In this document: in pieces, positions 1 through 26,843 of the stretch
How the letters are laid out: each line of letters opens with the position of its first letter
Position numbering within the stretch: the stretch's first letter is position 1
Virus record (IMG/VR): IMGVR_UViG_3300017782_003923
Coordinates: 1 to 26,843 of that record
Length of the DNA: 26,843 nt
DNA from: a virus
Strand: one strand, 5' to 3'
Program-made: the position numbers and the translations under genes
The notes under the pieces: generated by a model
Told to the model about the DNA's origin: nothing
The model's input: only the letters and a program-made list of their open reading frames with translations
Database searches by the model: none

Positions 1-226
1 CATCTGCTTGTACACAATCTGTATAAGTAGAATCGTCATCTGAATGCTCTAGTGATACTTCAAAGTAAACAGAACCTGAAAGTGTGTCACCTTCTTCTCC
101 TACGCTTACTACAGCAGTTGCTTCTTCAAAACCTTGTAAATCAATACCTGTACCATTAGCCGCGGCAGTTTTTACTCCGTTTATAATTGAGTTACCTAGT
201 TCAATATTATTTGATAAATCTTGCAT
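1..226 (-). CDS. Small phage head-region protein, partial
   Basis: The gene starts at the ATG at 224-226 (minus strand) and runs off the left edge, so only its first 75 residues are visible. The start is supported by an AGGAG site about 7 bases upstream. The visible part begins MQDLSNNIEL and is acidic, with alternating polar and beta-prone residues and no signal peptide or membrane segment. It directly follows the major capsid gene (15-base gap) in the leftward head operon. In HK97-like phages this place is usually held by a head decoration, head-completion or other structural protein, so a virion role is likely from context. I do not recognise the family. Confidence 0.75.
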   Translation of the reverse strand, partial: MQDLSNNIELGNSIINGVKTAAANGTGIDLQGFEEATAVVSVGEEGDTLSGSVYFEVSLEHSDDDSTYTDCVQAD

Positions 227-240
227 TAGTTACTCCTTGC

Positions 241-1455
241 TTACGCTGTTACTTTTAGTTTAGTTAAGGCTTCAGGAAGAACCACTTGACCACCAACTCT
301 TCTTCTAGCAATGTATCTTACATTTCCAGTAGTAGCTTGTGTGAATGGGTCTCTTAAAACCGCTAAAGATACTCTATCAACAATCATGTATGCTCTTCTA
401 AAGTCACCGAAAGCAACTGGATAAGCATTTTGTGTGACGTTAGCCATGTCAGATGCTTCAACATATGGTTGACCAAGAATAGTATTAACCATACCACCTT
501 GTAATGTCATACCTGCTTGGAATGCATATTGACCTGCTGTATCTTTTAATTTTCTTATTTCAGCTAATGTACTTCTGTTAAATACAAAAACACCATTTCT
601 GCCATATTCTGATTTAATGTTATGTACTAGTGAAATAAGGTTATCAGCAGTAATAGCTGTGTTAGAGCCTGAATTTATTTCACTAACTGATGAGTTAGTC
701 ATAAATCCTTCAGGTTTACCAACAGCATTACCAGTAACAAAAGCAGTACCTTCAGCTTTTGCAAATTGCTCTGCAAACTCTGATTGCATTTCAGCTTCTA
801 GATCAAATACTGAATCTTCTAAGTCTTGCTCAGAAATATCTACTAGAGCATATTGCTCATGAGCAGGTAATTCTTCTAGACCTACGTTGTATCCAGTTGT
901 TTCTGATCTTGTACCTGATTCTGAAACCCACTGTGCCGCGAATGTACCAGTTCTTTTTGGAACTTGGATTGATCTAGCACCTGTGCTTCTAATTCTTGCA
1001 ATACTTCTGATTGGTGATATTTCAGTAACATCTTTAATCAGTTCTCTTACATACTCAGGTGGTGCTAAATAACCACCAGTAGAATCATTACTTACAGTTA
1101 AAGCTTTCTTCTCCATTGCATCAAGTCCTTCAACTCCTTTTCTGCAATACTTATCAAAAGCATCCATGTAGTCATCAACTTGCTTTGCTTCAAAACCTGA
1201 ATTTGGTCTTCTTACAACCGTTTCTAGTTTCTCAATTTGGCTTTTGATGTTTTCAGCGTTAAGTTCAGCAGTTGTAAGTTTCTGATTAATGTCTTCATAA
1301 GAATCCATCTTAGCTTCCATTTTAGCTAATTTCTCGTCAACATTTGCTGTACTTTCGCCTTTTTCAATCATCTCTAATCGTTGATCATTTACTTTTTTAA
1401 ATTCGTTAAAAGTTTGACCTAGTTCAGAGATAGCATTTTTTATATCTTCCGACAT
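241..1455 (-). CDS. Major capsid protein, HK97 fold
   Basis: This 404-residue protein builds the icosahedral head. Residues 1 to about 85 are a charged, coiled-coil-like delta (scaffold) domain rich in Lys and Glu. A mature capsid domain follows, beginning near the segment STGGYLAPPE (about 125-134), which is the typical start of HK97-family mature capsid proteins and marks the region where the prohead protease would cut. The C-terminal part (YIARRRVGGQVVLPEAL) also fits the family. The start has a strong AGGAGATT ribosome site. It lies 12 bases downstream of the prohead protease gene, the usual HK97 order of portal, protease, capsid. The length is normal for a fused scaffold-capsid protein. 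Confidence 0.93.
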   Translation of the reverse strand: MSEDIKNAISELGQTFNEFKKVNDQRLEMIEKGESTANVDEKLAKMEAKMDSYEDINQKLTTAELNAENIKSQIEKLETVVRRPNSGFEAKQVDDYMDAFDKYCRKGVEGLDAMEKKALTVSNDSTGGYLAPPEYVRELIKDVTEISPIRSIARIRSTGARSIQVPKRTGTFAAQWVSESGTRSETTGYNVGLEELPAHEQYALVDISEQDLEDSVFDLEAEMQSEFAEQFAKAEGTAFVTGNAVGKPEGFMTNSSVSEINSGSNTAITADNLISLVHNIKSEYGRNGVFVFNRSTLAEIRKLKDTAGQYAFQAGMTLQGGMVNTILGQPYVEASDMANVTQNAYPVAFGDFRRAYMIVDRVSLAVLRDPFTQATTGNVRYIARRRVGGQVVLPEALTKLKVTA

Positions 1456-1467
1456 AATAATCTCCTA

Positions 1468-2403
1468 TTAAGATTTTAAGGTTAAAGTTAAGTTCTTTAT
1501 GGCTTCTACCAAATCTGAGTTTGAAACAGCATCACGCTGATCAAAACACTCATCAAGTGCTTTTGCACACATTTTTGCTTCTGAACGAGAAAGCTGAAAA
1601 GCGTCACGCAGTCCTTTCTCCCATTCTCTAATAGTAATGTCTTCACCTTTTACTGAACGAACAGTTGCCTGAGGGTTCATAGGAAAGGTTACTAACGACA
1701 CTTCCATCAAATCTACTTCTTTGATAATACGTTTATTACCACGCTTATCATATGAAACTTCTTTTGGGTTTACTCTAAAGCCTATAGAAAGACCATCTAA
1801 AGCACCCATTTTTAATAATTCGTAGGCTTCTGCACCTGCTTGTGTTTTAAGAGCAAGTCTACCTTTAACCACTAAACCATGATCATCTTCTCTTATCTCA
1901 TCAAATACACCTATAGGCATATCAGACTTGTGCTGATATAAGAGTTTTACGTTTTGTGGTTTTCTTCTTTTAAGGGATTTTGCGAATGCACCTGCTTCTA
2001 TTACATCATTGCCTAAGTCTTTATTACCAAAAACAGAACCATATCCTTCAAAAGTTCCATAGTCTTTATCTTCTTCATCATCGTTGTAGGCTTTAATGCT
2101 TGATTTGATTTCAATAGACTCTTTTTCTACTTCTTTAGAGTCTTCCATCTCATTAACAGTTTCTTCTACATCAGGTTTACTTTTACCAAACTCAATTATG
2201 TAAGAATCTTCAGTCTCTTCAACTGCTCTTACATGCTTTTCATCATTCTGTGTAGAATCTTCTTTACTAGAATTGTACTCACTAGTACAGACACTTAATC
2301 GTTGATTGGAATCGGTGTATTCACTCGTCATAGTGTCATCTCCCATACATCTATTAATAAATTGTTGCCTAGACTCACTATCAGTTGGTTTTGGAATAGG
2401 CAT
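1468..2403 (-). CDS. Prohead protease (peptidase S78, HK97 family)
   Basis: This 311-residue maturation protease should cleave the scaffold part of the capsid protein during head assembly. The S78 domain spans about residues 96-260. The catalytic His is likely H158 in LLYQHKSDMPIG and the catalytic Ser S206 in LDGLSIGFR, followed by the family ending LMEVSLVTFPMNP. Residues 1-45 form a separate Cys-containing segment (FINRCMGDDTM ... LSVCTSEYN), an N-terminal module I recognise from many phage head proteins but whose role is unknown to me. An acidic linker (about 45-95) joins the two. The gene stands between the Mu gpF-like gene and the capsid gene. The ribosome site is weak (AAAG); a possible promoter lies just upstream. 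Confidence 0.92.
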   Translation of the reverse strand: MPIPKPTDSESRQQFINRCMGDDTMTSEYTDSNQRLSVCTSEYNSSKEDSTQNDEKHVRAVEETEDSYIIEFGKSKPDVEETVNEMEDSKEVEKESIEIKSSIKAYNDDEEDKDYGTFEGYGSVFGNKDLGNDVIEAGAFAKSLKRRKPQNVKLLYQHKSDMPIGVFDEIREDDHGLVVKGRLALKTQAGAEAYELLKMGALDGLSIGFRVNPKEVSYDKRGNKRIIKEVDLMEVSLVTFPMNPQATVRSVKGEDITIREWEKGLRDAFQLSRSEAKMCAKALDECFDQRDAVSNSDLVEAIKNLTLTLKS

Positions 2404-2413
2404 ATTACTTTAT

Positions 2414-2442
2414 ATAGTATCTTATTGGTAAGATTAGCACAA
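2414..2442 (-). promoter_or_regulatory. Possible promoter before protease-capsid genes
   Basis: In the 56-base gap upstream of the protease gene, the minus strand reads TTGTGC (2437-2442), a 17-base spacer and TACTAT (2414-2419). The -10 box matches the sigma70 consensus at five of six positions, the -35 at only three. This is the only sizeable gap in the left head operon, so an extra promoter for abundant capsid production is plausible. AT-rich DNA gives such matches by chance. Confidence 0.35.
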
Positions 2443-2459
2443 TATATAGAGGTATGAAA

Positions 2460-3275
2460 TTATGTTTCCATATCTTGCTCGTCGGCATAGATAATAACGC
2501 ACCTACAATTAATAACATTAGCCGCACCACCTTTAGGATCACCCGCATATGACATTGGCATACCGCCAACAATAAAATCTTCGTTCATATCTACTATTTG
2601 TCCGTTAGCAGAAGCATGAGTAGATCTAGTTCTTGCATCATTAGTAGCAACCCACTTTTTTAACATTTTTATACCTAAGTCTTTTTCAACTTGCTTATGA
2701 TAAGAATCATTAGCAAAAGATGCGGCGTTATGTGTTTCAGTTCTTGATATAAGAGCAGCTCTTGTTCTGCTTATAGGTAAGAACTTGCTTGATACCAATC
2801 TTGCAATTTCATCAAGCGTAAGATTGTCTGCTCTGCCTTGCTCTATAAGATTACTAATTCTATTTGACATTCTTGCTGTTATTCCTGCTAAAACCAGTTG
2901 TCTAGTATTAAAATAATTTTCAACTAGTTCTTCAAAATCTGTGCTTCTACCAAAAACAAAAGCTTCTTGCTTCTGATTTCCAAAATATTTATCTTCGTTA
3001 GATTTATAAGTAACTTGAAATATTTTTCTGTAGTGATTAAGAATTACAGGCATAAATTCTTCATTTAAAGATTGAACTGCTATACCTTCATTGTATATGC
3101 CAAATTCTTTATAAAGATACAGTTGCGTGTTTAAAAATTTTCTAAAAATAGTATTCAGTCTTTTATAAAACCTTTTTTCTAAATTATTTCTAAGTGCAAG
3201 TAGTCTTCTTGTTTCTGCTCTATTGCTTATACTTCTTTGTCTAAAAGAATTAAACCTTTTGCGATTAAGGTTCAT
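2460..3275 (-). CDS. Mu gpF-like head morphogenesis protein
   Basis: This 271-residue protein is of the phage Mu gpF / SPP1 gp7 family of minor head proteins, which sit with the portal in the prohead. The N-terminal 100 residues are basic and helical. The C-terminal half carries the family signature: RTETHNAASFAND, then WVATNDARTRSTHASANGQ, and ending in GGAANVINCRCVIIY. Its ATG overlaps the portal stop codon as ATGA (four bases), so translation is probably coupled. Position next to the portal and before the protease fits the family. In related proteins this fold is sometimes fused to toxins; no additional domain is present here. Confidence 0.9.
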   Translation of the reverse strand: MNLNRKRFNSFRQRSISNRAETRRLLALRNNLEKRFYKRLNTIFRKFLNTQLYLYKEFGIYNEGIAVQSLNEEFMPVILNHYRKIFQVTYKSNEDKYFGNQKQEAFVFGRSTDFEELVENYFNTRQLVLAGITARMSNRISNLIEQGRADNLTLDEIARLVSSKFLPISRTRAALISRTETHNAASFANDSYHKQVEKDLGIKMLKKWVATNDARTRSTHASANGQIVDMNEDFIVGGMPMSYAGDPKGGAANVINCRCVIIYADEQDMET

Positions 3276-5293
3276 GTCTTACTTGATAACGGGTGTCCTT
3301 TAGGAAATAAATCAGTATCGTGCTTTCCACCTCTAAACTTTCCAGTAGATAAGGCTCTTAAAAAACTATTAACTCTAGCATAAGCCCATTGATCAGATGA
3401 ATTGACACTTGGTCTTACGCTTTGTGGATTAGTTCTGTAAGCACCAACACCGCGTCTAAATACAGCTTCTAACATTCTAAGTGTGGCTCTTTTAGTCTTA
3501 GTACTTCCGTGTTTTTCATTATGATCTTTTACTTTACCTTCAAGAGCTGTTTTTACTTTACCTGATAAAGCTTTTTCATCTTCTTTAGATTCTACATGAT
3601 CTTGTAATGCGAATTCTTTATCTTCTTCTGTGATAATTTGTTGACGTTTTCTTTTAGCCCAAGAAAAGCCACTATCACCACCCCAAAGCAACCATGCAAT
3701 CTTTCCTGCACTTGGGTATCCTTCTTCACCTTGTCTAAAGCCTTCTGCTCTTTTATCTACTTCATGCCTACTGAAAAAGCTATACATTCTTTTAACTGTA
3801 GAAATAGATAGCCTTTCTCTTGCTACTAACTGATTTGCACGAGCAACACCAACCATAGTGCCACCCCTATTAAACTTTTTTCTGAGTTCAAGCCCTCTCT
3901 TTGCTTCTTCTGCCATTGAACTGGTAGGAATTGTGTCTATATCAGATAACGCTTTTTCTTCTTGTAATAGAAAATCTATTTCTTTGTCTACATCATCTTC
4001 TTCATAGTCTTCTAAGTCTTCTTCATTAACAGGATTCTCAGGTTTAGGAACATCCTCATCAGATATTGGGAATAAGGTAGCAGATATATATAAATCATCA
4101 GCACCATCAATAGGCTCTAAGCCTATTATCTTTCTTGCTTCATTACGAGTCATAATGCCTTCTCTTACAGCACTAGTTACATTCTCATAAGTCTTCTTTT
4201 TTCTTTCTGCTAAAGCAGGTATTGAATCTATATCAAATTCAAGACTTAGCCTGTCATCAAATAGTGGAACTAACCACTCATTAAGGTCTGAAGCTATTTT
4301 TTGTAAATGTGGAATTATTGTTTCTTCATATAAAGCAAGTCTTGCTTCTGCTACATTGGAATATGTTTGTGCATCAGGAACACCTACCAATTGACTAGGA
4401 ACTCCAAAACACATTGCTATATCAGTAGCTGACATATGCTTCAAGTTTAAAAAATCCATATCCTTAGGACTGAGACCCATTTCTTTCCAGTCAAAATCAC
4501 CTTCTAATAGCATTGGTCTACCTGCATTAGCAGTTCCACTAAATCTATTGTTTAAATCTGTAAGTAGTTGTTGTCTCTGTGATTCAGATAAATTTACATT
4601 AAAACCTGCATCATCTTTTGGCTTAAATATAATTGCTCCACTTGGTCTTGCACCATTGTTAAGCAAATTTACATTATGTTTACTAGACATATTAAATTGA
4701 TCTATTTCAACAGCCGCAGCACTCATAGGCGATAACCCATAATAATCATCTAATGGATTCCATAGCTTTACATGTTTAACCTCACTAAAACCATTATCTT
4801 GGTCTACAAGATAAGTATTTTGCACCCTACCATTAATAATATATTCATATTTTTCAGGTATAGGATTACCACTGCCTTTGATATTTATTCTATCAGGTCT
4901 CAACTGATGTAATTCTTTAGGTGAACCATTTTCTGCACCTATTTTAAGAATGTAAGCATTACCACTTAATAAAACATAACCAAATAAAGAATTAAAAAAC
5001 TCTGAATACGATTGTAAAGGGTTCGGTCTGTTGAGTAAGTCTATGAGTGGATGTTGTTCTATTATTTGATCTCCTGCTTTTATTACAAAGGGTACAGCAG
5101 ATGCTCCTTTAGATATTTCATTAACACAACGATATACGATTGCATTCTTTAAATATCCTTCTTTTGCTAAATCTTGATAAGTGTAATTCTTGGGTTGATC
5201 TGTACCAACACCAAAATAACCCATCATGTTTGATTGTTTGACTTCTTCTTTTTGCACATTAAAAAGTCTTTGAAAAAATGTTTGTTGTGCCAT
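3272..5293 (-). CDS. Portal protein (HK97 type) with two extra C-terminal domains
   Basis: This 673-residue protein would form the dodecameric DNA channel at the head vertex. Residues 1 to about 410 are a typical HK97-family portal (WNPLDDYYGLSPM; a C-terminal portal segment with DIAMCFGVPSQLVGVPD). A very acidic linker (about 411-447) leads to a second domain (about 457-550, GTMVGVARANQLVAR ... GKIAWLLWGGDSGFSWAKR) and a third (about 578-673, TLRMLEAVFRRGVGAYRTNP ... DLFPKGHPLSSK). I recognise both extra segments as conserved pieces seen in assorted phage head proteins, but know no activity for them. Portals of this family are usually 400-500 residues, so the extension is about 250 residues. 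The start overlaps the terminase stop as TAATG. Confidence 0.92.
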   Translation of the reverse strand: MAQQTFFQRLFNVQKEEVKQSNMMGYFGVGTDQPKNYTYQDLAKEGYLKNAIVYRCVNEISKGASAVPFVIKAGDQIIEQHPLIDLLNRPNPLQSYSEFFNSLFGYVLLSGNAYILKIGAENGSPKELHQLRPDRINIKGSGNPIPEKYEYIINGRVQNTYLVDQDNGFSEVKHVKLWNPLDDYYGLSPMSAAAVEIDQFNMSSKHNVNLLNNGARPSGAIIFKPKDDAGFNVNLSESQRQQLLTDLNNRFSGTANAGRPMLLEGDFDWKEMGLSPKDMDFLNLKHMSATDIAMCFGVPSQLVGVPDAQTYSNVAEARLALYEETIIPHLQKIASDLNEWLVPLFDDRLSLEFDIDSIPALAERKKKTYENVTSAVREGIMTRNEARKIIGLEPIDGADDLYISATLFPISDEDVPKPENPVNEEDLEDYEEDDVDKEIDFLLQEEKALSDIDTIPTSSMAEEAKRGLELRKKFNRGGTMVGVARANQLVARERLSISTVKRMYSFFSRHEVDKRAEGFRQGEEGYPSAGKIAWLLWGGDSGFSWAKRKRQQIITEEDKEFALQDHVESKEDEKALSGKVKTALEGKVKDHNEKHGSTKTKRATLRMLEAVFRRGVGAYRTNPQSVRPSVNSSDQWAYARVNSFLRALSTGKFRGGKHDTDLFPKGHPLSSKT

Positions 5294-6600
5294 TAGCTTA
5301 TTCTCCAGTTTACTTGTCCTTTAGACTTGCTAAGTTCGGTTAATCCCCATACTAAAGCATCTAATCTATCAGGTGAACTATTTGTTTCGCCAGTATAACT
5401 GCACATTTGCGATTCTAACTCAGGAAATACACCTACATGATGCACCCTTTTTTGTTCATACAAGGCTGAGATTGGTTCTGCTCTAAGTATTTTACCTCTT
5501 GTTGCTCTAACGCTTCTGTAAGAAACATTGTTGTCAATATTTCTAATAAGCCTTTCAACCAAGTCACCACCGTTGTTCACTTCTGCGACTATTCTATCAG
5601 CTTCCCATTCATAAAAAGCATTTATAGCTATTTTACCCCATTTATCAGGGGGATGTCTTCCTGATAAGTCTTCCAATACATAATACTCATTATTGAAGTC
5701 TTTTCCTACTACTACTATACCTGTTTCATCAGAATTTGCATTAGCAGTGACAGCAGGATCTATAGCAACAATAATCTGTGCTAGTTCTTTATCTTCGGTG
5801 CATCTATTTTGTTCAATTAAATCATTAGTCCATAAAGCACCATCAAGATTATCAATAATTTCAGCGTATAATTCTTGTCTACCTAAAGTGGTTCCTTCAT
5901 ATTTATCTTTTAACATTGCTAAAGCACTTTCCGCTAGATTATCTTCATTTTCAAAAGTACTTCCTGATGTAACGTGTACATCATCTCTAACAACTAATTC
6001 TTTTATCAATTTGGTTGGTTTTGGTGTTGTGGTGATAACGCATTGTGGATTATTACCTAGTCTTAATCCAAACATTAATTGATCAAAAGCTTCAGGATAA
6101 CGCCATGCAGCAACTTCATCACACCATGCTCTATGGAACTGTGGTCCTCTTAATCTATCAGGCTCCTGAGCGGCGTATCCAGTTATCTTAGAGCCATTAA
6201 ACAGTCTTATCTCTGATGTGCTTGATGAATAACCTTTCATATCAGATGATTCTAAAAAACATTCTTTGGGTATTATTGAAAGCAATCCAGAATTACCTCC
6301 AAAACAAACCCTTCTTAAATCTCCATGGGTAGGAGCAACTACAGCACAATTTACATTGTTATTTCTTAAGGCGTATAATGCTATGTCCTGTGCACCAGTT
6401 CTAGTTTTTCCCCAGCCACGACCAGCTAAGATTAACCATATATAGTGTTCTATAAATTTAGGTTGAAGCTGTTTATCTCTTGCTGTTTCTAACCAACTAA
6501 TGCGTAGATTGTAAGCTTCTGACTCTGCTGTCTTCAACTTCGTCAAGGAGTTCCATAGCTCTTCGGAACGCTTCGTTTGTGTTTTCGTTGATTGTTGCAT
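5293..6600 (-). CDS. terL: Terminase large subunit
   Basis: This 435-residue DNA-packaging motor has an N-terminal ATPase and a C-terminal RNase H-like nuclease. The Walker A motif is AGRGWGKTRTG (about 59-69) and Walker B is AWCDEVAAW, with the acidic pair D161-E162. The nuclease domain begins at IIVAIDPAV with D281 as the first expected metal ligand, and DRLDALVWGLTEL near the end supplies a late Asp. It resembles the Terminase_6-type enzymes of marine siphoviruses and podoviruses. The ATG start gives a 104-base overlap with the small-subunit gene. No other Met occurs before the Walker A motif, so a long overlap or a non-ATG start inside it is required. Confidence 0.95.
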   Translation of the reverse strand: MQQSTKTQTKRSEELWNSLTKLKTAESEAYNLRISWLETARDKQLQPKFIEHYIWLILAGRGWGKTRTGAQDIALYALRNNNVNCAVVAPTHGDLRRVCFGGNSGLLSIIPKECFLESSDMKGYSSSTSEIRLFNGSKITGYAAQEPDRLRGPQFHRAWCDEVAAWRYPEAFDQLMFGLRLGNNPQCVITTTPKPTKLIKELVVRDDVHVTSGSTFENEDNLAESALAMLKDKYEGTTLGRQELYAEIIDNLDGALWTNDLIEQNRCTEDKELAQIIVAIDPAVTANANSDETGIVVVGKDFNNEYYVLEDLSGRHPPDKWGKIAINAFYEWEADRIVAEVNNGGDLVERLIRNIDNNVSYRSVRATRGKILRAEPISALYEQKRVHHVGVFPELESQMCSYTGETNSSPDRLDALVWGLTELSKSKGQVNWRIS

Positions 6601-7060
6601 CTATATTATGTGTTGCTTCTCCTAAAGCTAATTTTGAAACTCTTTGTGTTATTGCTATTGCCTGTGCTATTGATGTAATCTGATTGGGTGCTAGTCCTTT
6701 TTTATTATTTTGTATATCGTTATTATTTTGTTGTAATGTTTGTGCGATAGTTACAAATACAGCGTCAGCAAGTTGTAAAGTTCTATCATCAGTTTTCATG
6801 GATTTATTAGCCATGTCTTTACTGCGTTTTTTATCAAGTTCTTTTATATATTCTGCTTGTAGTTGTTCCTTTTGAACTTTCCACCCTTCAGTTCTTGCAA
6901 CTCTATAGACTGTGCTTTTAGCAACTTTGTATTGTTTACATAATTCATCAAGTGTTGGGAATATTTTCTTTTCATCACCGTCAACACCATGAACAAAATC
7001 ATTTCTTATTTTTAACTTTTTTGTGTCTGTAAGTTTCGTTTGTTTAGATTTAGTGACCAT
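6497..7060 (-). CDS. terS: Terminase small subunit
   Basis: This 187-residue protein precedes and overlaps the large terminase gene and is the first gene of the leftward head operon. Residues about 35-60 (LDELCKQYKVAKSTVYRVAR) form a helix-turn-helix of the kind that small terminases use to bind the packaging site. A basic central part and a Gln/Asn-rich helical region (about 95-150) suitable for oligomerisation follow. Position and architecture support the call; sequence families of small terminases diverge strongly, so it rests partly on context. The ribosome site is weak (GAGAAA). The gene is divergent from the early gene at 7226, across a 165-base regulatory gap. Confidence 0.85.
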   Translation of the reverse strand: MVTKSKQTKLTDTKKLKIRNDFVHGVDGDEKKIFPTLDELCKQYKVAKSTVYRVARTEGWKVQKEQLQAEYIKELDKKRSKDMANKSMKTDDRTLQLADAVFVTIAQTLQQNNNDIQNNKKGLAPNQITSIAQAIAITQRVSKLALGEATHNIDATINENTNEAFRRAMELLDEVEDSRVRSLQSTH

Positions 7061-7086
7061 AATTTCTCATATATTATCAGATAAAT

Positions 7087-7105
7087 ATTCCAAAAACGCT
7101 TTATT
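7087..7105 (+). promoter_or_regulatory. ATTCCAAAAA element, copy 1
   Basis: ATTCCAAAAACGCTTTATT is one of five ATTCCAAAA elements in the window, all in gaps between genes. Here TTTATT stands 13 bases after the start of the element, like the -35 box of the other copies, but no good -10 box follows at 17 bases. It lies 50 bases before copy 2 and 27 bases upstream of the terminase small-subunit start, so it could be an operator acting on the leftward head operon. Role inferred. Confidence 0.45.
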
Positions 7106-7119
7106 TTACGATAAATAGT

Positions 7120-7225
7120 AAAAAAACATATATATTATTCCAAAAAGGGGTTTACTTTTACATAAATATGAGCAATACTATATGTATAAATTGAAAAAAC
7201 GCTTTAATTAGCAAGGAAAAATAAA
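7120..7225 (+). promoter_or_regulatory. Early promoter and leader 1
   Basis: The element ATTCCAAAAAGGGG (7137-7150) is followed directly by a -35 box TTTACT (7151-7156), a 17-base spacer and a -10 box AATACT (7174-7179). The leader then carries a small GCT-loop-AGC stem (about 7201-7212) and the ribosome site AAGGAAA before the ATG at 7226. Nearly the same arrangement recurs at 16518-16621: from the run of seven A to TTTACTTTTA the two copies are identical apart from one A. The duplication and the matched -35/-10 spacing make this the best-supported promoter in the window. It should drive the rightward genes from 7226. Confidence 0.7.
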
Positions 7226-7432
7226 ATGATAAACACTCACATTCTAGAAAACGCAAAGTCTTACGCTTCAATATCTAACTTAGAAAAAGCATTAGATAGA
7301 TATAATCTTACACAGTTCAGACCGATCATAATTGGTATACCTGAAACTACTAGAGTGACTGCAATATTTCAATTCCATAGAGTTGAAGATTGGGTTGTTG
7401 AAATTTGTAACAAGGGTTTCGCTGTTGTATAA
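7226..7432 (+). CDS. Small early protein, unknown
   Basis: This 68-residue protein is the first gene of the rightward early cluster and follows leader 1 with a clear AAGGAAAA ribosome site. The sequence starts MINTHILENAK, has a short helical N-terminus (SISNLEKALDRYN) and then beta-prone segments (RPIIIGIPETTRVTAIFQFHR). There is no membrane segment or signal peptide. I recognise no family. The position next to the strongest candidate early promoter, and the start ATGATAAAC shared with the gene behind leader 2, suggest an immediate-early product, possibly acting on host functions; that is inference only. Confidence 0.75.
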   Translation: MINTHILENAKSYASISNLEKALDRYNLTQFRPIIIGIPETTRVTAIFQFHRVEDWVVEICNKGFAVV

Positions 7433-7460
7433 ACAGCGTCACATTTATAAGGAAAATAAA

Positions 7461-7724
7461 ATGACAACTATTAAAACAAGACAAACAAATACATTCCCTG
7501 AAGCTAAGACTAAGTTCTTAGCTAAAGCGGAAAGATTGATGCAAGGTTATGACAAAATGCCTTGTGAAGAATATTCATCAGAGCGTATGGGTGGTTGGTT
7601 AATCAAAGATACTGACAATATGCTTATTGGTTGGGTTGGTAATTTAGGTGAGATAACTGTTTATGATTATAAACCTACAACTAAAGCAAACGCTAACGCT
7701 CAAAACTTTAGAGGTGTTAAATAA
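7461..7724 (+). CDS. Small early protein, unknown
   Basis: This 87-residue protein begins at the ATG at 7461, chosen over an upstream in-frame ATG because ATAAGGAAAATAAA directly precedes it and the upstream extension overlaps the previous gene. It has a basic, helical N-terminal half (FPEAKTKFLAKAERLMQGYD) and a C-terminal beta-rich half (MGGWLIKDTDNMLIGWVGN LGEITVYDY, written here with a break). No family is recognised. It lies 28 bases after the first early gene and its stop overlaps the next start as TAATG, so it belongs to the same operon. Confidence 0.75.
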   Translation: MTTIKTRQTNTFPEAKTKFLAKAERLMQGYDKMPCEEYSSERMGGWLIKDTDNMLIGWVGNLGEITVYDYKPTTKANANAQNFRGVK

Positions 7725-7972
7725 TGAATTACGAATTTTATATTTTTACTAAAGAAGGTGATGAAGTTTGGCATTGGGATATATATCAAATTGATCAAGT
7801 TATTAATGATATAAAACAAAATAATAATGATGATAGCTTTAGTGTTGAAGTTCAACATTGGTTATCAGATGAAGATTGTGAATACATTGAAATATACCCT
7901 AAGAATAACTCAAGTTATTTACCAAAATATGTTCAAAAATATACGAATGCAGTTTTAAAAGGAATTAAATAA
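7724..7972 (+). CDS. Small acidic early protein, unknown
   Basis: This 82-residue acidic protein starts at an ATG that overlaps the previous stop (TAATG) and ends in the same way against the next gene, so three early genes are translationally coupled. It is rich in Asp, Glu, Asn and aromatic residues (FTKEGDEVWHWDIYQIDQV) and has no membrane segment. Small acidic early phage proteins are often inhibitors of host DNA-binding enzymes, but nothing in this sequence identifies a target, and I do not recognise the family. Confidence 0.7.
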   Translation: MNYEFYIFTKEGDEVWHWDIYQIDQVINDIKQNNNDDSFSVEVQHWLSDEDCEYIEIYPKNNSSYLPKYVQKYTNAVLKGIK

Positions 7973-8349
7973 TGATAAACGAAATGAGAATGAAAAATGT
8001 TTGGAAGATTGAATTACGTTCACCTAATAAATTATCTTACGATAAAATAAAAAAATATCTTGAATCTAAAGATGTAAAATTAAAACCTCTTAGAGGTAAG
8101 TTTGATACTTACTACATTACTGAAAAACTTCAGGTTGAGTTTGGTGTTGATTGTATGTTTATAGGTGCTAATGGAGACTTTAATGCCTTCAATGGTGCAA
8201 AATATGTATTTGAAGAAATAGTTAGTAAAGACTTTCCATTTTCAAATAAAAGGCAAGTAAGAACTGATTTGCGTGGTGATGAATATGTTTCTGAGGGAAT
8301 TGATTTTTCACTTACGTATGCAAATGAAGTTAGAAATAAAAATAAATAG
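7972..8349 (+). CDS. Early protein, unknown
   Basis: This 125-residue protein starts at the ATG overlapping the preceding stop; a second in-frame ATG lies at codon 5 and a third at codon 7, so the true start may be up to six codons later. It is mixed alpha/beta, basic near the N-terminus (SYDKIKKYLESKDVKLKPLRGK), with no recognised motif, membrane segment or signal peptide. It closes the first early operon: an ATTCCAAAAA promoter element follows two bases after its stop. Function unknown. Confidence 0.72.
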   Translation: MINEMRMKNVWKIELRSPNKLSYDKIKKYLESKDVKLKPLRGKFDTYYITEKLQVEFGVDCMFIGANGDFNAFNGAKYVFEEIVSKDFPFSNKRQVRTDLRGDEYVSEGIDFSLTYANEVRNKNK

Positions 8350-8350
8350 T

Positions 8351-8392
8351 ATTCCAAAAAGGGTTTATTAATTTTATAAAATAAATTATCAT
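8351..8392 (+). promoter_or_regulatory. Promoter of the replication genes
   Basis: ATTCCAAAAAGGG (8351-8363) is followed by TTTATT (8364-8369) as the -35 box, a 17-base spacer and TATCAT (8387-8392), a five-of-six match to the -10 consensus. The offset from ATTCC to the -35 box (13 bases) is the same as in the leader at 16535. A short leader with the ribosome site GGAG leads to the ATG at 8421. Confidence 0.65.
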
Positions 8393-8420
8393 TGCATCTA
8401 CGTTGAAACTGGAGAAATAA

Positions 8421-9047
8421 ATGTCAATTGAATATTTAAACCACGCCTTAAAAGTTGATGGTCTTACACCAACAAAAAAACTGATACTTGTAATACTTAG
8501 CAATTATGCCGATGAGAAAGGAACTTGTTATCCTTCTTATGGACATATAGCAAAGATGATAGGGTTAAAAGATACTAAAGGAATACAAAAAGCAATAAAA
8601 GAATTTGAAGAACTAGGTTATCTGCGTATTGAACATAGAAAAACAGATAATGGTAGTTTTACAAGTAATAGATATCATATTTTATTAGGTAGGGGTGTAG
8701 ATACCCCTAGGGGTGTAGAAACCCCTAGGGTAGGGGTGTCAGAACCCTACAATACTAAAGATGATACAAAAACTAATATTGATGAAAAGTTTGAAAAGTT
8801 TTTTAAAGAATTTTGGGAAATATATCCTAGAAAAGTAGGGAAACATCAAGCTAGAAAAAGTTTCTTAAAAATAAAAGAAAAAGACTTTAAAAAAATAATT
8901 TATGCAACTAAAGTATTTGCAAAAGAAAATGAAGCTACAGAACTTAAATTCATTCCACACCCAACTACATATCTTAATCAACACAGATATGAAGATTTTA
9001 TAGATAAACAAATTAAGGATAAAACCCTTAATAACCTTGCAGGATAA
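8421..9047 (+). CDS. Replication initiator with winged helix (lambda O-like role)
   Basis: This 208-residue protein has an N-terminal winged-helix domain of the HTH_36 / RepA-N-like kind (about residues 1-88: LTPTKKLILVILSNYADEKG, CYPSYGHIAKMIGL, GIQKAIKEFEELGYLRIE). A short repeat-encoded hinge follows (about 90-110, three variants of GVxTPR), and a C-terminal domain (about 125-200, FWEIYPRKVGKHQARKSF) typical of phage replication proteins that contact the helicase. The hinge DNA holds 18-bp iterons, as the lambda O gene holds the lambda origin, so the protein probably binds its own gene to start replication. It is followed after four bases by the primase-helicase gene. The start has a GGAG site. 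Confidence 0.82.
   Translation: MSIEYLNHALKVDGLTPTKKLILVILSNYADEKGTCYPSYGHIAKMIGLKDTKGIQKAIKEFEELGYLRIEHRKTDNGSFTSNRYHILLGRGVDTPRGVETPRVGVSEPYNTKDDTKTNIDEKFEKFFKEFWEIYPRKVGKHQARKSFLKIKEKDFKKIIYATKVFAKENEATELKFIPHPTTYLNQHRYEDFIDKQIKDKTLNNLAG
8690..8749 (+). repeat. Iterons, likely replication origin inside the initiator gene
   Basis: TAGGGGTGTAGATACCCC (8690-8707) is followed directly by TAGGGGTGTAGAAACCCC (8708-8725), then TAGGG (8726-8730) and a degenerate third copy TAGGGGTGTCAGAACCCTA (8731-8749). The period is 18 bases, thus in frame, and each unit has inverted arms GGGGT and ACCCC around a short centre. It is a strikingly G+C-rich island in AT-rich coding sequence. An array of iterons with dyad symmetry inside a replication initiator gene is the lambda-type origin arrangement. 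Confidence 0.75.
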
Positions 9048-9051
9048 TATT

Positions 9052-10758
9052 ATGACAATAGAACAAACATTAAATGAAAACAGAATACAACTCAAACATC
9101 ATCAAGAAGGAAATCAAAAAGTTAAATGTCCCCAATGTCAGCCACCTCACAATCCAAAAGATAATCCTTTGTCAGTTACTATTAATGAAGATGGTGTTGT
9201 TTGGAATTGTCATCACTGTGATTTTAAAGGTGGGAAAAAAACTGGAAATATATTTAGACCTTATCAAAAACCTGTTTATGTTGCACCTACAAAATTAGAA
9301 CCAAGACAAGAATCTTTTATGGTTAACTTCTTTAAACAAAGAGGTATAAGTGAATCAACGATAAACGAATATAAAATCTATAATGAAAATAATTGGATTG
9401 GTTTTCAATACTTTGATGAAAATGGAAAATTAACAAACATAAAATATAGAACTGTTGATAAACAGTTTAGACAATCAGCCAACACTAAATCAATACTTTA
9501 CAACTATGACAAAGTTTGCAAAGAAGAAACAGTTATATTTACTGAAGGCGAGATGGATGTTCTATCTTTAGCTGAATGCGGTTTCAATAATGCAACAACT
9601 TTACCTAATGGTGCCCCCAAAGAGTTTAAAGGAGATGAAAAAGACGCTAGGTATAAAGCATTAGAAAACTGCAAACTTAAAGCAAAAAAAATTATTTTAT
9701 TTACAGATAATGATGAAAGCGGTAAAGCATTACACAAAGAATTATTACACAGATTTGGTAAAGATTTATGTTGGTTTGTTCGTATACCTGATAATTGTAA
9801 AGATGCCAATGAAGTGTTAATCAAACACGGTGCTTTAAAACTTAAAGAAATAATAGACAATGCTGAACCATACCCTATAGATGGCTTATATACTGCTAGG
9901 GATTATTTTGCACAAGTTAATGATTTATATGAAGGTAATTATGAAAAGCCATTAGAGATAGGCTTAGATGGTCTAGATGAGATTTATAAACCTATGACTG
10001 GCACGTTTACTGTTATCACAGGTATACCCAATCATGGTAAGTCAGCTTTCCTTGACCAATGCTTACTAAAACTTGCTATAAATCATGGTTGGTCTTTTGC
10101 TCTGTTTTCACCTGAACATTCAACATCAATGCACATAAGAAGATTGGTACAGATGTATTTAGGAAAATCATTTGATGAAGGTTTTTCAAATCGCATGACA
10201 AAAGCTGAACTTAATAAAGGGTTAGATTTTATTCATAAGCATTTTTATTTTATAGAAACTAAAGATAGCATTCCTTCTATTGAATTGATTTTAAATATCG
10301 CCAAGAGTGCTATATACAAGCATGGTGTTAAAGGATTAGTCATTGACCCTTTTAATGAAGTGTCTGCTGTTAGACAAGGAAATCAAAGAGAAGATGAACA
10401 TATCAGAGATTTTATATCTTTATGCAAAAGATTTACTAGAGTATACGAAGTTATATGTTGGGTTATAGCACACCCAACTAAATTACCTAAATCTAATGAT
10501 GGTTCTTACAGTCCTCCTACTGCTTATGACATAAGCGGTGCTGCTCATTGGCATAACCAAGCAGATGCAGTTTTAACAGTACATAGAGACTTTGATGAAA
10601 ACTCAACAAGCGTTATAACTAGAAAAATAAGAGAACAGGGTTTATATGGAAAAATTGGAGAAGCTAAATTTACTTATAATTTAAACACTCATGGCTTCAC
10701 CAAGTATGAAGAAAAAGATGAAGACTGGGACGATTATATATCTAGTTGGGATAATTAA
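9052..10758 (+). CDS. Primase-helicase (zinc finger, TOPRIM, DnaB-like helicase)
   Basis: This 568-residue protein resembles T7 gp4: one chain that makes primers and unwinds DNA at the phage fork. A zinc-binding module is given by C26-x2-C29 and C53-x2-C56. The TOPRIM primase core has E165 in VIFTEGEMDVLSL and D219/D221 in ILFTDNDESGKAL. The C-terminal RecA-like helicase has Walker A GIPNHGKS (324-331) and a Walker B-like VIDPFNEV. I start it at the ATG at 9052 (AGGA eight bases upstream) rather than at an in-frame TTG at 9037 inside the previous gene. Its stop overlaps the stop of the convergent glycosyltransferase gene at AATTAATT. Confidence 0.93.
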   Translation: MTIEQTLNENRIQLKHHQEGNQKVKCPQCQPPHNPKDNPLSVTINEDGVVWNCHHCDFKGGKKTGNIFRPYQKPVYVAPTKLEPRQESFMVNFFKQRGISESTINEYKIYNENNWIGFQYFDENGKLTNIKYRTVDKQFRQSANTKSILYNYDKVCKEETVIFTEGEMDVLSLAECGFNNATTLPNGAPKEFKGDEKDARYKALENCKLKAKKIILFTDNDESGKALHKELLHRFGKDLCWFVRIPDNCKDANEVLIKHGALKLKEIIDNAEPYPIDGLYTARDYFAQVNDLYEGNYEKPLEIGLDGLDEIYKPMTGTFTVITGIPNHGKSAFLDQCLLKLAINHGWSFALFSPEHSTSMHIRRLVQMYLGKSFDEGFSNRMTKAELNKGLDFIHKHFYFIETKDSIPSIELILNIAKSAIYKHGVKGLVIDPFNEVSAVRQGNQREDEHIRDFISLCKRFTRVYEVICWVIAHPTKLPKSNDGSYSPPTAYDISGAAHWHNQADAVLTVHRDFDENSTSVITRKIREQGLYGKIGEAKFTYNLNTHGFTKYEEKDEDWDDYISSWDN

Positions 10759-11531
10759 TTTCTTGAACTGGCGTATGCTTTTTTCCATGATATAACTACG
10801 TCTTTTCTTGAACCCCAACCCCATGCTGTTTTAGTTTCTTTTTCAACAACTCTAACAAAGTCAGGGTGCATAAGTTTCATTTTTTCAGCAGCTTTTGCTT
10901 GTACTTCTTGTGTTCTATATGTTGAACAACCGCCATCAGCGTTTGATTGCACTTGTCCTTGTGCATAATAATAACTAACAATATTTGGAACGCCATTTCT
11001 TAATAGCTGTAAAGCAATATCAAAATCTTCCATGACTTCAACGCGACCATGTTTTGCTCTGCCTTTACATATATTTAAGTCATAAGCCAACACTCTGATA
11101 TATCTTGTATTTTCCTCAAAAAGTTCTTCAACACTATTTCCTACTTTTCTATTATTACCATTTCTATCACTTATACCGCAATGCCCATAACCCATATCCA
11201 TATATCTATCTAGTAATTGAAATATTTTGTAATATTCATTAGGTTCACAGCTTCTTAATTTATGCCCATCACCTGAACGAATATGAAATTTCAAATCATC
11301 ATCAAGCATACATATTCTTGGGTCATCACTTGTGTCCCATATATATTTTCTCACTGCTGAAATACCTTTCAAATGATTTGGAACAACAAGTAAGTTTTTA
11401 TGCACTTTTCTATAATCATCAGCTTCGTTTTCATCTACGACAAGAACGCATTGTTCCCTTAAATCTTCAGGCATAAATCTAAGGGTTCTTTGGTTGTCTA
11501 CTCTGCTTTTAGTCGGTATGAATATCTTCAT
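10755..11531 (-). CDS. Glycosyltransferase, probably for hypermodified DNA bases
   Basis: This 258-residue GT-A-like enzyme starts at the ATG at 11531 (AGGAGAAA upstream), not at an earlier in-frame ATG. It opens with IFIPTKSRVDNQRTL, has GISAVRKYIW, then the metal- and sugar-nucleotide-binding acidic motif MLDDDL (D77-D79), and VEVMEDFDIALQLLRNG with E168-D169 as candidate catalytic or metal residues. This order matches the TET/JBP-associated glycosyltransferases (TAGT) known from phages. It is the last gene of an operon with a TET-like dioxygenase, so the likely reaction is transfer of a sugar onto 5-hydroxymethylcytosine in phage DNA, shielding it from host nucleases. Substrate and sugar are inferred. 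It overlaps the preceding gene by 23 bases. Confidence 0.8.
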   Translation of the reverse strand: MKIFIPTKSRVDNQRTLRFMPEDLREQCVLVVDENEADDYRKVHKNLLVVPNHLKGISAVRKYIWDTSDDPRICMLDDDLKFHIRSGDGHKLRSCEPNEYYKIFQLLDRYMDMGYGHCGISDRNGNNRKVGNSVEELFEENTRYIRVLAYDLNICKGRAKHGRVEVMEDFDIALQLLRNGVPNIVSYYYAQGQVQSNADGGCSTYRTQEVQAKAAEKMKLMHPDFVRVVEKETKTAWGWGSRKDVVISWKKAYASSRN

Positions 11532-12288
11532 AATAATTTCTCCTGAAAATGTCATCTTCTGTGCATTCTGCACCATATTGTATTTCAATAATTTTACATA
11601 CTACGTTATATGGATTGGTTATTTGATGCCATGTTCCTAGTGGTACTATAAAATAATCATGTTTTTGCAAGGTTAATTTTTCATCATCTACATTGTTTTG
11701 ATTATGAAAGATATCGCATTTACCTTGACTGATTAACCATATTTCTGAACGTTTATCATGTTTTTGATAACTCATACCTTTGTTAGGTTCAACAATTAAT
11801 TCTTTTACTTTTACGCCATTATCTTCAAATAAATTAAAATACTCTCCCCATACTTTATTGTATTTTTCGTATTTCCAATCTTTTAAAATCCAAGAAGATG
11901 AGTTTTGTTTTACATTGCCACCAATACCTGATAATAATTCTATACCTGATACTAATATTTCAGGCACGTTATTATTATTTCTATCACCGCCATTACAGAA
12001 TAAAATATTATCGTTAGGATAAAGTTTTTTTATTTCTTCTAATCCATTAATAGCTGTTCCATGTTCATCATTTTCATTTTTAATAACTTGGTCAACATTT
12101 TTTATAGATTCCAATATTTTTTTTCTTTCATCAAAAGGCATAAATGCTTTACCTTTTTTATTTATTAACCAATCATCATCATTCAATAAAATAATAAGTA
12201 TATCGCCTTTCTTTGATGCTTCTTCTATTAATGAAATATGTCCTGAATGTACAGGGTCAAATCCACCACTTATAACAGCAATGTTCAA
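11509..12288 (-). CDS. Nucleotidyltransferase-cupin fusion, sugar-nucleotide supply
   Basis: This 259-residue protein is a fusion. Residues 1 to about 137 are a cytidylyltransferase-like Rossmann domain with the HxGH motif H14-SG-H17 (GGFDPVHSGH), as in TagD and the nucleotidyltransferase half of HldE, and the later segment NGGDRNNN and SSSW in the place of the ISST-type motif. Residues about 145-250 are a cupin like the C-terminal part of type II mannose-6-phosphate isomerase/guanylyltransferase (SYQKHDKRSEIWLISQGK ... LGTWHQI, with H177 and H221). Together they could isomerise or sense a sugar and activate it. The start is a TTG that overlaps the dioxygenase stop as TTGA; AAGGGG lies upstream. 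It precedes the glycosyltransferase. Confidence 0.78.
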   Translation of the reverse strand: MNIAVISGGFDPVHSGHISLIEEASKKGDILIILLNDDDWLINKKGKAFMPFDERKKILESIKNVDQVIKNENDEHGTAINGLEEIKKLYPNDNILFCNGGDRNNNNVPEILVSGIELLSGIGGNVKQNSSSWILKDWKYEKYNKVWGEYFNLFEDNGVKVKELIVEPNKGMSYQKHDKRSEIWLISQGKCDIFHNQNNVDDEKLTLQKHDYFIVPLGTWHQITNPYNVVCKIIEIQYGAECTEDDIFRRNYYEDIHTD

Positions 12289-13202
12289 TTAATTTTATCC
12301 CCTTCTTTTCTATTTTTTGCCCTGTCAAGTTCTTCTTGCATAGTTCCACAATGTTTTATATTTTCTCTGTAATAACAAACAACTGAAATCCTTTCAAAAG
12401 GTGCTTTAGAAGTCATTTTTGTATTCCCATGAACTTCATGCACATCAAAATAACAAACATCACCACTACTTAAATCAAAAGCACAATCATATCTTGGCAT
12501 TACTGTATAACCACCTTCATATTTACCTGCACTTAAAACTGCCAAATTTCCTAATCCTTCTTTTAAGTCACCTGCGTCCGTATGATAAGCGGTTTGAAAA
12601 TTTTTATTAACTGTTACTGTACTAAAAACTGTATCAGTAATAATAAAATCTTTGCTACTGTGGTCTACTACTTTTTTTTGTGCTTCATATCTTTCAGAAC
12701 ATGCTTCTTCAAACATATGACTTATATATTTTAAAAAAGGTATTGAGTTACTAAATAGTTCTCTATTTTTTTCAGTAAATGCTGTTTGTCTACAATAAGG
12801 AAACCTTGTGTTCCTGTCAAAATAACCTGCTATACCTGAATTAACTTGTTTAGCACGCATAACCTTGCTTAATGTTCCGTCTTGTTTTATTTCTCTGTAT
12901 CTGTGACTAGAAATAGTTTTATGTCCAACTTGGTCATCACTATCTAAAGGACCTGCTGCCATACCTCTATTTTCTGATTTAGTTGCTGCTCCTCTAAGAT
13001 TATAATAAGCAGTTTCACATACTTTTTTAGGTATCTTACCTTTTCTAAAAAAGAATAATGGTTCGCCATCTTCAGTATAAGCATTGCAATCATCATTGAT
13101 TAAAATAGAATAATCATCATCTGTAGCATAACGACCTTTTAAATCATTGGCTTCTTCTTTTGTTAATTTGGGTTTTAAATAATATTTAGGTACTTCTTTC
13201 AT
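12285..13202 (-). CDS. TET/JBP-type 2-oxoglutarate/Fe(II) dioxygenase
   Basis: This 305-residue enzyme is of the TET/JBP superfamily, which oxidises methyl groups of 5-methylpyrimidines in DNA. The double-stranded beta-helix core runs from about residue 185 to 280: FSTVTVNKNFQTAYHTDAG gives the iron ligands H207 and D209, GKYEGGYTVMPRY and LSSGDVCYFDVHEVHGN give the distal ligand H258, and R271 (ERISVVCYYR) is placed to bind 2-oxoglutarate. All catalytic residues are present. Phage members convert 5-methylcytosine to 5-hydroxymethylcytosine, which glycosyltransferases then decorate; the neighbours here fit that. It overlaps the ParB-like gene by 17 bases. No methyltransferase is visible in the window. 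Confidence 0.87.
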   Translation of the reverse strand: MKEVPKYYLKPKLTKEEANDLKGRYATDDDYSILINDDCNAYTEDGEPLFFFRKGKIPKKVCETAYYNLRGAATKSENRGMAAGPLDSDDQVGHKTISSHRYREIKQDGTLSKVMRAKQVNSGIAGYFDRNTRFPYCRQTAFTEKNRELFSNSIPFLKYISHMFEEACSERYEAQKKVVDHSSKDFIITDTVFSTVTVNKNFQTAYHTDAGDLKEGLGNLAVLSAGKYEGGYTVMPRYDCAFDLSSGDVCYFDVHEVHGNTKMTSKAPFERISVVCYYRENIKHCGTMQEELDRAKNRKEGDKIN

Positions 13203-13818
13203 GTTCTTTTTTAACAGCTGTAAAAACTATATCTGAATAATTATCCACTTTATATTTTTCTTTAAGGTTCATCAACATGCTTTTAAATTCTTCCAGAGTT
13301 TGAATATCATATAAAAGCATAAATTGTTTTATGTTTGTTTCAGGTATATCAAAATCTGAACTTATGTTAAGGCTTTCAAATTCTTCATCAACTTCAGGTT
13401 CAGCAAATTTTAAAAAGTTTTCTTTAGTGATTTTTTGTATTTCATCAAAATCAAATCCTGTTAATTTTAAATCAAAATCGCCTTCTACTAATTTGTTAAA
13501 TTCTAATGACAAAGATTCAGAGTCCCATTCTGAAAAATCTTGTGCTTTATTATCCATAATTCTGAAAGCGGTTTTTTGTTCCTCAGATAATCCTGAAGCT
13601 ATTTTTACTGGAACTTCATCAATTTCTAATAACTTGGCTGCTTTGATTCTTGAATGACCTGCAAGAATAATCATATCTTCATCTACAACTACTGGTACTT
13701 GCCATCCAAAATTCTTAATGCTTTCAGCAACCCTTTGCACAGTTTTTTCATTTATTCTTGGGTTGTTTTCATAAGGTATTATTTTTTCAACTTTTGTTAA
13801 ACTGGTTATAAATTCCAT
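13186..13818 (-). CDS. ParB/sulfiredoxin-like domain protein of DNA modification operon
   Basis: This 210-residue protein has an N-terminal ParB-like nuclease domain: IIPYENNPRI (about 13-22), SIKNFGWQVPVVVDED, and the signature ILAGHSRIKAAKLL (51-64), followed by MDNKAQDFSEWD. Phages often carry this domain fused or next to DNA methyltransferases, where it may guide the enzyme. The C-terminal part (about 145-210, FMLLYDIQTLEEFKSML) is a helical module common to such proteins. It does not look like a partition protein: there is no ParA and no central HTH. Its start overlaps the regulator stop as TAATG, with GGAG upstream. Its methyltransferase partner, if any, is not in the window. Confidence 0.85.
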   Translation of the reverse strand: MEFITSLTKVEKIIPYENNPRINEKTVQRVAESIKNFGWQVPVVVDEDMIILAGHSRIKAAKLLEIDEVPVKIASGLSEEQKTAFRIMDNKAQDFSEWDSESLSLEFNKLVEGDFDLKLTGFDFDEIQKITKENFLKFAEPEVDEEFESLNISSDFDIPETNIKQFMLLYDIQTLEEFKSMLMNLKEKYKVDNYSDIVFTAVKKEHERST

Positions 13819-14048
13819 TAGTCTCTACTCCATATAGGCGGTGTAACGCCATAAAAGTCATTAGGCTGTACTTTGCCATGAGTGACTTCATATATTATTA
13901 ACATTTCTTCTTTTCTTGGTATTCTTGTACCTAATATCCACTTAGCCAAAGTGCCTTGGGGAACTTTTATTCCTTTAGCCATTTCTATTTCATCAATAAA
14001 AGAACTTTGAGTGTGTTTATTTTCTACAAGATATTTTTTTAATTTCAT
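13818..14048 (-). CDS. Cro/CI-like XRE-family regulator
   Basis: This 76-residue protein starts at the ATG at 14048 (sequence MKLKKYLVENK); an upstream in-frame ATG would push it into the divergent gene and adds a hydrophobic stretch unlike a regulator. It has a Cro/YdaS-like helix-turn-helix (TQSSFIDEIEMAKGIKVPQGTLAKWILGTRIPRKEEMLII in pieces: helix 2-3 around VPQGTLAKWILGTRIP) and ends GKVQPNDFYGVTPPIW, as many phage Cro-like proteins do. It is the first gene of the leftward modification operon and is divergent from the nuclease gene, with an ATTCCAAAAA element in the gap. It may repress both directions and other copies of that element; this is inference. Confidence 0.8.
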   Translation of the reverse strand: MKLKKYLVENKHTQSSFIDEIEMAKGIKVPQGTLAKWILGTRIPRKEEMLIIYEVTHGKVQPNDFYGVTPPIWSRD

Positions 14049-14126
14049 AAATAATAGTTTTAAATATTCCAAAAATGAATTATACTTTATTATTGATAAT
14101 TTGAACACCCATAAGGGGATAATAAT
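14049..14126 (+). promoter_or_regulatory. Divergent promoter/operator region with ATTCCAAAAA copy 4
   Basis: ATTCCAAAAA lies at 14066-14075. On the plus strand TATACT (14081-14086) and TGATAAT (14094-14100) are candidate -10 boxes for the nuclease gene, whose ribosome site AAGGGG is at 14113-14118. On the minus strand a perfect TATAAT (14079-14084) precedes the regulator gene, and the ATTCCAAAAA element falls just downstream of it, over the expected start of transcription. This is a good place for autoregulation by the Cro-like protein. No strong -35 box was found for either direction. Confidence 0.5.
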
Positions 14127-14897
14127 ATGAGTAGCAACAATCCATTTGACAATTATGATATTGAACATTTATCAGCATCATCAATAAACACATACATACA
14201 AGATCCTTGTATGTTTATCTTGCGTTATTTATTTAAACATAAAAGTCCTAGCAATCCAGCAATGTGGAGGGGTACTGTAGTTGATGAAGGAATAGGTGAA
14301 GCATTGACAACGAATAAAACAACAAAAAAAATAATTAAGAATGCTATTTCTAGGTTTGATGGTTTATATGAATATACCGCAAAAGAGCATAAAGTTGACA
14401 CAAATAAGTTAGCAAAAGAAAGAGATTTAGTGCCTAGATACCTTGATACTGCGATTCCGTATTATCAAGAAATGGGCGAACCAGTTTCCTATCAAAAGGA
14501 AATAAGATTGCAGATAGATGAAGTTCCAGTTGATATTTTGGGATACATTGATTTGCAATATGAAGGATTAGTAAGAGATATAAAGACAGTTAGTCGTTTA
14601 CCTAGTGCTATTCCTGATGCTGTTAATAGACAGTTATCTATATATGCTGTAGCTGAAAATTGCGATGCTATGGTTGATTATGTGTATGTAACTTCTAAAA
14701 AAGCAGAAATGATAAGTATGCAAGTTGAAAATATTGATGAGCATATAAAAACAGTAAAAAAGGTGGCTTATGCAATTATGAACCTACTTTCTTACTCTGA
14801 TGATAAAAACCAAATAGCAAGTTTATTTTATCCTAACTATGACTCATGGTTGTGGGGTAAAGATGAAATAGAATTAGCTAAAACCATATGGAGATGA
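14127..14897 (+). CDS. PD-(D/E)XK nuclease, RecB/Cas4-like exonuclease
   Basis: This 256-residue protein has the RecB-type nuclease order: LSASSINTYIQDPCMFILRY at the N-terminus, AMWRGTVVDEGIGEAL (about 45-60, the place of the usual GxxxH motif, with Asp where His is common), VDILGYIDLQYEGLVRDIKT giving D142 and the D151-x-K153 pair, and RQLSIYAVA with the trailing Gln (Q169) and Tyr motif. It has no Cys cluster for an iron-sulfur centre. It begins a rightward operon and precedes a putative annealing protein, the usual exonuclease plus annealase pairing of phage recombination. An AAGGGG ribosome site lies eight bases before the start. Confidence 0.83.
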   Translation: MSSNNPFDNYDIEHLSASSINTYIQDPCMFILRYLFKHKSPSNPAMWRGTVVDEGIGEALTTNKTTKKIIKNAISRFDGLYEYTAKEHKVDTNKLAKERDLVPRYLDTAIPYYQEMGEPVSYQKEIRLQIDEVPVDILGYIDLQYEGLVRDIKTVSRLPSAIPDAVNRQLSIYAVAENCDAMVDYVYVTSKKAEMISMQVENIDEHIKTVKKVAYAIMNLLSYSDDKNQIASLFYPNYDSWLWGKDEIELAKTIWR

Positions 14898-14898
14898 T

Positions 14899-15540
14899 AT
14901 GAAATTAAATGAAGTAATAAATGAAATAGCAAATTTGCCTAATGAAGATAAGGTAAATATAAGAGGTAAGTATTATACAACTGTAGATACACGTTTGCAG
15001 GCGTTTAGAAACACTTTTGGAACTAACGCTAATATAACTACTGAAATTGTCTTGAACGATCTTGAGAGGGTTGTTGTTAAAGCAACCGTTTCTATTTATC
15101 AAGACGGTGTTTGGAGAGATATAGGAAATGATTATGCTGAAGAATTTAGAAATCAAGGTCCTGTAAATAAGACTAGTGCCTTAGAAAATTGCACCACATC
15201 AGCTATAGGTAGGGCATTGGCTAACTGTGGACTGGGTGGCGGTGAATACGCTTCAGCATTTGAAGTAGATAATGCTATAAACAATAAACAAACTGCACCT
15301 GATTTATCTAAAGGATATATATTTGTTAATAAAGATGGTCATAAAATAGGACATAGTAATAATGAAAAAGAATACCTAGAAAAATGTAGACAACAACTAA
15401 GCGATCCTGCAGATCCTGATCATCATGCGTTATTTAGAGCAAACACAAAAGAAATAAAAAAAGCTTACGAAAACACTGATATGAACAGTCCTGAATGTGT
15501 AGCCTACGAAAAACTTATAAAGATATATGAAAAAGCGTAA
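14899..15540 (+). CDS. Putative single-strand annealing protein
   Basis: This 213-residue protein starts two bases after the nuclease gene with a GGAG site. The centre carries NKTSALENCTTSAIGRALAN (about 90-109) followed by CGLGGGEYASAFEVDNAI, a motif I know from uncharacterised phage proteins next to exonucleases, reminiscent of Erf/Rad52-like annealing proteins. The N-terminal half is beta-rich (TTEIVLNDLERVVVKATVSI), the C-terminal part helical and charged. Location behind a RecB-like exonuclease supports a role in recombination or end processing of phage DNA. The assignment is by motif and context, not by a clear family match. Confidence 0.5.
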   Translation: MKLNEVINEIANLPNEDKVNIRGKYYTTVDTRLQAFRNTFGTNANITTEIVLNDLERVVVKATVSIYQDGVWRDIGNDYAEEFRNQGPVNKTSALENCTTSAIGRALANCGLGGGEYASAFEVDNAINNKQTAPDLSKGYIFVNKDGHKIGHSNNEKEYLEKCRQQLSDPADPDHHALFRANTKEIKKAYENTDMNSPECVAYEKLIKIYEKA

Positions 15541-15802
15541 ATTAACATTAGATGATTGTGTATATCTATGTATGAAAGATGGTAAATGGTGGACTTTTTG
15601 GAAACTACAACAAAAAATAAAAGATAAAACTGGTAATTTTTTCGGAGAACCATCAATTAGTGCCGCTATACGCGATCTTAGGAAAGAACCACAAAGGGTA
15701 AAATATGATTTACCCTTATATGGTGAAATAGTTGAGAAAAAAAGAATGTTTAATAGCAAAGGCTATGAATATAAATTAAATATAAAAGGAGAAATAAAAT
15801 GA
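15527..15802 (+). CDS. Small winged-helix-like protein
   Basis: This 91-residue basic protein overlaps the previous gene by 14 bases. The segment TLDDCVYLCMKDGKWWTFWKLQQKIKDKTG followed by PSISAAIRDLRKE reads like a winged-helix DNA-binding fold: a trigger helix, a recognition helix with SISAAIRDLRK and a wing rich in Tyr and Lys (GYEYKLNIKG). Written in parts here, the first is about residues 8-36 and the second 41-55. Such small proteins in phage replication blocks are often resolvase helpers or regulators. Family not recognised. The stop overlaps the next start as ATGA. Confidence 0.7.
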   Translation: MKKRKLTLDDCVYLCMKDGKWWTFWKLQQKIKDKTGNFFGEPSISAAIRDLRKEPQRVKYDLPLYGEIVEKKRMFNSKGYEYKLNIKGEIK

Positions 15803-16185
15803 ATGATAAATTTGAAATGAAAGAAGGAACTGGTAGTTTGTGGCATGAAACTAATTGTTCTGTTGTAAGGAAAGGTAAGATAAAAATTGATGGTCAAGAA
15901 CGCTACGCTTCAATTTTAAAATATACTCATCAAGGCGTTGATAAATATGAATTATCAATTAGCATTGGTTTATTACATATCAACGAACCTGAGAACAAAC
16001 AATCAGAAAAAAGTCCTGATATTGGTGGTAAAGTAACTTTCAACAATGTTCCGTATAGATTTGGAGGTTGGAGAAATATACAAGATAATGGTGAAGAAAG
16101 AACAGGGGTTAAACTTTCACCTATTGAAGAAAATGAAAACAACTACCAAAAAACTCAACAAGACACACAGAAAGCACCCTTTTAA
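15799..16185 (+). CDS. Putative ssDNA-binding-like beta protein with PF tail
   Basis: This 128-residue protein has strong beta-strand alternation (GSLWHETNCSVVRKGKIKI, YASILKYTH), the motif SPDIGGKVTFNNVPYRFGGW (about 73-92) and a flexible polar tail (about 105-128) ending in APF. The shape, an OB-sized beta domain plus a disordered tail ending in PF, resembles single-strand DNA-binding proteins, and the place between recombination genes fits, but I see no firm family match. It resembles small phage proteins of the DUF736 kind in its opening. An AAGGAG site precedes the start; the start overlaps the previous stop. Confidence 0.55.
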   Translation: MNDKFEMKEGTGSLWHETNCSVVRKGKIKIDGQERYASILKYTHQGVDKYELSISIGLLHINEPENKQSEKSPDIGGKVTFNNVPYRFGGWRNIQDNGEERTGVKLSPIEENENNYQKTQQDTQKAPF

Positions 16186-16519
16186 AAAAAGGTTAGAAGA
16201 TAAAAAACATCTTGCTTATGTCAGAACCTTGCCTTGTTTTATACAACGGGCAGGGTTCTATGCTTGTAGTGGAAACATAGAAGCACATCATTTATTAAAA
16301 CCTGAAAGCGGTATGAGGGGGTTTGGTTTAAAAGCACACGATTCTGAATGCATACCTTTATGTAGATATCATCATTCTTTACTTCATACTAAATACGGTG
16401 ATGAACATAAATTCTTAAAAAAATATGGATACAGAAAAGATGCGGCAGTTAAATATGCAAAGCAACTTTACGAAGAAAAAGATTCATATATAGAAGAAGA
16501 AAACGATCTACCCTTTTAA
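16133..16519 (+). CDS. HNH-like recombination nuclease with SSB-type tail
   Basis: This 128-residue protein starts at the ATG at 16133, inside the end of the previous gene (53-base overlap); a longer version would only add sequence from the overlapped frame. It has LAYVRTLPCFIQRAG, then NIEAHHLLKPESGMRG, SECIPLCRYHHSLLHTKYGD, an HNH-type zinc-finger nuclease arrangement like DUF968 and Ref-like proteins of phage recombination blocks (first His pair in AHH, second in YHH). The N-terminus is very basic. The last residues, IEEENDLPF, look like the acidic tip of bacterial SSB. Likely role: endonuclease acting on recombination or replication intermediates. Confidence 0.75.
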   Translation: MKTTTKKLNKTHRKHPFKKRLEDKKHLAYVRTLPCFIQRAGFYACSGNIEAHHLLKPESGMRGFGLKAHDSECIPLCRYHHSLLHTKYGDEHKFLKKYGYRKDAAVKYAKQLYEEKDSYIEEENDLPF

Positions 16520-16621
16520 AAAAACATATATATTATTCCAAAAGGGGTTTACTTTTAAGAAACATTCAGGCATACTGACTTTATAAATTGATAAAACGCC
16601 TAGAAAGGCAAGGAAATAAAA
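16518..16621 (+). promoter_or_regulatory. Early promoter and leader 2 (near copy of leader 1)
   Basis: Starting from seven A residues, this leader repeats leader 1: ATTCCAAAAGGGG (16535-16547), a -35 box TTTACT (16548-16553), a 17-base spacer and a -10 box CATACT (16571-16576). TATAAATTGA then leads to a hairpin GCCT-AGAA-AGGC (16599-16610) that sits where leader 1 has GCT-AGC, and to the ribosome site AAGGAAA. Both leaders end in an ATGATAAAC start. The repeated promoter architecture supports real function. Confidence 0.7.
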
Positions 16622-16906
16622 ATGATAAACTACTTAACTAAAAAAGAATACACAGGTCAAAATATAGAAATATTAATGGCTAGTGGATATGAAGAAGGAG
16701 ATTCATTCCTTACTTTTAAACAAGCACTTAAATTAGATGGAGTTAGTGGAAAAACTTTAAAAGGTTTAAAAAAATGTGCAACTTTAATGTTTGTTAAAGA
16801 ATATGAAGATAAAGAAACTGGAAAAATGGTTAAAAAACCAAAATATTTTTCAGTATTTGATGCTAAAGAAATATTAGCAAGAATTGAAAACAACAAGGCA
16901 TCTTAA
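16622..16906 (+). CDS. Small early protein, ArdC-like segment possible
   Basis: This 94-residue protein is expressed from its own promoter (leader 2) and its stop codon lies in the loop of a terminator, so it forms a one-gene unit. It reads NYLTKKEYTGQNIEIL, FKQALKLDGVSGKTLKGLKK, then KKPKYFSVFDAKEILARIE. The last part resembles the YFSVFDxxE-like end of the ssDNA-binding domain of ArdC-type antirestriction proteins, and similar small proteins are common in marine phages; I cannot assign a function with confidence. No membrane segment. Given strong expression signals, an early role such as nucleic-acid binding or host takeover is conceivable. Confidence 0.72.
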   Translation: MINYLTKKEYTGQNIEILMASGYEEGDSFLTFKQALKLDGVSGKTLKGLKKCATLMFVKEYEDKETGKMVKKPKYFSVFDAKEILARIENNKAS

Positions 16907-16920
16907 TTGATGCCTTTTTT
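16895..16920 (+). terminator. Rho-independent terminator
   Basis: AAGGCATC (16895-16902), a six-base loop TTAATT and GATGCCTT (16909-16916) form a stem of six to eight pairs followed by a T run to 16920. The stop codon of the 94-residue protein (TAA, 16904-16906) lies in the loop, so a ribosome finishing that gene would cover the stem; termination may depend on translation or on phage antitermination, because no promoter is evident for the genes just downstream. Confidence 0.82.
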
Positions 16921-16935
16921 ATATAAGGAAATAAA

Positions 16936-17286
16936 ATGAAAAAATTAGATTTAATATTAATAGACCCATATGACCAAAGTATTAGCAGAGTTGATATTGA
17001 TGGTAGCTTAAAATCTATATACGAAGTTCTACAATGTAGAGTTATAGATATTATGAATCTTGGTGAAAACATTGATTTAATAATGGATGATGAAGGTCGT
17101 TTAAATAGCAAAAATAGATGGTTTGCATGGGGTGGAAATTCTTTTGCAGGTAGGTGTCTTGTAGCAAGTCATAATGATGATGGTGATACTGATTCATGCC
17201 CTTTACATATATCACAAATTAAAAATTTAGATTTTTTAGAAGAAGGATATTCTGAGGAACCATATATGGAGTTTAGAACGCTATGA
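16936..17286 (+). CDS. DUF3846-like phage protein
   Basis: This 116-residue protein follows the terminator by 15 bases and has an AAGGAAAT ribosome site. It starts LDLILIDPYDQSISRVDIDG, then has SIYEVLQCRVIDIMNL, LIMDDEGRLN and a C-terminal WFAWGGNSFAGRCLVAS. This order (ILIDP, a short helix with C, then MDDEG and FxGxxLV) is that of DUF3846, a small family widespread in phages and plasmids with no known function. It is translationally coupled to the next gene by an ATGA overlap. Confidence 0.75.
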   Translation: MKKLDLILIDPYDQSISRVDIDGSLKSIYEVLQCRVIDIMNLGENIDLIMDDEGRLNSKNRWFAWGGNSFAGRCLVASHNDDGDTDSCPLHISQIKNLDFLEEGYSEEPYMEFRTL

Positions 17287-17432
17287 GAGTTAAGGTAAAA
17301 AATACAACCATATACGGAACTTTTATTGGATATGACAAAAAAGGTAAAGTAATAATAGTTGATGAAGAAACAAATAAAATAAAAAAATATAACAAATCAC
17401 AATTGATAAAAACTTATGAAAAAGGAGAATAA
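17283..17432 (+). CDS. Tiny basic protein, unknown
   Basis: This 49-residue gene begins MRVKVKNTTIYGTFIGYDKK and ends YEKGE. Its ATG overlaps the previous stop as ATGA and its own stop is followed at one base by the next start, so it is held in a coupled chain. It alternates beta-strand residues, is Lys-rich, and looks like a small SH3- or Sm-like barrel (TIYGTFIGYDKKGKVIIVDE), but at this size that is a guess. No function assigned. Confidence 0.65.
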   Translation: MRVKVKNTTIYGTFIGYDKKGKVIIVDEETNKIKKYNKSQLIKTYEKGE

Positions 17433-17433
17433 A

Positions 17434-17625
17434 ATGACAAAAAAAAATATAGATGAAATTAATGCAAAAGGTCTTATAGACTTAGCATTAATATTTGCAA
17501 GAAATAATAGTAATGAATTTTTTAAAACCGATTTACTAAAACAAACAACATATACACATAAAGATATTGAAACTCTTACTAACAATTATGTGCTTAACAA
17601 CCTAATAAGTTTGGAGGATAAATAA
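17434..17625 (+). CDS. Small early protein, unknown
   Basis: This 63-residue protein starts at the ATG at 17434, preceded by AAGGAGAATAAA; an in-frame ATG six codons earlier lies within the previous gene. It is mostly helical and polar (INAKGLIDLALIFARNNSNEF, FKTDLLKQTTYTHKDIETL given in parts) and could be a small helix-turn-helix, but no signature is certain. Its stop overlaps the next start as TAATG. Confidence 0.65.
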   Translation: MTKKNIDEINAKGLIDLALIFARNNSNEFFKTDLLKQTTYTHKDIETLTNNYVLNNLISLEDK

Positions 17626-17786
17626 TGAAATATGAAGTATGGGTTTATCTAGAATCAGAGGGTTTTTGGTGGAAGCACATGATTACACCAAACAAACAAC
17701 AAGCAGAAACAAAAAAACAAAAACTTATTACACAAGGGCATAAAGTAAAACAAAGTATAAATTACATAGGAGTTGATAATGTTTAG
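17625..17786 (+). CDS. Tiny protein rich in Trp and Lys, unknown
   Basis: This 53-residue gene starts at the ATG overlapping the previous stop (TAATG), with GGAGG seven to eleven bases upstream. The sequence MKYEVWVYLESEGFWWKHMI is a beta-hairpin-like opening, followed by a Lys/Gln-rich helix and GHKVKQSINYIGV. This is the usual shape of a small phage protein of one sheet and a helix. It ends inside the next gene. Function unknown. Confidence 0.62.
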   Translation: MKYEVWVYLESEGFWWKHMITPNKQQAETKKQKLITQGHKVKQSINYIGVDNV

Positions 17787-17997
17787 CACAAAAGAAGAAA
17801 TACAAGAATTAAATGATACATTAGGTGAATTAGATTTATGGGAATATAAGACCTCTAAGAGTAAATTAATTGATTTAATAGTAAGGCATGGATTATATAA
17901 TATAAGCTTAGGACAGACTCCTGAGGTTGTTTTAGAGTCATATATGCAACATTTAGAGGAACAAGAAGTAAATAATTATAAACAAGGATTAATTTAA
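17779..17997 (+). CDS. Small early protein, unknown
   Basis: This 72-residue acidic helical protein starts at the ATG at 17779 (AGGAG six bases upstream), overlapping the previous gene by eight bases; an in-frame TTG two codons earlier is less likely. It reads MFSTKEEIQELNDTLGELDL, then LIDLIVRHGLYNISLG and ends NNYKQGLI. Leucine spacing suggests a helical dimer. No family recognised. Its stop overlaps the next start (TAATG). Confidence 0.65.
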   Translation: MFSTKEEIQELNDTLGELDLWEYKTSKSKLIDLIVRHGLYNISLGQTPEVVLESYMQHLEEQEVNNYKQGLI

Positions 17998-18149
17998 TGA
18001 AAAATTTTTTAAAAAAATTAGATAAAACAATAGATAAATTTTATAGACCTTTTGCAAATTGGCTAATTAGTTTAAATACAAAAGAGGATATTGATTGGTT
18101 AAACATGCATAACAATATGATTGAGGAAAATGAAAATGAAAGACTTTGA
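17997..18149 (+). CDS. Tiny protein, unknown
   Basis: This 50-residue gene starts with the ATG that overlaps the preceding stop. The sequence MKNFLKKLDKTIDKFYRPFA is an amphipathic basic helix, then NWLISLNTKEDIDWLNMHNN and a Glu/Asn-rich end. The first part could lie on the membrane surface. The gene overlaps the next one by 14 bases. Support comes from its coupled place in the chain; function unknown. Confidence 0.55.
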   Translation: MKNFLKKLDKTIDKFYRPFANWLISLNTKEDIDWLNMHNNMIEENENERL

Positions 18150-18276
18150 AAAATTATTAAAAGAAAAATTAGAAAAAGATGGTGTGAATAAAGAATGGAT
18201 GGAAAAACATTTAATTATTGATACTATTACTAAAGAAGATATTGAAGAATTTAAAAAGGGGGATAAAGATGAATGA
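18136..18276 (+). CDS. Tiny charged helical protein, unknown
   Basis: This 46-residue gene starts at an ATG inside the previous gene; the sequence MKDFEKLLKEKLEKDG is a charged helix and the rest (WMEKHLIIDTITKEDIEEF) continues in helical style. GAGGAAAATGAA upstream includes a GAGGA site. Its end overlaps the next start by eight bases, and the ribosome site of the next gene (AAGGGGG) lies within it. Function unknown. Confidence 0.55.
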   Translation: MKDFEKLLKEKLEKDGVNKEWMEKHLIIDTITKEDIEEFKKGDKDE

Positions 18277-18451
18277 ATTTAATTATGATGATGATGCACC
18301 ATATAGTGTAAATTTTAACAGGTGGTATCATGCCAATACCATTGAAAGAGAAATGTTTAAAGAAAATAAAATGCCTTTTGATGAAGCTGAACTTACATTT
18401 AAAAAGATGTGGGGATATAAACAGCTAGAATCTAAAGTTTTTGTTAATTAA
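18269..18451 (+). CDS. Small acidic protein, unknown
   Basis: This 60-residue protein starts at the ATG at 18269, preceded by a strong AAGGGGGATAAAG; an in-frame upstream ATG lacks such a site. It opens with MNEFNYDDDAPYSVNFNRWY and continues with an acidic helix (EREMFKENKMPFDEAELTF) and MWGYKQLESK. It looks like a small soluble single-domain protein. No family recognised. Confidence 0.65.
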   Translation: MNEFNYDDDAPYSVNFNRWYHANTIEREMFKENKMPFDEAELTFKKMWGYKQLESKVFVN

Positions 18452-18457
18452 AAAATT

Positions 18458-18670
18458 ATGATTAAAATTTTAAGTGGTAACGATATACAATTTATAAAAA
18501 AGGCTATTAGATATATAAATAAGAATAAACAATTAAATCATGCAGATCAGAATAGAGCAGATTATCTTTTAAATAATTTAAGTAACGATGAAAGCTTAAA
18601 AATATTTTCTGATATTGTTAAGGAATATGAAAAAACTAAAAACCGTAAAATTGAAGGCGGCTTACATTAA
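18458..18670 (+). CDS. Small helical protein, last gene of the early run
   Basis: This 70-residue basic helical protein (IKILSGNDIQFIKKAIRYIN, ADQNRADYLLNNLSNDESLK) follows the previous gene by six bases without a visible ribosome site, so its start is less sure. Its stop overlaps the stop of the leftward lysis operon by four bases, marking a convergent junction. I see no hairpin terminator there, so the two transcripts may run into each other. Function unknown. Confidence 0.6.
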   Translation: MIKILSGNDIQFIKKAIRYINKNKQLNHADQNRADYLLNNLSNDESLKIFSDIVKEYEKTKNRKIEGGLH

Positions 18671-18888
18671 TTTTTATTTTCAGAACTATATTTAATATTT
18701 AATCCACATAAAGTGCATAGGCGATTCTTTTCGTCTAAGCCTTTTTCTGTAAGTTTATAATTTTGCCCTTCCACTTTTACAAAACCTTCACCAATTAAAG
18801 TAGTCAAATTATCGCTAGGAATATCATCACCAAACATAATTGCCAATATTCCACCTAGTCTTTTTGTTTGAGTTTTACTTAATGCCAT
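18667..18888 (-). CDS. Small winged-helix-like protein after endolysin
   Basis: This 73-residue protein begins MALSKTQTKRLGGILAIMFG directly after the endolysin stop (TAAATG), so it is the last gene of the leftward late operon. The order LTTLIGEGFVKVEGQNYKLTEKGLDE is typical of a winged helix: helix, beta hairpin with NYKLTEKGL as in many MarR-like proteins. A CTLCGL pair of Cys at the C-terminus is too short for a full zinc site. It may be a small regulator carried with the lysis genes. Family not certain. Confidence 0.65.
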   Translation of the reverse strand: MALSKTQTKRLGGILAIMFGDDIPSDNLTTLIGEGFVKVEGQNYKLTEKGLDEKNRLCTLCGLNIKYSSENKN

Positions 18889-19332
18889 TTATATTTTTGA
18901 CCAATCTAATCCTGAAAATAATAATGCTTCTGCTTCCCTTCTTCTTATTAATCCTTGCAATACTTTTCCACCTGCTTTATTCCATCTTTTAATCTGTGCA
19001 GGTACTTCTTCGTATTCACCTTTATTTAAAACTTTAATCATAGTGGATGCATTAAGATTTGCACCACCTAAATTAAATGTCCATGATACAAGAGCATCAA
19101 ATTGATGTTGATGCAGTGGAACTGTAACAGCTTTTTTTACTGCATCTTCGTAAACTTCTAAATCAGTTAATAATATAGAGTCTGCTTCTTCTTGTGTTAT
19201 TTCTTGATGTTCTTCTACAAATTTTGTATGCCCGTATCCTATAGTCCAAACATCTGCGGCACATTTGTATGATTTAAGTTCGCACCCTTCAAACTTCTTA
19301 ATAAGTGCTATTCCTTCTTGTGATATTTTCAT
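18889..19332 (-). CDS. Endolysin (GH24 phage lysozyme) with Cys in catalytic triad
   Basis: This 147-residue muramidase degrades the host cell wall at the end of infection. The start at 19332 (MKISQEG) is chosen because GGGGG lies six bases upstream; a longer in-frame reading overlaps the nuclease gene. The catalytic region is KKFEGCELKSYKC ... WTIGYGHT: E15, eight residues, C24, five residues, T30, the E-8-(D/C)-5-T pattern of P22/R21-type lysozymes with Cys in the Asp place. DALVSWTFNLG and IKRWNKAGGKVLQGLIRRR are the other family blocks. There is no signal peptide or SAR segment, so a holin must release it. It is four bases after the nuclease gene. Confidence 0.93.
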   Translation of the reverse strand: MKISQEGIALIKKFEGCELKSYKCAADVWTIGYGHTKFVEEHQEITQEEADSILLTDLEVYEDAVKKAVTVPLHQHQFDALVSWTFNLGGANLNASTMIKVLNKGEYEEVPAQIKRWNKAGGKVLQGLIRRREAEALLFSGLDWSKI

Positions 19333-19336
19333 ATTT

Positions 19337-19729
19337 TTACCCCCATGTTCCGTCTTCTCTGACTTTGGCTGTTTTTTTACCACCCCAGTATTCAACTGCG
19401 TGTCCTTCTTGCACGAGGGTTTTACAAATATCTTTTTTACCTTCTGTAAAAGGTGTCGCGAGAATCCGTCCATATTTTCCTTTTCCATGTGATTGAATTA
19501 CTAATTTATCAGCACATAGTTCTTTTAACCTTTCTTTGGCTTTTAGTCCCAGTGCTTTTTCTTCTAAATTTCTTGTGCGTGATTCAGGTGTATCAATACC
19601 TGCTAATCTGCATCTTTGTTTATGTAACTTAACGTCAAAGCCTAAATCTAAAGTCACGTCTATGGTGTCTCCATCTATTACCCTTTCTAGTATAGCGTTA
19701 TATACAAATGGCGTGACTAATTCAGACAT
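19337..19729 (-). CDS. Staphylococcal nuclease-like (thermonuclease) protein
   Basis: This 130-residue protein is an SNase-fold nuclease. Its motifs are RVIDGDTIDVTLDL (D19, D21), QRCRLAGIDTPESRTRN (R41, D46, E49), LKAKERLKEL and GKYGRILATPF (R88), so the expected calcium-binding and catalytic arginine and acidic residues are present, followed by LVQEGHAVEYWGG. It has no signal peptide and would act on DNA or RNA in the cytoplasm. Lying between the holin candidate and endolysin, it may break down host nucleic acid late in infection or lower viscosity at lysis. The ribosome site is poor; the gene starts six bases after the holin stop and is probably coupled. Confidence 0.88.
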   Translation of the reverse strand: MSELVTPFVYNAILERVIDGDTIDVTLDLGFDVKLHKQRCRLAGIDTPESRTRNLEEKALGLKAKERLKELCADKLVIQSHGKGKYGRILATPFTEGKKDICKTLVQEGHAVEYWGGKKTAKVREDGTWG

Positions 19730-19735
19730 AGCGTT

Positions 19736-19900
19736 TTATTGCTTGGCTTTCCCTATATTGAGTGCCAATAATTCTAAGATTTTATATAACTTAGCAATCA
19801 TTGCATCATCTTTAGGTGTTGGAGTTAAAGCACAGATTATGGATGCACCGCAAACAACACCTGTGATAATTCCTAGCCATTCTCCTATCATTCCCATCAT
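19736..19900 (-). CDS. Small membrane protein, holin candidate
   Basis: This 54-residue gene was found by reading the minus strand between the spanin and nuclease genes. It begins with two ATG codons (19898-19900 and 19895-19897) after AGGAGATATTA. The sequence has a hydrophobic stretch (MIGEWLGIITGVVCGASIIC, about 4-23), then ALTPTPKDDAMIAKLYKI and a second amphipathic part LELLALNIGKAKQ with a basic end. The TPTPKDD and LALNIGKAK pattern is one I know from small holin-like proteins of marine phages. It stands beside the signal-less endolysin, which needs a holin. One long or two short membrane segments are possible. Confidence 0.75.
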   Translation of the reverse strand: MMGMIGEWLGIITGVVCGASIICALTPTPKDDAMIAKLYKILELLALNIGKAKQ

Positions 19901-19941
19901 ATTAATATCTCCTATAATGAATGAATCTAAATAGTAGCAAA

Positions 19942-20328
19942 TTATTTGTTATCTGACACCTTTTCTTTATCTGTATCTTCTTTATCGTATTCTCTGTAAA
20001 ACTCAATAATATGCAAAGTATCTTTAATATATCTTTTTATTTCTGCCATATTATTAGATAAGTTTTCATAATCTTTTGTTGTTAATGAATAATACGCGGT
20101 GTTGGGTGCAGAGCCATTTTCTAAATCAGAAAGGTACTCTTTCATTATATGAGGGGTTAAAATTTCCCAATCAATATCCGCCAAGTTTAATTCTATTGGG
20201 AGTGGCGGGTGATATATAGGGGACGGCTCTGCAATCGTTATCACTTCAACAGGTTTAGTTTGCGTTGGTATCATAGAACACGCTGTGAAGTAGAAAAGGG
20301 TAAGACTAGCTATTAGTAGATTCTTCAT
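19942..20328 (-). CDS. Outer-membrane lipoprotein, o-spanin (Rz1-like)
   Basis: This 128-residue protein starts at the ATG at 20328, inside the i-spanin gene (23-base overlap); the TTG before it is less likely. Residues 1-16 are a lipoprotein signal (NLLIASLTLFYFTAC), with C17 as the lipidated Cys. A proline-rich segment PSPIYHPPLPIELN follows, then WEILTPHIM, YYSLTTKDYENLSNNMAEIK and a charged end. Nested or overlapping i-spanin and o-spanin genes, with a Pro-rich lipoprotein, are usual for Rz/Rz1 pairs, though this one is longer than lambda Rz1. It would join with the i-spanin to fuse inner and outer membranes at lysis. Confidence 0.8.
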   Translation of the reverse strand: MKNLLIASLTLFYFTACSMIPTQTKPVEVITIAEPSPIYHPPLPIELNLADIDWEILTPHIMKEYLSDLENGSAPNTAYYSLTTKDYENLSNNMAEIKRYIKDTLHIIEFYREYDKEDTDKEKVSDNK

Positions 20329-20710
20329 CAAACTGGTTAGGGTTAGTTAGTGTTATTAAATCTTCTTTTACTTGCTTAGTACCTTTATTAACTATTTTTT
20401 CTATAAGTTTAGGTTTAGCTAAAGCAAGATTATCAAGATCATGTTTTGCAAAAGTATTCTTTAGTTTATTTACTTCTCGTTGTGATTCTCTATTTTTTTC
20501 TGTAAGAATATTTAATTGTTCTTGATTTTGTTTTTGTTTTGCAAGGTGTTGCTTTATAGATTCGTTTTGTTGCTCTATTGAGTTTTCTAAAGCTATTTGG
20601 TTACCTTTTAGAACTGATATTTGATCTAAAAGCCTATCAATGTACCAAGCACTTCCTGATGCTGTGACAAGCAACAGACCACCTAGTATTAATGATAATT
20701 TAAATCCCAT
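20306..20710 (-). CDS. Inner-membrane spanin (Rz-like)
   Basis: This 134-residue protein has an N-terminal membrane anchor (LSLILGGLLLVTASGSAWYI, about 5-24) and a long periplasmic coiled coil (about 30-100, rich in Gln, Glu, Lys and Asn with heptad Leu/Ile) ending in a charged tail. That is the standard architecture of the i-spanin Rz. It overlaps the cyclase gene by 22 bases upstream and the o-spanin gene downstream. Its place in the lysis cassette with a lipoprotein partner, holin candidate and endolysin supports the call. Confidence 0.85.
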   Translation of the reverse strand: MGFKLSLILGGLLLVTASGSAWYIDRLLDQISVLKGNQIALENSIEQQNESIKQHLAKQKQNQEQLNILTEKNRESQREVNKLKNTFAKHDLDNLALAKPKLIEKIVNKGTKQVKEDLITLTNPNQFDEESTNS

Positions 20711-22467
20711 GTATACACCTGTAATTTATCTTTTTTGCCTTTAGCTTTTATTGGTTTTAAAGGTATCAAATTAAATTCTATACCATTTTGTGTTGATTGA
20801 CCAATTAACAAATCTACACCTGCATTTTTTGTTCCTGATTCTAATCTAGCGGCAACATTAACTGCATCACCTATAGCTGTGTAATCAAATCTATTTTCAC
20901 TCCCCATATTTCCAATAATTGCATATCCAGTATTAATGCCTATGCCTATGGTTACTGGTTCAATATTTTGTTTTGCAAGAAGTATATTTAGTTCATGCAT
21001 ATTTTTTTGTATATCTAACGCACATTCAAAAGCTTTTTCTTCATGGTTTTCTAGATCTAATGGTGCATTAAAGATAGCCATCATGGCATCACCAATATAT
21101 TTATCTACCATTCCTCCGTGTTTTTGCACTGCTTGTTGTTGTGCGGTTAATGCTTTATTCATTATGTATGTAACTTGTTCAGGTTCTAATTTTTCAGATA
21201 GTGCTGTGAAACCTCTTACATCTGTAAATAAAAATGTTGCATATTTTTTTTCTCCACCAAGTTTTAAAAGTTCAGGATTATCTTGTAATTTTTTAATTTG
21301 TCTTGGATCTATATAATGTTCAAATTGTTTTTTTATTTCTTGTCTTAACCTGTACTGTTCTCTGAACCTTATATAAAAAGCTATAGAGCCTGTAATAAAC
21401 TGTGAAATTAGTGACCAAGTAACATCAACCAATAATCCTCTGTGGATAAGTCCATAACCTGTATAAGCTGTGCATAACATTATTAAGATAGCTGTTGTAA
21501 TACCCCAAGTTATACCTAAAGCGTTTAATACAAGCCATATTAGACTTACTGTAAGCAAAAATATAAGTATTTCTAAAGCTATAGCCCAATCAGGTATATA
21601 TGGGCTATCTTGTATTAAGATTGATTCTGCTAAAGCTGTTTGAATTTTATGTGGTTCTAGTAAACCTACAGGAGTAGCTATTTGTGGCATAACACCATTA
21701 GCTGTAACTCCTATAAATACAAATTTACCTTCTACATTCATTTCTTGTAAGTCTGTTTGTGGAGTATCTACCCAACTTATCCATTTTCTACCAAGACTAT
21801 CAGTTTTAACTGGTGGTATTCCTCTAATTGATATTTCCTCTATACCATTATCATTAGTTTTTATAATGTAAGTTCTTACATCAAATAATGCTTTATATAT
21901 TTGTGTGCCAAATGAAGGTATCCATTCATTTTCAGGTGTGCTTACTAAAAGGGGTATTCTTCTAACCAGTTGATCTATTTCAGTGGGAGCAATGGCTAAA
22001 CCCTGCAATGTAGTATTTGATAAGGTGTTCAGGTTTTCCTTGACTCCCATACTTACTATACCACTAACATCATTGCCTTTGACAACTGTTCCTGTAGATT
22101 TAGGGTAATTGTTTTTGCCATCTTCAAACATAGCGATTACAGATGGTGCATAGCCTAATGTAGTTGCAAAGACCTTATCTCCACCCATTCTATCTGCTTG
22201 TGGAAAGGACATAACCCAACCAACCCCAATAGCACCACGATTAATAAGTTCTACTTGTATTTCTGCTAATCGTCTTCTTGGTAGAGGATAACCACCTTCG
22301 TTTTCTATATCTGCTTCTGTAATATTTAGGATTACAAAATTTCCTGATGGTTCATATTTTTTGACTAAAGCATCAAATGTTCTTAGTTTTATTATTTCTG
22401 TAGGTGTGCTTTGAAATATAAGCGGTAAAGATAATATTAATAATATTGGTACTATAAGTTTTTTCAT
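20689..22467 (-). CDS. CHASE2-domain membrane adenylate cyclase
   Basis: This 592-residue protein has a membrane or signal segment (3-20), a periplasmic CHASE2 sensor (about 25-290; FDALVKKYEP, ILNITEADIENEGGYPLPRR), three membrane helices (about 293-365), a short linker, and a class III cyclase domain (about 405-590). The metal ligands are D416 in FTDVRGFT and D460 in DKYIGDAMMAIFNAP; K456 and T530 (YTAIGD) occupy the adenine-recognition places, with N537 and R541 for catalysis. All residues needed to make cAMP from ATP are intact, of the Lys/Thr bacterial type. Its start overlaps the FecR-protein stop (TAATG). It is followed directly by spanins. It might link an outer-layer signal to cAMP in the infected cell. 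Confidence 0.92.
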   Translation of the reverse strand: MKKLIVPILLILSLPLIFQSTPTEIIKLRTFDALVKKYEPSGNFVILNITEADIENEGGYPLPRRRLAEIQVELINRGAIGVGWVMSFPQADRMGGDKVFATTLGYAPSVIAMFEDGKNNYPKSTGTVVKGNDVSGIVSMGVKENLNTLSNTTLQGLAIAPTEIDQLVRRIPLLVSTPENEWIPSFGTQIYKALFDVRTYIIKTNDNGIEEISIRGIPPVKTDSLGRKWISWVDTPQTDLQEMNVEGKFVFIGVTANGVMPQIATPVGLLEPHKIQTALAESILIQDSPYIPDWAIALEILIFLLTVSLIWLVLNALGITWGITTAILIMLCTAYTGYGLIHRGLLVDVTWSLISQFITGSIAFYIRFREQYRLRQEIKKQFEHYIDPRQIKKLQDNPELLKLGGEKKYATFLFTDVRGFTALSEKLEPEQVTYIMNKALTAQQQAVQKHGGMVDKYIGDAMMAIFNAPLDLENHEEKAFECALDIQKNMHELNILLAKQNIEPVTIGIGINTGYAIIGNMGSENRFDYTAIGDAVNVAARLESGTKNAGVDLLIGQSTQNGIEFNLIPLKPIKAKGKKDKLQVYTWDLNYH

Positions 22468-23585
22468 TATTCGCTTTGCGTAATTGTAATTACAGAATCA
22501 CTTCCACCATTAATTTTTATAACATTAGATACACCATCTTGAATAATGATAAGGGTATAGGCATCATCACCATTTAAATCTAATCTAGCAGTATTGTTTA
22601 CATTCCTTCTCAGACTTACAACATTACCTGCTATCAAAGTTGTGATTTGTGTTTCTGTATCTTGACCTATTTTTGTTCCTTGTATATCAACACCTCCTAC
22701 TACAGCTAAAACATCTTCTTGTTTGCTTACTGCAAGTGCATCTAAGACATTTAACAAATCTTCAAGATAGTTAGTATCAAGATAATTAATATCTAATTCT
22801 GTGAACTCTAATTCATCTTGACCAAAAAAATCTTCATCAAGATAATCAATATCTAAATCATTAAAATCTAAAATATTCTGTTGTGAATCTTGTGCAACTT
22901 CTTCTGTAAAACTTAGTTCTTTTTTGGGGGGTGTCACTATTAGCATGTTATCAATAATATCTAATGTTAAATCTAGGATTACTGGTTCACTTGGTTTAGA
23001 TTCAAAGACATTTACTGTGGTGGCTTGAAATGGTTTATTAAGCAAAACTGTACCCATAGCAGTAACTACTTCTATCTCACCACTAGACAAGCCGAGAGCA
23101 TCAGGGAGCAGTATTATCAATGACCTTCCTAGTTCATCTACAGTAGCTGTAAAATCTGTACCTCTGATTGCGATATTTGCTGTAGGTGTTTTAAGTTTTA
23201 TATTTTGTTTATCTATTCTATTAAGATTGCCTGTAATAAATCTTGCTGTGCCTAATCCAAAGGTAAGAGCCATCTTTGATTTAGATGGGTCAGGGTCATA
23301 GATATATTCATCTATTAAGAGTTGTGAGTGTTCAGTTAGTTTGACTGTAGAATCGTCTAAAAACTTAATAGCCATTCTTCCATTAGAAGTAATAGCTTCA
23401 TCATTGCTTTGTATAGCAAATTTTAGATTTGCATTATAGGGTTTATCTCTTATTATTTGTGCTGAACCATTTAGTTCAGATATATCACCAATATCAACAG
23501 CCTGTGCTTGTACCTTGATCGTTTTGGATAACACAAACAGTAGAAGAAGAATTACCACCCACTGATATGATTTTGAGCCAGTCAT
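22467..23585 (-). CDS. FecR-domain protein with curlin-type C-terminal repeat
   Basis: This 372-residue exported protein has a signal peptide (WVVILLLLFVLSKTIKVQAQA, about 9-29) and a FecR domain (about 38-190) with the family motifs TSNGRMAIKFLDDSTVKL, LTFGLGTARFITG and TPTANIAIRGTDFTATVD. An acidic, duplicated DIDYLDEDFF/DINYLDTNYL segment (about 245-277) follows. The C-terminal 50 residues carry a curlin-like unit: IIIQDGVSNVIKIN has the QxGxxN signature (Q349-N354) and the chain ends in VITITQSE. In bacteria, FecR proteins of this type are often next to CHASE2 cyclases. It overlaps the curlin gene by 92 bases and couples to the cyclase gene. CAGGAC precedes the start. It is likely periplasmic or surface-exposed. 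Confidence 0.88.
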   Translation of the reverse strand: MTGSKSYQWVVILLLLFVLSKTIKVQAQAVDIGDISELNGSAQIIRDKPYNANLKFAIQSNDEAITSNGRMAIKFLDDSTVKLTEHSQLLIDEYIYDPDPSKSKMALTFGLGTARFITGNLNRIDKQNIKLKTPTANIAIRGTDFTATVDELGRSLIILLPDALGLSSGEIEVVTAMGTVLLNKPFQATTVNVFESKPSEPVILDLTLDIIDNMLIVTPPKKELSFTEEVAQDSQQNILDFNDLDIDYLDEDFFGQDELEFTELDINYLDTNYLEDLLNVLDALAVSKQEDVLAVVGGVDIQGTKIGQDTETQITTLIAGNVVSLRRNVNNTARLDLNGDDAYTLIIIQDGVSNVIKINGGSDSVITITQSE

Positions 23586-24225
23586 TGTCCTGTGTGCTTA
23601 ATTGTTGAATATTAAATGTTCTTTGACCACCTGTATGATCTAAATAGAAATATCCACCTGCTGAAGCATTAACACCAGTACCTGTATAGGTAACTGTATT
23701 GTCAGAACCATCAATATCCATATAGTTAGTTGCACCATCAATATTTATGTTTGATGTGATCGTATTATTAGAACCTTGAATAATCCAATCTAAGTTAAGA
23801 CTTGCCGCTAAAGCAGTAGTTCCTTGATTCAACGTAAATGTATTAGAAGCACCAGTAACTGCAACATTATGATCAGAACCATCAGCACCAAAACTATTAG
23901 TTGGGTCTACTTGGATAGTAAAAGAATTAGTTGAGCCAGTAAAATTATACAAACCTGTAAAGTTATCAGCGTATATATCACCTAAAAATTTATTGGTAGC
24001 ACCAATCATATTGATATCTAGTGTCATGCTATTACCATCTAGATCAAAGGGTGTAAGATCACCTGCTGTTGTATTTAGACCACCTATGATATTAGATATA
24101 CCTAATTGTTCTAAATCTATATTTGCACCTGTTCCTGATTGATCTACATATATTTCGTTATCAGCCGCGTATGTTGGCAAGACAATCATCATCGCAATCA
24201 GGCTTAGTAATTTCAGTTTCTTCAT
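23494..24225 (-). CDS. Exported curlin-like repeat protein
   Basis: This 243-residue protein has a signal peptide (KLLSLIAMMIVLPTYA, cut near residue 20). Right after it come two curlin-type units: DQSGTGANIDLEQ and LEQLGISNIIGG, with Q29...N35 and Q40-N45 in the QxGxxN pattern. The rest is a regular beta array of G-(S/A/T)-x-N-x-(F/I/V/M) units roughly 17-25 residues apart (IGATNKF, TGSTNSF, TGASNTF, QGSNNTI, DGATNYM, DGSDNTV). Two Cys stand at the end (TVCVIQNDQGTSTGC), where QNDQGTS again resembles a curlin repeat. It is probably a substrate of the CsgG pore rather than CsgA itself. It overlaps CsgG by 65 bases; GGAG precedes the start. Confidence 0.8.
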   Translation of the reverse strand: MKKLKLLSLIAMMIVLPTYAADNEIYVDQSGTGANIDLEQLGISNIIGGLNTTAGDLTPFDLDGNSMTLDINMIGATNKFLGDIYADNFTGLYNFTGSTNSFTIQVDPTNSFGADGSDHNVAVTGASNTFTLNQGTTALAASLNLDWIIQGSNNTITSNINIDGATNYMDIDGSDNTVTYTGTGVNASAGGYFYLDHTGGQRTFNIQQLSTQDNDWLKIISVGGNSSSTVCVIQNDQGTSTGC

Positions 24226-25027
24226 ATTTCCAAAAACTCCTATCGTATCCGATATTTATAAGTTCCAAGACTGCACCTTCTATAGCTTTCATCAATGCAA
24301 TCGTTGTTGACTCGTTTCTTGAATTACCTAATTCAATTTCTACGAGTTCAGTACCCATCTCTATGAATCTAAAAACATCTTCTGATTTACCATAACTAAA
24401 TATGGTTTTTTGGCTTAATACTTCTATAAGTATCTCACCTGTTGCAACTGATACCATACGAAGACTAACTGTTATATTGTCTTCTCTGTATTGAATGCTT
24501 TTACCTATTCCTAGATACCTAGCACCAACACCACCAGTTGACAAGTTACTATCATAGCTTATTACAGCACCTTCTAGCAATACACCTGCAAAGAGCAGTG
24601 GTGGTACGTTCTTTTCTTCACCATCTTTTGCAAATTGTTCTCTTGCTGATCTAATAAGTTGTCTTTCTTTTGTTAGGTTATCTAAGCCAACCCTTTCTAC
24701 TACTCTAAAAAATTCACCATTACTAGAATGTTTTAATGCTCTTATTAATAATGTGTAGGGTGCTTGTGTTACAGCAGTAGAAAATAAAGCAAATTCACTG
24801 TTACTTTTTCTTTGTCCTGTTTGATCTGTAAATGCTGTGGGATATACAGCTACTATAGGTTGTACTAAAGGTTTCTGTACATTAGCTAATTCTTTAGAAT
24901 GAAGTTGATCAATTCTTACTATGTCGTTATTTGCTCTTTGGTCGTATGTATCTTCATACTGGTCAAAAATTGAACAACTAGAAAGTAAAAGTACCGATAG
25001 GAATCGTAATTTCTGTGACTGTGCCAT
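24161..25027 (-). CDS. csgG: CsgG-type curli secretion channel lipoprotein
   Basis: This 288-residue protein matches CsgG over nearly its whole length. A lipoprotein signal leads to C18 (LLLSSC). Blocks shared with E. coli CsgG, from memory, include TDQTGQ, FSTAVTQ (F82 aligned with the constriction Phe), a RQLIRSAREQ-like helix, then GGVGARYLGIGKSIQYRED, NITVSLRMVSVATGEIL, KTIFSY and VFRFIE. The transmembrane-hairpin part is thus present, and mature length (271) is near that of the E. coli channel (262). The constriction residues Tyr and Asn of E. coli appear to be Ser and Leu here. It should form an outer-membrane nonameric pore for unfolded curlin-like proteins. It overlaps csgF by 50 bases. 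Confidence 0.95.
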   Translation of the reverse strand: MAQSQKLRFLSVLLLSSCSIFDQYEDTYDQRANNDIVRIDQLHSKELANVQKPLVQPIVAVYPTAFTDQTGQRKSNSEFALFSTAVTQAPYTLLIRALKHSSNGEFFRVVERVGLDNLTKERQLIRSAREQFAKDGEEKNVPPLLFAGVLLEGAVISYDSNLSTGGVGARYLGIGKSIQYREDNITVSLRMVSVATGEILIEVLSQKTIFSYGKSEDVFRFIEMGTELVEIELGNSRNESTTIALMKAIEGAVLELINIGYDRSFWKYEETEITKPDCDDDCLANIRG

Positions 25028-25520
25028 CTGCTTCTGTTATTTTTAGGGTTAATGTTACGCCATCACTTGTATATTCTATTATATTTCCTTCTAGTTCAAT
25101 AATTCCTGAATCAGAAGGTGTTTCACCAAATAAATTACTAACAAGTTGTCTTGAAAGTTCAGCATAGACTCTACTTTCTAAGTTACGCATAAATCTAGCT
25201 AAAGTACTATTTTCTTTTTCTCTTTCTATTTCTTCTTGTAAGGCTTTGATTTCTTCTTTAATAGTAAGCTTACGATTAAACTCTTGATTTTCTATAGTTA
25301 GATAATGACTAGATGTATTTATGCCATTAAAAGATGGTGATTTAAACTTATGTACTATTTGATCTGCTGTAGCACTTTGTATAAATATTCCTAAAATAAG
25401 AATTATGCCTATTATAGATACCCATTTGATAATAGTATCTTTTTCAGCTTCTTCTTTTCTTCTAAGTAGTTCAGCTTTACTTGGTCTACCTCTTTTTTTC
25501 TTAATCTTTTCTTTGGTCAT
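24978..25520 (-). CDS. csgF: CsgF-like curli assembly factor with basic N-terminal extension
   Basis: This 180-residue protein begins at the ATG at 25520 (MTKEKIKKKRG; AAAGG upstream), rather than at a TTG six codons earlier. Residues about 7-30 are very basic with an RGRPSKAELLRRK motif, followed by a hydrophobic segment (WVSIIGIILILGIFIQ, about 37-52) and ATA before DQIVHKFKSPSFNG, which matches the mature N-terminus of CsgF (TFQFRNPNFGG in E. coli, from memory). The rest (SHYLTIENQEF, LARFMRNLESRVYAELSRQL, ITIPIGTFTF) fits the CsgF helix and C-terminal beta part. CsgF caps the CsgG pore from outside and helps nucleation. The cytoplasmic extension is unusual: E. coli CsgF has a short signal. 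Confidence 0.85.
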   Translation of the reverse strand: MTKEKIKKKRGRPSKAELLRRKEEAEKDTIIKWVSIIGIILILGIFIQSATADQIVHKFKSPSFNGINTSSHYLTIENQEFNRKLTIKEEIKALQEEIEREKENSTLARFMRNLESRVYAELSRQLVSNLFGETPSDSGIIELEGNIIEYTSDGVTLTLKITEADGTVTEITIPIGTFTF

Positions 25521-25851
25521 CTCTATCCGCCTTTGCAATTTTACTGCTATCTATTAGTTGTGGGACACCAAGAATAGTCTTAATAAGAGTATCTTGTCGT
25601 ATGATCTCATTGTCTAAACTTCGCACCCTATCAATTAATGCTACCAAAATACCATGTTGGGAATCAAGTTTTGTGCCTAGTCTATCTTCAATAGCAGATA
25701 TTTGTTCTGCTACTTTTTGATCTACAACATCAAGTTTAGTTTCCATACCATCAACAATACGCATGATAAGTTTATAAATAAACCAACCAAGTCCAAGTGA
25801 AGCGGCAATAGGAAATCCAACCTCTTGGATTATCTTTATTGCAGAATCCAT
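25501..25851 (-). CDS. Small membrane protein with coiled coil
   Basis: This 116-residue protein has one N-terminal hydrophobic segment (VGFPIAASLGLGWFIYKLIM, about 11-30) followed by a charged coiled coil (about 35-100: GMETKLDVVDQKVAEQISAI, then LVALIDRVRSLDNEIIRQ) and a basic end. Similar proteins are common in marine phages near tail-fibre and lysis genes and are sometimes called holins of the BhlA kind. With a second candidate (19736-19900) closer to the endolysin, the role is unsure: holin, antiholin or membrane anchor. Its end overlaps the CsgF gene by 20 bases, and its start lies next to the previous stop. Confidence 0.72.
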   Translation of the reverse strand: MDSAIKIIQEVGFPIAASLGLGWFIYKLIMRIVDGMETKLDVVDQKVAEQISAIEDRLGTKLDSQHGILVALIDRVRSLDNEIIRQDTLIKTILGVPQLIDSSKIAKADRDDQRKD

Positions 25852-26055
25852 CTACTTAGATTTTTTCTGTTTTACTTCTTTTAGTAATATTGATAAAAGT
25901 CCATTCTTGATACTATGTGACTCAACACTTCTTGATTTGCCATCAAGGTTGATTTTTTCACCAACCTCAATAACATTCTTCATCTGTATTTCGTTATCTT
26001 TAACCCAAGCCAAGAATTTATCTTTATCTACCTTTACTGTTGCTTTTTCCCACAT
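25852..26055 (-). CDS. Small basic protein, unknown
   Basis: This 67-residue Lys-rich protein (MWEKATVKVDKDKFLAWVKD, ending VKQKKSK) starts one base after the stop of the gene before it and ends immediately before the next ATG, so it is coupled in the late operon. No clear ribosome site, membrane segment or motif is seen. Tail-fibre-proximal position suggests a virion or assembly role, but this is weak. Function unknown. Confidence 0.65.
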   Translation of the reverse strand: MWEKATVKVDKDKFLAWVKDNEIQMKNVIEVGEKINLDGKSRSVESHSIKNGLLSILLKEVKQKKSK

Positions 26056-26056
26056 A

Positions 26057-26299
26057 TTAAGCCCAAATTGCAGTACAGATAGTTTGAACTAGAGCATCTT
26101 CACCTGTGACATCATCAGTACAATTAAAGTGTTTTACTTTAGTAGCTGTAACTGGTAAATCAGCGTCATCAGAATCATCAAATACATCATTATAAACCAC
26201 CATTACTGTAGGTTTAGTTTCAGATACTGTTTCTGAGTCAGAATCTACCAAAGGATAGGTTTCTACTCTTTGTACTGTTCTTGTTAATGTTATTGCCAT
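26057..26299 (-). CDS. Small acidic conserved phage protein, possibly virion
   Basis: This 80-residue protein begins MAITLTRTVQRVETYPLVDS and has PTVMVVYNDVFDDSDDADLP and ends LVQTICTAIWA. I know similar small proteins from marine phages near tail-fibre genes, with the pattern VMVVYND-F-D and an AIWA ending; no function is known to me. AGGAGAATAAA directly precedes the start, partly within the stop region of the fibre gene. Structural or tail accessory protein is the best guess from place. Confidence 0.72.
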   Translation of the reverse strand: MAITLTRTVQRVETYPLVDSDSETVSETKPTVMVVYNDVFDDSDDADLPVTATKVKHFNCTDDVTGEDALVQTICTAIWA

Positions 26300-26308
26300 T
26301 TTATTCTC

Positions 26309-26843
26309 CTATAAAGTTGTTATTATAAAACTTAGTAATTCATTATATCTTACACCAAGTCTTGTTTGTTCTACACCATCATCATCAGTCCAAGTGCTAG
26401 ATATAAACATACCATAATCACTTGCATCTAATCCTTCTGCTTCAAATGCATCTTGTAAGTCTTGTGCTATAACTCCAAAATGATATCTAGCTGTTTCATC
26501 AGAATCAGAATTATCATCTTTTTCTGCTACTGAATCTTGCCATCTAAATCTTCTTATTAAACCTTTACATGCTGTAGCTACTCTTTGCTCTGCTTCTGTT
26601 AAGGCTTGTATGTCTTGTTTTAAATTTCTATCAGAAGTTTGGATAGTGCCATTGGTTGCATAGATATCATCAAATCTTACTGATGAGCTTCCAAGATCAA
26701 TACCATTATCACTATCTGCACCATGTTCATTACAAGGTAGAATAGCTTTATAAGTAATATAAGATTCAAATTTAAGACCAGTGCTAAAAGTTGCTATAAA
26801 TATATTAGATTCTGTTTGATCTACATGACCTATTTGACCTATA
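26309..26843 (-). CDS. Tail fibre/spike C-terminus with S74 chaperone domain, partial
   Basis: The gene enters from the right edge; 177 residues of its C-terminus are visible. The last 108 residues are an intramolecular chaperone of the peptidase S74 (endosialidase) type: TSDRNLKQDIQALTEAE with the Ser-Asp-x-x-x-Lys self-cleavage site (Ser codon 26633-26635), then FRWQDS, YHFGVIAQDLQDAF and LGVRYNELLSFIITTL. This domain folds the trimeric fibre and then cuts itself off. Just before it, SSSVRFDDIYATNGTIQTSD is the typical fibre-to-chaperone junction. The part outside the window should carry the trimeric shaft and receptor-binding region. It ends ten bases before the next start. Confidence 0.92.
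   Translation of the reverse strand, partial: IGQIGHVDQTESNIFIATFSTGLKFESYITYKAILPCNEHGADSDNGIDLGSSSVRFDDIYATNGTIQTSDRNLKQDIQALTEAEQRVATACKGLIRRFRWQDSVAEKDDNSDSDETARYHFGVIAQDLQDAFEAEGLDASDYGMFISSTWTDDDGVEQTRLGVRYNELLSFIITTL

Follow-up and report, generated by a model that had tools for sequence, protein, structure and literature searches.

A marine-phage type VIII secretion (curli) gene module in the late lysis gene run of a siphovirus-type phage

Results

Gene order at the locus

The window analysed here is the whole stretch of 26,843 nucleotides of the IMG/VR virus record IMGVR_UViG_3300017782_003923. It carries csgF, csgG, a curlin-like gene, fecR and a CHASE2-cyclase gene as consecutive, overlapping or abutting genes on the minus strand, preceded by a small front gene, here called hol. 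Upstream of the module lies the C-terminal end of a tail fibre gene (26309-26842, minus strand; PHROG tail fibre, 5.9e-39), which is cut by the window end and encodes a peptidase S74 chaperone domain (Pfam Peptidase_S74, 1.6e-11). Downstream, also on the minus strand, follow an Rz-like inner-membrane spanin (20306-20710; PHROG 739, 1.5e-12), an overlapping Rz1-like outer-membrane spanin lipoprotein (19942-20331; PHROG 812, 3.9e-16; lipobox FTAC), a staphylococcal-nuclease-like protein (19337-19729; Pfam SNase, 5.1e-14) and a phage lysozyme, or endolysin (18889-19488; Pfam Phage_lysozyme, 6.9e-49), which ends the late run. A first-pass annotation made from the DNA alone had described five genes in one leftward run of a late operon, between a tail-fibre region and spanin and endolysin genes; all five were present in that order, and the late setting and lysis neighbours were borne out. 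From hol to the lysozyme gene, no strand-matched terminator-like site was detected. The window gave no match in Rfam or tRNA searches, hence it holds no counterpart of the Melnitz glutamine riboswitch, and a near-identity DNA search of bases 1-25000 against phage records gave none either.

In Pfam profile searches CsgF, CsgG, FecR and the CHASE2-cyclase each scored above the cut-offs, and the identities proposed by the first-pass annotation thus stood for CsgF, CsgG, FecR, CHASE2 and the cyclase; the curlin identity drew no Pfam match and has indirect support.

The front gene and the pore genes

The module begins with hol (25501-25851, minus strand), encoding 116 aa, hydrophobic over an N-terminal stretch and containing a coiled coil. 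The protein matched a PHROG family of unknown function (1e-15) and, weakly, a holin PHROG (0.01), the latter match being confined to the coil. Two related small proteins recur as a pair. Judged by these sequence features, the product is a small coiled-coil, holin-like protein. Phage modules of the kind described by Wittmers et al. have one or two 'histidine kinase' genes in front (PMC9599517), and hol is apparently the gene published under that name. A profile search of 21 hol relatives gave no histidine-kinase match; the gene itself is present, and from its sequence the published label looks wrong.

The csgF gene (24978-25520, minus strand; Pfam CsgF PF10614, 5.3e-16) matched nearly the whole of the 132-position model. 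Its open reading frame extends back to a TTG at 25538, and the ATG at 25520 is probably the start. The product has a long basic N-terminal tail (KKKRGRPSK) ahead of the signal peptide, and the N-terminal segment of the mature protein, FKSPSFNG..SSH, aligns with the bacterial NPSFGG..NSSH, so that the segment facing CsgG is kept. The csgG gene (24161-25027, minus strand; Pfam CsgG PF03783, 1.3e-47) encodes an outer-membrane lipoprotein pore with the lipobox LSSC, and matched solved CsgG structures by phmmer at 4.5e-44. Of a functional curli secretion system, the CsgG lipoprotein pore and the CsgG-facing segment of CsgF are therefore present here, whereas scanning the genes of the run with Pfam gave no match to the periplasmic factor CsgE.

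The curlin-like protein

The presumed substrate of the pore is encoded by curA (23494-24225, minus strand), whose product has a signal peptide. Pfam searches gave no match to it, including none to the curlin repeat. A profile built from its phage relatives picked open reading frames in 6 of 10 bacterial csgF/csgG neighbourhoods (best E 1e-7) and nothing else there. The AlphaFold model is regular and all-beta (pLDDT 81), and the protein holds 9 GxxN motifs, against 3.0 in shuffles. A fold search with the model returned no solved structure at E<=0.001, the matches being weak and beta-solenoid-like (best E 0.5). The equivalents in HTVC008M and Melnitz are labelled curlin-associated in GenBank. 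Together, the profile, the predicted model and these labels give indirect support to the view that CurA is curlin-like.

The FecR protein and the CHASE2 cyclase

The fecR gene (22467-23585, minus strand; Pfam FecR PF04773, 2.8e-9) encodes a protein with an N-terminal signal peptide and a FecR domain at residues 66-151. It ends in a curlin-like element (YTLIIIQDGVSNVIKINGGSDSVITITQ; 22476-22559, minus strand), conserved in 54 of 56 relatives, with one QxGxxN motif (shuffle p 0.04); the AlphaFold model was unusable (pLDDT 38.5). The protein published as a 'FecR regulator' is thus an exported protein that combines a FecR domain with a curlin-like tail. A FecR regulator of the iron-citrate sigma type was considered and is not supported: the protein gave no anti-sigma domain match and lacks that cytoplasmic N-terminal domain, and neither a sigma factor nor a TonB receptor was found among the module genes.

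The last gene of the module (20689-22467, minus strand) encodes a CHASE2 receptor (Pfam CHASE2 PF05226, 3e-23) joined to a class III adenylate cyclase domain (Guanylate_cyc PF00211, 1.1e-20), which matched a solved adenylate cyclase at 6e-36. The class III adenylate cyclase signature was found, with two metal Asp, the Lys and Thr/Ser specificity residues and the Asn-Arg pair. The metal, adenine and arginine residues D416, D460, K456 and R541 are invariant in 53 of 53 relatives, and N537 is kept in 51 of the 53. The cyclase gene can be missing, as in the carrier L105. In SAR11, the main host group, domains that bind cNMP are rare (4 of 79 genomes), and none was found in 19 module phages examined, so that no reader of the cAMP signal is known. 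The cyclase domain also matches PycC models, but PADLOC gave no match among the other module genes, and Pycsar defence was rejected for want of an effector.

Bacterial FecR and CHASE2 sensor pairs likewise place an exported FecR-domain protein beside a CHASE2 receptor. Among Alphaproteobacteria, a FecR gene lay within about 4 kb in 21 of 39 CHASE2 loci but in none of 40 control windows (Fisher 8e-9), and an operon of FecR with a CHASE2 kinase (BiofilmReg) acts on Burkholderia biofilm (PMC5192318). In contrast to the phage module, no curli genes are described with these pairs, some of which have a kinase or phosphatase as output. The FecR/CHASE2 pair looks like a pre-existing bacterial sensor pair later joined to curli genes.

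Carriers and conservation of the module

The same order was found in contigs from other metagenomes (L002-L005), and in hundreds of independent viral contigs and cultured phages. Adjacency was kept for hol and csgF in 79/79 cases, csgF and csgG in 87/87, csgG and curA in 81/81, curA and fecR in 76/76, and fecR and the cyclase gene in 68/69; wherever the flank of a carrier was long enough, hol stood ahead of csgF/csgG. Searches seeded with hol alone led to csgF/csgG in 61 of 61 cases, while those seeded with the cyclase alone led to csgG in 27 of 27 and fecR in 42 of 42. Essentially every carrier examined therefore has the five genes together, the opposite of their never co-occurring, which the first-pass annotation had named as grounds for doubt. 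Purifying selection acts on the run: dN/dS of the six module genes between the window and L002 was 0.05-0.19. When a genome collection was scanned for relatives in bacteria, most of what came back was phage contigs that had been binned into MAGs.

The first-pass annotation had suggested a new system, a claim that does not hold: this gene set has already been published in identical order (PMC9599517), in part also in PMC7029224, and GenBank annotations agree. Carriers already known are pelagimyophages, HTVC023P-type podophages and the methylophage Melnitz. The order CsgF-CsgG-curlin-FecR on one strand, then the cyclase, with a small front gene, is common to the window and the HTVC023P-type podo-pelagiphage module, which includes CsgA/B-like proteins (PMC9599517); the window differs in being siphovirus-type, in having no second curlin gene, and in a front gene that is no histidine kinase by profile. 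The curli cluster of the Pelagibacter phage HTVC008M and the pelagimyophages (PMC7029224) also has this order (with identities of 51% over 74% of the protein for CsgG, 33% for the cyclase and 35% for FecR), but these are myoviruses with a second curlin, two small front genes and no lysis gene downstream of the cyclase. The operon of the Methylophilales phage Melnitz, again in the same order, is annotated with CsgF, CsgG, two curlin-repeat proteins, FecR and a cyclase, while the Melnitz paper (PMC9004378) considers csgGF alone and suggests a pinholin or secretin role. With its siphovirus-type lineage the window adds a third kind of carrier. Since the module tree rejects a single clade of siphovirus carriers (AU p 0.014), the block passes from lineage to lineage.

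In most siphovirus- and podovirus-type contigs the module leads directly into spanin or lysozyme genes, as it does in the window, a point absent from the discussion in PMC9599517. In siphovirus/podovirus-type loci the cyclase was followed by a lysozyme gene at a distance of <=2.5 kb in 28/31, 42/45 and 25/33 cases, against 0/13 for the myovirus-type seed. In 11 myovirus-branch contigs a spanin pair lies immediately upstream of hol, sometimes with a 1-base overlap. No lysis gene follows the cyclase in HTVC008M, Melnitz and the G008 type.

Discussion

The genes, their order and conservation, and the intact catalytic and pore features can be read from the sequences compared here, and they identify a copy of the marine-phage type VIII secretion module, hol-csgF-csgG-curlin-fecR-(second curlin)-cyclase, in the late lysis run of a siphovirus-type phage. 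As to function, we propose late curlin export monitored by FecR and CHASE2, a reading with about an even chance of being correct. Late in infection CsgG would form an outer-membrane pore with CsgF in its mouth, through which the curlin-like protein would leave to decorate the infected cell. The FecR-domain protein, with its curlin-like end, may be exported together with the curlin, or may stay in the periplasm and bind it. The CHASE2 receptor would read the periplasmic state of FecR and curlin, which the cyclase would convert to cAMP. The surface of the cell would thereby change just ahead of lysis, so as to fend off competitors or keep sister cells or virions close by. Wittmers et al. 2022 (PMC9599517) offered defence against superinfection and the capture of siblings as hypotheses. 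Several results weigh against this reading: in culture, cells infected with Melnitz did not clump (PMC9004378); the Pfam scans of the run gave no CsgE; no solved structure matched the curlin model at the threshold used; the cAMP signal meets few or no cNMP-binding domains in SAR11 and in the module phages examined; and the cyclase can be absent.

The proximity of lysozyme genes downstream of the cyclase in most siphovirus/podovirus-type loci, the spanin pair directly upstream of hol in the myovirus branch, the recurring pair of small hol-type proteins and the run free of terminator-like sites also fit a module that belongs to the lysis machinery. In that case the small hol proteins would help, together with the CsgG pore, to time or complete lysis by a pinholin- or secretin-like outer-membrane leak, with curlin, FecR and cyclase signalling or gating the step; lysis timing was proposed by the Melnitz authors (PMC9004378). 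We regard this as possible but somewhat doubtful: the HTVC008M, Melnitz and G008 arrangement speaks against it, hol matches a holin family weakly, and late genes often lie near lysis genes through expression timing alone. Moreover, a bare pore needs neither the CsgF pore segment nor cargo genes, yet these are under purifying selection, and the retained N-terminal segment of CsgF suits an assembled CsgG-CsgF pore with cargo better. In a speculative and rather unlikely reading, a lysis cassette of small membrane proteins, spanins and lysozyme would be coupled to a curlin exporter in the outer membrane and a FecR/CHASE2 sensor in the periplasm, and the state of fibre export would gate or report approaching lysis via cAMP, in hosts that themselves possess hardly any cAMP receptors.

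It was proposed in PMC9599517 and PMC7029224 that the infected cell takes up nutrients or siderophores through the pore, under iron-linked regulation by FecR, and CsgG without CsgE could stay open. Such a role is improbable, as the FecR protein lacks the anti-sigma domain and its partners noted above and has a curlin-like tail, and curlin substrates always accompany the pore. The gene set looks cellular, and the first-pass annotation had allowed for an assembly chimera of a bacterial curli operon joined to a phage. Bacterial operons of the csgBAC/csgDEFG type likewise have a CsgF-CsgG pair with nearby curlin genes, but hol, FecR and the CHASE2 cyclase were absent from the 10 chromosomal neighbourhoods examined. 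A chimera is hardly credible: it is excluded by the repetition of the module in independent contigs and the purifying selection on the run.

To the published record this locus adds a siphovirus-type carrier, the position of the module inside a lysis gene run, and corrected labels for the front gene and the FecR protein, whose published names look misleading. Where spanin genes border the module, they do so in either of two arrangements. The module occurs in several unrelated lineages of ocean tailed phages and is transferred as a unit, suggesting strong selection for it, and the cultured carriers HTVC008M and Melnitz make the competing ideas on its role testable.

Curli-module genes in the window

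On the minus strand of the 26,843-bp virus record from IMG/VR, a gene run starts at its right-hand side with the end of a tail fibre gene (26842-26309), followed by two small ORFs and by hol (25851-25501), which encodes a 116-aa protein. After hol come, in this order, csgF, csgG, a curlin-like gene (curA), a FecR-domain gene and a gene for a CHASE2 receptor with a class III adenylate cyclase domain, and then an Rz/Rz1 spanin pair, a nuclease and a phage lysozyme gene ending at 18889. The curli-module genes named in the first-pass annotation were confirmed by Pfam for CsgF (5.3e-16), CsgG (1.3e-47), FecR (2.8e-9), CHASE2 (3e-23) and the cyclase domain (1.1e-20); the curlin-like protein of the window matched no Pfam model. 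Neighbouring genes of the run overlap or abut, and a scan limited to a consensus found no minus-strand terminator-like site between hol and the lysozyme gene. Compared with L002, a viral contig of the same gene order, the six module genes gave dN/dS values of 0.05-0.19.

The same annotation had proposed a new system, a claim left unsupported because the set occurs in cultured phages, in PHROGs and in published papers. Pelagibacter phage HTVC008M and Methylophilales phage Melnitz both carry it: CsgF, CsgG, curlin-type proteins and the cyclase are named in the GenBank entries of both, and FecR in that of Melnitz. PHROGs includes families for CsgF, CsgG, FecR and the cyclase. The cluster was first described in PMC7029224, was discussed in PMC9004378, and was reported in PMC9599517 as a complete module carried by nine HTVC023P-type podophages and by myophages. 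Its recurrence in independent viral contigs and in the cultured phages HTVC008M and Melnitz also ruled out an assembly chimera.

Elsewhere in the window, a likely DNA base hypermodification cassette (10755-13818) encodes a TET/JBP-type oxygenase (Pfam Tet_JBP, 3.9e-24), a TET-associated glycosyltransferase (TAGT, 3.4e-23), a protein combining cytidylyltransferase and mannose-6-phosphate-isomerase/cupin domains, and a ParB-like protein. The portal protein (3272-5293) is extended at its C-terminus by ~217 aa that share 58% identity with a portion of the annotated major capsid protein of Roseobacter phages CRP-821/822/823/831, and a small protein (16622-16906) matched the N-terminal domain of anti-restriction factor ArdC (1.5e-6).

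Conservation and carriers of the module

Using four separate seeds (window CsgG, HTVC008M CsgG, hol and the cyclase), ~316 viral loci were fetched, the best 80 matches per scan being taken and the loci being non-dereplicated. In an initial survey of gene order, covering L002-L083 and L105-L111 where flanks allowed, hol was followed by csgF in 79/79, csgF by csgG in 87/87, csgG by curA in 81/81, curA by fecR in 76/76 and fecR by the cyclase in 68/69. Within the seeded sets, likewise of the best 80 matches per scan, csgF/csgG accompanied hol in 61/61, and csgG and fecR accompanied the cyclase in 27/27 and 42/42, respectively. The sole fecR-cyclase exception, contig L105, carries all module genes except the cyclase, which is therefore the part that can be absent.

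According to PMC9599517, one or two histidine kinases invariably precede the module. The front gene in every examined carrier with enough flank belonged to the 85-116 aa hol family, frequently as two related copies, and none of 21 members contained a histidine-kinase domain; we infer hol to be the gene so labelled in that paper. Its products have a coiled coil and, at the N-terminus, a hydrophobic stretch that is weak in some members, and the match to a holin family was weak (PHROG, 0.01) and covered the coil only.

The window's phage is classed as siphovirus-type because contigs sharing its capsid protein and terminase encode a tape measure protein, a major tail protein and a tail terminator. 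Other carriers, of 55-59 kb, were grouped by a capsid protein 61-64% identical to that of the podo-pelagiphages HTVC023P/HTVC027P, and myophages form a third type. Since PMC9599517 named podophages and myophages as carriers, a carrier of siphovirus type appears to be new within the literature searched. Module proteins mostly share 57-93% identity between siphovirus- and podovirus-type contigs; between the same two kinds of contig, BLASTP gave no match for capsid proteins or terminases. A tree built from a concatenation of four module proteins, its deeper part limited by long branches to myophages, rejected single clades of siphovirus carriers (AU p 0.014) and of podovirus carriers (p 0.015). 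The module thus transfers between lineages as a unit.

Module-bearing phage contigs (L105-L111 and L208) were also binned into MAGs of Maricaulis, Neomarinimicrobiota, Rhodobacteraceae, Flavobacteriaceae and Pelagibacter; reports of curli genes in MAGs of this kind may therefore concern viral sequences. One unverified 1.5-kb record of doubtful origin, 'Salmonella phage S.Kent 1-2-1' (L084), contains at 187-1020 a gene for a CsgG-like protein with 42% identity to that of the window.

Pore, curlin-like and FecR proteins

CsgG aligned to solved CsgG structures (4.5e-44), and 67 of 74 relatives have a lipobox pattern. In established CsgG-CsgF structures, the N-terminal segment of mature CsgF sits in the CsgG barrel. 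This segment is retained, reading FKSPSFNG..SSH in phage and NPSFGG..NSSH in bacteria. PMC9004378 had raised the possibility that CsgF has lost its pairing with CsgG, and the retained segment speaks against this. In many phage CsgF proteins a long basic tail precedes the signal peptide; that of the window (25410-25520) is AT-hook-like (KKKRGRPSK), and a GRP motif was present in 25/66 relatives.

Across ten bacterial csgF/csgG neighbourhoods, a profile of the phage curlin-like family matched eight ORFs and nothing else; these lie on the csg strand in six of the neighbourhoods (E from 1e-7 to 6e-3, against a small database). The modelled curlin-like protein is all-beta with short, evenly spaced strands (pLDDT 81); a fold search with this model returned no significant match. 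Two cysteines at its C-terminus (23494-23560), conserved in 55/61 relatives, possibly form a disulfide. The FecR proteins have a signal peptide, matched no anti-sigma domain and in 54/56 cases end in a curlin-like strand motif, features that disfavour a role as iron regulators and suggest exported partners of the curlin.

Cyclase and its bacterial counterparts

Catalytic residues D416, K456, D460 and R541 were invariant in 53 cyclase relatives, N537 was kept in 51, and position 530 was Thr or Ser in 51. A FecR gene lay within ~4 kb of 21/39 alphaproteobacterial CHASE2 loci (the better-scoring ones, several per genome in some) versus 0/40 control windows drawn from ten of these genomes; FecR adjoining CHASE2 appears to be an older bacterial pairing. 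A published FecR/CHASE2-kinase operon alters Burkholderia biofilm. On a SAR11-family chromosome (L184, 3949-5985), a CHASE2 protein whose end is phosphatase-like (PP2C/SpoIIE-type, by eye) lies ~1.3 kb from a FecR gene. Because the pairing is bacterial and ten bacterial curli loci contained neither FecR nor CHASE2, the phage module looks like curli genes joined to this sensor pair.

Class III cyclases above the cut-off were found in 2/79 SAR11-family genomes, one being phage contig L111, and cNMP-binding domains in 4/79 of these genomes and in 0/19 module phages. If SAR11 bacteria were the hosts, cAMP would lack a known reader.

Lysis genes and proposed role

In siphovirus/podovirus-type contigs, a lysozyme gene followed the cyclase within 2.5 kb in 28/31, 42/45 and 25/33 loci with different seeds; the HTVC008M-seeded set gave 0/13. 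In the myovirus-type branch of that set, 11 contigs have an Rz-Rz1 pair directly upstream of hol; no lysis gene follows the cyclase in HTVC008M, Melnitz or the G008 type. A lysis neighbourhood is therefore common, in two arrangements, without being universal. Such a setting is consistent with late expression and may also reflect a lysis role; the main rival reading is that the module times lysis, PMC9004378 having proposed a pinholin- or secretin-like part. PMC9599517 put forward superinfection defence, sibling capture and uptake.

The most likely mechanism, its pore, cargo and sensor features being known from sequence, combines curlin export, FecR/CHASE2 sensing and cAMP. Counting against this mechanism are the missing CsgE, the missing cAMP receptor and the lack of clumping in Melnitz cultures. 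Under the export mechanism, curlin would leave the cell through CsgG/CsgF late in infection, FecR/CHASE2 would read the periplasmic state with cAMP as the sensor's output, and the cell surface would be altered before lysis, to the presumed benefit of the phage.

Follow-up and report, generated by a model that had tools for sequence, protein, structure and literature searches.

The DNA analyzed here (the window) is a linear IMG/VR virus record of 26,843 nucleotides (26.8 kb, about 32% GC) of a marine phage; it carries a curli-type gene cassette and, as its last member, a gene for a membrane-bound nucleotide cyclase. On the minus strand the cassette runs in the order single-TM coiled-coil gene, csgF, csgG, curlin-repeat gene, fecR and cyclase gene, after which the spanins follow. 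The first gene (25501..25851) encodes a 116-aa coiled-coil protein with one transmembrane (TM) helix and keeps this position in sipho- and myophages. It is followed by the curli assembly factor CsgF (24978..25520; PF10614, E 5e-16), the start of which we read as the ATG at 25520, the listed open reading frame (ORF) opening at a TTG at 25538, and by the outer-membrane curli secretion channel CsgG (24161..25027; PF03783, E 1e-47), which has the lipobox LLSSC and matches NF011731 at 4e-50, under the curated cut-off of that model. The remaining genes encode a secreted curlin-repeat protein with conserved repeat columns, a candidate CsgA/B fiber subunit (23494..24225), a FecR-domain protein (22467..23585; phrog_37870, E 1e-66) that overlaps the start of the cyclase gene by 1 base, and the cyclase (20689..22467). 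By the listed ORF bounds all junctions from the coiled-coil gene to the spanin pair overlap, by 1 to 92 bases, and because every junction overlaps, the run from cassette to spanins can be read as a single unit, one that continues from a Peptidase_S74-like fiber end at 26303-26843, as judged from the sequence and one relative.

Several of these products are strongly diverged or have unusual features. The curlin-repeat protein of the window gave no Curlin_rpt match in a profile search; 23 of 37 relatives match this profile at a permissive limit of E up to 1 (best 6e-5). Its Q/G/N repeat columns (Q-x-G-x-x-N) are invariant between siphophage and myophage copies of about 27% identity, and its structural model is all-beta (pLDDT 82), with no confident fold match in the PDB. 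We regard it as a candidate diverged curlin subunit, which is how PMC9599517 reads its homologues. The FecR protein comprises an N-terminal signal or anchor, a periplasmic FecR domain (residues 66-151) and a C-terminal stretch with the curlin-like motif QxGxxN, present in 116/131 copies of the window lineage and 0/34 myophage copies among the matches listed. The coiled-coil protein contains a motif like ALIDRIRxLDNDIIR and has a weak holin match (phrog_1296, E 0.01), and Pfam detected no kinase domain in it. As a homologue occupies the same cassette position in pelagiphage HTVC008M, we suspect that this gene corresponds to the 'histidine kinase' named in PMC9599517, a match by position rather than by sequence.

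The neighboring genes on the 3' side are associated with lysis. An inner-membrane spanin (Rz-like; 20306..20710, minus strand; phrog_739, E 1.5e-12), which lies outside the cassette, shares 22 bases with the 3' end of the cyclase gene and is followed by an outer-membrane spanin (Rz1-like; 19942..20331, minus strand; phrog_812, E 4e-16), a nuclease (SNase) and a phage lysozyme (endolysin; 18889..19488, minus strand; PF00959, E 7e-49). The first-pass annotation had placed lysis genes directly after the cyclase gene, which is true of the window, with the overlapping spanin pair first and the nuclease and lysozyme further on. Between the outer spanin and the nuclease, a small ORF (about 19735-19900, minus strand; MMGMIGEWLGIITGVVCGASIICALTPTPKDD...) with one membrane helix is a candidate holin. 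No Rfam match was obtained in the window, and riboswitch control as in methylophage Melnitz is not supported; no tRNA or tmRNA was found, promoter-like matches fell below the shuffled expectation and terminators were near expectation. Elsewhere on the minus strand are DNA hypermodification genes (10755-13202), comprising a TET/JBP 2OG oxygenase (PF12851, 4e-24), a TET-associated glycosyltransferase (PF20691, 3e-23) and a cytidylyltransferase/cupin fusion, and a portal gene (3272-5293) with a C-terminal extension of about 200 aa that is 58% identical to part of the 'major capsid' of Roseobacter phage CRP-831. No isolate phage matches the window closely in DNA sequence, and the structural genes of the window resemble those of phages of unrelated hosts.

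The cyclase ORF is uninterrupted from ATG to stop and encodes 592 aa. Residues 14-307 match CHASE2 (PF05226, E 3e-23) and residues 409-585 match Guanylate_cyc (E 1e-20), each by a wide margin over the Pfam cut-off, and the protein also matches phrog_35576 (E 1e-117). Hydropathy and the structural model agree on four membrane helices, one at the N-terminus (about 2-23) and three after CHASE2 (295-316, 318-342 and from 350 on). The protein thus has the layout of a CHASE2 receptor, in which an N-terminal TM helix precedes a periplasmic CHASE2 domain (about 24-285), a three-helix TM region (295-370) and a cytosolic output, here the cyclase domain (405-590). An AlphaFold2 model built on an alignment of 51 sequences (mean pLDDT 88) shows the same succession of TM helix, mixed alpha/beta periplasmic domain, three TM helices and cyclase domain. 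The modeled cyclase domain superposes on the CyaC and CyaB structures with Z of about 26.5-27 and rmsd of 1.6-1.9 A, the superposition on CyaC covering 187 residues at Z 27.0 and 1.7 A. The first-pass annotation of an intact CHASE2 adenylate cyclase with a full sensor is therefore borne out, and the structure prediction it suggested returned the class III fold; its count of three membrane helices omitted the one before CHASE2.

The active site is complete. D416, K456, D460, T530, N537 and R541, which had been named as catalytic residues, all occupy those positions and align in a phmmer alignment with the corresponding residues of Pseudomonas aeruginosa CyaB (3r5g); they include the two metal-binding Asp (D416, D460) and the transition-state residues N537 and R541 of class III enzymes. 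In this class adenine is recognized by Lys paired with Thr, Ser or Asp, and guanine by Glu paired with Cys or Gly. The K456/T530 pair equals the K/T of CyaB, while the aligned chain of guanylyl cyclase Cya2 (2w01) has E and G; on the K/T pair a guanylate cyclase was rejected, and the domain is classed as IIIb-like. Among the matches listed, D416, K456, D460, N537 and R541 are unchanged in 147/147 covering loci of the siphophage lineage, where position 530 is Thr or Ser, and in the myophage set D416, D460 and K456 are invariant in 82 covering loci, as is R541 (81-82 loci). Loss of the metal-binding Asp in related phages, proposed earlier as evidence against a functional enzyme, was looked for, and both were kept in the 147 lineage and 82 myophage loci. 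Among the phage copies listed, that of Melnitz (11917-13965) alone departs elsewhere in the active site, having Ser at the catalytic Asn (N537S) and Asp at the adenine position (T530D), and its activity or specificity may differ. Against ten relatives, the window has dN/dS values of 0.08-0.18 in its cyclase domain; in CHASE2 they are 0.10-0.21. Taken together, the sequence data support a class III cyclase that is intact, membrane-bound and kept by selection and whose substrate residues suit ATP, and the protein should be a cAMP-making membrane enzyme.

A scan of IMG/VR with the cyclase gave at least 596 confirmed relatives, the best 80 of which are 68-86% identical. Linkage was counted for best matches on contigs reaching far enough, and the counts refer to loci rather than independent viruses, some contigs appearing in more than one scan. 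Among the matches listed, the cyclase of window-lineage loci is preceded by FecR (47/47), curlin (40/40), CsgG (30/30) and CsgF (28/28), and loci searched from FecR have the cyclase downstream in 51/51. Loci of the HTVC008M type likewise have FecR (35/37) and CsgG (23/24) near the cyclase among the matches listed. A 53-kb relative of the window, G393, encodes a tape measure protein, a distal tail protein and the central tail fiber J, and the window lineage is therefore a third phage type, a siphovirus, with the cassette. The same relative carries a phosphoadenosine phosphosulfate reductase gene (8-1138, minus strand; phrog_2302, E 8e-56).

The cassette itself is known from other phages. PMC7029224 reports csgF and csgG in pelagimyophages, and PMC9599517 describes, for podo- and myophages, a pelagiphage curli cluster with curlin, FecR, a 'histidine kinase' and adenylate cyclase, the last three being absent from bacterial curli operons, and assigns the cassette an alphaproteobacterial origin. 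The window agrees with the order in PMC9599517, namely csgF, csgG, curlin gene (in the window, one without a profile match), then fecR and cyclase. HTVC008M (KC465899) has the order csgF-csgG-curlin-fecR-(second curlin)-cyclase, and its cyclase is homologous to that of the window over 95% of the length at 33% identity; the window, a siphovirus-type phage, differs in lacking the second curlin gene and in having the cyclase directly after FecR and before the spanins. Melnitz has the same cassette with an annotated cyclase (31% identity to that of the window) that differs in a longer C-terminus (683 aa) and in the two substitutions described above. The accessible parts of PMC7029224, PMC9599517 and PMC9004378 contain no mention of a siphovirus with the cassette, and no paper on such a lineage was found in the mostly freely accessible literature. 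The window cyclase is thus the final gene of a phage curli cassette that had been described before, and it is new mainly as a member of a siphovirus lineage; the first-pass annotation recognized the intact enzyme and missed its place as terminal gene of this type VIII secretion cassette with FecR.

When 28 phage and 80 cellular CHASE2 cyclases were placed in one tree, a branch with SH-aLRT 99 set all phage copies apart, and this clade adjoins mostly alphaproteobacterial cyclases over long branches; the phylogeny proposed to find a bacterial donor thus gave a neighborhood and no particular donor. The bacterial loci come from the 80 best matches listed, so that a rare exception may exist. Among them, FecR lies within 8 kb of the CHASE2-cyclase in 25 of 65 testable loci, the two genes being adjacent and co-oriented in Paracoccus and Ruegeria, and curli genes lie within 8 kb in none of the 65. 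A profile search found neither FecR nor a CHASE2-cyclase near 7 alphaproteobacterial curli loci; CsgF is above cut-off in only 5 of 385 alphaproteobacterial genomes, and CHASE2, where present there, lies elsewhere. Because the bacterial FecR/CHASE2 loci lack curli genes and the sampled curli loci lack FecR and CHASE2-cyclase, the union is seen only in phages and is an arrangement without bacterial precedent in the sampled bacteria.

The bacterial pairs of Paracoccus aminophilus, Ruegeria and Ensifer share CHASE2, membrane helices, a class III cyclase and an adjoining fecR with the window; they differ in their low identity (about 26-31%), in an extra CHASE2 loop and a C-terminal tail of about 90 residues, both absent from the window, and in having no curli genes nearby. 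CyaD1, CyaD2 and CyaK of Sinorhizobium meliloti are also CHASE2 cyclases; such enzymes raise cAMP on a signal via the outer-membrane beta-barrel NsrA and drive a CRP-family regulon (PMC13001267). In Burkholderia, a biofilm-linked operon, in which the insertion was in the response regulator gene, combines FecR with a CHASE2 kinase (PMC5192318). The class IIIb enzymes CyaB of P. aeruginosa (3r5g) and CyaC of Spirulina platensis (1wc0-1wc6) share the cyclase fold (Z about 26-27) and the substrate and metal residues, but have different regulatory domains. From these comparisons it seems that in the phage module curli genes have been combined with a bacterial FecR/CHASE2 sensor pair, which agrees with the alphaproteobacterial origin proposed in PMC9599517.

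We consider it slightly better than an even chance that the cyclase provides the regulatory output of a curli module encoded by the phage. In such a module CsgG and CsgF would form an outer-membrane channel exporting the curlin-repeat protein, periplasmic FecR would inform the CHASE2 domain of the cyclase about the status of export or assembly, and the TM helices would relay this signal to the cytosolic class III domain, which would dimerize and make cAMP from ATP. The circuit may act late in infection, a timing proposed because the genes overlap and sit in an apparent late (tail-to-lysis) operon. No cNMP-binding protein (cAMP receptor) was found in 19 related phage records, and any target would therefore be a host protein, presumably a host cAMP receptor. 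The regulatory-output reading is favored by the cassette linkage and overlaps, the HTVC008M and Melnitz cassettes, the bacterial FecR/CHASE2 pairs, the adenine pair, the invariant site and the dN/dS values. Against it stand the 19 records, the missing PDB match of the curlin protein, the lack of bacterial precedent and the account in PMC9004378 of Melnitz cultures without cell clumping, together with its argument that the pore was repurposed. A more specific version, a viral relay that leads from the outer membrane into the cytoplasm and in which CsgG and FecR report curli export to the cyclase so that cAMP rises only during export, is tentative and would more probably fail than hold; the FecR tail with a curlin-like motif in most of the window lineage is consistent with it.

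The strongest alternative is that cAMP alone serves host takeover through CRP-type control and that the adjacent curli genes are shared cargo. An intact, conserved active site under purifying selection and the S. meliloti regulon (PMC13001267) fit this reading, but the cyclase is never apart from FecR/Csg genes in testable window-lineage relatives among the matches listed and the 19 phage records encode no cNMP-binding protein, and we consider it unlikely. The possible effects on CRP-controlled genes named in the first-pass annotation belong to this reading. Somewhat less probable again is that the cyclase and the CsgG pore set the time of lysis, the lysis-pore role proposed for CsgGF in PMC9004378 being extended to the window. 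The spanin start overlapping the cyclase stop, and a lysozyme downstream in 38/41 testable window-lineage relatives among the matches listed, point in this direction; in HTVC008M-type loci, however, window-like lysozyme (0/56) and inner spanin (0/66) are absent among the matches listed, a search by similarity that unrelated lysis genes would escape, and in HTVC008M a tail gene on the opposite strand adjoins the end of the cassette. Because the myophage-type loci lack it, the lysis link belongs to the gene order of the window lineage and not to the cassette, which weakens the suggestion in the first-pass annotation that cAMP or the sensor is tied to late timing through the lysis genes, although these are indeed its neighbors in the window.

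A sensor or scaffold that keeps the cyclase fold without catalysis is very improbable: the two Melnitz substitutions suggest that activity may be lost or altered in one lineage, but the catalytic residues of the 147 siphophage-lineage loci listed vary only between Thr and Ser at 530, and the cyclase domain has the low dN/dS given above. Least probable of all is interference with nucleotide signaling, in which a Pycsar-like or decoy cyclase would work against host anti-phage signaling or as part of it, since the PADLOC PycC matches (best E 3e-29) are confined to the generic class III domain that these models share, the neighbors are fecR and a spanin rather than a Pycsar effector, CHASE2 is the sensor at the N-terminus, and K/T is the adenine pair; membership in Pycsar was rejected.

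The cyclase is real, intact and conserved, yet it is part of a known phage module and not a stand-alone host-takeover enzyme. Curli cassettes of this kind are widespread among marine viruses, and there is open dispute over what they do: fibers and sibling capture, an uptake pore and a lysis pore have all been proposed. The occurrence of the cassette in a siphovirus, a third type of phage, and invariably alongside FecR and an intact cyclase among the loci listed, argues that the signaling arm is part of its function and not baggage, and the question of what the cassette does becomes testable with one short cassette.

Follow-up and report, generated by a model that had tools for sequence, protein, structure and literature searches.

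The FecR-domain protein of phage curli cassettes ends in a predicted beta-domain that is probably not a curlin repeat

Curli genes are found in abundant marine phages, where they have no agreed function. A T8SS has been described in pelagiphages of the HTVC008M and HTVC023P types (PMC9599517). It comprises the components that we find here, in the same order, namely CsgF, CsgG, a curlin, a FecR protein, often a second curlin and an adenylate cyclase. The curli cassette, FecR and cyclase included, is thus already published for pelagiphages, and the accessible text of that description makes no mention of the C-terminal part of FecR, hereafter the tail. The curli operon of methylophage Melnitz, as far as its description is accessible (PMC9004378), has the same order including FecR and cyclase, and its FecR is about 35% identical to the one studied here. 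However, the Melnitz tail has no QxGxxN motif, and a second curlin gene lies between fecR and the cyclase gene. FecR-domain proteins are also known beside CHASE2 receptors in cells. In the accessible descriptions of the Campylobacterota adenylate cyclase cluster (PMC9239204) and of Burkholderia BiofilmReg (PMC5192318), an exported FecR-domain protein neighbours a CHASE2 receptor, as it does here. These pairs are however described with LysM or other partners and not with curli genes, and the Burkholderia receptor is a histidine kinase rather than a cyclase (PMC5192318).

The curli cassette of the window and its relatives

The DNA analysed, called the window, is a virus record of 26,843 bases. 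Its left part carries head, portal and terminase genes and its middle part replication genes. An ORF at 12285-13202 encodes a Queuine tRNA-ribosyltransferase-like protein (phrog_6059, 1.3e-8), perhaps involved in DNA hypermodification. On the right, the genes lie on the minus strand in the order holin-like gene, csgF, csgG, curlin-like gene, fecR and CHASE2-cyclase gene, followed by spanin, nuclease and endolysin genes. The curli cassette thus lies between the holin-like gene and the spanin, nuclease and endolysin genes (18889-20710).

The small holin-like membrane protein preceding csgF (25501-25851) matches phrog_18771, a family of unknown function, at 1.2e-15 and the holin family phrog_1296 at E 0.01. 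It is followed by csgF (24978-25538; Pfam CsgF, 5.3e-16) and csgG (24161-25027; Pfam CsgG, 1.3e-47). The next gene encodes a curlin-like fibre subunit of 243 residues (23494-24225; family CUR1). This copy has no match to Pfam Curlin_rpt; several relatives of the neighbouring curlins score above the cut-off of that family. The next gene, fecR (22467-23585; ATG start, 372 residues), shares its first 92 nt with the curlin gene (23494-23585), an overlap kept in 69 of 83 loci. Downstream of fecR lies the gene of a 592-residue protein with CHASE2 (3e-23) and adenylate/guanylate cyclase (Guanylate_cyc, 1.1e-20) domains (20689-22467). Pfam and PHROG profile matches revealed no CsgE, CsgC or CsgH gene in the cassette. 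A reading made from the sequence only had implied a curlin-like gene and a CHASE2 cyclase gene as neighbours of fecR; the fecR gene is real and this layout was confirmed.

At least 596 viral relatives of FecR were confirmed in a first scan. We examined 409 loci, 400 of which held a complete FecR; ten proteins outside 340-420 residues were dropped, leaving 390, of which 272 are distinct; at 70% identity these form 27 clusters. Bacterial-genome records contributed a few (L258-L262), among which L258-L260 look like phage contigs binned into genomes. Wherever the flanks allow, the order csgF-csgG-curlin-fecR-(second curlin)-cyclase recurs over the 27 clusters. HTVC008M and Melnitz show the window order plus a further gene with curlin repeats before the cyclase gene. 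In HTVC008M the product of this second curlin gene (L002:8073-9395) joins a PA14 domain (2.7e-6) to curlin repeats (5.2e-8) and may be a subunit of the fibre that binds sugar.

The C-terminal domain of FecR and the QDGVSN motif

The FecR protein begins with a putative signal peptide (residues 1-29; 23499-23585), recognised by eye from a hydrophobic run followed by VQAQA. The FecR domain occupies residues 66-151 (23133-23390; PF04773, E 2.8e-9, 37.7 bits for a cut-off of 24 bits), and the whole protein matches phrog_37870, a phage family of unknown function, at E 1.3e-66. An acidic linker follows (residues 205-296; 22698-22973), in which LDI[DN]YL-like stretches recur. It has a low pLDDT and a net charge of -19 over residues 215-296. 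The protein ends with the tail (residues 300-372; 22470-22688). The full-length AF2 model was weak, with a mean pLDDT of 61; it was best over residues 31-180 (10-residue block means of 61-89), the FecR domain being the best-modelled part. This part resembles the periplasmic domains of FecR/PupR anti-sigma proteins 4m0h and 6ovk (Foldseek E 0.004-0.011, prob 1.0).

Because of this low mean pLDDT, the tail was predicted alone. With 122 sequences, AF2 modelled residues 270-372 at a mean pLDDT of 83, and of about 88-93 over residues 300-369. Strands were predicted at residues 307-309, 314-319, 322-329, 331-338, 343-349, 352-358 and 365-370. This small beta-domain found no secure match among solved folds (Foldseek E >= 0.16; best VIA Z 3.4), and its sole good viral fold match was another phage FecR. 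The tail aligns throughout the 27 clusters, in close and distant homologues alike. G307 and Q370 are invariant in the tail alignment. Of the 272 FecRs, 271 have Q370, 266 have I366, 262 have I368, 256 have G361 and 253 have Q349.

The sequence-only reading had taken QDGVSN (residues 349-354; 22524-22541) as a curlin repeat. The motif is indeed present. Curlin repeats have the published kernel N-x-Psi-x-Psi-x-Q-x-G-x-x-N-x-Psi-x-Psi-x-Q, in which a four-residue X-G-X-X arc connects the strands (PMC10192328, as far as accessible). The window tail fitted at best 7 of the 9 kernel positions; 244 of 5000 shuffles did as well, and so did 26 of 2278 other ORFs when their last 87 residues were scored. 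Of 20000 sequences made by shuffling residues 290-372, 851 contained QxGxxN itself. Among the homologues, 131 of 272 carry it within their last 75 residues; they fall into 5 of the 27 clusters, and 119 of them belong to the cluster of the window protein. The strict motif Psi-x-Psi-x-Q-x-G-x-x-N-x-Psi-x-Psi-x-Q occurs in these last 75 residues in none of the 272. Loss of the second curlin gene did not account for the presence of QxGxxN, as clusters without a second curlin often have no QxGxxN either.

Profile searches gave the same picture. Pfam Curlin_rpt (PF07012) did not match the window FecR at E <= 1, nor was it among the best 25 of the 33 families matching the 122 tails (E <= 0.1). We built a curlin-repeat HMM from the repeat segments of 164, 41 and 10 neighbouring curlin proteins. 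It finds curlins at about 30 bits, whereas the window tail reached 3.2 bits, a score equalled by 105 of 2000 shuffles, and two of the three versions of the HMM gave no match to the window FecR at all. The corresponding figure of 115 out of 3581 other ORFs is inflated by unrecognised curlins that remained in the set. None of the FecRs of the genome loci rose above noise with this HMM, and in bacterial FecRs with many QxGxxN (for instance L269, with 4 motifs) visual inspection traced the motifs to Q/N/G-rich stretches. With hhalign, the tail matched the two curlin families CUR1 and CUR2 at probabilities of 2.8% and 4.1%, below the 9.1% of the CsgF control, whereas the two curlin families matched each other at 99.4%. 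No profile-profile kinship of the tail to CUR1, CUR2, CsgF, CsgG or the linker was found.

In the AF2 model, the first residue of QDGVSN is the last of strand 343-349, and a two-residue turn is predicted at D350-G351 in place of a four-residue arc. As regards a parallel beta-solenoid, the model thus offers a list of strands with this turn, and no fold match is secure. Overall, the HMM, profile-profile comparison, conservation and structure prediction all fail to support a curlin repeat at QDGVSN. The resemblance is most likely due to chance, and the model suggests that QDGVSN is probably a turn between two strands of the C-terminal beta-domain.

One resemblance to curlin nevertheless persists beyond the single QxGxxN motif. 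The protein ends in ...DSVITITQSE, which had been likened to the start of another repeat. Its heptad S-V-I-T-I-T-Q (residues 364-370; 22476-22496) does fit one conserved half-repeat, [NS]-x-Psi-x-Psi-x-Q. This is the published kernel for half a curlin repeat, S taking the place of N as it does in motif a of E. coli CsgA (PMC10192328, in its accessible part). It terminates 261 of the 272 FecRs, in 23 of 27 clusters, as compared to 14 of 3979 other plus-strand ORFs. Because the 272 FecRs share one ancestor, the heptad represents one ancestral feature under constraint and not 261 independent finds. In contrast to CsgA and CsgB, the window FecR has no tandem repeats and no significant profile match. 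The heptad may simply belong to the core of the domain as one of its strands, or it may truly be a strand for docking in the manner of curlin.

Distribution of the tail and bacterial counterparts

In the genome collection, the tail HMM matched five FecRs encoded in cassettes (L258-L262), as well as L338, a duplicate of one of them. It matched none of 111 FecRs without visible csgFG (81 from the genome collection and 30 from whole-genome searches), the presence of a cassette being judged on flanks of about 1.5-6 kb. No convincing protein emerged when the tail profile was run against 385 alphaproteobacterial genomes; a partial match in one of them, G601 (E 0.0017), appeared by eye to be a peptidase-like ORF and was taken as chance. 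The bacterial cassette FecR of locus L339/L516 has a tail that escapes the tail profile. The data better support a FecR-specific domain, restricted in our sample to the FecRs of csgFG cassettes.

Three Caulobacterales genomes carry such a cassette. Two Caulobacteraceae genomes (L261, L262) have csgF-csgG-curlin-curlin-fecR-cyclase among ordinary bacterial genes, and in the third (L339/L516) a 705-kb contig carries csgF-csgG-curlin-fecR-cyclase. Of 398 Caulobacterales, 42 gave a csgG. We inspected 41 of these, namely the first genome plus 40 regions, some of which are truncated where a contig stops, and 2 had fecR and cyclase genes beside csgG; the genome of L262 was outside this draw. A CsgG tree of 82 rows separated the FecR-linked CsgGs, whether from viruses or from cells, from the 39 others by a branch with support 98/93; the tree carries a long-branch warning. 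These three genomes are exceptions, for cyclase and FecR, to a published statement. The open-access literature searched, as far as its text is accessible, holds no description of the FecR tail or of a bacterial csg-fecR-cyclase operon, and this operon is, as far as that search shows, a new observation. Such operons are cellular relatives in which one may ask whether the cyclase senses curli export.

SAR11 genomes, the hosts of pelagiphages, encode FecRs of 190-192 residues that have no tail, with a cyclase alongside in 9 of 16 loci. Therefore, the phage carries a FecR-cyclase pair of the host sort together with a curli-associated tail. The short FecR has a neighbouring cyclase akin to that of the phage in loci L268, L270, L271, L275-L278, L291 and L305.

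Possible roles of the tail

The conserved gene order makes it reasonable that fibre assembly is linked with the CHASE2 cyclase through FecR, as had been proposed from the sequence. In the accessible accounts, Sinorhizobium CHASE2 cyclases respond through an outer-membrane beta-barrel (PMC13001267). Together with the FecR-CHASE2 neighbours of Campylobacterota and Burkholderia cited above, this suggests by analogy that the phage FecR could act as a relay between the outer-membrane export system and the cyclase, the tail being its curli-facing part. The partner of the FecR domain would be the CHASE2 sensor of the adjacent cyclase, as presumed for FecR-CHASE2 neighbours elsewhere. Through the tail, both would be connected with the machinery of curli export or with the fibre subunits, and the state of export would set cyclic-nucleotide output in the infected cell. 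A periplasmic location, contacts of FecR with CHASE2 and of the tail with the curli machinery, and a signal running in this direction are inferred. It had also been proposed that FecR is itself exported through CsgG. This finds no support, as the first predicted strand starts at residue 31, just past the putative signal peptide, and by inspection no free N-terminal segment is apparent. We favour, with some reserve, a protein of three parts: a FecR domain placed in the periplasm, then an acidic linker, and lastly a cassette-specific beta-domain. It would pair with CHASE2 and tie curli export to the cyclase.

This relay leaves the conserved terminal heptad without explanation, which is a point against it, as are the lack of a recognised fold for the tail and the L339/L516 tail missed by the profile. 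Alternatively, the tail, and above all its last strand, could mimic a curlin half-repeat and bind to a curlin subunit or to the end of a fibre through beta-augmentation, FecR being a cap, nucleator or sensor of the fibre. Conservation of the terminal kernel, of Q370 and of Q349 speaks for this, and by eye the mature curlin of the window has N-E-I-Y-V-D-Q at its start and S-T-V-C-V-I-Q close to its C-terminus. The HMM and hhalign scores given above, the lack of conservation of motif b and QxGxxN, the predicted turn in place of the arc and the common ancestry of the 272 FecRs argue the other way, and we hold such mimicry unlikely. It is unlikely, in a bolder form, that the last strand is a conserved curlin half-repeat joining or capping the curlin solenoid, by which phages and a few Caulobacterales would turn fibre assembly directly into a cyclic-nucleotide signal via the CHASE2 cyclase. 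The conserved heptad is in any case a part worth testing, and a cassette-specific FecR domain ending in a conserved curlin-like strand is a concrete part to mutate.

A periplasmic chaperone for curlin, replacing the missing CsgC, CsgE or CsgH, would suit a small beta-domain in a cassette where none of these genes was recognised. However, a single one of 122 tails reached CsgH, at E 0.045, and no CsgC or CsgH chain was among the sequence matches to solved structures (E <= 1). CsgC and CsgH, like curlin chains, were also not among the fold matches listed, which is in itself no proof. This role is very unlikely; identity of the tail with CsgH gained no support, CsgH being over the cut-off in none of 7 genomes. 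The cassette, FecR included, might instead serve lysis timing and not fibres, as its module lies between holin-like and spanin/endolysin genes in window-like viruses. In loci of the window's cluster, a holin-like ORF stands upstream of csgF in all 63 with sequence there, and an endolysin or spanin gene follows the cyclase gene in 54 of the 62 with enough sequence; a lysis role was moreover proposed for Melnitz CsgGF (PMC9004378, in the text accessible). Yet no relatives of spanin or endolysin were detected beside the cassettes of HTVC008M and Melnitz, curlin subunits are retained, and a position in the late region may be mere transcriptional convenience. An effect of the cassette on lysis timing in window-like viruses is possible; a service to lysis in place of fibres seems quite unlikely.

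Two minor observations concern FecR. The model of the phage FecR (m84b650087f44) has a weak fold match to a cell-surface anchoring domain (5ix9), and FecR-like domains lie within very long bacterial ORFs (L340-L367; open frames of up to 7792 residues); a kinship with adhesin retention modules is possible. The LDI[DN]YL-like stretches of the linker are conserved across FecR clusters and are possibly a binding motif.
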